The position numbers and the translations under genes were made by a program. This document shows positions 1 through 50,127 of a stretch of DNA of 50,127 nucleotides, piece after piece. This DNA comes from a virus. The notes beneath the pieces were generated by a model that did no database searches, was not told the DNA's origin, and was given only the letters and a program-made list of their open reading frames with translations. Each line of letters opens with the position of its first letter. Within the stretch, counting starts at the first letter, position 1. Where the stretch lies: IMG/VR virus record IMGVR_UViG_3300032236_001747, positions 1 through 50,127 of that record. The stretch is one strand, 5' to 3'.

Positions 1-228
1 ATCATCAAGAATGTAGAAACAAACAAACATCATTTCTACATGAAGCATTCTAACTATGGCATGACATACTGTGGGCGGGATCTTGAGAGTCCTAAGTTTC
101 AGACTGTGCATTGGAATGCATCATTCTCAGATACTCTCTATGCCTCCCGCGATAGTTGGAGCGCATGTCGTATATGTGTTAATCAATTCAGGATTCAGAC
201 AGAACTAAAAGATTTGAGGGCATGGTAA
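1..228 (+). CDS. Small Cys-pair protein, probably cut by the left edge
   Basis: The reading frame is open to base 1, and the extra residues (…NKHHFYMKHSNYG…) look like protein, so the gene may begin outside the window. The alternative start is ATG at 40, but it has no ribosome site and sits in an 8-bp hairpin (12-19 with 33-40). The visible part has TYCGRDL followed by a WSACRIC Cys pair. This layout (one Cys-Gly-Arg, then CxxC) recurs in small actinophage proteins thought to bind zinc. The function is unknown. The stop overlaps the next start (TAATG). Confidence 0.6.
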   Translation: MIKNVETNKHHFYMKHSNYGMTYCGRDLESPKFQTVHWNASFSDTLYASRDSWSACRICVNQFRIQTELKDLRAW

Positions 229-437
229 TGGATGACTATGAAGTATGGACATACAGCGTTGAGATTCTAAACGATATCAACGGAGAGTATATGACATTTG
301 AATTTGACTATGATCTGGGCGAGGCAGGTTCCGAGGGAATCGACCCATATGACACATTAGTTATTAATGACATAATCAATGAAGTTGAAAGTGATCTTCG
401 GATCATTCCTAGATTTGTGAGGTCATCACATGAATAA
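228..437 (+). CDS. Acidic hypothetical protein (69 aa)
   Basis: The start is taken at ATG 228, which overlaps the previous stop as TAATG and has a GAGGG sequence about 7 bases upstream; an in-frame ATG at 222 would add two residues. The protein is rich in Asp and Glu (for example DYEVWTYSVEIL and FEFDYDLGEAG) with no motif I recognise. It lies in a four-gene plus-strand operon and overlaps the Lsr2-like gene by 8 bases, which suggests translational coupling. The function is unknown. Confidence 0.65.
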   Translation: MDDYEVWTYSVEILNDINGEYMTFEFDYDLGEAGSEGIDPYDTLVINDIINEVESDLRIIPRFVRSSHE

Positions 438-777
438 TTTAAATAATCCAATACCGTTGAATGATCGTGCATACCTGCGCTCCCTTGGCTATGATGTCGG
501 GGAGCGCGGTCGTTTCTCCACAGAGATGAAAGATGAATTAGCCAAACGTGACTACAAGCCAAGCGTACAACAACTATTTAAACCAGAAGTCACACCGCAA
601 CGTGAAGGCCGTCAACTATATGGATATGACAAAGAAGGAAACAAGATCGCATTCGTGATCTGCCACCGCTGCACACAACACATGGTCTGGTGCCGGTGTA
701 GTCAGGGAGTCCATGCACCTAAGTATATATATTCCTCCAAGGACCCCCTTGTGTTCATCCCTCCCGTCGCGGTATAA
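430..777 (+). CDS. Lsr2-type DNA-binding domain protein with Cys cluster
   Basis: Residues 11-37 (AYLRSLGYDVGERGRFSTEM and flanks) match the C-terminal DNA-binding domain of actinobacterial Lsr2: two short helices around an R-G-R loop (26-28) that inserts into the AT-rich minor groove. The N-terminal oligomerisation domain of Lsr2 is absent. A second region at 78-90 has CHRC then CRC with a His between, which could bind zinc. In hosts Lsr2 silences AT-rich foreign DNA; a stand-alone domain in an AT-rich phage could compete with it or act as a phage regulator (inference). It is preceded by GAGG and overlaps the upstream gene. The gene's stop codon lies inside the -10 box of the next promoter. 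Confidence 0.72.
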   Translation: MNNLNNPIPLNDRAYLRSLGYDVGERGRFSTEMKDELAKRDYKPSVQQLFKPEVTPQREGRQLYGYDKEGNKIAFVICHRCTQHMVWCRCSQGVHAPKYIYSSKDPLVFIPPVAV

Positions 778-778
778 T
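749..778 (+). promoter_or_regulatory. Putative promoter for the 809 gene
   Basis: A perfect TATAAT (773-778) lies 18 bases after a weak TTGTGT -35 (749-754) and about 30 bases before the downstream ATG. It overlaps the last codons and stop of the Lsr2-like gene. It is assigned from consensus and position only. Confidence 0.4.
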
Positions 779-808
779 GAAAGGCCAACAACTACAGAGA
801 GGCATATC

Positions 809-1135
809 ATGGCACAGACGCCTGAACAGAAAGCAGCCAAGTATCTCATCGATGCACTAGCCGATTCTCGATTCTCAGAGACAGGACTAGCAAACAGAAT
901 CATGGATGAGAAGTATGATATTCAAGCACGATTCTGGAATGTATTGGTCGCATACATTTATAGCAACTCCCTCAACTATGAGTTAGGATTATTCCCACAT
1001 GACACATACACAATTTCGCGGCTATCCAAGAAAATCAAAGACTTTGTATTCGCAGATGAATACAAACTACTCAAGAATTCAGTATATGGTGACTATGAGT
1101 TAGCAAATGATTTGACAGAATTCGATACAACATAA
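809..1135 (+). CDS. Hypothetical protein (108 aa)
   Basis: The start is ATG 809, chosen because AGAGAGG lies just upstream; a longer frame from 713 would overlap the previous gene heavily. The sequence is mostly helical, with a charged N-terminus (TPEQKAAKYLIDALADSRF) and Tyr-rich middle (YIYSNSLNYELGLFPHDTY). No family is recognised. It is the last gene of the plus-strand operon, has its own candidate promoter, and is followed 72 bases later by a strong intrinsic terminator. Confidence 0.75.
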   Translation: MAQTPEQKAAKYLIDALADSRFSETGLANRIMDEKYDIQARFWNVLVAYIYSNSLNYELGLFPHDTYTISRLSKKIKDFVFADEYKLLKNSVYGDYELANDLTEFDTT

Positions 1136-1206
1136 TATAATATTGGTGTAGTCAGGCTATCAGGTAATTCTGCCGAGTCTTATAAATAATTCAGACTACA
1201 TTTTGC

Positions 1207-1240
1207 AGGGCGGGTCTTCGGACCCGCCCTTTCTTTTTTT
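1207..1240 (+). terminator. Strong intrinsic terminator of the plus-strand operon
   Basis: A perfect 9-bp GC stem (1208-1216 with 1221-1229) closes a TTCG tetraloop and is followed by TTTC and seven Ts. It ends the plus-strand gene set. Confidence 0.9.
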
Positions 1241-1560
1241 GAAAAAGAACTTGACACGCGCCTGCGGCGCGGGCAAGATCTTACCCGAATAAAAAAAATT
1301 TGTCAAGACCTTTACGAACCCTTCTTTTTTTCACCAGCATGACATAATTTTTATTTTTAATTATTTTATAAATGATTTTATGGGCGGCGGGAATTATCTT
1401 GAAACAAAGGAGGTTATTTCCATATATATAATATATATAATAGCCCGTATACATATATATAATGTATTCTTTACGATTTCCCCGCGTTTTCACCCGGTTT
1501 TTATATAAAATAGATTAAAAATTACATAAAATAGGTTAATTTCATATAAAATTTGCATAG
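1241..1560. other. AT-rich non-coding gap between convergent operons
   Basis: I see no convincing gene here. The stretch holds a short GC hairpin (1258-1262 with 1266-1270), alternating TA runs around 1420-1465, and two near-identical 14-base units ATAAAATAGRTTAA (1505-1518 and 1526-1539) spaced by 21 bases. On the minus strand, TTGACA (1301-1306), 17 bases and TAAGAT (1278-1283) make a possible leftward promoter. The AT richness and repeats could suit DNA unwinding or protein binding, but nothing proves an origin. Confidence 0.4.
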
Positions 1561-1591
1561 AAAAAGGGCATAGACAATAAAATCTATGCCC
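1561..1591 (-). terminator. Intrinsic terminator of the leftward operon
   Basis: Read on the minus strand, a perfect 9-bp stem GGGCATAGA/TCTATGCCC (1583-1591 with 1566-1574, 8-base loop) is followed by five Ts. It lies about 125 bases past the last leftward gene. Confidence 0.8.
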
Positions 1592-1716
1592 AATTCCTGT
1601 TCATACAATAAAAATTACTGCAAAAAAGACTTGACAGAATAAAATTTATGGTGTACAAACACTAATCTACTCTATATTCCTATATGTGTATATGTTTATA
1701 CATTTTGGTGGTGTGT

Positions 1717-1860
1717 TTATTTCTGGTTTTCGTCCTTATAGTCGATTCCATGTTCATCTAATATTCTCTTTAATCTTTGTATTTCTAGTATGAGTGTAGA
1801 GAGTATTATATATATGGGTTTGGTGTTATTTCTCCGACTTCCGGCCCGGTCACTTGTCAT
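1717..1860 (-). CDS. Small coiled-coil protein (47 aa)
   Basis: The start is ATG 1860, which overlaps the DUF1003 stop (ATGACAAGTGA); a longer frame from 1902 is less likely because it lies wholly inside the upstream gene. The C-terminal half (LEIQRLKRILDEHGIDYKD) is an amphipathic helix of a kind often seen at the end of small phage proteins. The function is unknown. It is the last leftward gene before the terminator at 1561-1591. Confidence 0.55.
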   Translation of the reverse strand: MTSDRAGSRRNNTKPIYIILSTLILEIQRLKRILDEHGIDYKDENQK

Positions 1861-2236
1861 TCTCATCAACTTCTTCAAGCAACTCTTTAAGTTCTTCAAC
1901 ATCCTGATGCAAATGTTTTACTTGGTCGCTCACTTTCTCACCAATCCGAATATCTTTCTTCATCATTTCGGAATCAGTATCTTGCTGACGATTAGACGCA
2001 TTAAGAATAAGAGCAGACATGAGGATTGCCTCCAAGGAAACAAAGAGAGTTAGATCACCATAGGGTGGGTTCTCTATTCTGAATCCGATCCACGCCCCCC
2101 AAAATAACATATGGAGAACAATAGATAAAGGCTTCCCAAACCATTCCGATGCTTTATCTGATATATGCTCAGCCGCCGCATTAATTTTCTGGAATAGGTT
2201 CTTTCTCTTGCTGATTTTAACCACCTGTTTCGCCAT
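1850..2236 (-). CDS. DUF1003-family membrane protein
   Basis: The 128-residue protein has a basic N-terminus, a helix with SEWFGKP, two hydrophobic segments (about 40-55 and 65-82, including IGFRIENPPYGDLTLFVSLE), then RQQDTDSEMMKKD and an acidic coiled coil. The segment W-IGFRIE-PPYGDLTLFVSLEA and the downstream D-RQQ pattern are hallmarks of DUF1003, a bacterial inner-membrane family with no established reaction. In a phage it could alter the host envelope, but that is inference. A near-perfect 15-base inverted repeat sits just before the start; no good ribosome site is visible. Confidence 0.8.
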   Translation of the reverse strand: MAKQVVKISKRKNLFQKINAAAEHISDKASEWFGKPLSIVLHMLFWGAWIGFRIENPPYGDLTLFVSLEAILMSALILNASNRQQDTDSEMMKKDIRIGEKVSDQVKHLHQDVEELKELLEEVDENDK

Positions 2237-2243
2237 AAATGGC

Positions 2244-2279
2244 AGAATTGCACGACTAAAACACTAGTCATGCAATTCT
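2244..2279. repeat. Inverted repeat upstream of the DUF1003 gene
   Basis: AGAATTGCACGACTA (2244-2258) pairs with TAGTCATGCAATTCT (2265-2279) with a single mismatch and a 6-base loop. It lies 8 bases from the DUF1003 start codon and could be an operator, a leader hairpin, or a terminator for the gene upstream. Confidence 0.55.
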
Positions 2280-2310
2280 ATTTTATCATGCAGGTTGTGG
2301 ATAATTCTGA

Positions 2311-2739
2311 CTAATCGAAGTCATAATTCTTAGGACTTGGAACCTGAACGACAGGAATTTCTTTGTTGCCATACAATGAGATAACATCGGGATCATCTTC
2401 AAAGGCCATGACAGGCTTGTAGCCGTCCTTTTTAATTTGCTTGAGTACATCTGCCTTAACATCAACATCCGGCCTGTGATCGCCCTTAGCACGCATATAA
2501 AGACCTTCGTAGGGAATACCCAAGTCTTTCAATGCCGCCTCCGTTTGAGAACGAACCTTCTCAGGACGCGCTGTGATAATAAGAATATGTAATCCGTTCT
2601 CAGCAAGATCCTTAACAAATCCAACAACCCAATCATTCGGGGGAGCCTTCAATCGCTTCATGTTAAAATCTTTTTCAATATTATCAATATTAAAAATAGT
2701 TCCATCACAATCAACTAATAACGCTATTTTCTTTGGCAT
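2311..2739 (-). CDS. HAD-family phosphatase, polynucleotide-3'-phosphatase-like
   Basis: HAD motif I is LLVDCDGTI (D10 nucleophile, D12 acid), motif II is IITARPE (T56), and the acidic motif is AFEDDPDVI (114-116). The size and the end (PVVQVPSP) resemble the phosphatase half of T4-type polynucleotide kinase, which removes 3' phosphates from broken nucleic acid ends during repair. No kinase domain is fused. A second, different HAD protein lies at 22291. The substrate is not provable from sequence; another nucleotide phosphatase is possible. Confidence 0.8.
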   Translation of the reverse strand: MPKKIALLVDCDGTIFNIDNIEKDFNMKRLKAPPNDWVVGFVKDLAENGLHILIITARPEKVRSQTEAALKDLGIPYEGLYMRAKGDHRPDVDVKADVLKQIKKDGYKPVMAFEDDPDVISLYGNKEIPVVQVPSPKNYDFD

Positions 2740-2741
2740 AT

Positions 2742-2933
2742 TTACCTCCCCTCACGAAATAAATCTAATGCTAGATTAACACAAGGATAATGAACACAGG
2801 CTAAATAATCTGTATTATCACCCTCATCAACATGGAATCTATAATGATAATCCCACATCAATATATGGAAAGCACCATACAATTTACCGATCTTCTTATT
2901 TAGATCTTCTATGGTAGGTCCGTTATTTTCCAC
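2742..2933 (-). CDS. Hypothetical protein (63 aa)
   Basis: The protein has an aromatic core (FHILMWDYHYRFHVDEG) and a Cys pair (YLACVHYPCV). It overlaps the upstream gene by 25 bases and nearly touches the HAD phosphatase gene. No family is recognised. Confidence 0.6.
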   Translation of the reverse strand: MENNGPTIEDLNKKIGKLYGAFHILMWDYHYRFHVDEGDNTDYLACVHYPCVNLALDLFREGR

Positions 2934-3151
2934 GCAGGTTCCTCATTAATCATTTTCTTTGAAATTGCTTCATTAACATATGTCATATATCTATCAATAC
3001 AGAAGACTGCTATTCTTGCAGACAATTTAGTCCACTCTTCAACATCTTCGTCATTAATACCAAATTCAATAGTAATATCTTCAAGGAGATCCCGCCCAAC
3101 ATTAAGAGCAATTTCTTCTAATTCTGTCATTGACATGGGTACTTCTGCCAC
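2909..3151 (-). CDS. Hypothetical protein (80 aa)
   Basis: The start is GTG 3151, chosen because AGGAG lies 5 bases upstream. The protein is acidic and helical (MTELEEIALNVGRDLLEDI) with no motif I know. It belongs to the same leftward operon as its neighbours. Confidence 0.65.
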   Translation of the reverse strand: MAEVPMSMTELEEIALNVGRDLLEDITIEFGINDEDVEEWTKLSARIAVFCIDRYMTYVNEAISKKMINEEPAWKITDLP

Positions 3152-3169
3152 TTTAACTCCTAATAAATG

Positions 3170-3466
3170 CTACTGCAACTTTTTTTCTTCTAACTCTATC
3201 TGAAGAGCATCAATCTTAGATTCAAGATCGACATTGTGTTGCAAAACTTTATAATATTTTTCTCTCAAATCTTCAATCTCAGAATTAATTTCAGCATTCA
3301 AAACTCTAAGATTAAGTAATTCGGATCTTTGCTCAGATCTGATCTGATTGGCTAACTCAATATTAATCTTCTTTTTAGTTGTAGAAGTATCTAAAATTTT
3401 AGTTCCTAGACTACCCACAACTGCAGAAACAAGACCAACTATTAAAGCAACTGTTCCGCTGTCCAA
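3170..3466 (-). CDS. Membrane-anchored coiled-coil protein (98 aa)
   Basis: One N-terminal membrane segment (TVALIVGLVSAVVGSLGTKI, 5-24) is followed by a long heptad-rich helix to the end. This design is shared by small phage membrane proteins such as spanin-like or holin accessory proteins, but no lysis gene adjoins it, so the role is open. Confidence 0.65.
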   Translation of the reverse strand: MDSGTVALIVGLVSAVVGSLGTKILDTSTTKKKINIELANQIRSEQRSELLNLRVLNAEINSEIEDLREKYYKVLQHNVDLESKIDALQIELEEKKLQ

Positions 3467-3480
3467 ACATAATCACGCCT

Positions 3481-3711
3481 TTACGAAAGTAATTCCTGAG
3501 CAGTAATGGGATGACCAAAATACTTATTTCGCGTAATGTATTGGGCAACGGAAGCCATTCCATTAGATCTTCCAGCCAAAACAATAACCCATCGCGGCTC
3601 CATGCCAGCATCAATACAGGACTGACACATTAAAAGTGTTACACCATTAATGATATCAGAATTCTTTGGATGAAGTTGATTTTTCTGTTTTCCACAACAT
3701 TGGCAATCCAT
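3481..3711 (-). CDS. Actinophage-type zinc-ribbon protein (76 aa)
   Basis: The start is ATG 3711, which overlaps the upstream stop as TAATG; the longer frame to 3759 lacks support. CQCCGK (near the N-terminus) and LMCQSCIDAGMEPRWVIVLA form two Cys pairs typical of a zinc knuckle. This combination, with Cys-pair, LHPKNS and RWV-LAGR, recurs in small conserved actinophage proteins of unknown function. Confidence 0.75.
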   Translation of the reverse strand: MDCQCCGKQKNQLHPKNSDIINGVTLLMCQSCIDAGMEPRWVIVLAGRSNGMASVAQYITRNKYFGHPITAQELLS

Positions 3712-3974
3712 TATTTTCCTCTTCCTCTGGGAATATATGTTTCTCCATTTAATTCGCATGGAACACCATAAGATTTAATAAGATTTCTAACAGTTTTTAA
3801 ATAATCCATAATTGCTGCTCTCTGCTCATCGGCATACTCCATAATATTTTCTTCGTAGACGGTAAGCGCAAGAAAATCTGGAAGAGCCTTAACATCCATC
3901 ACAAGCCCTTTAACTGGCTGCTTTATAGTTCGTACCGCTCTAGCCATTTCTAGATCATATCGTATTCTTGCCAT
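3711..3974 (-). CDS. Hypothetical protein (87 aa)
   Basis: The protein has a basic start (MARIRYDLEMARAVRTIKQP), a helical middle and a C-terminal GETYIPRGRGK. It overlaps the WhiB gene by 20 bases and couples to the zinc-ribbon gene by TAATG. No function can be assigned. Confidence 0.65.
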   Translation of the reverse strand: MARIRYDLEMARAVRTIKQPVKGLVMDVKALPDFLALTVYEENIMEYADEQRAAIMDYLKTVRNLIKSYGVPCELNGETYIPRGRGK

Positions 3975-4275
3975 GCTTTTTCCTCAGTTTCTTCCAGACT
4001 TCTGGAGTTTTATGGCTATTATGATCTTTATCAACTCTGCCAAGATTAAGGTACACGCCGCCCCAAACACCAAATTCTTTATTCTTAATTCCCTCTTGCA
4101 AACAAAACGTAGCAACGGGACAAGACATACAAATCTGATCTGCCTGTTCTGCATGGACCTTATTTGATTCATAATTATCATAAAACCAATTGATAGGCAT
4201 ATTTTTGCACGCAGCCAAATGATACCATTCGATGCGATCTTCCTCTAAACCTAATTTATTAAGAAGATTGGACAT
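3955..4275 (-). CDS. WhiB-family transcriptional regulator
   Basis: This protein has the four WhiB cysteines C23, C49, C52 and C58 (C-x25-CxxCx5C), which hold a [4Fe-4S] cluster, then the G-[VI]-W-G-G turn (69-73) and a basic tail (KKLRKKHGK) for DNA contact. WhiB proteins are restricted to actinobacteria and their phages. They act with the primary sigma factor and sense redox or nitric oxide. Known phage WhiB proteins can repress host whiB2 and cause superinfection exclusion; whether this one does is inference. It is the second gene after a candidate promoter at 4527-4556. Confidence 0.93.
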   Translation of the reverse strand: MSNLLNKLGLEEDRIEWYHLAACKNMPINWFYDNYESNKVHAEQADQICMSCPVATFCLQEGIKNKEFGVWGGVYLNLGRVDKDHNSHKTPEVWKKLRKKHGKNTI

Positions 4276-4492
4276 ACTTAGTAAGCACCTTCCATGTTCC
4301 GTTATCAGAGCATGGAATAGTTACATAAAATCCCCATGTGTTATTACGAAACATCCCATTCTTCTGAGTGTATCCATTAGGATTGGGAGTCCACTTGATA
4401 ATGTCCCATCCCTTCCAATAAAAGCCTTTTGACTTATTGTTGACAACAAAATCGTGGGCCTGATCATATTTTAGTTCTGTATATGTAGACAA
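4259..4492 (-). CDS. Hypothetical protein (77 aa), first gene of the WhiB operon
   Basis: The start is TTG 4492, chosen because AAAGGA lies 7 bases upstream. The sequence is rich in Trp, Tyr and Asn (GFYWKGWDIIKWTPNPNGY). It overlaps WhiB by 17 bases. It lies directly downstream of a promoter and triple-repeat region. Its role is unknown. Confidence 0.65.
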   Translation of the reverse strand: MSTYTELKYDQAHDFVVNNKSKGFYWKGWDIIKWTPNPNGYTQKNGMFRNNTWGFYVTIPCSDNGTWKVLTKYVQSS

Positions 4493-4526
4493 AATATTTC
4501 CTTTGATTGTAGTTACAATTACTATA

Positions 4527-4556
4527 AGTGTACCAATTCAGTACAGTTTATGTCAA
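4527..4556 (-). promoter_or_regulatory. Promoter of the WhiB operon
   Basis: Read leftward, a perfect TTGACA (4551-4556), 18 bases, then TGGTACACT (-10 at 4527-4532 with a TGn extension). It ends about 35 bases before the TTG start. Confidence 0.6.
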
Positions 4557-4564
4557 TATTCTTT

Positions 4565-4624
4565 GAGTTATTCCTGTTTAGCACCCTTAAACAGGAATAT
4601 CGATGGAGTTATTCCTGTTTAGCA
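4565..4624. repeat. Triple 12-bp repeat next to the WhiB-operon promoter
   Basis: TATTCCTGTTTA occurs at 4569-4580 and 4610-4621 and inverted at 4588-4599. The two direct copies extend to 19 identical bases (4565-4583 and 4606-4624). The array starts 9 bases upstream of the -35 box, where an activator or repressor would bind. It can also fold into a perfect 12-bp hairpin. Confidence 0.75.
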
Positions 4625-4710
4625 GTGTAAATTGTAGTGTATGGCATGTGTAGGTTGTCCATTTGTTAGTTTCAAACCTGTCCATATTGATGATAACTAT
4701 TGCAATAGTG

Positions 4711-4750
4711 TTAAAAATAGAACAATCCGCTATTATGGTAGATTGTTCTA
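4711..4750 (-). terminator. Intrinsic terminator in the 4493-5008 gap
   Basis: Leftward, TAGAACAATC (4750-4741) and GATTGTTCTA (4727-4718) form a perfect 10-bp stem with a 13-base loop, followed by TTTTTAA. It separates the 5009-side operon from the WhiB operon. Confidence 0.65.
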
Positions 4751-4928
4751 ATTCTTACACAAACCGCTTCCACATGTAACTTTAATGAATAAACTTACAT
4801 ATGAAAAATTTTATTCCTATTTAATAATAAGTATAGCCGTTATTATGAGTTATCTTTTAAATCATAATAAAGCACAAGGGGGTATTCGACTGAATACCCC
4901 CTTGGCACCCAGTAGCCGAAGCATCTGG
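4711..4928 (-). ncRNA. Candidate leftward small RNA in the 4493-5008 gap
   Basis: There is no gene in the 516-base gap. Read leftward, a TATAAT (4934-4939) is followed by a hairpin with CACCC/GGGTG, a perfect 13-bp hairpin (4892-4904 with 4875-4887, GACT/AGTC loop), a 9-base inverted repeat (4862-4870 with 4840-4848), and a terminator-like 10-bp stem (4741-4750 with 4718-4727) followed by five Ts. Promoter, structured body and terminator make a plausible RNA of about 215 bases. The -35 is poor and expression is unproven. Confidence 0.35.
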
Positions 4929-5008
4929 GGGTGATTATATTCTAGTAATACAGAATCCTAAATACAATATTATAATAAGGATAATTGCATATGCTAGAAA
5001 TTCTGTTT

Positions 5009-5221
5009 TCATGCTGATGATTCCGACTTATTATTAATACGATCCCGTTCATCAACAATCTCATAAGCAAACTGAGTTAGTTTCTCTTCGAATTTTGCGA
5101 AATGATGACCACAGAACATAAGTTCTCCAGACATGCCCTTAACTAGGACGAACGCTTGAGCGCCGCACTTATCACATCTATCTGCAACTTTGAGTACTGG
5201 TTCAGTCAATGTGTCAGTCAT
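5009..5221 (-). CDS. DUF7455-type zinc-binding protein (70 aa)
   Basis: The CDKCGAQAFV…GELMFCGHHF pattern (CxxC plus CGHH) followed by helix YEIVDERDRIN matches the DUF7455 family, found in actinobacteria and their phages. It is probably a zinc-binding protein of unknown role. It overlaps the gene upstream by 8 bases. Confidence 0.85.
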   Translation of the reverse strand: MTDTLTEPVLKVADRCDKCGAQAFVLVKGMSGELMFCGHHFAKFEEKLTQFAYEIVDERDRINNKSESSA

Positions 5222-5396
5222 TCACAATCCAAATGGATTGGGGACGAACACGAACCAGTCGGTGTCCTTCAGCGGTTAGAACGGTGTAGCGACCCTGCTG
5301 GGTATAATTCCAATGCGGGAAACGCGGATGGTCCTGATCAATAATTTCACACGGACCATGCTGACTGAGGATAGATCCTCGATATTCTAGGTGCAT
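5214..5396 (-). CDS. Small conserved actinophage-type protein (60 aa)
   Basis: The frame has a strong ribosome site (TAGGAGGAT) before ATG 5396. The sequence MHLEYRGSILSQHGPCEI and the ending LVRVRPQSI look like a small beta-barrel protein repeatedly found next to DUF7455 genes in actinophages. The function is unknown. Confidence 0.7.
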   Translation of the reverse strand: MHLEYRGSILSQHGPCEIIDQDHPRFPHWNYTQQGRYTVLTAEGHRLVRVRPQSIWIVND

Positions 5397-5413
5397 AGTA
5401 TCCTCCTAATTAA

Positions 5414-6043
5414 TTATACTACGGGGTTGTTTCCAAGTCGTTCATTACGAAGTTGTTCAAGGATTTCTTGAAGTGCGCCAATTTTTTGCGGATCACGATC
5501 AAGAGACTCATTAACCTGCCTCATATCAGAAACAGTATGGTGATACTTATCAGTAAGACGATCATTCAAATCTTTAATAGTCTCCCTGTAAGAATGATTC
5601 AATTCACTAAGTTCTTCAACTTTTCGCTGATAATATTCAATCTCACCATCATAATGAGTAAGCCATTCTTCAAGATCCGAAATCTTCTTAAGATACTTAT
5701 CACAGAGCATCATCCACTTGTCATTCTCAGCATTGACCTTAACTAGTTCAGTCTCAAGTTCATCAACCTTCTGAGCAAGAGGATCAGGCAAAGACTCTTT
5801 AGCCTTCCAAATATTATTAATATGTTCATCAAGCATCTGAATCATATCTTCCTTGACCTTGATGATAGCATCCTTGGTATCTACCCGACTCTTCATGATG
5901 GAAATAGTTTCCTCAAGAATCTGAATGGATTGTTCCTTAAGATTGATAACATCATGAAGATCATCAATGGTCCTAGCAAAACGCTCGATAGTATCGGACT
6001 GATCTTTGATAACCTGAACGTAATCCTGCTCAGTGGCGGTCAT
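5414..6043 (-). CDS. Long coiled-coil protein (209 aa)
   Basis: Almost the entire protein is heptad-repeat helix rich in Glu, Asp, Lys, Leu and Ile, with no Cys and no membrane segment. AGGAGG precedes the ATG. It may be a structural or scaffolding-like protein, but no domain is recognised. Confidence 0.7.
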   Translation of the reverse strand: MTATEQDYVQVIKDQSDTIERFARTIDDLHDVINLKEQSIQILEETISIMKSRVDTKDAIIKVKEDMIQMLDEHINNIWKAKESLPDPLAQKVDELETELVKVNAENDKWMMLCDKYLKKISDLEEWLTHYDGEIEYYQRKVEELSELNHSYRETIKDLNDRLTDKYHHTVSDMRQVNESLDRDPQKIGALQEILEQLRNERLGNNPVV

Positions 6044-6091
6044 TTTTCCTCCTGTGTTTGTGGGGTGAATAATAAAAGAATAGCAGCGTGC

Positions 6092-6352
6092 CTAGTTTTC
6101 GTCAAGGGTTTTTCTAATACGTTCTGTTACGGATGAAACGATAGGCCATGCTGGAGTTCCAGTAGCCTCATATTCAATAAGGTCAAGGGTGCTTCTAGTT
6201 TTTGCTATCTTAAGACCGGACTCGTTTGAAAAAATCTGTGCAAGTCTAGTTAATTCATCAGCAGCATCTTTTTGATTCTTATTACGCACTGCCTCATCTA
6301 AATACTTATCAATAAGAACATTAATAAGTTGTTTAAGTTCTGCGCTATCCAT
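6092..6352 (-). CDS. Hypothetical helical protein (86 aa)
   Basis: The start is ATG 6352, which overlaps the previous stop (ATGGATAG); a GTG at 6361 is the alternative. The sequence is helical and charged, ending TERIRKTLDEN. No family is recognised. Confidence 0.6.
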   Translation of the reverse strand: MDSAELKQLINVLIDKYLDEAVRNKNQKDAADELTRLAQIFSNESGLKIAKTRSTLDLIEYEATGTPAWPIVSSVTERIRKTLDEN

Positions 6353-6566
6353 CAAGGCCACGCTTCTTCTTAGATTCAGAATACAACTCCCACCACAACG
6401 TGGAAGAAATTGGACAATCTGGGCAAGTAATATGACTCCAGAACCACGGTGGACAATCCCAACCTAAATCAAATGCCTCTTGTGCTGTTCCTTTAAACTT
6501 AGACGTACAACCCTCACAATAAAGTTCTACCGGCCCATTAGCAAGTTCCTCAAATGTTGGTTTCAT
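6345..6566 (-). CDS. Zinc-finger-like protein (73 aa)
   Basis: LYCEGCTSKF and HITCPDCPIS provide two Cys pairs separated by an aromatic stretch (DCPPWFWSH). This is consistent with a treble-clef or ribbon zinc site. AGGAG-like sequence precedes the ATG. The function is unknown. Confidence 0.65.
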   Translation of the reverse strand: MKPTFEELANGPVELYCEGCTSKFKGTAQEAFDLGWDCPPWFWSHITCPDCPISSTLWWELYSESKKKRGLDG

Positions 6567-6573
6567 AATTCTC

Positions 6574-6888
6574 CTATGTGTAAATAATCTTGTTAATACC
6601 TGACTTCACAAGATCTTGAAAACAATTGTTACACGGTCGGGAAAGACCAGACTCGCCTAACCGATTAACTCTAGCAATATAAATAGTAGCACCTCTAGGA
6701 TTCTTAACACGACTAAGCGCATCAATCTCAGCATGAACAGAACATTCCTGCTTAATCTTTTCAGTCTCAATAATCTCTGGATTATTACGCCACTTATTAA
6801 TTCCTACAGACATTACACGACCGGACTTTACGATAACCGCCCCATGTCGCTGCTTCATAGTTGAAGACTCTGCAACCTTCTCTGCCAA
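6574..6888 (-). CDS. dCMP/cytidine deaminase-family enzyme, apparent 5' frameshift
   Basis: The zinc deaminase motifs are present: HAE (52-54 from the TTG at 6888) and PCNNC (85-89), after RHGAVIVKSGRV. Such enzymes make dUMP from dCMP, or deaminate modified or free cytosine. The open frame begins only at a weak TTG. The expected start is ATG 6946, one base after the upstream stop and behind AGGAGT, but that frame hits TAG at codon 8. Reading +1 from there continues as SSYLTKTEKSFLRLAEK, a normal deaminase N-terminus. So the gene is either frameshifted, recoded, or carries a sequence error. Confidence 0.75.
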   Translation of the reverse strand: MAEKVAESSTMKQRHGAVIVKSGRVMSVGINKWRNNPEIIETEKIKQECSVHAEIDALSRVKNPRGATIYIARVNRLGESGLSRPCNNCFQDLVKSGINKIIYT

Positions 6889-6947
6889 ACGCAGGAAGGA
6901 CTTCTCTGTTTTGGTCAGATAACTACTGACCTGCTCCTTTGGGCATC

Positions 6948-7151
6948 TTAACTCCTAGTCTTTACGATAGTTACACATGGATAGGCTTCGCCACATTCAT
7001 GACAAATTGAATGATTATCAGATAAATCTACTTCATAGTGCAGAATTCTGTCAATAGTATTATTTGCCTGCCTTACCCGAATTACAAGCATGTAGAAAAT
7101 AACACCGACAACGATACCACTTAGCAAAACTAGAAAATTTCCCAAAATCAC
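6948..7151 (-). CDS. Small membrane protein with Cys motif (67 aa)
   Basis: The start is GTG 7151, overlapping the upstream stop (GTGA). One membrane helix (FLVLLSGIVVGVIFYMLVI) is followed by a cytoplasmic tail with CHECGEAYPC. The Cys motif could bind metal. It sits directly after the sortase-type surface protein gene. The role is unknown. Confidence 0.65.
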   Translation of the reverse strand: MILGNFLVLLSGIVVGVIFYMLVIRVRQANNTIDRILHYEVDLSDNHSICHECGEAYPCVTIVKTRS

Positions 7152-7747
7152 TTCTTCTCCTTAGTAGTCCTGACGATTGAAAGAATTAACGCTCCTGCCA
7201 CTACAAAGACTACCGCACCGATGGAATAAAGGTAAGAGTTTTCTCCAGTCTGGGCCAACTTACTTCCATTACTAATTGCACTGTAACTTGGAGTTGGCTG
7301 AACAGTCGGAGGCACACTTGGCGTCGGTGTACTAGTAGGCGGTGCATGTGTTGGTGTAGGTGAAACACTTGGACTCTGAGTTGGCGTATCTGTGGGTGTT
7401 GGTGTCACACTATTTGTGGGTGTGTCACTAGGAGTTGGTGTCTCCGTTACACTAGGGCTTTCCGTAGGAGTAGGAGTTTCTGTCACAGTCTCTGAAGGGC
7501 TGGGAGAAACGGTAGGTGTTTCAGTAGGTGTGGGAGTTACGCTTTCGCTAGGAATAACCGATGGACTGGGAGAATGTGAATGCTCATTATCTTCTGATTC
7601 GCTAGGAGAAGGCTCTGGGCTTTCTGTTTCGCTCCATGTTGGGGAAGGCGTAGGTGTTGGCTTCTGCTCACATGCAAAAGCAACGGCAGGGGCACAGATA
7701 AGTGCGGTAGTCAATAGTGCTACGGCAACAGGCTTACGAATAATCAT
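7148..7747 (-). CDS. Exported Pro/Thr/Ser-rich protein with LAQTG sortase signal
   Basis: The start is ATG 7747 because AAGGAT lies 5 bases upstream; an in-frame ATG at 7762 is inside the previous gene. The layout is a signal peptide (cut near AFA/C), a long low-complexity P/T/S/E stalk, LAQTG (164-168), a membrane helix, and a KEKK tail. This is the classic cell-wall sorting signal; LAxTG is the form used by class E sortases of actinobacteria. If correct, the host sortase would anchor this phage protein to peptidoglycan during infection. No ligand-binding domain is visible, so it may be a spacer or receptor-masking protein (inference). Confidence 0.8.
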   Translation of the reverse strand: MIIRKPVAVALLTTALICAPAVAFACEQKPTPTPSPTWSETESPEPSPSESEDNEHSHSPSPSVIPSESVTPTPTETPTVSPSPSETVTETPTPTESPSVTETPTPSDTPTNSVTPTPTDTPTQSPSVSPTPTHAPPTSTPTPSVPPTVQPTPSYSAISNGSKLAQTGENSYLYSIGAVVFVVAGALILSIVRTTKEKK

Positions 7748-7748
7748 T

Positions 7749-7949
7749 TTAATCCTTTTCAAATAGTTTATTTATATCATTAATTGCTTTGATATATCCT
7801 TCTTGATGAGACTTAGCATGGTAAGAATCTTCATCCCGCCACTCAAGTTTATTAATCTCATCAAGAACCAGATCAATAACACGATCAGATTTGCGCTGAC
7901 AACCAGAACAACAACATCCGGTATTTCTGGCAACCTTCTTCAAGTTCAA
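7749..7949 (-). CDS. Small Cys-rich helical protein (66 aa)
   Basis: The start is TTG 7949, overlapping the stop of the upstream micro-ORF (ATTGA), with GAGG upstream. GCCCSGC near the N-terminus could bind metal. The end, HQEGYIKAINDINKLFEKD, resembles the end of the gene at 8020 (DGYDEAIRQVINLL), a common small-actinophage motif. The function is unknown. Confidence 0.6.
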   Translation of the reverse strand: MNLKKVARNTGCCCSGCQRKSDRVIDLVLDEINKLEWRDEDSYHAKSHQEGYIKAINDINKLFEKD

Positions 7950-8020
7950 TGTTTCATCCTCTTATACTTAGAATACAACCAAAGGCCAAATAATGCTAGA
8001 CCTACCCAAAAAAAATCCAT
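7946..8020 (-). CDS. 24-residue membrane micro-protein
   Basis: A short frame encodes MDFFWVGLALFGLWLYSKYK and four more residues: one membrane helix and a basic end. It is coupled on both sides, TGATG with the upstream gene and ATTGA with the downstream gene, so its exact fit between two genes supports it. The function is unknown. Confidence 0.45.
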   Translation of the reverse strand: MDFFWVGLALFGLWLYSKYKRMKH

Positions 8021-8274
8021 CAACGTAGATCCTTTGTTAATAGGTTAATTACTTGACGTATCGCTTCATCGTAACCATCAGCATAGTCAGCATCCCGCCC
8101 ACCACGATAACGCTCTGTTTCTTCAATGTTAAAAGCAGCCATTTGACCCACTTCGTGCGCTACAGTATTAAGAATATTCTTAGCCGTGGGAATAAAAAAA
8201 GTTTTCTCTGACATAAAAGGAGCGCCCAAATAAGCAACATGCCTCTGAATATCATCCAAAATTTTATCTAACAT
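8020..8274 (-). CDS. Small helical protein (84 aa)
   Basis: AAGGAAAT precedes the ATG. The second half (YRGGRDADYADGYDEAIRQV) has the G-Y-x-E-A-I motif also present in the 7749 gene. It is the first gene of a small operon after the 8294-8328 terminator. The role is unknown. Confidence 0.65.
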   Translation of the reverse strand: MLDKILDDIQRHVAYLGAPFMSEKTFFIPTAKNILNTVAHEVGQMAAFNIEETERYRGGRDADYADGYDEAIRQVINLLTKDLR

Positions 8275-8293
8275 TTAATTTCCTTGTCTGTTG

Positions 8294-8328
8294 AAAAAGT
8301 AGAAGCCCCCCAATCGGAGGGCTTCTAC
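8294..8328 (-). terminator. Intrinsic terminator after the papain-like peptidase gene
   Basis: Leftward, GTAGAAGCCC (from 8328) pairs with GGGCTTCTAC (to 8299), with further partial pairing near the loop, and is followed by five Ts (8298-8294). Confidence 0.85.
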
Positions 8329-8342
8329 CCAAAAATGATCTA

Positions 8343-9230
8343 CTAGTTAGTAAATCCCTTTTCCTTGGCCCATTCAAGAATGGCCTTGGCTACTGCCTTA
8401 TTCTTACCGAACTTAGGTGTCTTAACCCAATACTTTACACAATTCCAAAAATTAACATCTGAATTTGAAGGATCAGGTGTTGGTGTAGGTGGCACAGGTG
8501 CCGGTGGAACTGGTGTTGGATCTGGTGTAGGTGTAGGAGGAACTGGAGTAGGCTGAGGTGCAGGCTTATTTAAACCAACAAGAACTGTAGCATCTCCCTG
8601 CTCCGAAAGCAATCTATTTAGTGTATCAAATGACATGTAAGCACGACCATTATCAACACCCCAAGATGTACCCCATGAATTCTGCATTCCGACCAACTGA
8701 CGCTCTACATCAATTTCATCAAGAATAAATTCATGTCCACCTGCTACCGAATCACCGGGAGCAATGGTCAAAAGACCATTGGCATCAGGATTGAACATAT
8801 TATTATACCAATTAACACCAATCATAATTGGATGTTGGGTTAGAGCAGCAAGTACATCATTTAGCGAAAAGCAGTGGGTGTAGCCGCTGATGAGATTTCT
8901 CTGCAACAGAACTTTTGCCACGCTAATACCGCTTGATCCCTGATCCTCTGGGGGATAACCTACCCCACCGTCAATCTTTTCAGCATCTGAATAAACAGAA
9001 ACTGCAACTGATTCATCAAGTTCTGTTCCTACAGGAAGAGTACTAAAATAAGGATCAGTTGAGATCAGTCCGACTGCGCTATTCCCGGTGCAGGAGCCAA
9101 GATTGCCTTGGTCAAAACATGGTACATTTCTGTGCCAACGTGTTGACTTAAGAGTAATTGCTGAACCGTCAAAAGCGTAGTCCCTTGAACGTGGATCATG
9201 ATTTACATTACGACCTAAAGTGTATGACAT
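8343..9230 (-). CDS. Papain-like (C1) cysteine peptidase with Pro-rich linker
   Basis: The catalytic set is visible: Q41 and C47 in DQGNLGSCTGNSA, H166 in GGHEFIL, and N184 in QNSWGTSWG. After the peptidase domain (1-220) come a P/T/V linker (225-255) and a short basic C-terminal module (256-295). There is no signal peptide, so it would act in the cytoplasm, in the virion, or outside after lysis. C1-type peptidases occur in several actinophage genomes. The linker and terminal module suggest attachment to a wall or virion component. GGGGAAAAT precedes the ATG, and a terminator follows. Confidence 0.88.
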   Translation of the reverse strand: MSYTLGRNVNHDPRSRDYAFDGSAITLKSTRWHRNVPCFDQGNLGSCTGNSAVGLISTDPYFSTLPVGTELDESVAVSVYSDAEKIDGGVGYPPEDQGSSGISVAKVLLQRNLISGYTHCFSLNDVLAALTQHPIMIGVNWYNNMFNPDANGLLTIAPGDSVAGGHEFILDEIDVERQLVGMQNSWGTSWGVDNGRAYMSFDTLNRLLSEQGDATVLVGLNKPAPQPTPVPPTPTPDPTPVPPAPVPPTPTPDPSNSDVNFWNCVKYWVKTPKFGKNKAVAKAILEWAKEKGFTN

Positions 9231-9343
9231 TAATATTTTCCCCTAAATTCGATTTTTTTCCAATGCTCTATTTCTCTATCTTTGCCGAACGAGTTGAGCG
9301 CATCCATGAGCGCATCTAATAAATATTTAGAAATCACTAGTTA

Positions 9344-10237
9344 TCAGAAACCTGCCTGCTTCAATGCATCTGCAAGGGAAGTTTTGAAACCAGCGGTGGT
9401 GTATGTGGCACCTGAAATGGTAGCAATGTTTGCGCTTTGTGCCTGCAAAGCCTCGAAAATCATAGTAGGATTCGCGGGGTCACTATTCAAACTTGCCATA
9501 GTAGCAACATTGAATTTACCAATGTTCTTAGAAGTGTTGTCCGTCGCACCAAAAACGGGAACGGTGATAGCGGTAATCTTACCGCCGGAAATTGTTGCTG
9601 CAACCTGAATTGGGTAAGTTAGACCCTGATCTGTAACATTTACAGTTGCGGCTGCGCCAGTGTATGTACCATCCTTAACATTGCTACCAGTAGCGGTTGG
9701 GCTAGGGGTAGGTGTTGGGGTGGCAGTTGGTGTTGCTGTGGGGGAAGGTGTAGCGGTTGGTGTACTTGTTGGAAGTACAGGGGTTCCGGTAACCTTTGCG
9801 TTATTTGTCTGGTCCTTAAGAACCTTAGTTGAACAGGTGTATGTCCAAGTCTCACCAATGTTTAGTAGTGGATCTGAATCATTTCCGCTAACATAGGTTA
9901 CTGGACTGCACTTGTCATCTTGAACCTGCACATTTTTGAAATCAGTTGCTCCGATATTAGCAACCTTGTATGTGTAGGTTACTGTGCTACCGGGAACAAC
10001 AAGATTCTTGTTGCTTGTAGTTGTCAGAGACAACTGTGCAGCGCGAGCGAAAACTGTTGCAGTTGCATCTGCTTCAACGGTGATAGTGTCCAAATTTGGT
10101 GAATCTACTGGAATTGGAAGAGAAACATCTGCTGCTGCATTTGTAGCCCAACCAATAACACTAACACCTGCAATTGCACTAAGTGCAAATACGGTCTTCT
10201 TTTTATTGTTTGTTCTTACCTTTTTAACACGACTCAT
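9344..10237 (-). CDS. Exported Ig-like and FMN_bind-domain protein
   Basis: The start is ATG 10237, chosen because AAAGGA lies 12 bases upstream and abuts the alternative ATG at 10249. The order is signal peptide (to about NAAA/D), an Ig-like DUF11-type domain (VPGSTVTYTYKVANIGATDF), a P/T linker, and a C-terminal FMN_bind domain. The motif SGATYT (SGAT at 275-278) matches the site where ApbE attaches FMN to a threonine. FMN_bind proteins carry electrons outside the membrane, for example in NqrC/RnfG and in partners of ferric-reductase-like proteins. No apbE is in this window, so the host would have to supply it. Own promoter at 10296. This is not a usual phage gene. Confidence 0.85.
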   Translation of the reverse strand: MSRVKKVRTNNKKKTVFALSAIAGVSVIGWATNAAADVSLPIPVDSPNLDTITVEADATATVFARAAQLSLTTTSNKNLVVPGSTVTYTYKVANIGATDFKNVQVQDDKCSPVTYVSGNDSDPLLNIGETWTYTCSTKVLKDQTNNAKVTGTPVLPTSTPTATPSPTATPTATPTPTPSPTATGSNVKDGTYTGAAATVNVTDQGLTYPIQVAATISGGKITAITVPVFGATDNTSKNIGKFNVATMASLNSDPANPTMIFEALQAQSANIATISGATYTTAGFKTSLADALKQAGF

Positions 10238-10295
10238 TAGAGTTATCATTCCTTTTGTATTTTTATGAGCGAGATCCTTTGATGCTCACCATTAC

Positions 10296-10304
10296 ATTAT
10301 ATCA
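10296..10304 (-). promoter_or_regulatory. Extended -10 promoter for the FMN_bind gene
   Basis: TGATATAAT: the TGA is the stop codon of the upstream gene and TATAAT occupies 10301-10296. Transcription would start near 10289, leaving a leader of about 50 bases with a small TGAGC/GCTCA hairpin. Confidence 0.6.
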
Positions 10305-10700
10305 GGACTGCCTAATAACTTTCGTAGGCACATCCATTTCTTTTAAAAGCCTTATACAATACTCAGACCTTTTACATGAAGATCGAATAAAAACTAGAGC
10401 ATAATCAATGCCGGAAGAAATCATATCATAATCAGAAGTAACTTTATCAGTCGCATTACCACTATATTTAGAACGCACCAGTTCTTCCTTGACAGAAAAA
10501 CCCTTTTGACGCATATAACGCTCTACCTTACCTACATACTCTGTTACCATATTTTCAGCACCAGCAGAACCAGTATGAACAAAAACAATCTTGTTATCCT
10601 CTGGATTCTTAAACGTGACATCTTCAATAGCAACAGTAATGTTACGCATTACCTCTTCATAATTAATCCAGTTCTTAGAACCGACCACTAAAATCCTCAT
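10302..10700 (-). CDS. SLOG/DUF2493-like nucleotide-binding protein
   Basis: The N-terminus MRILVVGSKNW and the later IVFVHTGSAGAENMV follow the Rossmann-like pattern of DUF2493/YspA (SLOG) proteins, which bind nucleotide-derived ligands. The family is common in phages, but its reaction is not established. AGGAG precedes the ATG. Confidence 0.7.
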   Translation of the reverse strand: MRILVVGSKNWINYEEVMRNITVAIEDVTFKNPEDNKIVFVHTGSAGAENMVTEYVGKVERYMRQKGFSVKEELVRSKYSGNATDKVTSDYDMISSGIDYALVFIRSSCKRSEYCIRLLKEMDVPTKVIRQS

Positions 10701-10710
10701 ATATGCTCCT

Positions 10711-10741
10711 AAAACAGAGTAGCGGCATTTAGCCGCTACTC
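10711..10741 (-). terminator. Intrinsic terminator between 10768 and 10700 genes
   Basis: A perfect 10-bp stem GAGTAGCGGC/GCCGCTACTC (10741-10732 with 10726-10717), 5-base loop, is followed leftward by TGTTTT. The ribosome site of the next gene follows at once. Confidence 0.75.
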
Positions 10742-10767
10742 CAGTATGTTTTTATTACTAATCTAGA

Positions 10768-11529
10768 TTAGTCTAAAGGAAGAAATGCGCTTCCCCAAAG
10801 ACTCTTTTTCATATCACTCTTCCAGTCATCTGGAATAAGATCTTGCTTACCCAGAGCCTTGGCTCTACGAATAATATGCTGCTTAACTTCTGGCTTAGCA
10901 CCGCCACGACCCCAAGACCTTATCGCATTCTTAAGATCTTTCTCGTCTTCAATTGGGTAAGATCCATCGCCCATAGCCTTGCCCTGCTGAGCAAGTTTCT
11001 TACGACGCGAATTAGAAAACTCTTTCTTTTCTATATCTAGATCTAAATCCGCAGACTTTTCTACCGAACAATTGTCGCAACAATCCCCGTTACAATCTGA
11101 ACCACAACTATCACAGCAACTACATGCTGCCTTAGTCATTCCCATACACTTGTCACAACAATTACCGTCGCAAGAATCACCCTGACAGTCTTCACAACAG
11201 GAAGAACCCTTTTGCATGGCAAGTTGACTCTGGGGATCTGGCTCAGTTGTACTTTCCTGACCACCAGCATTATATGAGTGATCCTGTGTTGTTGTTACAC
11301 TGATATTATTTCCAGTATCAGGAACTTGGGCGCTACTCTTGGCGTAGTATTCAACGTAATTGTCAGATTTTTCAGTGTGCTGACTGCTTGAAGTAACAGT
11401 AGGAGATAAACTTCCCTGAGCATTATATTGCTTGACAAGTTTACGAACCTTCTTTTGGAACTTTTTAACATCTTTCATAGCCTGCCTCTTCATAGCCCTT
11501 TTAAGAGACTTTGACTGTTTCTTAGGCAT
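10768..11529 (-). CDS. DUF6582-like protein with 15-cysteine tandem repeat
   Basis: A basic N-terminus (1-35) and a linker lead to two tandem Cys units (111-128 and about 138-154): CCEDCQGDSCDGNCCDKC and CCDSCGSDCNGDCCDNC. Fifteen cysteines occur in about 45 residues, interleaved with Asp and Gly. The C-terminal region (168-236) with RKKLAQQGKAMGDGSYPI, then LKNAIRSWGRG and HIIRRAKALG matches the DUF6582-type domain found in actinophage structural and maturation proteins. A metal-binding, virion-associated protein is likely; the Cys repeat is unusual. The start ATG overlaps the upstream stop. Confidence 0.72.
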   Translation of the reverse strand: MPKKQSKSLKRAMKRQAMKDVKKFQKKVRKLVKQYNAQGSLSPTVTSSSQHTEKSDNYVEYYAKSSAQVPDTGNNISVTTTQDHSYNAGGQESTTEPDPQSQLAMQKGSSCCEDCQGDSCDGNCCDKCMGMTKAACSCCDSCGSDCNGDCCDNCSVEKSADLDLDIEKKEFSNSRRKKLAQQGKAMGDGSYPIEDEKDLKNAIRSWGRGGAKPEVKQHIIRRAKALGKQDLIPDDWKSDMKKSLWGSAFLPLD

Positions 11530-11776
11530 TTGGGCCTGTCTGGTTATTTACTTTGCCCTGCTCAGTTGAAACAATTGGGCCACCATAAGGCTGAGCCGTG
11601 GTCATAGAAACATCTGCGCCAGTTAGCGGAGATGCAACACTATTACCAGTCATTGTCTTTGGCTCGTTGACACCAAGGTTGGTGATGTTTGCTGAGTTAA
11701 GAGTTGGGCTAAGAGTCTGATTTGAAACTTCAGGCTTAACAGAAGGCTGTGATGCTACTTGTTGGTTGTTATCCAT
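11522..11776 (-). CDS. Low-complexity hypothetical protein (84 aa)
   Basis: The start is ATG 11776, since AGAGGTG lies 8 bases upstream; a GTG/ATG farther upstream is not supported. The sequence is rich in Asn, Thr, Ser, Val and Pro and appears disordered. It overlaps the Cys-repeat protein by 8 bases. A virion assembly partner is possible but not shown. Confidence 0.6.
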   Translation of the reverse strand: MDNNQQVASQPSVKPEVSNQTLSPTLNSANITNLGVNEPKTMTGNSVASPLTGADVSMTTAQPYGGPIVSTEQGKVNNQTGPNA

Positions 11777-11813
11777 TAATAATTCACCTCTTTCCAAGGG
11801 TATTTATTTTAAT

Positions 11814-11819
11814 TATACA
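11814..11819 (-). promoter_or_regulatory. Possible -10 box for the 11776/11529 genes
   Basis: TATAAT (leftward at 11819-11814), preceded directly by TG and with a poor -35, lies in the 54-base gap before the ATG 11776. It is weaker evidence than the TGnTATAAT sites. Confidence 0.3.
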
Positions 11820-11830
11820 CTAAATATGAT

Positions 11831-12085
11831 TTATGACTTAAAAACGTTCATTAACCTAATTAAGGTTGACAATCTTTGCTCATTCGGAGAACTACTCAAA
11901 TTATTTAAATAATCGTTTACAGAATTCTGTAATGTCGTTATAAAAGCAAGAAGGTTGTCATTCGGAATTTTATCAAATGGGAAATACTGCTCTTCTGAGG
12001 CAATTTCAACATCGTTATCTAAAACAGAAATTGATACAGAAACGGGATAATCTAAATTAAGTTCATAATTTACATTAATTGACAT
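11831..12085 (-). CDS. Hypothetical protein (84 aa)
   Basis: The N-terminal half looks like beta strands (VNYELNLDYPVSVSISVLDN) and the C-terminal half helical. GGGAGGT precedes the ATG, and the start follows the upstream stop directly. No family is recognised. Confidence 0.65.
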   Translation of the reverse strand: MSINVNYELNLDYPVSVSISVLDNDVEIASEEQYFPFDKIPNDNLLAFITTLQNSVNDYLNNLSSSPNEQRLSTLIRLMNVFKS

Positions 12086-12214
12086 TTATTTACCTCCCTC
12101 ATTGTGACATTCGCAAGTACATTGACGATCTTCAGATAAAAGTCTAGTTAAACATTTATCGTGATGGCCCGTCAAACACCATCCAAATTTACCTTTAATT
12201 CCTGATACCATCAT
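12086..12214 (-). CDS. Small Cys/His protein (42 aa)
   Basis: This short frame encodes a protein with WCLTGHHDKC and CTCECH. The pattern C-x-T-G-x-H-x-x-C followed by C-x-C-x-C-H is common in small actinobacterial and actinophage zinc proteins. It overlaps the upstream gene by 20 bases and is followed directly by the next ATG (TAAATG), with its own tail supplying the GGGAGG ribosome site. Confidence 0.65.
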   Translation of the reverse strand: MMVSGIKGKFGWCLTGHHDKCLTRLLSEDRQCTCECHNEGGK

Positions 12215-12698
12215 TTACTCTTTCTTTTGCTACTGCCGCTATCTGTGCTGGAAATGTTAGATAAGGATCTGGAAACGCTGTGTCTCCTGCTGCCTCAGCA
12301 GCAAGTGCAGCCACCTGAGAACAAACAACTGTGGATAGGCGGCGATTAATTCTATCAACCCATTTAGGATTAGCCCCAAAAATAAGAAACAGAAGGGCTA
12401 TAATATCAACCCACCCATAAGGAGTTCCTACAAGCGACTGGGCCTTTTCAAGAGCCTTAGACTTATCACCTTGAACAGGCATAACAATCCAAGTTCCTTC
12501 TGGATACTGAGAAATATCATCTATAGACACACCCCAAGGATTTGCTTCTATAATTTGTCCATTGCCAGCATACACGGCTGCATGATTATAATACCATTCG
12601 CCTTTAGACCTAAACTTTGTCCATTGTGCTGCCTGAATTAGTCTAGAAAAAACCATCGTTGTATGAATTGCTAAAATGTCTCCGGGTTCTGGATTCAT
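12195..12698 (-). CDS. Permuted NlpC/P60-type (YiiX-like) cysteine hydrolase
   Basis: The start MNPEPGDILAIHT, then YYNHAAVYAGNGQIIEA (His first) and later STVVCSQVAALAAEAA (Cys second) is the circularly permuted NlpC/P60 order of YiiX/YebB-like enzymes. These cleave amide bonds in peptidoglycan peptides or act on lipids. A hydrophobic stretch (VDIIALLFLIFGANP) lies between them. There is no signal peptide. It overlaps an HNH gene by 4 bases. A virion-borne or lysis-related wall role is plausible. Confidence 0.75.
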   Translation of the reverse strand: MNPEPGDILAIHTTMVFSRLIQAAQWTKFRSKGEWYYNHAAVYAGNGQIIEANPWGVSIDDISQYPEGTWIVMPVQGDKSKALEKAQSLVGTPYGWVDIIALLFLIFGANPKWVDRINRRLSTVVCSQVAALAAEAAGDTAFPDPYLTFPAQIAAVAKERVNDGIRN

Positions 12699-13123
12699 GA
12701 AATTAACCCCCGAACATACTTTGCTGCCTCATAATCGGCAGCAGCAGCAACATGCACACCACCATGACCACGATGATGATGAACGCAAAGAACAATTAAA
12801 TTATCTGCACTTTCAACCCAAGCACCAACAGATTCAGGATCAGAAATGCCGGGATAATCTTTCTCCAACCAAGCAAGTTCTACCCCATTCTGAAGGCTAA
12901 ACTCAACATGGCTATGATGTAATTCAAGTGGTTTATCTAGAGAACACTCAGAAAAATCATTACGATGCTTACCTATAGCGCACTGCCACTTCTCTGGATC
13001 TTTCTTCCACTCTCTATGAATATGATTAAAATCTATGTAATGAGGATCATCTTCCCTAGCGGGATGCTCAGGATAATGAACCATGTATGAATGCGTCACT
13101 TTTTGATCGTGGGCATCGGTCAT
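12695..13123 (-). CDS. HNH-endonuclease-like protein
   Basis: The start is ATG 13123, with AGGTGAT upstream. LELHHSHVEF followed by NLIVLCVHHHRGHGGVH gives the H-H…N…H layout of the HNH (beta-beta-alpha metal) fold. It may act in packaging or as a selfish nuclease. It is one of three HNH genes in the window. Confidence 0.75.
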   Translation of the reverse strand: MTDAHDQKVTHSYMVHYPEHPAREDDPHYIDFNHIHREWKKDPEKWQCAIGKHRNDFSECSLDKPLELHHSHVEFSLQNGVELAWLEKDYPGISDPESVGAWVESADNLIVLCVHHHRGHGGVHVAAAADYEAAKYVRGLIS

Positions 13124-13156
13124 GTATATCACCTAATATAAAAGAATTTTCAATTC

Positions 13157-13165
13157 ATTATATCA
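13157..13165 (-). promoter_or_regulatory. Extended -10 promoter for the HNH/NlpC operon
   Basis: TGATATAAT (leftward 13165-13157), where TGA is the stop codon of the 57-residue gene upstream. It lies about 33 bases before the ATG 13123. Confidence 0.55.
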
Positions 13166-13336
13166 GTTTTTGCCGTATCTTATCTTCTCACAATGTACAC
13201 ATTTGAAGACATCTAAATGTTCGCTCGCCTTCTCATAAAGATGCTTATGAGAAGCCTTCTTAACCTTCGGCTTTTCTACCTTGCGTCGTGGACGAGTAAT
13301 TTCATCACGTTCGTCAAAGTAATCGTTATACTTCAC
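13163..13336 (-). CDS. Small Lys-rich Cys-pair protein (57 aa)
   Basis: The start is GTG 13336 with GAGGGAAC just upstream. The protein is basic in the middle (RPRRKVEKPKVKKASHKH) and ends with FKCVHCEKIRYGKN, a CxxC pair. It could bind nucleic acid and zinc. The gene is complete, and its stop doubles as a promoter TG element. Confidence 0.55.
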   Translation of the reverse strand: MKYNDYFDERDEITRPRRKVEKPKVKKASHKHLYEKASEHLDVFKCVHCEKIRYGKN

Positions 13337-13372
13337 AGTTCCCTCATTTTAATAGTTGCCAATTTATGACAG

Positions 13373-13445
13373 CGCCCCCGGCAGGAGTCGAACCTGCGAC
13401 TAAGTGGGTAGAAACCACCTACTCTGTCCTCTGAGTTACGGGGGC
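13373..13445 (-). tRNA. tRNA-Arg (anticodon UCU)
   Basis: A full cloverleaf can be drawn: acceptor GCCCCCG/CGGGGGC, anticodon stem GGTGG/CCACT with loop TTTCTAC (anticodon TCT), and T arm GCAGG-TTCGACT-CCTGC. CCA is not encoded. It reads AGA/AGG, which are frequent in this AT-rich genome. Confidence 0.93.
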
Positions 13446-13456
13446 CGGAATGCATC

Positions 13457-13669
13457 TTAGTCTGGGCCTTCTGCAATCATCATAACGCCCCTCAAAAATG
13501 CTTCTGGCATATTTGCAGCCAGAATTCCAACGGACTTTCGTGTGTCCTCATTCATAGCATCTGCAGGAACTGTGACCCGCATTGTAATTCCCGTATGAGC
13601 ATCTGTACAATGCACAAACAACTCATTCATTTCAACATCTACAGTTGCTTCGGTAAGAATACTAGCCAT
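13457..13669 (-). CDS. Hypothetical protein (70 aa)
   Basis: The protein looks like a small beta-rich domain (VEMNELFVHCTDAHTGITMR) followed by a helix (KSVGILAANMPEAFLRGV). It overlaps the upstream gene by 8 bases. No family is recognised. Confidence 0.6.
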   Translation of the reverse strand: MASILTEATVDVEMNELFVHCTDAHTGITMRVTVPADAMNEDTRKSVGILAANMPEAFLRGVMMIAEGPD

Positions 13670-13889
13670 TATTCTTCACCCTATTATTAGCATTAATTTT
13701 AATCATCTCTACATAATGCATAAGACCCTTACCAAGGCTATTAAATACTAGATCCAGAGCATAATAAACATCCTCTGGATGACCCTTCTCGTCAAGGCCG
13801 GGACTAACATTAGTATCCTGATAAACCCGCGCTGCCAATTCCAACAATTCAGTTGGAGTAATATGCATATCTTTAAACTCAATGCTCAT
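13662..13889 (-). CDS. Hypothetical protein (75 aa)
   Basis: The start is ATG 13889, inside the end of the upstream gene; a TTG at 13892 is the alternative. It is helical and acidic at first (TPTELLELAARVY). No known domain. Confidence 0.6.
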   Translation of the reverse strand: MSIEFKDMHITPTELLELAARVYQDTNVSPGLDEKGHPEDVYYALDLVFNSLGKGLMHYVEMIKINANNRVKNNG

Positions 13890-14376
13890 CAACTAACTCC
13901 TTTTCTCCATGACCTTTAACAGGCCAATAATAATTACAACGATCACAACAAACAAAACCGGCACCAATAGATGCTTCGTACTCATACTGAGGATACAACT
14001 CTGGGGCTTTATTGTAAAGACTTCTGCGATGAGTCGTTACAACGCTATGAAGAGTTACCCGATCAATAAACCAAGGAGGATTACTGTATCCGTCCTCACG
14101 ATCAAAGTAGTCCCGCAACTTTACAATCTCATTCCAGTTATTTTCGTACTTGTAGCCGCGACTTTGCATTTCTTTGGCAATACAGTACAGGTAGCCATAA
14201 AGAGCAAGTTCATGACCTTCAAACATTTTAGTAGCAGGGTGATTACGCCAACCCTTGGTTTGTCCTGCAAGCGCGGCAAGGATCTGACGACCCTCAAGCA
14301 ACTGCTTGACCAAACGCTTGTTGTCCAGCGCCTTGGCAGAATCCTCAAACGTGTACTCTGACATAAAAACTTGCAT
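13879..14376 (-). CDS. Pyrimidine-dimer glycosylase-like (MSMEG_6728-type) protein
   Basis: The start MQVFMSEYTFEDSAKALDNK, then RLVKQLLEGRQIL, GWRNHPATKMFEGHE and ALYGYL follow the actinobacterial MSMEG_6728 family related to T4 endonuclease V (DenV), which excises UV-induced pyrimidine dimers. The C-terminal part adds FVCCDRCNYYW, a possible zinc site. The role in repairing phage DNA after sunlight is inference. AGGAG-like sequence precedes the ATG. Confidence 0.75.
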   Translation of the reverse strand: MQVFMSEYTFEDSAKALDNKRLVKQLLEGRQILAALAGQTKGWRNHPATKMFEGHELALYGYLYCIAKEMQSRGYKYENNWNEIVKLRDYFDREDGYSNPPWFIDRVTLHSVVTTHRRSLYNKAPELYPQYEYEASIGAGFVCCDRCNYYWPVKGHGEKELVDEH

Positions 14377-14385
14377 GTGTTCTCC

Positions 14386-15693
14386 TTAGAACGAAAACGA
14401 TTCATGGTATATCTTATTATCCATAACACCAGCATTTAGCGCAAGGGTAATTACGTCATCCATAAAACTTTCTGTGCCGCACACATACACTTCTCTGAAA
14501 GATAAATCTGGTATGTACTGACGAATATAATGCGCCGTCATCGGATGCTTAGTACGATCACCAATAAGATAATACAATTTCCAATGATTTGTCAGAAACA
14601 AACTTTCTAAATCTTCATAAAGAATTATGTCATCGACACTAGAAACTCTGTAAATTAAAACAACATCTGCCCTTCTAGGAAGTTCTTCTAGCATAGCCAA
14701 GATTGGGGTAATACCAATACCTGCTGCAAACGCTGCAATATCATTAGTCTGACGCCTATGTGCTGTAAAAATACCATACGGACCTTCAGCAAAAATTCTA
14801 GTGCCGGGACGCAACCTTCTTGCTAGATCCCTGCTATGATCACCAAGTATTTTAACAGTAATTCTTAGGTCACCATTCTTTGGTGATCGGGAAAGCGAAT
14901 AAGGGTGTGCCTGCCACCACCATTTCCTTGTCAGAAAACGCCATTGGAAAAACTGTCCACCCCTAGCATCAATGTCTTCTAAATTAAGACCACTAATGTA
15001 AACGCTATACACATCTGCGGTTTCCTGAACAACTCTTTCAATTCTTAACTTATGACGCCTAGAAAAAATAAATGGTTGAATAATCCTATTCATAATGATA
15101 GTCAAGAAAACTCCCGCGTATAAAAATATCCAACAAGCCCTGAGAAAAGAATGCTTAATGAAAATATTCCCATTATCAAGTTGATGACCAAAAGCAAGAA
15201 CGACGGCTACATAGAATAAAAGATGAAACGCCCACCATACTTCATACCGCATCATGCTACGAATTTTACGATAACTCATTAAACCAAGAATCACCATCAT
15301 AGCAAACGCTACAATGGCTTCCGGCATCCACGGATAATCAGTAAAAAACATTTTAGTCTGTGACCAAAATGTTTGTTTAAACGGTTTAGCATATCCAAAA
15401 GTGGTGAAGATCACATGTGCAGCGATCAAGACCAAAGCATACGGAGCAATCTTACGATGCCACAAAATCATCTTGTCATGACCAACTTGACGTTCAAGGA
15501 AAGGCAATCGAGAAGAAAGCAGCAACATCATTAGACAAAGATAGGTACCAGTCATTGCAAAAATAGTACCCCAAGAAATCATACTTCTCAGGGATGCCTT
15601 TACAACAAAAAGGGAACTGCCAACAACAAGACCAAAACCTAAACCGGACATTCCAATAGCAAAACTTGCTATATCAATTCTTTTCTTCAACAT
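14386..15693 (-). CDS. Ferric-reductase-like membrane flavo-heme oxidoreductase
   Basis: The N-terminal half has about six membrane helices with two pairs of heme-ligand histidines: H79 and H93 (LWHRKIAPYALVLIAAHVIF), H157 and H170 (WWAFHLLFYVAVVLAFGHQL). The C-terminal half is an FAD/NAD(P)H reductase: HPYSLS (263-268, FAD), GPYGIF, AAGIGITP (323-330, NAD(P)) and CGTESFMDD (405-413). This is a complete ferric-reductase/NOX-like enzyme that moves electrons from cytoplasmic NAD(P)H to the outer face. It overlaps a small gene by 20 bases. In hosts the family partners with FMN_bind proteins, also present here at 9344. It is very unusual in a phage. Confidence 0.92.
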   Translation of the reverse strand: MLKKRIDIASFAIGMSGLGFGLVVGSSLFVVKASLRSMISWGTIFAMTGTYLCLMMLLLSSRLPFLERQVGHDKMILWHRKIAPYALVLIAAHVIFTTFGYAKPFKQTFWSQTKMFFTDYPWMPEAIVAFAMMVILGLMSYRKIRSMMRYEVWWAFHLLFYVAVVLAFGHQLDNGNIFIKHSFLRACWIFLYAGVFLTIIMNRIIQPFIFSRRHKLRIERVVQETADVYSVYISGLNLEDIDARGGQFFQWRFLTRKWWWQAHPYSLSRSPKNGDLRITVKILGDHSRDLARRLRPGTRIFAEGPYGIFTAHRRQTNDIAAFAAGIGITPILAMLEELPRRADVVLIYRVSSVDDIILYEDLESLFLTNHWKLYYLIGDRTKHPMTAHYIRQYIPDLSFREVYVCGTESFMDDVITLALNAGVMDNKIYHESFSF

Positions 15694-15841
15694 TATCTTC
15701 CGTTAATCCTTTATACTCTTCCAACGCTTCATATGCTACGCGAGCCAATTGACGCCAAGTAAAATTCTCTGTCTCATTTTCATCATAATTCTTCATGGCC
15801 TCAGCCATTTTTTGAATAGCAACAAATCTATCAAACATCAT
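15674..15841 (-). CDS. Small acidic protein (55 aa) preceding the reductase
   Basis: An excellent ribosome site (GGAGG, 6 bases before ATG 15841) supports this short frame, which encodes RFVAIQKMAEAMKNYDENE… ending EEYKGLTEDNVEEKN. It overlaps the reductase start by 20 bases, so the two may be co-translated. No family is recognised. Confidence 0.65.
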   Translation of the reverse strand: MMFDRFVAIQKMAEAMKNYDENETENFTWRQLARVAYEALEEYKGLTEDNVEEKN

Positions 15842-15995
15842 CGCGTTCCTCCATCAACTTAAGATACTCTAATAAAATAAAAGAAGTGTAAAGAATTGCT
15901 ATTTTTTTAGTATCAGTTCTTTCATTACCATGAATAAATTCAGAATGAAATTTGGTTGCTATAGAATCAATAATTTCATCAAAGTTTCTTTTCAC
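15831..15995 (-). CDS. Small protein (54 aa)
   Basis: The start is GTG 15995, overlapping the previous stop (GTGA). The protein runs KRNFDEIIDSIATKFHSEF… and ends LLEYLKLMEERDDV. Its end encodes the strong ribosome site used by the next gene. The role is unknown. Confidence 0.6.
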   Translation of the reverse strand: MKRNFDEIIDSIATKFHSEFIHGNERTDTKKIAILYTSFILLEYLKLMEERDDV

Positions 15996-16174
15996 TTAAT
16001 TCCACCGCGATACTTCTTTTTAAGTTTAGGTGCCACGCCTGCTTTAACAAGGGCCATATAAGCCTGACCATATTTCTGCTCAGCGCCCATACCAGCCTTA
16101 TTACCAGCACCCTTTTTCAATTCGTTTGATGCTGCAGTAAATGCTCGCTTTAGATCTTCAATATTGCCTGACAT
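15992..16174 (-). CDS. Small basic protein (60 aa)
   Basis: The sequence is MSGNIEDLKRAFTAASNELK… ending PKLKKKYRGGIK. A GGGAG-like site precedes the ATG. It is coupled to the next gene by GTGA. It may bind nucleic acid, but no domain is recognised. Confidence 0.65.
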   Translation of the reverse strand: MSGNIEDLKRAFTAASNELKKGAGNKAGMGAEQKYGQAYMALVKAGVAPKLKKKYRGGIK

Positions 16175-16176
16175 TA

Positions 16177-16356
16177 TTACTCCCTATCTAACGGTGTTGG
16201 TGCGGTAGCCTTTGTACCGCAAAACGCACATTCCATTTCTAAAAGATATGCAGATATCTCATAATCCTCAAAGGATACTATGAGTTTCCACATGTTAGAA
16301 CCACAAATACATTCATGGGTTATTATTCCAGAAAGATCAAAACCTGTTTCTTTCAT
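16177..16356 (-). CDS. Zinc-ribbon protein (59 aa)
   Basis: A short frame with HECICGSNMWKL, then FEDYEIS and MECAFCGTKATAPTPLD. Two Cys pairs and the APTPLD ending are a recurring small actinophage type. It starts five bases after the upstream stop. The function is unknown. Confidence 0.7.
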   Translation of the reverse strand: MKETGFDLSGIITHECICGSNMWKLIVSFEDYEISAYLLEMECAFCGTKATAPTPLDRE

Positions 16357-16360
16357 GGAA

Positions 16361-16903
16361 TTACTTACTTATTATTTCAAAAGGTCCAATTACTAATGGA
16401 CTAAAGGTGCTGGCTGCCTCTAATGCTTTCTCTACCTTATTCACCACAGCCACCTCTTTCGGCATCGCAAAAAATGCCCCCATCGCATAATTAGCGCCTG
16501 CGCCAATTGCTGCATAAGACAAAGTATCGCACTCAACATGGAAATCATTTTCTATATAAAAAATGTATCCATAAACTCCTACAAGAAGCGACCATGCATT
16601 TTTATCCTCTTCGTGTAGGGGAAATTCATGATCTTCAAAACATTGCTTGAGGGCAGGAACAAATTCTGTAACCATAAACTCCATAACAAAATCAAAATCT
16701 GGATTATTGGAAATTCGTGGTGGGTCAAAATTATATTTTAAAATTTGTCCTAGCCTAAAACTTTGACAGAATCCGATTAAAAAATCGCCATTCCTAAAAA
16801 CTTTAGGTTCTTTTTGAGGAAGAACGATAGAACCATCACTGGCAGCAGCATCGGAACCCATATAAACCTTACCCTTATGAGAATATGCCACTACACATGT
16901 CAT
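16361..16903 (-). CDS. Proteasome-like Ntn-hydrolase (HslV/20S beta type)
   Basis: The catalytic set of proteasome beta subunits is visible when numbered from the Thr after Met: T1 (T2), D17 (D18 in MGSDAAASD) and K33 (K34 in KEPKVF). The length of 180 residues and the conserved GAGANYAMGAF fit. No ATPase partner gene is seen nearby. It would be activated by removal of Met1. It might act on host or phage proteins; related genes occur in a few actinophages. The substrate is unknown. Confidence 0.8.
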   Translation of the reverse strand: MTCVVAYSHKGKVYMGSDAAASDGSIVLPQKEPKVFRNGDFLIGFCQSFRLGQILKYNFDPPRISNNPDFDFVMEFMVTEFVPALKQCFEDHEFPLHEEDKNAWSLLVGVYGYIFYIENDFHVECDTLSYAAIGAGANYAMGAFFAMPKEVAVVNKVEKALEAASTFSPLVIGPFEIISK

Positions 16904-17196
16904 CAGTTCGGACCTAATCCAATCGAATTCTTATAATTTACAATATTAACAATGTTCTCTACATCTTCAGGAGTGACATTATCTTTTGCGCTATCTAGAT
17001 TGTACAACAGAACACTTTTATTGAAAACAGAATTTTTCCAAGCCCAAAAAGAAAAAAGAAGAGCCAGCGGCGCAAAGGGGAACTCTTTGTGGAATATCAT
17101 ATAAAAAGATCCAAATATACAAAAAAGAACAATTAGAATTCCAAGGACCCTGCCGCTCCAAAAACCAAACTTATAACTCATATCATTCATCTTCAT
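16903..17196 (-). CDS. Small two-helix membrane protein (97 aa)
   Basis: The start is ambiguous among several nested ATGs; ATG 17196 is taken as the one inside the end of the upstream gene. Two hydrophobic segments (VLGILIVLFCIFGSFYMIF and APLALLFSFWAW) are followed by a soluble tail. Its gene abuts the proteasome-like gene. The role is unknown. Confidence 0.6.
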   Translation of the reverse strand: MKMNDMSYKFGFWSGRVLGILIVLFCIFGSFYMIFHKEFPFAPLALLFSFWAWKNSVFNKSVLLYNLDSAKDNVTPEDVENIVNIVNYKNSIGLGPN

Positions 17197-17503
17197 CACC
17201 AATAACCAATCCAAAATCTTTAAGGGCTTCTTTAGCCTCTTCAGAAATATTAAAAACGGCCTCTAAATTTTCATCATACTCTATTTCAACAAGACCTTTT
17301 TGGTATAAAGAAATTAAATTTTCTTCAATTTCTTCCATCCAAGTACCATAAAAATCTGGCATGAGTTCTTTCATTAACTGCATGTCAAACTTATAGATAA
17401 AATCACCGTCTTTGTCTATCCCATCTAATTCTGCAATGCCTTTATTAACTAATTCATCAATTATATTAGACGCATATTCCTGAAATTCTTCTTCCTTATC
17501 CAA
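17183..17503 (-). CDS. Acidic hypothetical protein (106 aa)
   Basis: The protein is highly acidic (ends GLVIGDEDE) and predicted helical, with alternating Glu-rich helices. It overlaps the glycosyltransferase gene by 8 bases. No family is recognised. Confidence 0.65.
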   Translation of the reverse strand: MDKEEEFQEYASNIIDELVNKGIAELDGIDKDGDFIYKFDMQLMKELMPDFYGTWMEEIEENLISLYQKGLVEIEYDENLEAVFNISEEAKEALKDFGLVIGDEDE

Positions 17504-18644
17504 TTTTAACTCTCGCCTTCGGATTAGCCTTTACGATTTTTTCAATTGTCTCTATCCACAAGTGTACTACATTTTCAACGTTATACTTAGTACTTACAAC
17601 TTCATAACCCCTATCGGCCTGCCTTTTTCTCTCATCTGGATCAATTAACTTTTCCATATTCTTAATCCAATCGCGGGGCTTCTTAGCAACACTACCAGCC
17701 CCATCAGCAGCCAACTTCTTATAATCTTCAGAAGCATAAGCAACAAAAGGGATACCGGACATAGCATATTCAAGACCCTTAAGATTACTCTTAGCCTCAT
17801 TAAAAGGAAGACTATTTAATGGAACAATTGCTATGTCCATTGGAAGCAAGATATTACCGTAGTATTGCGGTGAACAGCCGTTTGTGCCTTGAAGTCGTTC
17901 AGGATTAATATTAGCAATTTCAGCAAATTCATGTGGCTTTTCAGGATTAATTCCCGCATGATGGAATTTAAGGTCATATTTTTCTAGGAAAGGCCCAAGC
18001 CAACCGCGCAATTCTTCAATATCACCAGAACGCCAAACCATGATTCCAACCCAACCAACCACAGGCTTATTACGAGCAGCGTCATAGCGTTTAACAAACA
18101 TGCTTGGTTTTATAGAATTATAAACCTGATAACAATTATCATTAAACTTTGAATAAAAATCATTTAGAAACTTAGTACTAGTTATAAGACCGTTTACGTT
18201 CCTATATGTGCCAAGCATGTGGTTTCTATTCCACAAAGCATCCCTATCTGGGTGAGTAGTCTGAAAAGCAATATTCGTTGTTGGCAGGCCGTGGAACCAG
18301 TCATCAATATCAATAATAATGGTCTGACCTAAATCTTGTGCCCTTTTAATATAGTCATTGGCCTGATGCCACATCCACAATTTAAAAATAACAACATCTA
18401 GGTTTCCAATATAATTTGTAGGATTCTTAATTGGTCCCCGATAGCCCTCTCTTTGAAGAATTCTGTCATAAGTTGGAACGACAACAAAACCCTCTCCATC
18501 AACCCAACCAAATTCTCCAATGAAAACTTCAATACCCAACTTTTGCATTTCTGCTGCTGGGCCAAAAAATCTAATCCATGTACATCCTCCGGGGCTGGAA
18601 GTTTGATAATCGCCCCAGTCTGCACTTAACATTCCTATTTTCAT
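17496..18644 (-). CDS. GT4-like glycosyltransferase
   Basis: A GT-B fold is suggested by the N-terminal MKIGMLSADWGDYQTSSPGG, the central VVGWVGIMVWRSGD-type linker strand, and the C-terminal donor-site region SNLKGLEYAMSGIPFVAY with E and G residues, as in GT4 enzymes. It probably transfers a sugar to phage DNA, virion or host polysaccharide, but the acceptor cannot be told. AAAGG precedes the ATG. It stands apart from the main glycan cluster at 25-36 kb. Confidence 0.8.
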   Translation of the reverse strand: MKIGMLSADWGDYQTSSPGGCTWIRFFGPAAEMQKLGIEVFIGEFGWVDGEGFVVVPTYDRILQREGYRGPIKNPTNYIGNLDVVIFKLWMWHQANDYIKRAQDLGQTIIIDIDDWFHGLPTTNIAFQTTHPDRDALWNRNHMLGTYRNVNGLITSTKFLNDFYSKFNDNCYQVYNSIKPSMFVKRYDAARNKPVVGWVGIMVWRSGDIEELRGWLGPFLEKYDLKFHHAGINPEKPHEFAEIANINPERLQGTNGCSPQYYGNILLPMDIAIVPLNSLPFNEAKSNLKGLEYAMSGIPFVAYASEDYKKLAADGAGSVAKKPRDWIKNMEKLIDPDERKRQADRGYEVVSTKYNVENVVHLWIETIEKIVKANPKARVKIG

Positions 18645-18665
18645 AGGTAACCTTTCTTAGTTTGA

Positions 18666-18690
18666 GAGTGGGGGCTTTTCGCCCCCACTC
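18666..18690 (-). terminator. Hairpin between the transglycosylase and glycosyltransferase genes
   Basis: GAGTGGGGGC/GCCCCCACTC (18666-18675 with 18681-18690) forms a perfect 10-bp stem with a 5-base loop, but the T run is poor in the leftward direction. It is probably a terminator. Confidence 0.55.
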
Positions 18691-18693
18691 TAT

Positions 18694-19188
18694 TTAGAAG
18701 CAGTTATAACGGGCACCTGCTGGTCCCCAATTGCTTCTTCCCTTTCCATTATTCCAAATAATCCAAAACGCATGATCCTGATCTACCCGGCTCCAATGAT
18801 TAATTGGGATATTAGCCAGATAAGGTTTACCTAGCAAATGTGCTAGGATCGGCCTCCAAAACTTAATGAATTGGTATGCACCTGCACTGGAAGAAACGTG
18901 ACTGACAACATCATACTGCCCTTCGCTTTCCCTCTTAACAATGCAACGGCGAACCAATTCCCATTTTGGATAGTAATATTTACCTGTCCACGCTGATGGC
19001 CTCATTCCATTAATAGGGCCAAGTGGATGGATCATGCTTCTTGTTGGTGTGATTTTGACAGTTTTAACGACACTGCCAGCCGATACTACTACATTACTTG
19101 CATTACTACTCTGGGCCATTGGTACCTGTACGACAAGTGCCGCAAGAAGGGCAATGACGGGAGTAATAACTCGCATAAGTGGAGTCAT
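18694..19188 (-). CDS. Exported transglycosylase-like (Rpf/lysozyme-fold) protein
   Basis: A signal peptide (VIALLAALVVQVPMAQS) is followed by a spacer and a C-terminal domain with RCIVKRESEGQYDVV and SSSAGAYQF; E87 is the predicted catalytic acid. The pattern matches transglycosylase-like domains of actinobacterial Rpf proteins, which cut glycan strands. An exported wall enzyme could help release or entry. The start may be the internal ATG at 19176. Confidence 0.8.
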   Translation of the reverse strand: MTPLMRVITPVIALLAALVVQVPMAQSSNASNVVVSAGSVVKTVKITPTRSMIHPLGPINGMRPSAWTGKYYYPKWELVRRCIVKRESEGQYDVVSHVSSSAGAYQFIKFWRPILAHLLGKPYLANIPINHWSRVDQDHAFWIIWNNGKGRSNWGPAGARYNCF

Positions 19189-19228
19189 TCATCCAGAATA
19201 TCATCATATTCTTTTTAAGTCAATAGTT

Positions 19229-19678
19229 TTAAACTACTACGCTCTCAAGGGTTGCGCGTAATTGCCAGTTCCAAAACTGATGCTTATCAATTCTTTCTGC
19301 AATAAAATTAGCCAAGCCCTGCTCATCAGAAGCATTAGCAGAACGGAAAATTGCCTTGAGTTGATTGATAATTACCATATTTACAGAAGTTAATTCAATT
19401 AACATATCAACGGGGGAAAGGTTTGGGTTTTCTTTAACAGAAACTGTTTGTGAATTAGACCACGTTTTTAAACCAAATGGCGCATCATCACCAAGTTTAC
19501 GAATATTTTCTGAAATAGTATCAATAGAATCATACACATCTTCATAAATCTCAAGAAAGAATGCGTGCAACTGCTTAAATAACATGCCCTTAACGTTCCA
19601 ATGATAGCCATGAGCCTGTGCATACATGGCAACAACGTTTGCCTGTAAACTTTTTAAATCTTCTGTTAAATCTGACAT
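19229..19678 (-). CDS. Dps-like ferritin (DNA-protection/iron-storage family)
   Basis: The helix AHGYHWNVKG (H26) and the next helix with LHAFFLEIYEDVYDSIDTIS (H38, D53, then E57) match the Dps ferroxidase layout, in which ligands come from two subunits; the acid expected at position 42 is Leu, with Glu at 43. Dps oxidises and stores iron and shields DNA from peroxide. In a phage it could lock up iron or protect DNA. AAGGAT precedes the ATG, and there is an extended -10 promoter with a 5' hairpin leader at 19702-19751. Confidence 0.88.
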   Translation of the reverse strand: MSDLTEDLKSLQANVVAMYAQAHGYHWNVKGMLFKQLHAFFLEIYEDVYDSIDTISENIRKLGDDAPFGLKTWSNSQTVSVKENPNLSPVDMLIELTSVNMVIINQLKAIFRSANASDEQGLANFIAERIDKHQFWNWQLRATLESVVV

Positions 19679-19701
19679 ATTAAATCCTTAGATATTATTA
19701 T

Positions 19702-19751
19702 GGGGCGGGGGCTGCCCATGCAACTCCCGCCCCGGTAAATTTATTATATCA
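19702..19751 (-). promoter_or_regulatory. Extended -10 promoter and 5' leader hairpin of the Dps gene
   Basis: TGATATAAT (19751-19743), whose TGA is the endolysin stop codon, is followed about 9 bases later by a very stable GC hairpin (CCCGCCCC/GGGGCGGG, 19726-19733 with 19702-19709). If transcribed from this promoter, the hairpin lies at the 5' end of the Dps message and could stabilise it; it could also be a terminator for the endolysin, although it lacks a T run. Confidence 0.5.
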
Positions 19752-20681
19752 TGGAACTACAATAAATTTAGACTTTTCTCCTAGAGCAGTCAAAGACTTT
19801 ACTCCGGGAACTCCATCTGCATCTTTACCCTTATACCCAAGGTATTCTTGCCAACGAGTGTATGCCAACTTTGTATCTTTGTCAAAATAATTATTAATTG
19901 GTCCAGAATAACGATTTAGATCTTTAAGTGCTTGTTGCACAATTCCAACCTGCTTATTCTTTTTACCGGGCTGCACAGCCGCAACAGAAATTTCTACTGC
20001 TGCGGGTTTTGGCGCAGGAACCGGCGTTACAGGCTTAGCAACTGGAGCGGGAGTTGGAACAGGCTTAGGTGCTGGAACGGGAACCGGAGGTTTTGGAGCA
20101 GGCTTAAAAACATTAATAATCTTCTGAATAGTACTAATAGTACCATCAGACTTAATTCCTAAACGCTTCTGCACATTTTTGAAATCTGCAACAGTTGCAT
20201 TAGATCCATGACTGCCGGGGGACCAATTTTGAATAGCCTCTAGATGCATTTCATCACAAAATCCGGGCGTGGTGTCGGTGGCAACTTTCCAATCACCTCC
20301 CCATCCAAAAACTCTCTTTCCGCTAGTTGTTACATACTTATTTAATAAAGAATGCATGGCATTAATCTGAGCCTGTGTCATATGACGGCGATGATCGGCA
20401 AGAAGCACATCATAGCGCATGTCTGAGGCAACCGCCCCGGCGTGCTGAGAAAGACCTGCTCCTGTGCGTGCCTGACGGAATTCCCATCCGTCCAATGGAC
20501 CTTTATTCAGGTCAATAACTTTCTTGTGAACTTCTGCTAGGAATGCTGCAAAAACTGGAGCAACTTCCTTGCGTAATTGAACTTTCTTAACGGTGCCGGG
20601 TACCTTGATCCACACAAGATGATCTCTCTGTTCCTGTGCTGTTTCGATACCGGGCCATCCACCTAGTGTGGTACCTGTCAT
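19749..20681 (-). CDS. M15-type endolysin with C-terminal peptidoglycan-binding domain
   Basis: The zinc peptidase motifs are LSQHAGAVASDMRYD (H80, D87) and DEMHLEA (H146), plus FGWGGDW, as in M15 D-Ala-D-Ala/L-Ala-D-Glu peptidases. A Pro/Ala/Val linker (about 190-232) leads to a C-terminal helical domain (KNKQVGIVQQALKDLNRYSG … ADGVPGVKSLTALG) of the peptidoglycan-binding type 1 kind. There is no signal peptide, so release would need a holin; a holin-like gene lies at 47701. GGAGT precedes the ATG. Confidence 0.9.
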   Translation of the reverse strand: MTGTTLGGWPGIETAQEQRDHLVWIKVPGTVKKVQLRKEVAPVFAAFLAEVHKKVIDLNKGPLDGWEFRQARTGAGLSQHAGAVASDMRYDVLLADHRRHMTQAQINAMHSLLNKYVTTSGKRVFGWGGDWKVATDTTPGFCDEMHLEAIQNWSPGSHGSNATVADFKNVQKRLGIKSDGTISTIQKIINVFKPAPKPPVPVPAPKPVPTPAPVAKPVTPVPAPKPAAVEISVAAVQPGKKNKQVGIVQQALKDLNRYSGPINNYFDKDTKLAYTRWQEYLGYKGKDADGVPGVKSLTALGEKSKFIVVP

Positions 20682-20690
20682 TTCTAACTC

Positions 20691-21104
20691 CTAATGAGGA
20701 TTGGTTCCGGCGCTACGATTTCCGTATCCGGTACTTTCTTTTCCATCTTTCTGCGGAGGCGTATTATAAGTAGATGCCCAACCAGTATCTTGATTTTGTG
20801 ATCCTGTGTCTGGCCCCATAACGCCCTTTTGCGAAGGGAAAAATACTCCATCCCAAAAAGAGGATTGATCATAAGATTTTTGTGCATACTCTTCAGGTGA
20901 TTTAGTAGTTCTCACTTCATCTCCAAGTATATCAGTTGTTGTAGATGTTAGTTGATTCATGTGAACTATAGCATCAGACTCTGTTTTGTGACAACCTACA
21001 ACTTGACCAGTGCCGTCTTTTAGAACTGCCCATCCACCCTGACAATCGCCTACGTTGTATTCTACACGAAAAGGTTGTGCTGTACTTCCACCATAAAGAT
21101 TCAT
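20691..21104 (-). CDS. DUF2188-like hypothetical protein (137 aa)
   Basis: The start is ATG 21104, overlapping the upstream stop as TAATG. The N-terminal GGWAVLKDGTGQVVGCHKTE…A-HMNQL resembles the small DUF2188 fold. The C-terminal half is low complexity (Gly, Ser, Thr, Gln). Its place next to a tail-type gene and the endolysin suggests a late or virion role. Confidence 0.6.
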   Translation of the reverse strand: MNLYGGSTAQPFRVEYNVGDCQGGWAVLKDGTGQVVGCHKTESDAIVHMNQLTSTTTDILGDEVRTTKSPEEYAQKSYDQSSFWDGVFFPSQKGVMGPDTGSQNQDTGWASTYNTPPQKDGKESTGYGNRSAGTNPH

Positions 21105-22243
21105 TATGCGTGCCAAGCCGTTGAAGACAATGTTGTATCTGATGCTAAAGGAACTAATTTAATATATGCATTAGGAGCAATTGTTGGAGCAGCACCCGGT
21201 GCCGCACTATAAGTAATTTGTGGAATAAAGGTGCCAGCAGTTACAGACCTAACAAGACCTTTAACAAAAACTTGTCTTGCAGTAGAAGTTGCCACTGCTG
21301 GAGTTATAGCAGTCGAAGTATTTGTAGCAATCCACAAACTACTTGCAGCAGTAATAGTTGCGGCGGTGTTTGCATTTTGAGAAACATGAACCATATACCC
21401 AATTGTTAGAGTTCCAGTAATTGCAAATCCTAAAGATAATAAATTAGAAGTAGCACCAGTAGTGCTGATAGAAAACCACATTTCCATTTCATATGTAGTA
21501 TTAGCAGCCAAGTTTATTGTTTGATTTGTGGAGGGGAATATGTTTTGTGCAGTTGCTACATTTGATAATGTTGTTGTCCCAGTATTTGATGTAAATAAAT
21601 TAACAGCAATGGGACCACGACTTGAAGCAGCGGTGTTTGTAGTAAAACTTAAAGCCCTACTATCAAACTCAAGCGAACCAACAGCAGGGGTTGTTAAAAC
21701 ATTAGAACTAGAAGTTATTTGAATGGGTGGAATAGAAGTTAAACTACCACTTGTAAACTGTGAACCATTTTGTACAATTGTCACACCATTAGTATTTGAT
21801 ATATAAAGAGGACTATCTATATATGTACCAGATGCGCTCCTTTGAATTTGAAAAGAAGGGTTACTTCCTCCACCGATTGAACCAATGGACCAAACTGTTG
21901 AGGGTGTTCCAATACCAGCGCCTCCATAAATTCTAAAATTAACTCTTTGAGAAACATTAGAAGCAGTACTTTGGATAGACAGAATAGTCTCACTATTAGT
22001 TGAAACATAAGGATTATTGCTAAACATTGCAGAAGCACTTTGACTGGTAGCATCTGCTCCAGTAATATTTCCATCAGCAGCCGCAATCTGTATTCGGTTA
22101 AAAATTCCAGAAGGAGAAGAAATATAATTATCATAAGCAGTCAATACTGATTTTATATTGTTATGATCTGTAAGATGTGTTGTGCCGCCGCCTGCTGCGG
22201 TAGCAATAGCAGTAACGCTAGAAGTAAAGGGTGTAGTTGCCAA
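21104..22243 (-). CDS. Tail-fibre or minor tail-type protein
   Basis: The start is TTG 22243 because GGAGCAAC lies just upstream. The 379-residue protein is rich in Ser, Thr, Ala, Asn and Gly, with repeating beta-strand character and a start (TTHLTDHNNIKSVLTAYDNY) typical of phage collagen-like or minor tail proteins. The C-terminal 150 residues could form a receptor-binding or trimerisation domain. It is the only clear virion protein in its neighbourhood. A TGATATAAT promoter lies just upstream. Confidence 0.7.
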   Translation of the reverse strand: MATTPFTSSVTAIATAAGGGTTHLTDHNNIKSVLTAYDNYISSPSGIFNRIQIAAADGNITGADATSQSASAMFSNNPYVSTNSETILSIQSTASNVSQRVNFRIYGGAGIGTPSTVWSIGSIGGGSNPSFQIQRSASGTYIDSPLYISNTNGVTIVQNGSQFTSGSLTSIPPIQITSSSNVLTTPAVGSLEFDSRALSFTTNTAASSRGPIAVNLFTSNTGTTTLSNVATAQNIFPSTNQTINLAANTTYEMEMWFSISTTGATSNLLSLGFAITGTLTIGYMVHVSQNANTAATITAASSLWIATNTSTAITPAVATSTARQVFVKGLVRSVTAGTFIPQITYSAAPGAAPTIAPNAYIKLVPLASDTTLSSTAWHA

Positions 22244-22270
22244 AGTTGCTCCAAATATGAATCTTCTATG

Positions 22271-22279
22271 ATTATATCA
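22271..22279 (-). promoter_or_regulatory. Extended -10 promoter for the tail-type gene
   Basis: TGATATAAT reads leftward at 22279-22271, about 30 bases before the TTG start. It is one of a series of such sites. Confidence 0.55.
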
Positions 22280-22290
22280 CTGAAGCAAAT

Positions 22291-22689
22291 TTAAAGAAAA
22301 ACTCCATCGAACACTGAACTTTTAAGAACATCATCAGAAAGATCATCTGGAGACAAAACCCTTTTTACTCCAGCGCGAGAAAAAGCATTTCTTCCCTCAA
22401 CATCATTATCAATAGCCATAGCAACATTACCATCAATATTTAATTTACGGGCAACTTCTTCTTTCCATTTAAACCTATCATGAATTATGTAAGGATTCAT
22501 ATATAATGCTTTATATTTAACATCAGCAGCCTTGAGAGCAGCAATTGTTCTTTTTCTATCAGACTCCAACCTGCCGGTCACAAGAATCAGATCGTAAGAA
22601 CTTCTAGCCTTCAGCCAACCAACAACATTCTGCATAGGCTGTACGCCATTTTTTAAAATTGTATTATCTATATCTGAAATAATAATCAT
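22291..22689 (-). CDS. Second HAD-family phosphatase
   Basis: The start is ATG 22689, just past the tRNA-Gln gene. Motif I is IISDIDNTIL (D6, D8), motif II is LVTGRLE (Thr), and the acidic motif is AIDNDVEGRNAF. It has the same general layout as the 2311 gene but is clearly different in sequence. The substrate is unknown; nucleic-acid 3' phosphate or nucleotide are the likely options. Confidence 0.78.
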   Translation of the reverse strand: MIIISDIDNTILKNGVQPMQNVVGWLKARSSYDLILVTGRLESDRKRTIAALKAADVKYKALYMNPYIIHDRFKWKEEVARKLNIDGNVAMAIDNDVEGRNAFSRAGVKRVLSPDDLSDDVLKSSVFDGVFL

Positions 22690-22705
22690 AACAATATTAT
22701 ACCTG

Positions 22706-22776
22706 CTGCCCCTCATGGATTCGAACCACGATAGACGCTTCCAAAGAGCGCCGTCCTGCCGTTAGACGAAGGGGCA
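22706..22776 (-). tRNA. tRNA-Gln (anticodon UUG)
   Basis: The acceptor TGCCCCT/AGGGGCA, D stem GTCT/GGAC, anticodon stem GCGCT/AGCGT with loop CTTTGGA (anticodon TTG) and T arm CGTGG-TTCGAAT-CCATG form a full cloverleaf. CCA is not encoded. Confidence 0.93.
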
Positions 22777-22779
22777 TTA

Positions 22780-23274
22780 TCACCCAGTAATTAAATGCTG
22801 AGTAACACTTTTCTTTTCTACAATACCAATGCTGCAAGCCCAGCACCAGAAAATATTATGGTCACAGTCTGGAGATTTACGTTTGAGGTAGCGGGGATTT
22901 TCAAATGGTCCGGGCAAAGATCCGCAAACTTGACAGGTTTGTCCTGCCTGTAAATTTCTTCCACCCTGACAGTCATAACAAAATTCTCCAAGAATTCTTT
23001 TTTTCTCTGTTTGTTTTTTATTATAAGGCACTTTCTTGGGCTTTTCAGGAAGAGTACCATCAGGATTTGGAATTAGATCAGCCTTAGCAACATTACATTT
23101 CTTGTGAGAAATTCTAAGATTATCTAATTCATCACTTCCACCAGCAGCGCGAGGAATCCAATGTTCAATTGTAATATCCAGATTATTAAGAAACGGCTTC
23201 TTGCAAATAAAACACAAGTCGCCGTCACGCTCTTTAATCATCTTAATTCGTTCTGCTCTTTTAGGGACCATCAC
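22780..23274 (-). CDS. HNH endonuclease with C-terminal zinc ribbons
   Basis: The HNH core is CFICKKPF…ITIEHWIPRAAGGSDELDNL…HKKCN (H-H-N). It is followed by two extra Cys-pair zinc sites (CYDCQGGRN / CQVCGSLPG and CDHNIFWCWAC). The long N-terminus has KRAERIKMIKERDGDL. It lies beside two tRNA genes and the terminase, a typical position for a selfish or packaging-linked HNH nuclease. Confidence 0.85.
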   Translation of the reverse strand: MMVPKRAERIKMIKERDGDLCFICKKPFLNNLDITIEHWIPRAAGGSDELDNLRISHKKCNVAKADLIPNPDGTLPEKPKKVPYNKKQTEKKRILGEFCYDCQGGRNLQAGQTCQVCGSLPGPFENPRYLKRKSPDCDHNIFWCWACSIGIVEKKSVTQHLITG

Positions 23275-23296
23275 ACTACAATTCTATCATATTAGA

Positions 23297-23415
23297 GAGT
23301 TGCGAGAGGCGCAAAATTCCACAGCACACCAGCGTAAGAGGACTCCCCTATCGCTCCCGTGGATCATTTCGGATACTGTAACTATACCATCCCAAGGAAT
23401 CATCTCTCGCAACTC
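23297..23415 (-). ncRNA. Structured RNA candidate between tRNA-Ile and HNH
   Basis: GAGTTGCGAGAG and CTCTCGCAACTC (23297-23308 and 23404-23415) form a perfect 12-bp closing stem around about 95 bases. Inner segments can also pair (ATTCC with GGAAT, TCCAC with GTGGA), suggesting a folded, multi-stem RNA. It has no open frame and lies 3 bases from the tRNA-Ile gene, so it may be co-transcribed. No known family is recognised; it could also be a processing structure. Confidence 0.45.
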
Positions 23416-23417
23416 CG

Positions 23418-23492
23418 TACGCCGGGTGAGATTTGAACTCACGATACACAGTGTATAAGACTGCTGCCAAAACCGGGCTAGGCTACCGGCGC
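23418..23492 (-). tRNA. tRNA-Ile (anticodon UAU)
   Basis: The acceptor GCGCCGG/CCGGCGT (one G-T), anticodon stem GCAGT/ACTGT with loop CTTATAC (anticodon TAT) and T arm GTGAG-TTCAAAT-CTCAC are clear; the D stem is only partly paired. UAU is rare in bacteria, where AUA is usually read by lysidine-modified CAU. CCA is not encoded. Confidence 0.85.
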
Positions 23493-23495
23493 GTA

Positions 23496-25331
23496 CTATA
23501 AAATTGTAAAATTGTCTACAAAACCAGATTCTTCTGGCTCTATTCCAACACTATTCAAGAAATCCCGAACCTTATCCGGCATAATTCTTTGTTGCTTAGG
23601 TAATTCTATAACACCGCTTGATTTTCTTTCAAGGTCTTTTATATTTTCCAACTCGTCTTCTGAATCATAGGTATAAATTTGAACCTCTCTATTTAAATCT
23701 GCTGGAGTTCTTGCAACAGCATTATATATAGCCCCACAAGTAGCATCAGCAAGATCTTTAGATCCCGTTCTTGGGTGATCGACTTTATCTTTGATAATTC
23801 TTAATTGCAATAACTCATCAATTAAGATTTGATTTCTAGGTCCGAACAATCTTTCTTCCATAATAACAAGAGCCATATCTTCATAATGTTTTTTTGCTAC
23901 AGAAAGAACCTCACAATTCATACCATATGCTTTGAGTTGTTGCATCATATCGTGTGAATTCCAACGGTCAAAAGTAACCATTTTAATATCAAAACCACGA
24001 TGTTTCAAAGAAACAATGTAATCTTTCACTTCTGTAAAATCTACGCTTTGAGTGGATTTAGGAGTCCACCAACGAATGGCGTCTACGATAATGTAGGGAG
24101 CAGCCTCGTTCATTTGACTGCCAACCTTGATTCTTCTCCAAGAATCAACATGAGCCATTGTGACGGCACAACGGTCATGTTTTTGAGCAAGGTCAACGTG
24201 AATAAAATACATTTTATCTTTTTCAGGTTTAAACCATTCTTGGAATCTATTATTTTCATCGAGATTTGGGTTGAGACTACTAAAAGCCCTTTCTATCTTT
24301 TCTCTAGACTTAAAGAATGCATCCTGAGCATCTGGAGGCATACATGCAAACCTACCAAGTGCGTCTACCGGATCTGTATAAAATGCAACAGTAAAATCTT
24401 CTATAGATCTTGTTGGATTAACTTCCCACGTTGGTCTTTTTAATGCAAAAACTTTAGGAACAGAATAGGATAAAATATGATCTTCTTCCCAATCTATATA
24501 AAATTTATTTTCTTCTACATCATCCGGTAATTCTGGATCAATTTTAAATTGATGAGTTCTAATAACAATTTCTTTTTCATTAACAACTTCATCGTATCTT
24601 TGTTGAATGAAGTCATTCTTATATCGCGGGAAAGATAAAAGAACAACTTTGCCAAAATCTGGGAAACGGGAATCTACCGATCCCCTATACATCTTATAGA
24701 TCGCTCCCGCAGTTTTAGCCTGTTCATTTCCACTAGTAGACTCTATATCAAAACCGGAAATTTCGTCAAGGATAGCAAGTAGGACGTTGTATCCTTCCCA
24801 AGATTCTCTTTGAGAGTGCCCAGAATGCACCGTGATAGCCTTATCAAATTCAATGCTATTTGCTTTTGTTTCATATTTACCAGCAAACCAAGGGCATCTT
24901 TCAATACGATTAACAAAACCTTTAAAGAAAACTCTATTAGCCTGAACAGCATTGATAGCAATATTAATAATATCGATAGCATCACCGGGAGGCTTGCCAT
25001 AATATTTAGCAGGATCTTTTAAGCACAATAACAAATACACAATATAAGCACAAGCAATAGTAGAAGTATAATCTTTCCCAGACCCCTTTCCTAGTTGAAA
25101 AATAACTTCATTACACGTTTGCTTCCATCTTTTTTTACCTTCTTTTTCACCAAATAATGTAATTAAAGTTTCTTTCTTATATATTTGAGTAGTTGCCTTA
25201 ATCATTGTATATTGATTTTCTGAAAGAGGGGGAAGATTAAGGAATTTATTAGAAACGACAAATTCTTCTATCGAAACTGGTTGTTCCTCAAATTCTTCCC
25301 CCGCTAGTATTTCAAGAAAATCTTCAAACAT
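23496..25331 (-). CDS. Terminase large subunit
   Basis: Walker A is QLGKGSGKD (79-87), Walker B is LLAILDEI (183-190), and the nuclease acids are in HVDLAQK (D379), VTFDRWNS (D454) and KDLADAT (D525 and D528). Both ATPase and nuclease halves are complete at 611 residues. It is the DNA-packaging motor and cutter. The gene overlaps the GDP-mannose dehydratase by 8 bases rather than adjoining the small terminase directly. Confidence 0.95.
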   Translation of the reverse strand: MFEDFLEILAGEEFEEQPVSIEEFVVSNKFLNLPPLSENQYTMIKATTQIYKKETLITLFGEKEGKKRWKQTCNEVIFQLGKGSGKDYTSTIACAYIVYLLLCLKDPAKYYGKPPGDAIDIINIAINAVQANRVFFKGFVNRIERCPWFAGKYETKANSIEFDKAITVHSGHSQRESWEGYNVLLAILDEISGFDIESTSGNEQAKTAGAIYKMYRGSVDSRFPDFGKVVLLSFPRYKNDFIQQRYDEVVNEKEIVIRTHQFKIDPELPDDVEENKFYIDWEEDHILSYSVPKVFALKRPTWEVNPTRSIEDFTVAFYTDPVDALGRFACMPPDAQDAFFKSREKIERAFSSLNPNLDENNRFQEWFKPEKDKMYFIHVDLAQKHDRCAVTMAHVDSWRRIKVGSQMNEAAPYIIVDAIRWWTPKSTQSVDFTEVKDYIVSLKHRGFDIKMVTFDRWNSHDMMQQLKAYGMNCEVLSVAKKHYEDMALVIMEERLFGPRNQILIDELLQLRIIKDKVDHPRTGSKDLADATCGAIYNAVARTPADLNREVQIYTYDSEDELENIKDLERKSSGVIELPKQQRIMPDKVRDFLNSVGIEPEESGFVDNFTIL

Positions 25332-26358
25332 TATTTCTATTTGCCTCAGATTCGCACATATCTCTAACTAGATCTTCAAAACTATACTTCATTTCCCATC
25401 CAAGTTGTGCCTTAGCCTTTGCTGGATCACCCAACAAGGTATCTACTTCGGCTGGTCGGAAAAATTCTTTACTAATGTTTATTAACTCTATTCCAGTATT
25501 TTCATCATACCCAATTTCATCGACACCAAAACCTTTCCAAGCCAAAGAAAACCCAAAGTGTGCTGCGGCAATAGAAGCAAATTCTCTTACGGAATGCTGT
25601 TCACCAGTAGCAATAACATAATCTTCCGGGGAGTCCTGCTGCAAAATTAGCCACATGGCTTCAACAAAATCTTTCGCATGACCCCAGTCTCTTAGGGTAT
25701 CAATGTTTCCCAATTTGATTGGAGCCTTGTCTATTGTTAACGCTATACGAGCCATACCCTTAACAATTTTTTGTGTAACAAACTCTTCGCCTCTGCGTGG
25801 TGACTCATGATTAAAAAGAAGCCCGCTGGTTGCAAACATGTCATAAGACTCTCTATAATTTTTTGTAATCCAATATGCATATAATTTTGCTACGCCATAT
25901 GGTGAACGGGGGTAAAAAGGTGTAACCTCAGTCTGAGGAATTTGTTGAACTTTTCCAAACATTTCTGACGTACACGCCTGATAAAACTTTACAGAATCTA
26001 CCTTGCCAAGAACCCTAATGCTATCGAGAATTCTTAAAGTACCCAAGGCATCCACGTTTGAAGTATATTCTGGTGTTAAAAAGGACTCTCCGACATGACT
26101 TTGGGCGGCAAGATTATAAATCTCATGAGGATCTACATCCTTAATAATTGAAGAAATGCTAGAGGTTTCTCCAATGTCGCCTGCATGTAAATGAAAATTC
26201 TTATTTTCTAAAACACTTGAGATTCTTTCATTGTTGTTAGTAGAAAGGCGACGACGAATACCATGAACTTCGTAACCTTTATTTAATAAATTTTCTGCTA
26301 AGTACGAGCCGTCCTGACCAGTTACGCCAGTAATTAATGCTCTTTTTGCATTGTCCAT
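25324..26358 (-). CDS. gmd: GDP-mannose 4,6-dehydratase
   Basis: The start LITGVTGQDGSYLAENLL carries the NAD(P)-binding TGxxGxxG. AAQSHVGESF, YQACTSEMFG and YGVAKLYAYW (Y-x3-K) and FNHESPRRGEEFVT are distinctive for GMD, which makes GDP-4-keto-6-deoxymannose for fucose/rhamnose-type sugars. Its position within the packaging module, between terminase genes, is odd and suggests insertion. No GDP-fucose synthase gene was seen downstream. Confidence 0.93.
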   Translation of the reverse strand: MDNAKRALITGVTGQDGSYLAENLLNKGYEVHGIRRRLSTNNNERISSVLENKNFHLHAGDIGETSSISSIIKDVDPHEIYNLAAQSHVGESFLTPEYTSNVDALGTLRILDSIRVLGKVDSVKFYQACTSEMFGKVQQIPQTEVTPFYPRSPYGVAKLYAYWITKNYRESYDMFATSGLLFNHESPRRGEEFVTQKIVKGMARIALTIDKAPIKLGNIDTLRDWGHAKDFVEAMWLILQQDSPEDYVIATGEQHSVREFASIAAAHFGFSLAWKGFGVDEIGYDENTGIELINISKEFFRPAEVDTLLGDPAKAKAQLGWEMKYSFEDLVRDMCESEANRNNV

Positions 26359-26366
26359 GTTTTCCC

Positions 26367-26891
26367 TTAATCTACTCTTATTAATTCAACCTGATTGGTT
26401 GCCTCTGAAAGCCTTTTGGCTACTTCATATTTACAGCGATCACAATCCGCTGTAACATCTCTTAAAATCTCTACTAAAATCTTTTGTTTTCTTTCAGTTT
26501 CCATAAGTTGATCAGCAAGTTCGCTATTCTCAAGGACTCCCGCCTTATTCAACATATCAAGACGTTTCTGCTCTGTATCAGCAACAAGTTTAAGAGCCTG
26601 AGTCTTAACAGAATATTGTTGATTAGAATCTGCTTGGTCAACAGTTTCCCAAGCCTTAGAAATAATCATGGCATAATGCTGATCTGCTCCTGCAATTGCT
26701 TCCCTCGCACGATTATGAATGTTACTATCATTGTGAATAATTTGTTTCCACTCAGATATTAATTCTGTAACAAGTGCGCGGGACATGTTAAGATGAGTAG
26801 CGATCTCTTTTGGACTTGATCCTTTAAGTAGTTCTTCAACTACTCTATTCATAGAATCAAATCTTTCTGCAATTTCTAATTCAGATCCCAA
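26367..26891 (-). CDS. Probable terminase small subunit
   Basis: The start is TTG 26891 with AAGGA upstream. An N-terminal helix-turn-helix (SSPKEIATHLNMSRALVTEL) is followed by long helices suitable for oligomerisation, as in small terminases that recognise phage DNA. A C-terminal Cys pair (DCDRCKYEVA) is unusual. The position near the large subunit supports the call; another DNA-binding role is possible. Confidence 0.65.
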   Translation of the reverse strand: MGSELEIAERFDSMNRVVEELLKGSSPKEIATHLNMSRALVTELISEWKQIIHNDSNIHNRAREAIAGADQHYAMIISKAWETVDQADSNQQYSVKTQALKLVADTEQKRLDMLNKAGVLENSELADQLMETERKQKILVEILRDVTADCDRCKYEVAKRLSEATNQVELIRVD

Positions 26892-27171
26892 GTTTTTTCC
26901 TTATGCTCTTTTTTGCACGATGAACACCCTTTAAGGTATCTATGTAGAATGATCTAAACTCCCCCGTATTTGGATTCATGCAATCAATCCAAGTAACATC
27001 AAGGTGGGAGTTATGCACCCACTTATGAAAAATAAAATAACCTCGAACATTCTTAATCTTGATCTTGTCCCCCGGTTTAATAACATCCTTACCAAATTCT
27101 AGTTCTGTATAAACCGTTATATCAGGATTGTTATAGGGAAGGCGCTCAACCTTTTCCCTCTTTTTCTTCAC
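26881..27171 (-). CDS. Small basic actinophage-type protein (96 aa)
   Basis: The start is GTG 27171, overlapping the previous stop (GTGA); a TTG at 27198 is the alternative. FGKDVIKPGDKIKIKNVRGY followed by WIDCMNPNTGEFRSF is a beta-barrel-like, basic domain typical of small packaging-neighbourhood proteins. The function is unknown. Confidence 0.65.
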   Translation of the reverse strand: MKKKREKVERLPYNNPDITVYTELEFGKDVIKPGDKIKIKNVRGYFIFHKWVHNSHLDVTWIDCMNPNTGEFRSFYIDTLKGVHRAKKSIRKKLGI

Positions 27172-27335
27172 CTGTATCCACCGGCTGTCGGTGCCCAAAC
27201 AGAACCGGGCCTATCAATTCCACGAATTAATTTGTATCCACAATCTGGACAATAGGCTTTATCACGCTGTTCCATTTTTTGCATAAGAACCATTTCTTTA
27301 TCACATGGAATGCATGTGTAAGTATACATCGGCAT
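27168..27335 (-). CDS. FmdB-type zinc-ribbon protein (55 aa)
   Basis: The N-terminus MPMYTYTCIPC, then AYCPDCGYK and the ending with WAPTAGGYR are the FmdB/Zn-ribbon pattern (CxxC x~17 CxxC). Such proteins are thought to be small regulators. It is coupled to the next gene (GTGA). Confidence 0.75.
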   Translation of the reverse strand: MPMYTYTCIPCDKEMVLMQKMEQRDKAYCPDCGYKLIRGIDRPGSVWAPTAGGYR

Positions 27336-27336
27336 T

Positions 27337-27654
27337 TTATCTCCAATTGTCGCGCTTTGCTACCTTTAATAATACCAGATAGCCAATTAGATCGTCAATA
27401 TCATTATCACCGGGAAATTCTTTACCCTTGAGAAATCTACTTAACTTATCATCAATCCTAACAAGCAACTGCTCTTGATTATCCGCTTTAGAAAAAACCC
27501 TAACAGGTTCAAGCGCGGAATTCCCATAAGCCCTATTTTTTTGAATAAGAAAATCTGCCATCTCACTACAAATTTTAGTAATCTCTACCTCAACCTTATT
27601 CCTTGGTGATTTAGTATCATATCCATCATCAAGTTTCATTTTAAGATTTGCCAT
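27337..27654 (-). CDS. Nucleotide-modification-domain-like protein (105 aa)
   Basis: The pattern ADFLIQKNRAYGNSA, then QLLVRIDDKLSRF and DDLIGYLVLLKVAKR resembles the DUF1599/nucleotide-modification-associated proteins found in phages. A precise reaction cannot be stated. It overlaps the IMPDH-like gene by 14 bases. Confidence 0.6.
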   Translation of the reverse strand: MANLKMKLDDGYDTKSPRNKVEVEITKICSEMADFLIQKNRAYGNSALEPVRVFSKADNQEQLLVRIDDKLSRFLKGKEFPGDNDIDDLIGYLVLLKVAKRDNWR

Positions 27655-28678
27655 GCGGGATACTCTCCTTTAAACTATTGGGTGTAACTCTAATATATTC
27701 TGAAAAAAGTTGCAAATCTTCAAGGCTATGAACACCAGAATATGAACAACCACTTTGTATTCCGGCACGCCACTCATCTAAAGTTCTCCCCACCTCACCC
27801 TTAAAAGGAATTAAAGTGCTTTCTCCTTCAACGACAGAAACTTTTCCATGCCATTCCTCTTGAGCCTGACGACTTGCCATTCCCCGAAATTCCTTATAAG
27901 ATCTACCATCTTTATTTATCAATTGACCCGGAGACTCTTTGTGACCTGCCAATGCCGACCCAAGCATAATTGCATCTGCGCCAGCCGCAAAAGCCTTTAC
28001 AGCGTCACCACTATTTCTAATTCCTCCATCAGCAATAATAGAAGTAGGTAGTTCTATTCTTTCCATCATTTCATAAATCTCCATAATAGAAGAAAGAGTT
28101 GGCATACCATGTCCAGTTACAATTCTAGTGCTGCACATCGAACCACCCCCAATGCCAACACGAATTGAGTCAGCCCCCGCAAGAGAAAGTTGTAAAAAGC
28201 CATCCCATGTAGAAACATTTCCCGCCATAATATGAATTTCTGGAAATGCTCTTCTAATTTCCCTAACAGTATTAATTGCTAAAAAATTATGACCGTTTGC
28301 TGTATCGACAAGAATAAGGTTAGCGCCAGAATAAATTAAAGATTTAACTTGATTTAAAACTGAATTATGTACGCCAACCGCTGCTCCAATTAAATGATTT
28401 TTCATAGCGACAGAATTAACTTGCTGTGTCTGTTTTTCAGCACTCATAAAACGATGGATTATCCCAAGCCCACCGTATGAAGATATTTCCATAGCCATAT
28501 CTTGCTCACAAACAGTGTCCATCGGAGAAGCAATAATTGGAAGATATAAATTAATTTTTCTTTCAACTCCAATAGACATTTCCAAATCTACATCTTTTCT
28601 ACTTTCAATCAATGATGATTTTGGAACCATTAGTATATCTTCAAAACAAATGCTTTCTTGCTGATTATATAATTTCAT
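27641..28678 (-). CDS. IMP dehydrogenase/GMP reductase family enzyme
   Basis: The TIM-barrel signature VGIGGGSMCSTR (174-185, catalytic C182), ASPMDTVCE, ILVDTANGH and IIADGGIRNSGD are all present. At 345 residues with no CBS insert, the length fits GMP reductase, as does GCSYSG near the end, while FRGMAS and TRIVTG lean to IMP dehydrogenase. It would set the guanine-nucleotide balance, feeding GDP-sugar synthesis next door (inference). The start overlaps the upstream stop as TAATG. Confidence 0.85.
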   Translation of the reverse strand: MKLYNQQESICFEDILMVPKSSLIESRKDVDLEMSIGVERKINLYLPIIASPMDTVCEQDMAMEISSYGGLGIIHRFMSAEKQTQQVNSVAMKNHLIGAAVGVHNSVLNQVKSLIYSGANLILVDTANGHNFLAINTVREIRRAFPEIHIMAGNVSTWDGFLQLSLAGADSIRVGIGGGSMCSTRIVTGHGMPTLSSIMEIYEMMERIELPTSIIADGGIRNSGDAVKAFAAGADAIMLGSALAGHKESPGQLINKDGRSYKEFRGMASRQAQEEWHGKVSVVEGESTLIPFKGEVGRTLDEWRAGIQSGCSYSGVHSLEDLQLFSEYIRVTPNSLKESIPHGKS

Positions 28679-29388
28679 TAATTATTCCAATCGTTTTGTC
28701 TTCTTCTGTCAAGATCCCAACCCAAATTAACGGGATTTTCTTGACTTGCTTTTTGACGCCAATAATCTTCATTAAATTGCCAAGTTCTAGAATTATTTCC
28801 TGAAAAATGTTCATTGCTTCTTATCGATGTTAATGGTCCGGGACCATAGGTTAAATGAGGTCCATCTCTCCAACTTTTACACCCTTCAACACATGATGGG
28901 TAATCGTCATGACCAAATACCAGATTTTCTTGCATATTTGCCCTAATAATTCGATCATGATAATCAGTATCTTCATAATATGCTGGATAAAAATATTCAT
29001 CAAATAGGCCAACTTTGCGAACAAAATCTTCACCTATTGTAAAAGAAGAATACCCAGACAAAAACGTCATATTTGATTTAGACATATGAGGATAAGTCTC
29101 AGCCAACGATCCGGGCTTAAAATGTATATCAACAGAACTAATAAACCAATAGGGTGCATGAGGATATAATTTTATTCCCAAATTCCATGAACCAGCACAA
29201 CCTAAATTAGAAGGCATTTCTAAAACCTTAATGTTTAAATTATTAAATTTATTTTTAATATTTTCTAATTTATTATTTCCATTATCAATAATAAGAATTT
29301 CATTTATTGGAAAATCTATTGTTGATAAAGTTTCTTCTAGCAAATCTGGTCTATTAAGAATAGGTATTATCATCACTGGAATATTCAT
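28678..29388 (-). CDS. GT2-family glycosyltransferase
   Basis: The start IPVMIIPILNRPDLLEETLS, then ILIIDNGNN and SNLGCAGSWNLGI is a GT-A/GT2 nucleotide-sugar-binding pattern; SSVDIH supplies the DxD-like metal site and YYEDTDYHDR a later acidic motif. It is probably part of a sugar-chain-building operon. The acceptor is unknown. Confidence 0.85.
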   Translation of the reverse strand: MNIPVMIIPILNRPDLLEETLSTIDFPINEILIIDNGNNKLENIKNKFNNLNIKVLEMPSNLGCAGSWNLGIKLYPHAPYWFISSVDIHFKPGSLAETYPHMSKSNMTFLSGYSSFTIGEDFVRKVGLFDEYFYPAYYEDTDYHDRIIRANMQENLVFGHDDYPSCVEGCKSWRDGPHLTYGPGPLTSIRSNEHFSGNNSRTWQFNEDYWRQKASQENPVNLGWDLDRRRQNDWNN

Positions 29389-30110
29389 GGTATTATAATT
29401 CTTCCTTCACCGTCAATCTGACTTTGCCATTTCACATAATCTGAACCCCAAAAAAGGCTTCCGTAAAGATTTTCCCCAGCAATTCCGTGAAAAATTCTAC
29501 ACATATCTCCATTATATATATAAACAGATTTCTTTTGACCGCCCCATTTTTCTGCATCAAGCAAATTTGCATGTTCCTTGTTTTCATCATGCCCAAAATA
29601 CTTGAATAAACCGCTGGTGTAAACGGCTGGACCAGTATGATAATGAACTCCATGAGGGATATCATATTTTGGATTTCTCAATCTTTCTAGCATAACTTCA
29701 ATAATACTTTTAATAGCAGGATGACGAGGTGTTGCAGCAAAAATCCATTGACAAAAATGCTCTTCATGCTCTGGGCAAATGATCATACCGGCATCCTGCC
29801 TAATCCAAGTATCAATGGGTTTTCTAGATATAGCATCAATATCTGCATATATACCACCATAATGATATATTATTAAATATCTCCACATGTCTCCACGCAT
29901 TACCCCCAAAGGCAGGCTCAACCATATTTTTTGGATTTCTTCTCCATAAACATTTAAAATAAAATCTGCAGCCTCCCGATCATTCATATAATTATATTCA
30001 TAATCAGGATTATGCTCAATCCAAGTATTAGACGTTTGTTTAATATAATCAGGGAGCGTATCCCTATCATCCTTATAGGTTTGCCATATTCTTTTGGGGA
30101 TTTCTTGCAT
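29385..30110 (-). CDS. GT32-type glycosyltransferase
   Basis: The start is ATG 30110, overlapping the upstream stop (TAATG). IPKRIWQTYKD followed by GVMRGDMWRYLIIYHYGGIY and ADID is the hallmark of GT32/capsular-type DXD sugar transferases, with the catalytic D-x-D just after the GGIYADI strand. The product may be a mannose- or galactose-type link, but donor and acceptor are not known. Confidence 0.88.
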   Translation of the reverse strand: MQEIPKRIWQTYKDDRDTLPDYIKQTSNTWIEHNPDYEYNYMNDREAADFILNVYGEEIQKIWLSLPLGVMRGDMWRYLIIYHYGGIYADIDAISRKPIDTWIRQDAGMIICPEHEEHFCQWIFAATPRHPAIKSIIEVMLERLRNPKYDIPHGVHYHTGPAVYTSGLFKYFGHDENKEHANLLDAEKWGGQKKSVYIYNGDMCRIFHGIAGENLYGSLFWGSDYVKWQSQIDGEGRIIIP

Positions 30111-31120
30111 TATAAATGCAGCCATTCTGGATGTTTTAATGTCCACTCAACAGTTCTTTGCAAAGATTTTTCAAAAGGTATCGGCATCTTCCACCCAGAC
30201 TCAGTAATTCTATTTTGATTAAGAGCATATCTTAAATCATGACCCGGCCTTGAAGAATGAAAATCAACAATATCATAATTAAGTGGTTTGCCAACATACT
30301 CAGCAATTAGATTTGCAATTTCTAGATTGTCAACCTCGCGCTCGCCTGCAATATGATATCGAGCAGGAGTGCTGGCTTCTCCGTATGCAGGCGCTGGTAG
30401 ATTAGAAATATAAAGTAATCCGTCAGCCTGATTACGAGCATGTAGATAAAAACGACTTCCAATGCGTCCATCAGGAGATCCATGAATTGAAACTTTTTCA
30501 CCATTAATAACTTTTTTAATAACCATAGGCACATACTTCTCAGGATCTTGAGTCTCACCAATAATATTCATAGTGTTAGTAATAATCAGAGGGATACCAT
30601 AAGTTCTCCAATACGAGAATGCTATATCTTCCTGTGCAGCCTTAGATGCAGAATATGGATTACTTGGCAGATGCTGATCTTCCCATTCAACATGAGCATA
30701 TCCATCTGGCGCAGGACCATATACCTCATCCGTAGATACTTGAATAAATTTTTCAATATTAGAATTCCTCGCCCAATCAAGAACGTGACAAATTAAAGAA
30801 ACATTATTAATAATAAAAGGCGCTGGCTCTTCAATGCTTCTATCAACATGACTTTCGCTTGCAACATTAATAACAAGGTCGATGTTGCCAAATTCTCTAG
30901 CAGTAATGGGAGAAATGGGAGAGGTAAAATCACAACGAATTACCTTTATTCTTTTATAATCCTGCTCTCTGCCCTCTAGGGCCACACGAATTCTATCTTG
31001 CAAACCCTTGTGCGTAAACGTTGTTGGACAAACAACTTGCCAATCAGTATTAACCAATATATGCCTAAGGACATGGCTACCAACGAAACCGGAAGATCCG
31101 GTCAGAAGAACCCTTTTCAC
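30110..31120 (-). CDS. NAD-dependent sugar epimerase/dehydratase (RmlB-like)
   Basis: The start is GTG 31120, because AGGAG lies 5 bases upstream; a longer frame to 31138 is unlikely. LLTGSSGFVGSHVLRH is the NAD site, SHVDRSIEEP and STDEVYG and YSASKAAQE (Y-x3-K) match dTDP-glucose 4,6-dehydratase-type enzymes. It probably makes a 4-keto-6-deoxy sugar nucleotide. No dedicated thymidylyltransferase is next to it, but the fused gene at 34229 has a nucleotidyltransferase domain. Confidence 0.88.
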   Translation of the reverse strand: MKRVLLTGSSGFVGSHVLRHILVNTDWQVVCPTTFTHKGLQDRIRVALEGREQDYKRIKVIRCDFTSPISPITAREFGNIDLVINVASESHVDRSIEEPAPFIINNVSLICHVLDWARNSNIEKFIQVSTDEVYGPAPDGYAHVEWEDQHLPSNPYSASKAAQEDIAFSYWRTYGIPLIITNTMNIIGETQDPEKYVPMVIKKVINGEKVSIHGSPDGRIGSRFYLHARNQADGLLYISNLPAPAYGEASTPARYHIAGEREVDNLEIANLIAEYVGKPLNYDIVDFHSSRPGHDLRYALNQNRITESGWKMPIPFEKSLQRTVEWTLKHPEWLHL

Positions 31121-31178
31121 TTTTCTCCTAATAATCACTGCCCACTAATATTGGGGCATCATACACGCAAACATTTTC

Positions 31179-31187
31179 ATTATATCA
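31179..31187 (-). promoter_or_regulatory. Extended -10 promoter upstream of the RmlB-like gene
   Basis: TGATATAAT leftward at 31187-31179 overlaps the end of the upstream gene (KLI-stop). It would start transcription of the 30110-side glycan genes. Confidence 0.5.
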
Positions 31188-32061
31188 ATTTTATATTAAT
31201 CAGAACATTTTTTATTACAGAAAAAACATTTTCATCATCATAAAAATTATAATGTAATGTTTTTGCTTTGACATTTTCAACTCCATACCAATAAGCATTT
31301 GTCTCAACATCTAAAAAACCGATTAAAACTTTATTTTCATTCAAAAAATTATTTTTAGTCATAGAAAAGGTACCCGGACCCGAAGAATTAGTAATAATAA
31401 CATCACAAGATTCAGAAATATGAGCAATTTCTGGCAAATCACAGGTTATTTGATTACGATTTGTTAGAATATTTGTATAAAAAACATTAGGCATTTCAAG
31501 ATCTAAATAATTTGTACATATAAAATTAATATCTGGAAACTCTTTTGCTAAATTTTCAATAGCATTTTTCCAATTTCCATTATGAGATTGACCAGAAACT
31601 GGAATATCATTGCAAAAAAGAACTTTCTTGCCTTCTGGAATAACAACAGGCGAAAGCAATTCAACATCTATACTTGAAGCATAAAAAAGAGTATCATCTT
31701 TTATTGGAATGGATATTTCTCCCAATGAAGAAACCAAAACTTTATTTGACAATTCTTTCCACATTATTTGTTGTTGAAAATTATGACCATGCATTGTCAA
31801 ATAATAACCAATCCATGTATTTATATACATGGTTTTAGAAATTTCATCATAATATGTCGGAGGATTTTGCATTAAATGGGGATATTGAGTAATTGATACA
31901 CACATAATTGGAAGATTAACGGCGCGGGGAGAAACCATTGTTGCATATTCAACAGGAATTCCGCGTGACTCAAACTCTTCACAGAATTGTCTAACATACT
32001 CTTTGTTGCTATGAAGATCGCCAAAATGCCAACTATTAAAAAATATTACTTTTTCAATCAT
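31180..32061 (-). CDS. GT-B-like hypothetical protein (293 aa) in glycan cluster
   Basis: I do not recognise a specific family. Features seen are VIFFNSWHFGDLHSN at the start and a Rossmann-like C-terminal half with CDVIITNSSGPGTFSM, reminiscent of GT9/heptosyltransferase-type donor sites. It is very AT-rich compared with genes outside the cluster. It overlaps the DUF6165 gene by 4 bases, and the two may act together. Confidence 0.6.
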   Translation of the reverse strand: MIEKVIFFNSWHFGDLHSNKEYVRQFCEEFESRGIPVEYATMVSPRAVNLPIMCVSITQYPHLMQNPPTYYDEISKTMYINTWIGYYLTMHGHNFQQQIMWKELSNKVLVSSLGEISIPIKDDTLFYASSIDVELLSPVVIPEGKKVLFCNDIPVSGQSHNGNWKNAIENLAKEFPDINFICTNYLDLEMPNVFYTNILTNRNQITCDLPEIAHISESCDVIITNSSGPGTFSMTKNNFLNENKVLIGFLDVETNAYWYGVENVKAKTLHYNFYDDENVFSVIKNVLINIKLI

Positions 32062-32444
32062 ATTTTATCCTTTAAATATTTTGGAAGAATTTTTTGTTCT
32101 CTAAAATCAGAATTGTTTTGATTATCAATTTTTGATTTTATCAAATATCTTTGATCATTCATCATATAAACATTTCTTGCTAATTTAATAAAATTAGGCC
32201 CAAAATCATTTTTTGACTCGCATATCCTAATTTTATCTTCTACTTCCCATAGTTCAGCATTTATTAATCTTAAATCGTCTATGTCTGAAGAATTAATATG
32301 CATATCGTTTAAAATATTTATAATATAATCAAGTTCAATTTGTATAAACGACATTTTATCAACATCTTGACATTTTTTCTTTTTAATTTCTAAAATAGTC
32401 ATTTTATCAACTATTTCACCAACAGAAACATTTATTAAAGGCAT
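32058..32444 (-). CDS. DUF6165-family protein
   Basis: The start VSVGEIVDKMTILEIK, then LWEVEDKIRICESK and FIKLARNVYMMNDQRY match DUF6165, often found near glycosyltransferases. Its function is not known. AAGGAT precedes the ATG. The coding bias is strongly AT-rich. Confidence 0.8.
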   Translation of the reverse strand: MPLINVSVGEIVDKMTILEIKKKKCQDVDKMSFIQIELDYIINILNDMHINSSDIDDLRLINAELWEVEDKIRICESKNDFGPNFIKLARNVYMMNDQRYLIKSKIDNQNNSDFREQKILPKYLKDKI

Positions 32445-32447
32445 TAA

Positions 32448-33071
32448 CTATCCTTCTCTATGAATTTTAAGCAAAGAGGCAGAGCCATAAGGATTAAACA
32501 AAAGCCTTCCTTCTTTTTTTACTTCAGAACACCATTGAATATCTTCCTGCTGATTCCATAATAAATCTTCATTAAAAGGATATTTAATCATCAATTCCCG
32601 TTTTGTAAAAAAGAATCCTCCACTTATATAGTGATCTTGTGGGGTTTCTGAATAATCGAGATAGGGTTGCGACAAGCAAACCCAATCTAATCTAAATCTA
32701 TTACCGTTCATTGTAAAAATTTTATTTGTTATTGCAGACCAATCATCTTGATCATTAATAAATTTACATAAACCTTGATACCAATCATCAGAAAGCATAA
32801 AGTAATCATGAAGCATTAAACAATATTGATAATTAGAATTTTGTACGGCTAAATTTTTTTTCCTAGTTATCCAACCGGGTCTATCAAATTCATTAAAATC
32901 TATTAAAACAATATCTTCTGATTTAAAATATTCAGGAATATCCTGAGGAATACCGCCAACAATTATAATTTCATAATTATTTATTGATTGATTTCTTATA
33001 GATTCAATTAACAACATTAATGCTGAAATATCAGCATAATTTGTTATAACGCAAAAACTTATATCAATCAT
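32448..33071 (-). CDS. GT2-like glycosyltransferase (208 aa)
   Basis: The start is ATG 33071 just past the upstream stop; a TTG at 33077 is the alternative. IDISFCVITNYADISALML, YEIIIVGGIP and the acidic-aromatic LMLHDYFML stretch suggest a short GT-A fold; an N-terminal D-x-D-like element is hard to place. AT-rich. The acceptor is unknown. Confidence 0.75.
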   Translation of the reverse strand: MIDISFCVITNYADISALMLLIESIRNQSINNYEIIIVGGIPQDIPEYFKSEDIVLIDFNEFDRPGWITRKKNLAVQNSNYQYCLMLHDYFMLSDDWYQGLCKFINDQDDWSAITNKIFTMNGNRFRLDWVCLSQPYLDYSETPQDHYISGGFFFTKRELMIKYPFNEDLLWNQQEDIQWCSEVKKEGRLLFNPYGSASLLKIHREG

Positions 33072-33073
33072 TA

Positions 33074-33544
33074 TCAATCCAATAAATCCACATATTTACC
33101 AGCATTAACTTTTTTTGCAAAATCTGTACATACTGCATAACATTTTTCTATTTTACCAACATATCCTTTTTCTGGCAATACACAAATTGAATTTTCCATA
33201 AGTTTTATTTTGGGATATGTCCAAACAAATCCTTTAGAGGTTAGGGTAAAATTATCTGTTTCATGCCAAAAATAATTAAAATTATTATTGTTTAATTGAT
33301 TAAAATATTCTAAAGACTCATAATTTTTACAATGTATCCATATTAAAGATTGTCTTTTTTTAAACCAATTAAATGGTACCAAATACTGAGGCTCGTCGTG
33401 ACCAAGGTACCAAGAATCAAAAATTTTCCAAACATCAATTTCTATATCAAAGTTTGCGTCTAGGGCAATATCTAAATAAATGGGATTATTTTCAAAATGC
33501 GGGTTAGGACCATTTAGATTCCCCCTATGAGCAATTATTTTCAT
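33074..33544 (-). CDS. GDPD-like phosphodiesterase-fold protein (156 aa)
   Basis: The start is ATG 33544, overlapping the upstream stop (ATGA). IIAHRGNLNGPNP, then FDIEIDVWK and WYLGHDEPQY carry the catalytic H, R, E and D of glycerophosphodiester phosphodiesterases, in a much shorter frame than usual. It may trim or add phosphodiester groups on a glycan. AT-rich; found with glycan genes. Confidence 0.65.
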   Translation of the reverse strand: MKIIAHRGNLNGPNPHFENNPIYLDIALDANFDIEIDVWKIFDSWYLGHDEPQYLVPFNWFKKRQSLIWIHCKNYESLEYFNQLNNNNFNYFWHETDNFTLTSKGFVWTYPKIKLMENSICVLPEKGYVGKIEKCYAVCTDFAKKVNAGKYVDLLD

Positions 33545-34236
33545 TTCTGAACTTGTACCCAAATCCAATTACTGTGAAAATCTCCGGGGCCAGTTGGTCT
33601 AATATCTGATTTATAATTTTTAAAACCTATTTTTTCTAAATCGTTTTTTATAAAATCTTCATCCCTTAATTCAAAATCGTATGCTCCATTAGTTGATGAA
33701 GCATCAAAATCATCTGCATAATAATTTGAAGTTGGCAAAGACTTTTCTCCAAAACCTACTTGGAAGCAAAAAAATCCTTCAGGTTTAAGCACTCGATAAA
33801 TATCTTTCATAATATTCATTCTAATAGAATGTGATGCAATGTGTTGCAAACATATAACACTAAAAACAACATCATAATTTTCATCGCTAGAGGGTATGCT
33901 TTGACCATCACAAACAAAAACTTCGCTGTTTTTAATATTATTCAATTCAAGATTATTTTTTGCTTTTTCAATACAACCTTCAGAAATATCAGTTCCATCA
34001 ATTTCTTTAAATCTGCTAGAAAATCTAATAATGTTTCTTCCCGGACCACAACCATACTCAAGTGCTTTTAAATTTAAAGTTTCAAAATCCTTAAAAAGAT
34101 ATACATCATAATCAGTCCATGCATTATGTTCATGGTAAGAACCAACAACGGGATCTGGATTATGGATGTCCCACGAATTACTTTCATTATTATAAAATGA
34201 TTTTTGCATATTTAAATATTTATCAATATTATTCAT
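33541..34236 (-). CDS. SAM-dependent class I methyltransferase
   Basis: Motif I is ALEYGCGPGRNIIRF, followed by DGTDISEGCIEKAKNNL and SDENYDVVFSVICLQHI. These are standard SAM-binding elements. A methyl group on a sugar chain or on another small molecule is likely given the context. The gene is AT-rich and ends in the GDPD-like gene with a 4-base overlap. Confidence 0.85.
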   Translation of the reverse strand: MNNIDKYLNMQKSFYNNESNSWDIHNPDPVVGSYHEHNAWTDYDVYLFKDFETLNLKALEYGCGPGRNIIRFSSRFKEIDGTDISEGCIEKAKNNLELNNIKNSEVFVCDGQSIPSSDENYDVVFSVICLQHIASHSIRMNIMKDIYRVLKPEGFFCFQVGFGEKSLPTSNYYADDFDASSTNGAYDFELRDEDFIKNDLEKIGFKNYKSDIRPTGPGDFHSNWIWVQVQK

Positions 34237-35599
34237 TATTCCTCCAAGTGTTAATAAAATAATTTAAATCTTCTGGGGTTCCCAAACCCCACATATTGTC
34301 AATATTAAAAATTTTAATATTTTTACCATCTTGAATTGCTTCATTAAAAACCGGACAAACATAAAACTCATTATTAACACGAATATTTTTATTAATCATT
34401 TGTTCAGCATATTTAACATAATCAGAGCCTTTACCCCAATAGTATACCCCTACGGTAGCATTATCAGAAATAGGATTTTTTTCAGCAACCTCTGTTACTT
34501 GATCGTATTCATTAACTTTTGCAAAAGACCATTTTGGATGAGTAGACTTAAACGTTAAAATTCCAGCGTCGCAATCTTGCTCATTCATCTTATAAAAAAA
34601 ATCTGAAGGATTCCATTCAATAAATTGATCTGAATTTGCCATAAGTAAAGGATTTTCATTATCTATAAATTCTTTTGCCAATAAAGTCGTACATGCTGCC
34701 CCTTGAGTTACACCGTCTACTTCTAAAATTTTACAATCAGGAACCATAAGTCTTAACATAGAATCAATATTATACGCTTCTTTATGTGATTTTTGTATTA
34801 TAAAAATAAAATTTGCTTCAACACCAAGGCTTTTTATTACCCATTGAATCATTGGGCTTCCTTTTACATCAATAAGCGGTTTGGGAAAAGTATATCCGGC
34901 TTGCTGAAACCTAGTTCCTCCACCAGCCATTGGAATAACGACATTCATTTTTTTATCAGACCAAATCATTTTAAAAACACCATTATTTCTATTTAATTCA
35001 TTTTTAATTTTATCAATTGTTAAATCAATGCTATTTTTAACACGCAGAACATTTGCTCCAGAACGTTTTGCTGCCAACAATCCAATAGGGGAATCTTCAA
35101 TTATTAAAGTTTCTTCGGGAAGAACCTTCATTCTTTTCATAGCCTCCCAATATATTTCAGGATATGGCTTAGAATTATGCACATTTTCATTAGAAATGAT
35201 TTCATCAAAATATTCTATAATGCCAATTTTTTCTAAAGCCAAATTTATTGTTTGACGAATAGAGTTTGAACAGCAAACTATATTAAATCCATTTAACTTT
35301 AAATAACTTAAAATACTTATAAGTTTGTCATTTTTATTTATATCTTCCAACATTTTTATTGTTATTTTTTGTTTTGAATCCCAAATTTCTTTATGTAATT
35401 CTTCAGGTAAACCTTTTTTTTCTGTAAGCATTTTGAGTTTTTCATTTGTGCTTAATCCATCATAAAAAGAAAGGTGTTCATTTTTATCAATAACATATTT
35501 TTTATCAATATTTAAAAGTGCCAAGTTTAAGGCATGATAATGAGCATCTTTTATATCTACAAGCACACCATCAAGGTCGAATGCAATCAACTTTATCAT
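34229..35599 (-). CDS. Fused HAD phosphatase and sugar nucleotidyltransferase
   Basis: The 456-residue protein has an N-terminal HAD domain (LIAFDLDGVLVD at 4-15, VCCSNS, and LIIEDSPIGLLAA) followed from about residue 217 by a nucleotidyltransferase domain: VVIPMAGGGTRFQQAGYTFP with PKPLIDVKG, then LMANSDQFIEW. In one chain, the HAD may remove a sugar phosphate and the NTase may activate a sugar. A bridge between monosaccharide phosphate and NDP-sugar is a reasonable guess. The two enzymes could be separate genes fused by a lost stop. Confidence 0.85.
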   Translation of the reverse strand: MIKLIAFDLDGVLVDIKDAHYHALNLALLNIDKKYVIDKNEHLSFYDGLSTNEKLKMLTEKKGLPEELHKEIWDSKQKITIKMLEDINKNDKLISILSYLKLNGFNIVCCSNSIRQTINLALEKIGIIEYFDEIISNENVHNSKPYPEIYWEAMKRMKVLPEETLIIEDSPIGLLAAKRSGANVLRVKNSIDLTIDKIKNELNRNNGVFKMIWSDKKMNVVIPMAGGGTRFQQAGYTFPKPLIDVKGSPMIQWVIKSLGVEANFIFIIQKSHKEAYNIDSMLRLMVPDCKILEVDGVTQGAACTTLLAKEFIDNENPLLMANSDQFIEWNPSDFFYKMNEQDCDAGILTFKSTHPKWSFAKVNEYDQVTEVAEKNPISDNATVGVYYWGKGSDYVKYAEQMINKNIRVNNEFYVCPVFNEAIQDGKNIKIFNIDNMWGLGTPEDLNYFINTWRNNE

Positions 35600-35736
35600 T
35601 TTAATAAACCCATTTTAATCAATGCCCTCTGTATAGTCATGTGACTACACTTAGCCTCATTAGCCATTTCGACAATGCCTTTTTTTTCTAAAATATATCT
35701 TTTATAAAGCCATTGCTTAGACTCATAAAGTTTCAT
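35596..35736 (-). CDS. Small HTH protein (46 aa)
   Basis: The start is ATG 35736 with GAGGTAAT just upstream; a longer frame to 35799 lies inside the RuvC-like gene. YESKQWLYKRYILEKKGIVE then MANEAKCSHMTIQRALI is a helix-turn-helix of the type used in small phage DNA-binding proteins. Target unknown. Confidence 0.65.
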   Translation of the reverse strand: MKLYESKQWLYKRYILEKKGIVEMANEAKCSHMTIQRALIKMGLLK

Positions 35737-35737
35737 A

Positions 35738-36304
35738 TTACCTCGTAAGGTTATTAGCAGCATACCATGCAATACCCGCTGCATCAGCGACATTATCACT
35801 AGTAGTAATTATACCCTTATCATGCATAAACTGTAAAGTAAAACCCTTACGCTGCTCTCTAATTTTAGCCTTATACCAATTTTCAGATTTACCGGGAAAC
35901 TCTTGCTTGACTGCTTCTTTCTGAACCTTAGTATAATTTTTATTACCAATAAAAGATTGCCAAGTTATCGGATGAACTTCCACTACTTCAATGTTTTCAT
36001 CCAATAATTGACCCATAATAACCCCAAAAATGTAGGCCATTTTGATTCCGGTCGCGGCAGATCTGACAACGACCCCTGCTTCGATTGCCACAAAGTCCAC
36101 ATCAAAGATTCCTGTTTTACAGACCGCTGCAACTTTTCTTTTTGCATCGAGAATTCTTTCATAAACATTGGCTCCTTCAAAAAATATTTCACCATAAGAT
36201 TTTACTTTTTTATCCTCAAAGATACAAAATGCAAGACTATTTGTACTTGCATCAATTCCTAAAATTTTATGAGCCTTTGATTTATGAAGTTTAGCCAGAG
36301 ACAT
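35738..36304 (-). CDS. RuvC-like Holliday-junction resolvase
   Basis: The four acids are in place: D18 (LGIDAST), E75 (VAIEAGVV), and D170 and D174 (SDNVADAAGIAW). It resolves branched recombination DNA made by the phage RecA. It adjoins a zinc-finger protein and the Cas4-like nuclease gene, a sensible recombination module. Confidence 0.88.
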   Translation of the reverse strand: MSLAKLHKSKAHKILGIDASTNSLAFCIFEDKKVKSYGEIFFEGANVYERILDAKRKVAAVCKTGIFDVDFVAIEAGVVVRSAATGIKMAYIFGVIMGQLLDENIEVVEVHPITWQSFIGNKNYTKVQKEAVKQEFPGKSENWYKAKIREQRKGFTLQFMHDKGIITTSDNVADAAGIAWYAANNLTR

Positions 36305-36584
36305 TCTTTATCATTCCAAGAATTGTTTTTCTTTTTTCAGTATCTTGTTTGGCAGAACACTCTTGACATACAGAAGAATTATTGTATCTACTCAAAACAT
36401 TCTTACATCCACGTTTGGAACAATATCTTTTTTTACCATTAAGACGTTCTTTATTCTCATAATATTTTTCACGAATCTTAGTATTAGTTGCTATGCGACA
36501 ACACTGACTTGAACAATATTTCTGATTATGCGTAGTTTTTTCAAATTCTTTACCGCATTCTTTGTATGCACAAACATCTATCAT
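36291..36584 (-). CDS. Multi-Cys zinc-finger protein (97 aa)
   Basis: At least eight cysteines: VCAYKECGKEF, YCSSQCCR, YCSKRGCKN and VCQECSAK, giving two or more zinc sites. It is basic and overlaps the RuvC-like gene by 14 bases and the Cas4-like gene by 4. A nucleic-acid-binding helper of recombination is possible. Confidence 0.7.
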   Translation of the reverse strand: MIDVCAYKECGKEFEKTTHNQKYCSSQCCRIATNTKIREKYYENKERLNGKKRYCSKRGCKNVLSRYNNSSVCQECSAKQDTEKRKTILGMIKNVSG

Positions 36585-37360
36585 TTCGGTGGCACATACT
36601 CTGGGACAACATTATTACCATCGGGCAAATCTTTCCAACAAACATCAAAAACTGGACAACCTTTACATGCAGGCTTGCTCTTAGTAAATGGTCTTGTAGG
36701 AAGATCCTGATCATCATGACTTTGCTTAACCATCCTAAGCCAAGAAAACAAATCTTCAATAATCTTAATATTCTTTTCCGACACTCTAACAGGAATCAGA
36801 GTCAATTCTTGATCATTCTTATTCTCATAAATAAAAACACCTTGAGCAGTCTTGAGAATCTTCATATAAATCAACAATTGAAGAAGATGATTAGAAGAAG
36901 GCTTCATGCTAGACTGCCTAATTGAATAAACTTCTTGCTTAGCAGTTTTTATCTCTGCGATGACTTGGTTGCCTTCCCATTCCAAAACAGCATCGACAAA
37001 CCCGCGAATGGGTGGATCATCATAAGTAACTTCAATCTCAACATCTTTCAACCTTCCCGTATCTTTTAAAACTTTTTGAATTCTATCATGAGCAGCAGTA
37101 CCATTCTGCATATTAGCAATACCCTGAGCATCAGCAGTTTCATTAAATTCCGCACCCTCAAAAGCAATATACCAATAACGAGGACAATTACCATGACCAT
37201 AACCAATAGTACTAGGACTAAAAGTAGTTTTCTTAGTTGTCCCGCCAGAACGACGTTGTTTTAAATATGCTTCCTCTATTTCTTTACCAAAGGCAACATG
37301 GTCAAAATCGCCCTCTAAAGGCTTCTGAAACTTTAACGTGCCAATAATACTTCTAGTCAT
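36581..37360 (-). CDS. Cas4-like PD-(D/E)xK exonuclease
   Basis: C59 (NCPRYW), H91 (AAHDRIQ), D123 (GFVDAVL), E136-x-K138 (IAEIKTA) and C232, C235, C241 (ACKGCPVFDVCW) give the Cas4/RecB pattern: a nuclease plus a probable [4Fe-4S] cluster. It likely resects DNA ends for recombination. No CRISPR array is present. The start overlaps the upstream stop (TAATG). Confidence 0.88.
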   Translation of the reverse strand: MTRSIIGTLKFQKPLEGDFDHVAFGKEIEEAYLKQRRSGGTTKKTTFSPSTIGYGHGNCPRYWYIAFEGAEFNETADAQGIANMQNGTAAHDRIQKVLKDTGRLKDVEIEVTYDDPPIRGFVDAVLEWEGNQVIAEIKTAKQEVYSIRQSSMKPSSNHLLQLLIYMKILKTAQGVFIYENKNDQELTLIPVRVSEKNIKIIEDLFSWLRMVKQSHDDQDLPTRPFTKSKPACKGCPVFDVCWKDLPDGNNVVPEYVPPK

Positions 37361-37677
37361 TAATAATTACCTCGTAACGAATATTTAAGTGCTGCTACCA
37401 GTTTATCAATGGCATCTGCTGCTGTGTAATAAGTATTTTTCTTTTGAGATGCTACTGGCCCTTTCTCAAAAGACGTATAGTATCTTGCAAGCATTGCAAA
37501 CTTAGCACTCATAGCCTGCAACCTAACGATCAATTCCGGTGCTTTAGTAGGAGGAACATCAGGCTTCGATATTAATTTTATCACAAGTGACAGTGCTTCG
37601 TCCAAGTCCGGGTCTTGCATAATAGAAGACATATCATTAAAAACAGTAAGTTCGCTTACTTCATCAATCACCGCCAT
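37360..37677 (-). CDS. Hypothetical protein (105 aa)
   Basis: The sequence is helical (FNDMSSIMQDPDLDEALSLV), with a mid-section IVRLQAMSAKFAMLARYYTS. It sits between Cas4-like and nuclease-like genes with short overlaps. No family is recognised. Confidence 0.65.
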   Translation of the reverse strand: MAVIDEVSELTVFNDMSSIMQDPDLDEALSLVIKLISKPDVPPTKAPELIVRLQAMSAKFAMLARYYTSFEKGPVASQKKNTYYTAADAIDKLVAALKYSLRGNY

Positions 37678-37978
37678 GATGCCGCTCCCAACTCTCTACC
37701 AAATCCTCCAACAAAGCCCACTCAATAACTGCAAGCCTTGTTTTCTCACTCCCTTCCCCAAGAATGATTTTGAGTACGGGGAAACAATCCCTACTAACTT
37801 TAAACGTATCTGTACAAATCTTAGCCCATGAAGATTTATTAATTGAAAAAGATTTAGAATATTCTTTATAATCTACAACAAAACTCTTCCATCGAGCATC
37901 ACCTTTTTGATACTGCCCCCGCCCAGAATTCTTCTGAGCCTTAGCACCATCACGCTTTATTTCTCCACGCTCAGTCAA
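37664..37978 (-). CDS. Probable PD-(D/E)xK-like resolvase/nuclease
   Basis: The start is TTG 37978 because GGAG lies 7 bases upstream; ATG 37996 is the alternative. RGEIKRDGAKAQKNSGRG, then QKGDARWKSFVVDYKEYSKS and later PVLKIILGEG resemble small phage Holliday-junction-resolvase-type PD-(D/E)xK proteins (acid in GDA, then D-x-K). The call is tentative. Confidence 0.6.
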   Translation of the reverse strand: MTERGEIKRDGAKAQKNSGRGQYQKGDARWKSFVVDYKEYSKSFSINKSSWAKICTDTFKVSRDCFPVLKIILGEGSEKTRLAVIEWALLEDLVESWERHHGGD

Positions 37979-38165
37979 GTTGCAACTCCGACTCATGATT
38001 ATCAGGACAAACCCATTTAATTAAATTAGTAGAAGAATTAAAATATGCATTATTAGTTTCCTTATTGCATTTCTTACAACCATAAATTCCGTTAAGAACT
38101 TCCCAGCCATAAAAACGTTCTTCTGACTTATCCTGCTTACCTAAAAAATCCTCAAGACTTGGCAT
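37971..38165 (-). CDS. Small zinc-binding protein (64 aa)
   Basis: YGCKKCNKE and WVCPDNH give a Cys pair and a Cys-His site. The start overlaps the RecA stop. It is a short protein in the recombination module with no clear family. Confidence 0.65.
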   Translation of the reverse strand: MPSLEDFLGKQDKSEERFYGWEVLNGIYGCKKCNKETNNAYFNSSTNLIKWVCPDNHESELQLD

Positions 38166-39156
38166 AAATCTGACCCCTTAAACCATCAACAACATCAGGA
38201 TTATTCCTTAAATACTCAACAGTCTTAGCCCTACCCTGAAAACGCTCTTCACCCACAGTGTACCAAGCACCACCCTTTTGAACAATACCCATCATTTCGG
38301 CTACGTCCAAGGTTTCACCAACTCCATCAACGCCAACCGCGTCTCCTTGGTAGTAAAAGTCATACTGACCGCTGAGATTGGGTGGACCAAGTTTGTTGTA
38401 GTCGATAATCCAGTTAACAGGTCGTCCAACCTTCTGCTCAATAATCTTGTCACCAACGCGAACTCCAGTTTTGATAGCATTCGCTTCGGCTTCGGATGAC
38501 CATAACTTAACGACAGTACTGGAAAAGAATTTGACTGCCATTCCCCCGGTTGGGATATGTGATGCGTGCATAGACCCAAATTGATTTCTCTGTTGAGAGA
38601 TAAGAACGAGTAGCGTATCTTTATTGGCATAATTAAGCATCTTGACGGCATGTGTCATATCCTTTGCTTCCGCACCAATTTGCTTGGTGTCTTGGAGATT
38701 CTTTAACTCTTCCCCATCCTTTTCAAAATAGATCGCTGGGAGCAGGGCTGAAATAGAATCAACAACAATGATATCTACCCCCGCCTGCATAAGTTGCACA
38801 CCAACATCAACCATATCGTTAATAGTTTTTGCTGGAGAATAAATTAATTTATCAGAATCTACACCTAGACGACTAGCCCATTCCGCTGAATAAGAAGACT
38901 CAGAATCAATCCATGCACAAATCTTGCCGTTCTTTTGTGCTTCAGCAATCATCTGTAAACAAAACGACGACTTTCCAGCAGACTTATTACCCCAGACAAG
39001 AACCTGCCTACCATAACCTAGACCGCCCTTAAGGGCGAGATTTAGACCGATGCTTGGGGTTTGCTGACGCTCCACGTCGATTTCTGTCGCTAGTTGAACT
39101 CTTTGTCTTGTCTTTGGATCTAGTTTGGCTAGAATTTCCTCTGCTACCGGGGTCAT
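38152..39156 (-). CDS. recA: RecA-like recombinase
   Basis: Walker A is WGNKSAGKSS (55-64), Walker B is IIVVDSIS (129-136), and the acids and Q of the L2 region are in SQQRNQFGS. The 334-residue protein lacks the long C-terminal tail of host RecA. It builds nucleoprotein filaments on phage ssDNA for repair and concatemer formation. The gene starts inside a short upstream reading frame. Confidence 0.92.
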   Translation of the reverse strand: MTPVAEEILAKLDPKTRQRVQLATEIDVERQQTPSIGLNLALKGGLGYGRQVLVWGNKSAGKSSFCLQMIAEAQKNGKICAWIDSESSYSAEWASRLGVDSDKLIYSPAKTINDMVDVGVQLMQAGVDIIVVDSISALLPAIYFEKDGEELKNLQDTKQIGAEAKDMTHAVKMLNYANKDTLLVLISQQRNQFGSMHASHIPTGGMAVKFFSSTVVKLWSSEAEANAIKTGVRVGDKIIEQKVGRPVNWIIDYNKLGPPNLSGQYDFYYQGDAVGVDGVGETLDVAEMMGIVQKGGAWYTVGEERFQGRAKTVEYLRNNPDVVDGLRGQIYAKS

Positions 39157-39313
39157 ATAAACTCTTTTCTAATTCTGCGGCTAGGTCTTTCATCCATTTA
39201 AGGCGACCTGTATTTAAACGATCTATAATCGCCAATATATTCTTAACATCTTCAGTTTTAACGACCAGAAGGTATTCGTTTTCAATTCCTTCTAGTATGT
39301 AGGAATCTAGCAT
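39029..39313 (-). CDS. Short frame overlapping RecA (94 aa)
   Basis: The N-terminal part (MLDSYILEGIENEYLLVVKT and further) looks like a real small protein, but the C-terminal part lies inside the first 128 bases of recA in another frame and is Ser/Arg-rich. It may be a short gene whose tail overprints recA, or a remnant. TATAAT lies 10 bases before the ATG, with no TGn extension. Confidence 0.4.
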   Translation of the reverse strand: MLDSYILEGIENEYLLVVKTEDVKNILAIIDRLNTGRLKWMKDLAAELEKSLYDPGSRGNSSQTRSKDKTKSSTSDRNRRGASANPKHRSKSRP

Positions 39314-39343
39314 TTGATTCCATTATACAGGAACATAGAATTT

Positions 39344-39670
39344 CTAGATCAGATTTCCATGCTTTTTGGGACGCAATTTATTCTTATCAATCTTCTTACG
39401 CACAACCTCATCAAAAGAAGAATGAGGGTCAGCCCATCCTAACCGCTTAGCACCCTCAACAAAATCAAGCAGACGGATAAGTACATCAGCCAATTCTTCT
39501 TCAACAGCCAAGTGGCCCTGCTGCTTCCTCAAAGCCTCAAGAGTTTCACTCACCTCAGAATGAACCAATGCAAGTTTAGCAAGCATAAAATTAATATCAG
39601 GATCAATTACCCAGAAACCTTTTTCACAAGCATTGTCATGAATCTCAAATGCAAGATTATCAAGATGCAT
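39344..39670 (-). CDS. MazG-like nucleotide pyrophosphohydrolase
   Basis: The start is ATG 39670, because GGAG lies 6 bases upstream. The all-alpha MazG pattern is seen: HSEVSETLEALRKQQ, EEELADVLIRLLDFVEG. Such enzymes hydrolyse NTPs or dNTPs, and phage versions may adjust pools. It is a complete short MazG unit. Confidence 0.8.
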   Translation of the reverse strand: MHLDNLAFEIHDNACEKGFWVIDPDINFMLAKLALVHSEVSETLEALRKQQGHLAVEEELADVLIRLLDFVEGAKRLGWADPHSSFDEVVRKKIDKNKLRPKKHGNLI

Positions 39671-39857
39671 TTTCAACTCCAGAAACTAGGCTAAAATTAA
39701 CATAATTATCTTTCTCTTGATTAACCTCTACCTGATAATCAGAATAGTCTGCAATCAAGTCTTCTACATGCACTTCAATTGTTCCTACAGTTTTTAGAAT
39801 GGCTGCAAGCAAAATCTCTGCTGTAATTGGAAGGTTTTCTTCCTGTTGCTCTGTCAT
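39660..39857 (-). CDS. Acidic hypothetical protein (65 aa)
   Basis: The sequence is helical then beta-like (LPITAEILLAAILKTVGTIE, YSDYQVEVNQEKDNY). It starts 4 bases within the DnaE stop. No family is recognised. Confidence 0.6.
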   Translation of the reverse strand: MTEQQEENLPITAEILLAAILKTVGTIEVHVEDLIADYSDYQVEVNQEKDNYVNFSLVSGVENAS

Positions 39858-42800
39858 TTTACATCCTTTACAAAGTTAGTCCCGTCATCTAATTTTCCAA
39901 TGTCCGGTTCGCAAACAGCACCGGGCCTCATTTTACCCAATGCAACTGTATAATTTTTAGGGAAAGCGATAACCCGCTTCAATCTTTTATCTGGATCAGA
40001 AATAATAATATGAGCCATCATTTTATTCGACTTAGTTCTATAAGGAGTAAAATCAATTACTCGATACTGATGATAATCAATACCAAGACTCTTTGAATAT
40101 AAGTATTTAATAAATGGATCATCTTTCTTATTTACTACGTCATCAATATTAACATAACGATGAATTCTGTTATCTCCCACAAGGAAGAAGTACATGTTAC
40201 TTGTTTCAATCTGTGTACCCTCACTATGGAAAATACCGATAGATTCTGTATCATCTACTAACTCTACACGCGACCAGCCGTTGCCACGCTTAATAGATTT
40301 AACCATAGCCATGAAAACAAAACAACCCTGTTCCTCAAACTCAGAAAGCGGGGAAACCTGAGCGCGAATTTCTGGTGGAATATCCTTATTATCAAATTTG
40401 GGAATATTTAAATACTCGTAATAGTTTTCTGACTCATTACCTGTACGAGGATTATCATCGAACGCTGCTCCACCAACTGCATTCAATGCAGAAATAGCAC
40501 GAGAATTAACTCCGCTACCTTTTTTCTGAGCAAATTCTAATAACTCAGAATAACTATCAAACGGTCTTCCATTAATAATTTTAGATCCAATTCCATCGGA
40601 AACATATTTAATGTTAGAAAAACCAAAACGTATAGCGTCACCCTGAATACTGAAATCTAAATCAGATTCATTAACATGTGGAAGCAGAATCTTAATCCCC
40701 AAACGCTTCGCTTCTAGAAGATAATCTGTTCTTGCATCTTTATCCTTTTCGCTCTTTAGCAATGCAAACATAAATTCGACTGGGTAGTAGTGCTTAAGCC
40801 ACGCTGTCCAATACGACAACATGGAATACGCCACGGCATGAGAGCGGTTGAACGAATATCCAGCGTGCGCCTCAAAGTCGTGCCACAACTGTTCAGCGGT
40901 GTCCTTGTCAATGTACTGCGTTGCCCCACTGACAAACCTCTCCTTGAAAACATCGAACTCATGAGCATCCTTCTTCTTTCCAATAATCTTACGGATCTTA
41001 TCAGCATCCGACCATGACATGCCTGCCAAATAAACACAAGCCTGCATAACTTGCTCCTGATAGATGACAACACCATAAGTGTTAATCAAATAAGGTTGCA
41101 TGACAGGGTGAACATAAGTAGTTACTTCTTCACCCTTCTTTCTGGCAACGTACTTGGCACCCACAGTATTCATTGCACCCGGACGAACTAGAGCATTAGA
41201 AGCAACCAAATCCTCAAAATTATCTACACCCATCTTCATAAGAAGATTAGTATAAGGAGTTGCTTCTGCTTGGAATACACCTTTAGTGTATCCCATCGTA
41301 AGATCCTTATAAACCTTCTTATCATCTAAGTTAATATCTGTTAAAACAATATCCTTGTCATACCGCTGCTTAATCATTTCAACAGTGTTAGAAATAACCG
41401 ATAAGGTCTTAAGCCCCAAAGCATCAATCTTAATCAAACCAATGTCTGCCGCTTGATCCATGTCATAAGCAACAACAGGGATGCGACCAGAAACGCTATC
41501 GGAAGTATCTGCGCGGGTTTCAATTGGAGCATAATTTCTAATGGGTTCTTTTGCTACAACAATGCCAGCAGCATGGATACCCGTTCCACGAATTCTTCCA
41601 CGCAAGTTTTTAGCAAGGTCCAGAACCTCTGGGAACCTCTGTCGAAATTCCTGAGTGTTAGTAGACGACTCAAATTCTTCAAATGTCTCTACGGACTTTA
41701 GAGCCTTGTTAACTTCGTGAAGTGGGACCATAAATACTCGGGCCGCGTCACGAACCACTCCCTTATCCTTGAAATACTGATAAGTAGAAATAGAAGCAAC
41801 ATTCTTAAACTTCTTTCTTAAATACTCTTTAACCTCGCCGCGACGAGTATCCTGAAAATCTGTATCAATATCAGGAAAGTCATTACGCTCTTCATTAATA
41901 AAACGACCAAACAAAAGATCGTACTTGATTGGATCTACTTCTGTAATACCAAGAAGGTAGCAGACCAAAGATCCCGCTGCCGAACCACGACCCGGACCAA
42001 CCAGAATACCTTGAGACTTTGCCCATGTAATCATATCCTCAACAACTAAGAAGTAAGCAGAAAAGTCCTTCTTCTTAATCACTGATAGTTCCATCTCAAG
42101 CCTATCATTGTAGATACTATCATTAATGATACCTCGCCGGATCATGCCTTCCTGACACTTCTCTCGCAGTTTGTCATGAGCGTTACGCTTAGGCACAGGC
42201 AAAAGATTCTTATTTTCTACATAATCATAATCACTAACTGAATCAGCAACGGCAAGAGTGTTCTCATAAATGTCGGAACGATCTATGCCTTGCGCTTCAA
42301 GTTGCTCTTTGATGTTTGCTTTTTCTGCGAGATACACGTCGATATCCTGAAAACTAATCGGTCGATCAGGATAAAGGTAGTTAAGACGTTCAAAAAAATC
42401 CATTTTGCGAGACTTTTCAAAATCAGCGTCCTTATTGTAATTAGGCTTAGTCGAAAGAATAAGCAAAGCCTCTTCTACGCCGCGCTGACTTTCCTTAGCA
42501 AAATGGCAATCAGACGTAACGATAGGCGCGACATTATACTTGTCAGCAAGTCTAAGTAATTCATGATTGAGAGATGCAGGATTGTGAGGCTGGATCTCAA
42601 TGTAAAAATTATTATCAAATCGGTTACTGAACCAACGAGTCAACTGCTCTGCACGATCAAAGTTTTCCTTTTCAATAGCCTTAGAGATAAGTCCATTCAT
42701 GCATCCAGAGAGAACTGTAATCCCGTCACCGTATTGATTTAAAACTTCCAGATCAATTCTAGGCTTACGATAAAAACCTTCAGCCCATGCCAATTCTGAC

Positions 42801-43129
42801 AACTCTTGAAGATTTTTCAAACCCTGCTGATCGCGTGCGAGCAAAATAATATGATTAAAAACCTGAGTGTTATCATCACGAACACGAACGTCACGCTTAT
42901 CAAAACGATCAGTCTCAGAAATATACGCTTCTACACCAAGAATCGGCTTCATGCCTAAATCCTTAGCCGCCTTCTGCATCTCACGATGAGAAGAAAGCGT
43001 ACCGTGATCTGTTACTGATAAAGTTGTTTGACCAACATCCTTAGCCGCCCTAAGCAATTCTTCTGGAGAACAAAGTCCATCCATCAGAGAATAATGCGAA
43101 TGTACATGAAGATGTACAAAATCACTCAT
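39854..43129 (-). CDS. dnaE: DnaE-type DNA polymerase III alpha subunit
   Basis: The N-terminal PHP domain begins FVHLHVHSHYSLMDG; the polymerase catalytic acids are in FPDIDTDFQ (motif A); GRGSAAGSLVCYLLG and HAGYSFNRSHAVAYS are hallmarks of bacterial alpha subunits. At 1091 residues it is a little shorter than host DnaE. It would copy the phage chromosome with phage DnaB and DnaG. AAGGAT precedes the ATG. Confidence 0.95.
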   Translation of the reverse strand: MSDFVHLHVHSHYSLMDGLCSPEELLRAAKDVGQTTLSVTDHGTLSSHREMQKAAKDLGMKPILGVEAYISETDRFDKRDVRVRDDNTQVFNHIILLARDQQGLKNLQELSELAWAEGFYRKPRIDLEVLNQYGDGITVLSGCMNGLISKAIEKENFDRAEQLTRWFSNRFDNNFYIEIQPHNPASLNHELLRLADKYNVAPIVTSDCHFAKESQRGVEEALLILSTKPNYNKDADFEKSRKMDFFERLNYLYPDRPISFQDIDVYLAEKANIKEQLEAQGIDRSDIYENTLAVADSVSDYDYVENKNLLPVPKRNAHDKLREKCQEGMIRRGIINDSIYNDRLEMELSVIKKKDFSAYFLVVEDMITWAKSQGILVGPGRGSAAGSLVCYLLGITEVDPIKYDLLFGRFINEERNDFPDIDTDFQDTRRGEVKEYLRKKFKNVASISTYQYFKDKGVVRDAARVFMVPLHEVNKALKSVETFEEFESSTNTQEFRQRFPEVLDLAKNLRGRIRGTGIHAAGIVVAKEPIRNYAPIETRADTSDSVSGRIPVVAYDMDQAADIGLIKIDALGLKTLSVISNTVEMIKQRYDKDIVLTDINLDDKKVYKDLTMGYTKGVFQAEATPYTNLLMKMGVDNFEDLVASNALVRPGAMNTVGAKYVARKKGEEVTTYVHPVMQPYLINTYGVVIYQEQVMQACVYLAGMSWSDADKIRKIIGKKKDAHEFDVFKERFVSGATQYIDKDTAEQLWHDFEAHAGYSFNRSHAVAYSMLSYWTAWLKHYYPVEFMFALLKSEKDKDARTDYLLEAKRLGIKILLPHVNESDLDFSIQGDAIRFGFSNIKYVSDGIGSKIINGRPFDSYSELLEFAQKKGSGVNSRAISALNAVGGAAFDDNPRTGNESENYYEYLNIPKFDNKDIPPEIRAQVSPLSEFEEQGCFVFMAMVKSIKRGNGWSRVELVDDTESIGIFHSEGTQIETSNMYFFLVGDNRIHRYVNIDDVVNKKDDPFIKYLYSKSLGIDYHQYRVIDFTPYRTKSNKMMAHIIISDPDKRLKRVIAFPKNYTVALGKMRPGAVCEPDIGKLDDGTNFVKDVK

Positions 43130-43151
43130 AATAATCCTTATCTAAATAGGT

Positions 43152-43181
43152 GTGGGTGGGGACTCATACCTCCCCACCCAC
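43152..43181 (-). terminator. Hairpin between SSB-like and DnaE genes
   Basis: GTGGGTGGGGA/TCCCCACCCAC (43152-43162 with 43171-43181) is an 11-bp stem with an 8-base loop. The T run is weak, so it may attenuate rather than stop transcription. Confidence 0.55.
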
Positions 43182-43202
43182 CTAATATAACATAGCGACT
43201 AA

Positions 43203-43862
43203 TTACCACTCTTCGTCAGTTGAGACAGAAGAGGAAGATCCACCACCATCGGTACCTGTATAAAAGGATTCCTGTTCTGCGTAAGGGATATCGCGTACTG
43301 CAATCTTTTCTAGATCATAAAGTTCATGCTTCTGAGATGAAACGTTGCTTGCAATAAGCGGTGTAATGATATATGAAGTTTCTGTAGACTGGCCCGAACG
43401 CTTCAAACGCCACTGAATGTTTGTAATGCTTCCAGTCTCATTTGCGTATTCGATAACAGAAGGTGTTGCAGACTTGGGTCCAGATCCCTGAGACATAATT
43501 GCAACATATGGATCTTCGTTACCGTCATCAACAAGTACATTGATGTATAGGCGGCTCTTACCCTTCCAGCCAGCCTTCATATCCTTGCGATGCTGCTCAC
43601 AACCAAAACAACGACCCTGATCGTCCATGCTACACAGAGCCTTACGACGATAGTCCTTTGGATTAGTATGTTCTACGGCAATAAATCCTGCACCGTATTC
43701 TTTATTGTAAGTTGGGGAATCAGGATCAAGTTCCTGAAGAAATGTAATCTTAACACTCTGGTTATCTGCTAACTTAAGCCAGCGACCCTTTTCGCCACCG
43801 CCACCAGATGAAGGACGGTCAAGAGTTGAATTTAGATCCTTTAGTCCACGAATAATACCCAT
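43203..43862 (-). CDS. ssDNA-binding-protein-like protein with acidic tail
   Basis: A basic N-terminus (MGIIRGLKDLNSTLDRP), an OB-fold-like core with CSMDDQGRCFGCEQH zinc site, and a Ser/Gly linker to the acidic end STDEEW are the layout of T4 gp32-type phage SSBs. It is upstream of DnaE and behind a strong promoter (43917-43945). AGGAG precedes the ATG. Confidence 0.75.
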   Translation of the reverse strand: MGIIRGLKDLNSTLDRPSSGGGGEKGRWLKLADNQSVKITFLQELDPDSPTYNKEYGAGFIAVEHTNPKDYRRKALCSMDDQGRCFGCEQHRKDMKAGWKGKSRLYINVLVDDGNEDPYVAIMSQGSGPKSATPSVIEYANETGSITNIQWRLKRSGQSTETSYIITPLIASNVSSQKHELYDLEKIAVRDIPYAEQESFYTGTDGGGSSSSVSTDEEW

Positions 43863-43916
43863 TGTATACTCCTAATATATTGTAATGTGTTGGGCTATAA
43901 CTTGCCCTGTTCTACT

Positions 43917-43945
43917 ATTATACCAATTAAACTGGGAAATGTGAA
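43917..43945 (-). promoter_or_regulatory. Strong promoter of the SSB/DnaE operon
   Basis: Leftward, TTCACA (43945-43940), 17 bases, then TGGTATAAT (-10 at 43922-43917). Both boxes and the TGn extension are present; it is one of the best promoters in the window. A small GGGC/GCCC hairpin occurs in the leader. Confidence 0.75.
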
Positions 43946-44967
43946 GAGTATTCTAGGTGATTCATAGAATTTTTTATACACTGTGCAATCTCTTCATCCG
44001 TCAAATCTCCCGCATCCTTAGCACCATGAGGATATATAGCATCGTTGCTATATATGGCCCACATAATATCTTTGTTCTTGAGAGCGTTGGCGATTGCCAT
44101 TCCTAAATCCCTGCCGGGACTGTGACCAGTACAGACTTTAGGATAACACTTCCTACAATTTTCAGCAATATAATCTTCCTTATTATCATTATCAGTCATG
44201 ATAATTATTTTTGAGAAATATCTGTTGAGGTTGGCAAGATTGTCCTTTGAGATATATCCCCCAAGGGTGGCAACGACGTTGGGAAATCCCGCACCATGAA
44301 TCCTGATTGCATCAAAACTTGATTCACATACGACGACTGTCCCACCAAACTTCTTAGCACGATGCAAGTTGAACATCGTTTTTGACCTTGGTAGATTCCT
44401 TGAATTCTTGAATTTCTTTTCACTTATACCTCTTCCAACTAAACCAACAGGTAAACCATCAGGACTATGCACAGGAACAATAATCATATCTTGTTTGCCA
44501 GAATAACCTAACTCAAAATAATCAATTAATGACCCCTCGATACCGCGATTAACTAAATATTCATAAGCAGCATAGTTACTTGGTAACAACAATTCGTCAT
44601 GCATATCTCTAAGTTTCTGAGATGAGAAAGCGACAAACTCTGGCTTTTCTTCTAGCAGGGAAGCAAGTTCATCCTCAAAATCTACCGCCGCATCAGTCTT
44701 ACAGGACTCGATAAACCTTAATGCTTCAAAACCGTTGCGGTGAGAAATCTCTTGAACCAAGGACAGGATATCTCCAGAAACATCGCAAGAAGGATTAAAG
44801 CAAAGGTACACACCTTTTGTGTGACTTACTGAGAAAGATGGAGTGTGCTTATTACCATGAAATGGACATAAGCAGAGAAAATCATTATAGGTTTCTCCAT
44901 AGATTTTTAGACCCAAGCCATTCAAAATTGAACGGACATGAGCCTGACTATAAGTTTCTGTCAACAT
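43927..44967 (-). CDS. dnaG: DnaG-type primase
   Basis: The zinc-binding site is C34, H37, C56, C61 (LCPFHGNKHTPSFS … LCFNPSC). The Toprim region has VVVCESSFDAIR and then IIIMTDNDNKED. The 346-residue protein lacks the long C-terminal helicase-binding domain of host DnaG. It primes phage replication. AGGTAATT precedes the ATG. Confidence 0.92.
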   Translation of the reverse strand: MLTETYSQAHVRSILNGLGLKIYGETYNDFLCLCPFHGNKHTPSFSVSHTKGVYLCFNPSCDVSGDILSLVQEISHRNGFEALRFIESCKTDAAVDFEDELASLLEEKPEFVAFSSQKLRDMHDELLLPSNYAAYEYLVNRGIEGSLIDYFELGYSGKQDMIIVPVHSPDGLPVGLVGRGISEKKFKNSRNLPRSKTMFNLHRAKKFGGTVVVCESSFDAIRIHGAGFPNVVATLGGYISKDNLANLNRYFSKIIIMTDNDNKEDYIAENCRKCYPKVCTGHSPGRDLGMAIANALKNKDIMWAIYSNDAIYPHGAKDAGDLTDEEIAQCIKNSMNHLEYSSHFPV

Positions 44968-44974
44968 TAATTAC

Positions 44975-45247
44975 CTATCTAGGAATAAAGTCTTGCCCTG
45001 AAAAACCTTCGTAAAGATTAGATTTATTTTTTCCAACATAAACTGCAAACATCGTTAGCGAAAATCCATACTGATTCTTTTGCTCTATGTAAGATGTATT
45101 AAACTGTGGTGCCATATCAAGTACGGGAACATATCCTCTGTCCCGCATTTGTTGAACTATAGTCTTTTCATATAGTTCTCTCGATTGAATGATTTTTGAA
45201 TCATCTCCTATAACACCTGTGATGTTAAAGTTATGAATTTTTCGCAT
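44975..45247 (-). CDS. Hypothetical protein (90 aa)
   Basis: The start is ATG 45247 because AGGAGA lies about 9 bases upstream. The sequence has YEKTIVQQMRDRGYVPVLD and KNQYGFSLTMFAVYVGKN. No family is recognised. It lies between DnaB and DnaG with an extended -10 promoter just upstream. Confidence 0.6.
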   Translation of the reverse strand: MRKIHNFNITGVIGDDSKIIQSRELYEKTIVQQMRDRGYVPVLDMAPQFNTSYIEQKNQYGFSLTMFAVYVGKNKSNLYEGFSGQDFIPR

Positions 45248-45268
45248 ATTAAGTTTTCTCCTGCAAAA

Positions 45269-45277
45269 ATTATACCA
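45269..45277 (-). promoter_or_regulatory. Extended -10 promoter upstream of the primase operon
   Basis: TGGTATAAT leftward at 45277-45269. The -35 is poor. It lies about 22 bases before the ATG 45247. Confidence 0.5.
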
Positions 45278-45294
45278 TTTATGCAGGTAAGGGA

Positions 45295-46515
45295 TCATTG
45301 GTCATAGATTTCTTTAACTATTCCACGATCAATATTCCAATCCAAATAGAAACCAAAATCTGTACCATGCCGATTCTTACGACTAATTATTTCAATAATG
45401 TTAGTATCTGGAGTACGATGAACAGCAAAAGCCATATCAGCATCGTACTCGATAGCCTTAGACCATGCAACCTGATTAAGCATGGGAGGGCTTTGATGAT
45501 CTGAAACATCATCAGCGGTGGCAGCGGTGATATCAATAACAGGAAGATTGTTCCGTACTGCCATGAGTTTAAGTTCACGCGAAATATTACGATTACGCTC
45601 AACCTCAGAATTAGACTTCTTTGTATCATTAAGCAACTGATGATAATCAACAATTACCAGATCAGGACGATGCTGATCAATCTTACCCTGAATAGTTGCA
45701 GGAGTAATATCAGACATGCCTTCACTGGAGACAACAATGAATCCACGCTTGTCTACAAACCTTTTTTTACCCCACGCACTAAAATCATCAAGATTCACAG
45801 AGCCACGCGAAAAATCGCTTGCACGAAACATGCCAGATCCAAGCATCGTATAAATACGATCACGCATGTTTTCTGGGGCCATTTCCATAGAAACAATCAT
45901 AGGCTTAAAGCCCTGCTCCCAAGCCTTACATGCCATATATCCTGTAGCCCATGTCTTACCCTTACCGGGCCAACCGATAGCGACAATTAAATGTCCGGGA
46001 GCCATACCTGTAGGGTAAGCAAAATCCATAGCAGCAAATCCCGTCCTAATGCCGGGAGCGCCACCCATAGCCTCTGACCGTTCACGCAATGCAATCATAT
46101 GACGCTCAGCATCTTCAAAATCTGTCAGGTCTAGATCATTAACTGTTCCGGTAAGCCTACTTAACTTAGCAACCTCAGCCTGAATGTCTCCAAGGACGCG
46201 GGAGGCAGCATTAGACTTAAGGCTTCCCCCAGCATTAAGAAGCATATTCTTAATCTTAGAATTAAGAAACTCATCCTTTAACTGATCAAGATAATAACCA
46301 GTCTCAGCCTTAGAAACTTCCGGTTCAAAATTACCATAACGTTCGACAAGAACCTGAACGTCAGGAACAGCACCGAACTTGTAGTAGTAAGACTTAAGTC
46401 CTTCCCACACATCACGGTGGGAAGTAAAAAATTCATCAACGTTATCTTTGAGAAGAGTAGATATATCTTTATTTGTACATACAGCGGATATAACCGCAGC
46501 CTCAGTGTTCACCAT
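45295..46515 (-). CDS. dnaB: DnaB-type replicative helicase
   Basis: The N-terminal helical domain is followed by the RecA-like motor: GWPGKGKT (181-188, Walker A), PDLVIVDYHQLL (Walker B region) and later EIISRKNRHGTDFGF. It forms the ring helicase at the phage fork. It overlaps the next upstream gene by 14 bases. Confidence 0.92.
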   Translation of the reverse strand: MVNTEAAVISAVCTNKDISTLLKDNVDEFFTSHRDVWEGLKSYYYKFGAVPDVQVLVERYGNFEPEVSKAETGYYLDQLKDEFLNSKIKNMLLNAGGSLKSNAASRVLGDIQAEVAKLSRLTGTVNDLDLTDFEDAERHMIALRERSEAMGGAPGIRTGFAAMDFAYPTGMAPGHLIVAIGWPGKGKTWATGYMACKAWEQGFKPMIVSMEMAPENMRDRIYTMLGSGMFRASDFSRGSVNLDDFSAWGKKRFVDKRGFIVVSSEGMSDITPATIQGKIDQHRPDLVIVDYHQLLNDTKKSNSEVERNRNISRELKLMAVRNNLPVIDITAATADDVSDHQSPPMLNQVAWSKAIEYDADMAFAVHRTPDTNIIEIISRKNRHGTDFGFYLDWNIDRGIVKEIYDQ

Positions 46516-46834
46516 TAACCTCTTCCATCATCTGCTTAGTTTGCAACCTAATCTTAGCACGCCAAGCATTATCTTCGTCAACCTTTTTCAACATCTCATC
46601 TAATCGGTCAAAATTATAAAAAAACCAAGTCATAGAATGTCCTTGGTTTGTAGTTTTGAAATAGTAATCAAGCAACTCTTTTGCTCGATCATAACCGACG
46701 CTTTCTATAACATCGTTCATTGCCCACTTTTCCCTATGCCGATTAATAATTGGCTTCCTGTCATACTTATTATCAAAAAGTCTGACATAATGATTGATCA
46801 GGGCATAGCACAATTTGCTGTCATCTTTAGTCAT
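46502..46834 (-). CDS. Hypothetical replication-neighbourhood protein (110 aa)
   Basis: A helical, basic protein (HREKWAMNDVIESVGYDRAK, then WFFYNFDRLDEMLKKV). Its overlap with DnaB suggests a helicase-loader or replisome role, but no loader ATPase motif is present. Function not assigned. Confidence 0.6.
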   Translation of the reverse strand: MTKDDSKLCYALINHYVRLFDNKYDRKPIINRHREKWAMNDVIESVGYDRAKELLDYYFKTTNQGHSMTWFFYNFDRLDEMLKKVDEDNAWRAKIRLQTKQMMEEVNGEH

Positions 46835-47046
46835 CGCTTATGCTTCTTTTCTTTTTCATTCAACTCTTCTGTAATCTCATTTACTTTTTCATGTAACTTG
46901 TTTTCAACAAATGCGTATACACGCTCAAAAGCGGCGTTTGTTGTTTCATTATTACGCAAAGAATCTTCTACACCAAGGGACACACGGACGCTCTCATAAT
47001 TTCCAAGATTTCTAACGTATTCAAGATTGACACGCACACTAGTCAT
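46831..47046 (-). CDS. Small acidic-basic hypothetical protein (71 aa)
   Basis: The N-terminus VRVNLEYVRNLGNYESVRVS looks beta-rich and the C-terminal half is a coiled coil ending KEKKHKR. This layout recurs in actinophage replication regions. The start directly follows the upstream stop. Confidence 0.65.
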   Translation of the reverse strand: MTSVRVNLEYVRNLGNYESVRVSLGVEDSLRNNETTNAAFERVYAFVENKLHEKVNEITEELNEKEKKHKR

Positions 47047-47568
47047 TTACCACTCCGGTTGCTTCCAGACAGGAATGAATTCCCCATCTTCGCTTTTAGT
47101 GTATAACACCTTTTCATTTCTTAGCAAGGCTTCTAGTTCTGCTTTGCTTAAAGTCCTACTTGTTGTAATCCGACCATCGATTCTTGGTCTTCCCCTATGG
47201 ACAGTTTTAAAAAACTCATGAATTTCTCTAACATCCTCTTCGCTGAAAAGATATTTAACAAGTTTATCTGTTCCATCCAAGGCGAACGCTGCCTGAGGTT
47301 TACGAATATCTCCAGCACGAATATGCCTCTTTAAAGTATCAACATGACGGTCCATCATTTTTGCGACCTGTCCAGATGAATAGGCACGTTGCCTACGTCT
47401 ATATGCATCTGATAAAACGTAGGCAACGCGCTTTTTCTGCTTATAGTTCCAAGCGACAAGTAGATCTTCAGAACGTCTAGTCTCTAAGGTTTTGTGGAGT
47501 TCATCATTTAGATAAAAGTAGTTCCACCGTTTCCCCTTGCTAACTGTTTTTCTTTTTTGTAAAGCCAT
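47047..47568 (-). CDS. Excisionase/MerR-type DNA-binding protein
   Basis: The start is uncertain: ATG 47568 is chosen, with an ATG at 47604 possible, and both overlap the zinc-ribbon gene. AYSSGQVAKMMDRHVDTLKR is a winged-HTH of the MerR/excisionase type, with a basic N-terminus (QKKRVAYVLSDAYRRRQRA) and an end reading EFIPVWKQPEW. It may regulate or excise DNA. No integrase gene is in the window. Confidence 0.65.
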   Translation of the reverse strand: MALQKRKTVSKGKRWNYFYLNDELHKTLETRRSEDLLVAWNYKQKKRVAYVLSDAYRRRQRAYSSGQVAKMMDRHVDTLKRHIRAGDIRKPQAAFALDGTDKLVKYLFSEEDVREIHEFFKTVHRGRPRIDGRITTSRTLSKAELEALLRNEKVLYTKSEDGEFIPVWKQPEW

Positions 47569-47699
47569 TCTGTAAATCCATTTCTGTCTCTTTTTAGCAT
47601 CCACCTTTTACCGCACATGCTACAGAACAATTCCAATCTAATGTCTGAACTGAATACTCTATCTACGAATACTCTGCCCCGACATTTCCTGCAATGCAT
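47508..47699 (-). CDS. Zinc-ribbon protein (63 aa)
   Basis: MHCRKCRGRVFVDRVF and LFCSMCGKRW give two Cys pairs. The end is basic with GNGGTTFI. It overlaps the MerR-like gene by roughly 60 bases, so one of the two starts may be wrong. Confidence 0.65.
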   Translation of the reverse strand: MHCRKCRGRVFVDRVFSSDIRLELFCSMCGKRWMLKRDRNGFTEWLYKKEKQLARGNGGTTFI

Positions 47700-47700
47700 A

Positions 47701-48051
47701 TTACTCGCCGGTTGTTGGTGCGCTCACATCTGATACTGATGAGGCAGATGATGAAGAACGATTAAATACATTAAATGCTTCAAGTACCTGATCAAGGTTC
47801 GTTCCATTAAGAAGGTAGTTGTAGAACAGTTGTGATGATGCATAAACTGCGCTTACTGCTGATACAATGTTGGGAAGAGAATAGTCTCCATTAAGTCCAG
47901 CCCATGTAACGACTAGACCACCAATTACCGATAGCACAACTGCGACTGTGTGCTTTACTCTAATGCTTAGGTTAATTGTCTTAAATAGTGATGTGAGTAG
48001 TGTCACAACCAAGCCTACGCTAAGACCACCAATTGCTACTGCGTTTGTCAT
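47701..48051 (-). CDS. Holin-like membrane protein (116 aa)
   Basis: Two clear membrane segments (VAIGGLSVGLVVTLLTSLF and HTVAVVLSVIGGLVVTWAG) and a possible third around 62-80 precede a Ser/Thr/Ala-rich tail. The size, location near other lysis/late genes, and sequence style fit actinophage holins. The endolysin itself is far away at 19749. Confidence 0.65.
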   Translation of the reverse strand: MTNAVAIGGLSVGLVVTLLTSLFKTINLSIRVKHTVAVVLSVIGGLVVTWAGLNGDYSLPNIVSAVSAVYASSQLFYNYLLNGTNLDQVLEAFNVFNRSSSSASSVSDVSAPTTGE

Positions 48052-48059
48052 TATTTCTC

Positions 48060-48815
48060 CTATGTTTGAAATATTTTTCCATCCACGACACAGGTGTAAT
48101 CGTGGATTTGAATTAACTGAATATGTGGATAATCATTTACCACATGTGCAACGGCAAATCCCGCCTGCCAGTTCTTTTGAATCGAATAATCCATTTGATC
48201 CTCATCGCATAGATGACCAATTTCATATCCTCGTAACTCTTGACCAGACAAATTATATGTCTGAAAGTATGCGCCCATTCTGTGAGAATGACCACGCACT
48301 AATGAAACGCCCCAGTTATTTACATCATTTCTGACAGACTCGCCAGAATGCTTTGAGATGGATTCTCCATGATGACCATAGATATCTCCAAACCTTCTTA
48401 CTGGAGGTTCATGATAATAATGCCATTGAAACCCATGCTTCTCATATTCATAGAGAACGTTAGGATTCAATAACTCTAAAAACTGTGGAGCCTTCTTCGC
48501 AAGGTAATCTCCATGCCTCGTCCACCCATGATTTCCATCATGAAAATGCTTATCGGCCTTTGGAGCAAGGCTATTAATTTCTGCAAGAAAATCTCTTGTT
48601 CCACTTACTCCACCATCACTAACAGAGATAGACATCTCTAAAGGCTTATCTGCCGCCCACCTAGAAGTAGAATCAGCGTCATCAATGTCTCCTAAAAGGT
48701 CAACGGCATCTGGCTTGAATGCTTTAAGAACCTTGAAGAATAACTCTACCTTTCTTGGGTCATGGCGAGGAAAATGTACATCTGATGCCATAATCCATTT
48801 AAGATCGTTAGTCAT
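48060..48815 (-). CDS. Calcineurin-type metallophosphoesterase
   Basis: Metal ligands follow the family pattern: MASDVHFPRHD (D12, H14), LLGDIDDAD (D43), HDGNHGW (GNH 94-96) and VRGHSHR. The family includes DNA-processing enzymes and protein phosphatases; the substrate is unknown. It overlaps the HNH gene by 8 bases. Confidence 0.82.
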   Translation of the reverse strand: MTNDLKWIMASDVHFPRHDPRKVELFFKVLKAFKPDAVDLLGDIDDADSTSRWAADKPLEMSISVSDGGVSGTRDFLAEINSLAPKADKHFHDGNHGWTRHGDYLAKKAPQFLELLNPNVLYEYEKHGFQWHYYHEPPVRRFGDIYGHHGESISKHSGESVRNDVNNWGVSLVRGHSHRMGAYFQTYNLSGQELRGYEIGHLCDEDQMDYSIQKNWQAGFAVAHVVNDYPHIQLIQIHDYTCVVDGKIFQT

Positions 48816-49080
48816 TTATTTCCTTTGTTCGGTGAGCCTTATTATGCTGCTCTCTAGTACATAAAAATAAGTTCTGAATTCTATTGTCAGATTTATTTTC
48901 GTTTATGTGATGGATAGTTTCCCAGTCTTCTAATATTCTGTCAAGTTGTTTTTCTACCATGAGTCTGTGTTCATAGTACCAACCCTTAAAAGATTTAGGA
49001 TGTTCTGGAATATTAATTACGACGTATCCGTCGTATTTTTTTTTACTTCTTTTACCCCAAGATTTAACGGGGACATACAT
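48808..49080 (-). CDS. HNH homing-type endonuclease (90 aa)
   Basis: YEHRLMVEKQLDRILEDWET, then IHHINENKSDNRIQNLFLCT and HNKAH is a clear HNH core with the AP2-type N-H-H spacing of phage homing nucleases. It is probably selfish. The start overlaps the upstream stop (TAATG). Confidence 0.85.
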   Translation of the reverse strand: MYVPVKSWGKRSKKKYDGYVVINIPEHPKSFKGWYYEHRLMVEKQLDRILEDWETIHHINENKSDNRIQNLFLCTREQHNKAHRTKEIND

Positions 49081-49505
49081 TAGTAGCCGACAGCCATAAC
49101 ATGTATAAAGAATTTATCTCTAGACTGCTGCCACTTTGTACCGCTTGGACGAGTTATGTGATATGTAAACGTATCATGCTTACCAGTAACAACCAAGTTC
49201 GTCCTTATTACAGTACCTTTAACATTCCCGTCAAAGGTAGCAACAACCACAGGAAAAGTTGAAAAATTATTATGAAATTTCCATGTACCATAAACAGTAT
49301 CAGTTCCCCAACCATGCTTGATAGAAGATGATTTTACTGTAAATGCTTCCATTTTAAATGGCTGTCCTGAAGCATCTAGGTGCAAAGGATATGCCCAGTT
49401 TCCCTGAATCCAAATTCTCTTACTCTGCGCTTCATTATAAAGCCTATTAGCCTGAGTAATAGCATTATTGATTTTAGAAACATCAACAATCAAATTGTTA
49501 GGCAC
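49080..49505 (-). CDS. Tail-like hypothetical protein (141 aa)
   Basis: The start is GTG 49505, overlapping the upstream stop. The protein reads as beta-rich with Trp-, Phe- and Tyr-rich strands (GNWAYPLHLDASGQPFKMEA; FSTFPVVVATFDGN), like a small tail or head decoration domain. No specific family is assigned. Confidence 0.6.
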   Translation of the reverse strand: MPNNLIVDVSKINNAITQANRLYNEAQSKRIWIQGNWAYPLHLDASGQPFKMEAFTVKSSSIKHGWGTDTVYGTWKFHNNFSTFPVVVATFDGNVKGTVIRTNLVVTGKHDTFTYHITRPSGTKWQQSRDKFFIHVMAVGY

Positions 49506-49887
49506 TTAAAACACCACCATATTTATGAATTTCTGCTTCTTTAGCACTAACTAGAACAATATTTTTAATCTTAAATCCTAGATAATGAAGAACGTCAGGA
49601 TCGTTCACATGAAATTTTTTATAATCTGATATCAAGTATATCCTATAAGTTGAGATATCCCTAATCAAAGTTCCGTCCCTGAAACCAATAACTCCAGCAT
49701 ATTTTAAATGCTTAATAGAATTCTCGCTTGTTTCTATAACGTTTAATTTCCATGAAACCCGCGCTCTATCAGAAATAAACCTAAACCTTTTAGAACCTTT
49801 AATTAAAAAGTATCCCTTTTCTGTATGGGCAATCATTCCGCTTGGAACGCGGGGATTATAACTACGAATCCTTCTTCGTCGCAGCAT
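49498..49887 (-). CDS. Surface-repeat-like hypothetical protein (129 aa)
   Basis: Segments such as GYFLIKGSKRFRFISDR and FRDGTLIRDISTYRIYLISD resemble small surface/tail repeats seen in actinobacterial and phage proteins. The start overlaps the next upstream gene by 26 bases. Function unknown; a virion role is likely given neighbours. Confidence 0.55.
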   Translation of the reverse strand: MLRRRRIRSYNPRVPSGMIAHTEKGYFLIKGSKRFRFISDRARVSWKLNVIETSENSIKHLKYAGVIGFRDGTLIRDISTYRIYLISDYKKFHVNDPDVLHYLGFKIKNIVLVSAKEAEIHKYGGVLSA

Positions 49888-50080
49888 TTGCTAATGCCCT
49901 TGACAATTCTTCAATACGCTTATCCCTTGCCTGAATTTCCTGAGTTGCCTGTGCCTTCAGCACAGCCATTTGCATTTCATAATTTGTAGTAACCTGACCA
50001 ATACGGTTCTGAAGTTCCTGCACTACCAATTCAATTGTGGTTGGCTCGCCCTGCGGCTGCTCAATAGTTTGTTCTGACAT
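49862..50080 (-). CDS. Coiled-coil protein (72 aa)
   Basis: After an acidic start (MSEQTIEQPQGEPTTIE) a helix runs LVVQELQNRIGQVTTNYEMQ and continues with heptads to KKDS. AAAGGAAT precedes the ATG. It is the rightmost gene of the window and lies under a promoter at 50106-50114. The role is unknown. Confidence 0.65.
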   Translation of the reverse strand: MSEQTIEQPQGEPTTIELVVQELQNRIGQVTTNYEMQMAVLKAQATQEIQARDKRIEELSRALANAATKKDS

Positions 50081-50105
50081 TTTATATTCCTTTCGTGTCT
50101 TGTAT

Positions 50106-50114
50106 AGTATAACA
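50106..50114 (-). promoter_or_regulatory. Extended -10 promoter at the right edge
   Basis: TGTTATACT leftward at 50114-50106 (TATACT with TGn). The -35 would lie at or beyond the window edge, so this is incomplete evidence. Confidence 0.4.
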
Positions 50115-50127
50115 ATATTTTTATTTA

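Follow-up and report, generated by a model that had tools for sequence, protein, structure and literature searches.

The window analysed here, the whole stretch of 50,127 bases, carries two genes that most likely provide an outward electron chain of the actinobacterial 'MsrQ-like' kind with its donor and its carrier. One encodes P0002, a transmembrane oxidoreductase, and the other P0001, an exported FMN_bind protein. Both genes are intact, conserved and under purifying selection. The carriage of metabolic genes by phages is known. The pair represents a variant, carried by phages, of a system known from bacteria, and is undescribed in the papers searched: the literature on phage flavinylation and phage ferric reductase yielded no phage case, nor any phage report of a complete membrane carrier of electrons from NAD(P)H to the outside plus a likely flavoprotein partner.

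Being a linear IMG/VR virus record (IMGVR_UViG_3300032236_001747), the window is probably a fragment. Judged from its terminase and DNA polymerase, it is an actinophage fragment related to Stanwilliamsviridae, the closest matches of both proteins being in Loccivirinae phages of Streptomyces, for example Gilson and BillNye, with identities of at most 66% and 57%, respectively. P0001 and P0002 are encoded on the minus strand; at both sites the plus strand is full of stops. Across phage lineages the two genes display 72-85% identity with dN/dS of about 0.13-0.2, which excludes chance reading frames; misannotation is likewise ruled out by the profile scores and conservation. Contamination by host DNA was also ruled out, as the surrounding genes are those of a phage and recur as neighbours in four other contigs.

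P0002 displays the following features:
14386..15693, minus strand: P0002, a NOX/ferric-reductase-type (FRE) transmembrane NAD(P)H oxidoreductase of 435 aa (Pfam, conservation)
15193..15555, minus strand: ferric reductase domain, residues 47-167, with six hydrophobic segments including its flanks (profile, hydropathy)
15415..15459, minus strand: first heme-ligand pair, His79/His93, with 13 residues between (invariant in alignments)
15184..15225, minus strand: second heme-ligand pair, His157/His170, with 12 residues between (invariant in alignments)
14890..14907, minus strand: FAD-binding motif HPYSLS, residues 263-268 (sequence, alignments)
14704..14721, minus strand: NAD(P)H-binding motif GIGITP, residues 325-330 (sequence, alignments)

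All Pfam matches of P0002 lie above cut-off, namely Ferric_reduct (PF01794, E 1.4e-18), FAD_binding_8 (PF08022, 1.3e-6) and NAD_binding_1 (PF00175, 1.1e-6). The hydrophobic segments cover residues 6-24, 42-60, 82-100, 122-140, 152-170 and 183-201, and a structure model of medium confidence places helices in the ferric reductase region. The four histidines are invariant in the five phage proteins and the aligned cellular relatives, and their spacing equals that of the human NOX2 heme ligands His101/115 and His209/222 (PMC3591440). Four heme histidines, an FAD domain and an NAD(P)H domain are thus present in a single chain, as in the long form of the NOX/FRE family. Compared with its counterparts in four other phage contigs, P0002 retains 72-80% identity, with dN/dS of 0.14-0.21 between lineages. 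From its domains and ligands, P0002 should oxidise NAD(P)H and conduct the electrons through the cell membrane.

The features of P0001 are as follows:
9344..10237, minus strand: P0001, exported FMN_bind protein starting MSRVKK (Pfam, homologue start)
10129..10237, minus strand: predicted signal peptide with a basic start, a single hydrophobic segment and an Ala-rich end (sequence)
9749..10030, minus strand: DUF7507/DUF11 (Ig-like) domain, residues 74-167 (Pfam PF24346 and PF01345, above cut-off)
9359..9625, minus strand: FMN_bind domain, residues 209-297 (Pfam PF04205)
9404..9424, minus strand: flavinylation motif A-T-I-S-G-A-T, with Thr282 as predicted FMN acceptor (sequence)

Accordingly, the signal peptide is followed by the DUF7507/DUF11 domain, from which a Pro/Thr linker leads to the SGAT-bearing FMN_bind domain. 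An alternative in-frame ATG lies at 10249; the MSRVKK start at 10237 is common to homologues and so is probably right. The end of the DUF7507/DUF11 domain overlaps the Pro/Thr-rich linker. The PF04205 match (E 5.6e-7) scores 30.6 bits against a cut-off of 22, and the family profile also matches the Streptomyces SaFMN3 domain 8p2a with E 5e-35. The structure model of P0001 was of low quality, with a mean pLDDT of 39.8, and was left out of the analysis. The sequence-only reading had proposed an FMN_bind protein with an SGAT motif at 9344-10237 and a four-His, FAD/NAD(P)H ferric-reductase-like protein at 14386-15693; the Pfam matches, the motif and the invariant histidines bear out both assignments, on the minus strand in each case.

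The consensus for ApbE substrates is D-x-x-[S/T]-G-A-[S/T] (PMC12052999). In the window, L002/L006 and L005/L007, residues 279-282 read SGAT and thereby match the S/T-G-A-S/T core of this consensus, and purifying selection maintains both the FMN_bind domain and SGATYT across the phages. The leading Asp is absent, being replaced by Ala in P0001 and also in the cellular relatives L009-L012, L014 and L015; flavinylation is reportedly affected only slightly by a change from Asp to Ala at this position (PMC12052999). SaFMN3 of Streptomyces azureus (PDB 8p2a) resembles P0001 in having an FMN_bind domain with SGATYTS, and acquires covalent FMN upon co-expression with ApbE, with a potential of -184 mV (PMC10339131). 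It differs from P0001 in its three FMN_bind domains, the lack of DUF7507 and the retained motif Asp.

In bacteria, the 'MsrQ-like' flavinylation clusters, which are mainly actinobacterial, combine PF01794/PF00175 with FMN_bind and ApbE (Meheust et al. 2021, PMC8238504). The PF01794 membrane cytochrome of such clusters, often accompanied by PF00175, is found in P0002, and the phage pair shares with them a reductase of this family, whose C-terminal domains bind FAD and NAD, and an exported FMN_bind protein as its likely partner. It differs in being phage-borne, in the two genes being non-adjacent, and in the additional DUF7507/DUF11 domain and long stalk of the FMN_bind protein. It also differs in the gene apbE (PF02424), which gave no match in the five phage contigs, all of at most 95 kb and apparently fragments, so that a copy beyond their ends is possible. 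Of the 30 nearest cellular reductase loci, 28 lie within 1.5 kb of a gene for FMN_bind or ApbE and 21 of both, and this neighbourhood is also seen in the nearest actinobacterial family. The usual bacterial association of both families with ApbE, claimed in the sequence-only reading, is thereby upheld, in agreement with the published clusters; the apbE that it proposed to look for did not appear in the phage contigs.

Besides the window, four related IMG/VR contigs contain the reductase gene. The FMN_bind gene occurs in all three of these that reach its site, though one copy is truncated where its contig stops; the remaining carrier (L003) ends before that site. It lies on the same strand, downstream of the reductase gene at a distance of 4.1 kb (window), 1.8 kb (L002) and 4.4 kb (L005). 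Among these few, mutually related contigs, none that covers both sites carries one gene alone, and P0001 is confined, within the set examined, to phages also having P0002. Both genes are absent from 44 related phage contigs, and tblastn against 50,697 phage records revealed neither a full-length reductase nor any FMN_bind protein closely related to P0001. Scans of IMG/VR for the reductase repeatedly recovered the same four contigs, and the FMN_bind scan two of these; such pattern scans may overlook diverged homologues. A domain search of the L008 genome gave no FMN_bind match at threshold despite an SGAT-like protein beside the L008 reductase, which indicates that diverged copies are missed.

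Both phage genes are derived from actinobacteria; their source is a single actinobacterial family or close relatives of it, but probably two loci. The phage reductase nests inside actinobacterial reductases. The architecture of P0001 is that of tandem DUF7507-FMN_bind surface proteins of two actinobacterial genomes (L141 in G132, L168 in G355), with which it forms a clade of support 100/99; its FMN_bind part has 55% identity to L141 over 111 aa and its DUF part 53% to L146/L168 over 129 aa. Unlike P0001, these proteins are chromosomal, occur as two tandem copies and adjoin an LPKTG protein, with neither reductase nor apbE alongside. Since the closest cellular relatives of P0001 and of P0002 occupy different loci, the pair was probably assembled, its partnership not being inherited from a single operon, and capture of one host operon is not favoured. 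The pairing across 5 kb suggested by the sequence-only reading stands as co-occurrence in every related contig that covers both sites, with no phage lacking one partner among them, but probably not as descent from one locus.

Taken as partners, the two proteins and host ApbE would act in three steps, which we regard as moderately probable. P0002 would take electrons from NAD(P)H in the cytosol, hand them to FAD and move them across the membrane through two b hemes, as its domains and conserved ligands suggest. Subsequently, they would reach FMN bound at Thr282 of the exported, stalked P0001. The FMN would be attached by host ApbE, which would be needed given that the phage contigs yielded no apbE. 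In a fourth step, P0001 may reduce an acceptor at the cell wall, with ferric iron and oxygen as candidates, the probability of any one particular acceptor being well under half. Counting against a partnership are the separation of the genes (1.8 to 4.4 kb), the location of cellular P0001 kin away from reductases and apbE, the small number of related contigs and the missing motif Asp. The gene pair suggests that redox chemistry on the surface of the host may be altered by the virus while infecting. The fuller proposal, somewhat less likely than not, is that actinobacterial phages equip the host with a transmembrane line of their own for exporting electrons, made up of a NOX-type donor and a stalked flavoprotein flavinylated by host ApbE, in order to control redox chemistry or iron at the surface of the infected cell. 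If true, such a line would be a class of auxiliary function undescribed for phages in the papers searched. A working pair would mean phage-driven electron flow to the surface of infected actinobacteria. The compact pair also offers a way into the MsrQ-like system of actinobacteria.

A special case of the outward chain is reductive iron acquisition, whereby ferric iron is reduced at the surface and ferrous iron imported by the infected cell. The iron transporter VIT1 occurs in some cellular MsrQ-like clusters (PMC8238504), but none was found in the five phage contigs. The window also encodes the following:
19229-19678: Dps/ferritin-like protein
Such genes are widespread in related phages without the pair (27 of the searched loci) and are thus not linked to it. 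This special case is considered unlikely.

Another reading takes P0002 alone as a NOX that reduces oxygen to superoxide outside the membrane, with P0001 unrelated. The best solved match of the medium-confidence P0002 model by fold is SpNOX, the Streptococcus pneumoniae NADPH oxidase (PDB 8qt6, 8qq7), which has the same six-helix heme domain fused to an FAD/NADPH domain at about 20% identity. To our knowledge, SpNOX has no FMN_bind protein partner. SpNOX is a superoxide-producing bacterial NOX, and GIGITP agrees with the published bacterial NOX filter for NADPH (PMC5676040), as does the 13/12 histidine spacing with NOX2; however, HPYSL fails the strict FAD filter H[PSA]F[TS][LIMV] from the same source, which requires Phe at the third position (HPF in NOX, HPY in P0002). 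Moreover, the nearest relatives adjoin FMN_bind and ApbE genes, unlike a stand-alone oxidase, and the P0002-bearing phages have P0001 too. Oxygen also reacts with reduced SaFMN3 (PMC10339131), so that reactive oxygen species could arise even with P0001 involved. An oxidase acting alone is rather unlikely.

That P0001 is a surface protein for other ends, such as receptor masking or exclusion of other phages, with an FMN_bind domain left over from the host and P0002 serving host redox balance or iron with host FMN_bind proteins, is quite improbable. In favour of this reading, its Ig-like domain and long stalk are typical of surface proteins, its cellular kin lie apart from reductases and beside LPXTG stalk proteins, and the motif Asp is lost; against it, selection retains the FMN_bind domain with its SGATYT, and P0001 keeps, within the set examined, to P0002-bearing phages.

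Near the FMN_bind gene lie two further genes, one of them a possible third member of the preferred outward chain:
8343..9230, minus strand: phage peptidase-like protein, neighbour of the FMN_bind gene (phrog_16701, E 1e-51)
7148..7762, minus strand: exported Ser/Pro/Thr-rich protein with a C-terminal LAQTG, membrane segment and KEKK (sortase-type anchor), a possible third member
The peptidase-like gene also adjoins the FMN_bind gene in L002 and L005. The LAQTG protein, found in this window only, is a possible third member by analogy, as the order of FMN_bind followed by an LPXTG stalk protein recurs in two actinobacterial genomes.

A linear IMG/VR virus record, the window carries terminase, DNA polymerase, endolysin, tRNA, primase, helicase and WhiB genes. 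The nearest counterparts of its terminase and polymerase are found in Streptomyces phages of about 127-133 kb, the two that were checked being affiliated with Stanwilliamsviridae, Loccivirinae, and we infer an actinobacterial host. In such genomes, phage Francob included, the genes downstream of the terminase form the variable part. Pfam scores above the cut-off establish as real both an FMN_bind protein and a ferric-reductase-like protein with FAD/NAD(P)H parts, as proposed by the sequence-only reading; both are encoded on the minus strand, and neither matched a PHROG family:

9344-10249 (conserved start 10237), minus strand: P0001, exported protein; FMN_bind, DUF7507 and DUF11 all above the Pfam cut-off
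14386-15693, minus strand: P0002, membrane enzyme; Ferric_reduct, FAD_binding_8 and NAD_binding_1 all above the Pfam cut-off

P0001 opens with a basic stretch and a hydrophobic segment, followed by a DUF7507/DUF11 domain and then a Pro/Thr linker; its FMN_bind domain is C-terminal and ends in ATISGATYTT. Of the proposed flavinylation motif, SGAT is present in the sequence, but the Asp of the published ApbE consensus, D-x-x-[S/T]-G-A-[S/T], is replaced by Ala, an exchange with only minor effects according to a review (PMC12052999). Ala also occupies this position in several of the nearest cellular proteins, and a related single domain, SaFMN3 of Streptomyces, was crystallised with ApbE-attached FMN (PMC10339131). 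Regarding P0002, six hydrophobic segments are located in the membrane half and a further weak one in the NAD(P)H domain, together with the motifs HPYSLS (FAD) and GIGITP (NAD(P)H). The four predicted heme histidines, His79/His93 and His157/His170, are spaced identically to the ligands of human NOX2 (His101/115, His209/222; PMC3591440) and are invariant across five phage proteins and the aligned cellular relatives. Structures of SpNOX, the Streptococcus pneumoniae NADPH oxidase, were the full-length solved relatives in the profile search and the best fold match (medium-confidence model, pLDDT 58.6). Given this relationship, the Pfam name does not imply direct ferric reductase activity.

The reductase is encoded in four other IMG/VR contigs (72-80% identity). 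All three that reach the FMN_bind site carry that gene as well (85%, 74% and 70% identity, the last copy cut by a contig end), while the fourth stops before it; the pair occurs together in every one of these contigs that covers both sites. Depending on the contig, 1.8 to 4.4 kb separate the two genes and the intervening genes are rearranged, the FMN_bind gene adjoining a peptidase-like gene throughout. When lineages are compared, both genes have a dN/dS of 0.13-0.21. A search of 48 phage contigs covered the window, three contigs with the reductase and 44 that are related by terminase; in none of these 44, mostly fragments, was either gene present. In one related contig, L041 (terminase 79% identical), the genes homologous to those at 15674-15841 and 13879-14376 of the window directly abut at the reductase-free site (12100-12400); therefore, either one lineage acquired the reductase or the other lost it.

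A related reductase was found in 130 of 297 genomes of one actinobacterial class. In 28 of the 30 closest loci, FMN_bind or ApbE is encoded within 1.5 kb, and in 21 both are; several remaining loci are cut by contig ends. The expected bacterial grouping of reductase, FMN_bind and ApbE is therefore seen at most of these loci, and it is the published MsrQ-like flavinylation cluster of Meheust et al. (PMC8238504). The five phage reductases form a single clade (support 100/100), nested in a larger supported group (98/94) whose other members are 12 proteins from a single actinobacterial family and three further ones. At two loci of this family, the region immediately upstream of the reductase encodes large surface proteins of the fn3 type (L143, 6995-10000, minus; L153, 2-1225, plus). 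Some of them match FMN_bind weakly, and they are possible long-stalked flavoproteins. Both protein families and their bacterial association are already known. In contrast to that cluster, no apbE was found with the phage version (five contigs of up to 95 kb, apparently fragments), and its FMN_bind architecture differs; no such version was found in the literature searched, where work on flavinylation did not mention phages, or among 50,697 phage records.

Most likely, P0002 moves electrons from NAD(P)H out across the membrane and P0001, presumably flavinylated by host ApbE, would act as its partner and carry them away from the membrane to a putative acceptor, a reading that draws support from the protein families, the heme ligands, the flavinylation motif, the joint occurrence in phages and the gene neighbourhood in cells. 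The pair could also serve the host's own chain, each phage protein working with a host partner. The kinship with SpNOX would suit a P0002 that reduces oxygen on its own, with P0001 unrelated, which is less probable, as the two genes occur together in the related contigs that cover both sites.

The closest kin of P0001 are tandem DUF7507-FMN_bind proteins in two genomes of the family that groups with the phage reductase, forming one clade with the phage proteins (100/99, short alignment). These tandems are flanked by housekeeping genes and an adjoining LPKTG-anchored stalk protein, with neither reductase nor apbE beside them, a setting compatible with P0001 serving another purpose than electron transfer at the cell surface, which is slightly less probable still, set against the pairing in phages. 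The stalk proteins, which follow the tandems at L141 and L168, may be compared with the window product of 7148-7762 (minus), an exported protein rich in Ser, Pro and Thr that has LAQTG, then a membrane segment and KEKK at its end; it resembles a sortase-anchored wall protein and is absent from related phages. In L141, a multicopper-oxidase-like protein (10316-11731, plus), divergent from the tandem, is a possible redox partner.

Elsewhere in the window, a Dps/ferritin-like protein (19229-19678, minus; Pfam Ferritin, E = 4e-15) is shared with many related phages. The product of 16361-16903 (minus), starting MTCVVA and with weak HslV/proteasome-type matches, is possibly an Ntn-hydrolase relative; it diverges fast, with 40-43% identity between otherwise close phages. 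A sugar-nucleotide and glycosyltransferase block (25324-35599, minus) includes an IMPDH/GMP-reductase-like gene (27641-28678), and within it G+C falls as low as 0.275 (32-34 kb), compared with roughly 0.38-0.40 in other parts.
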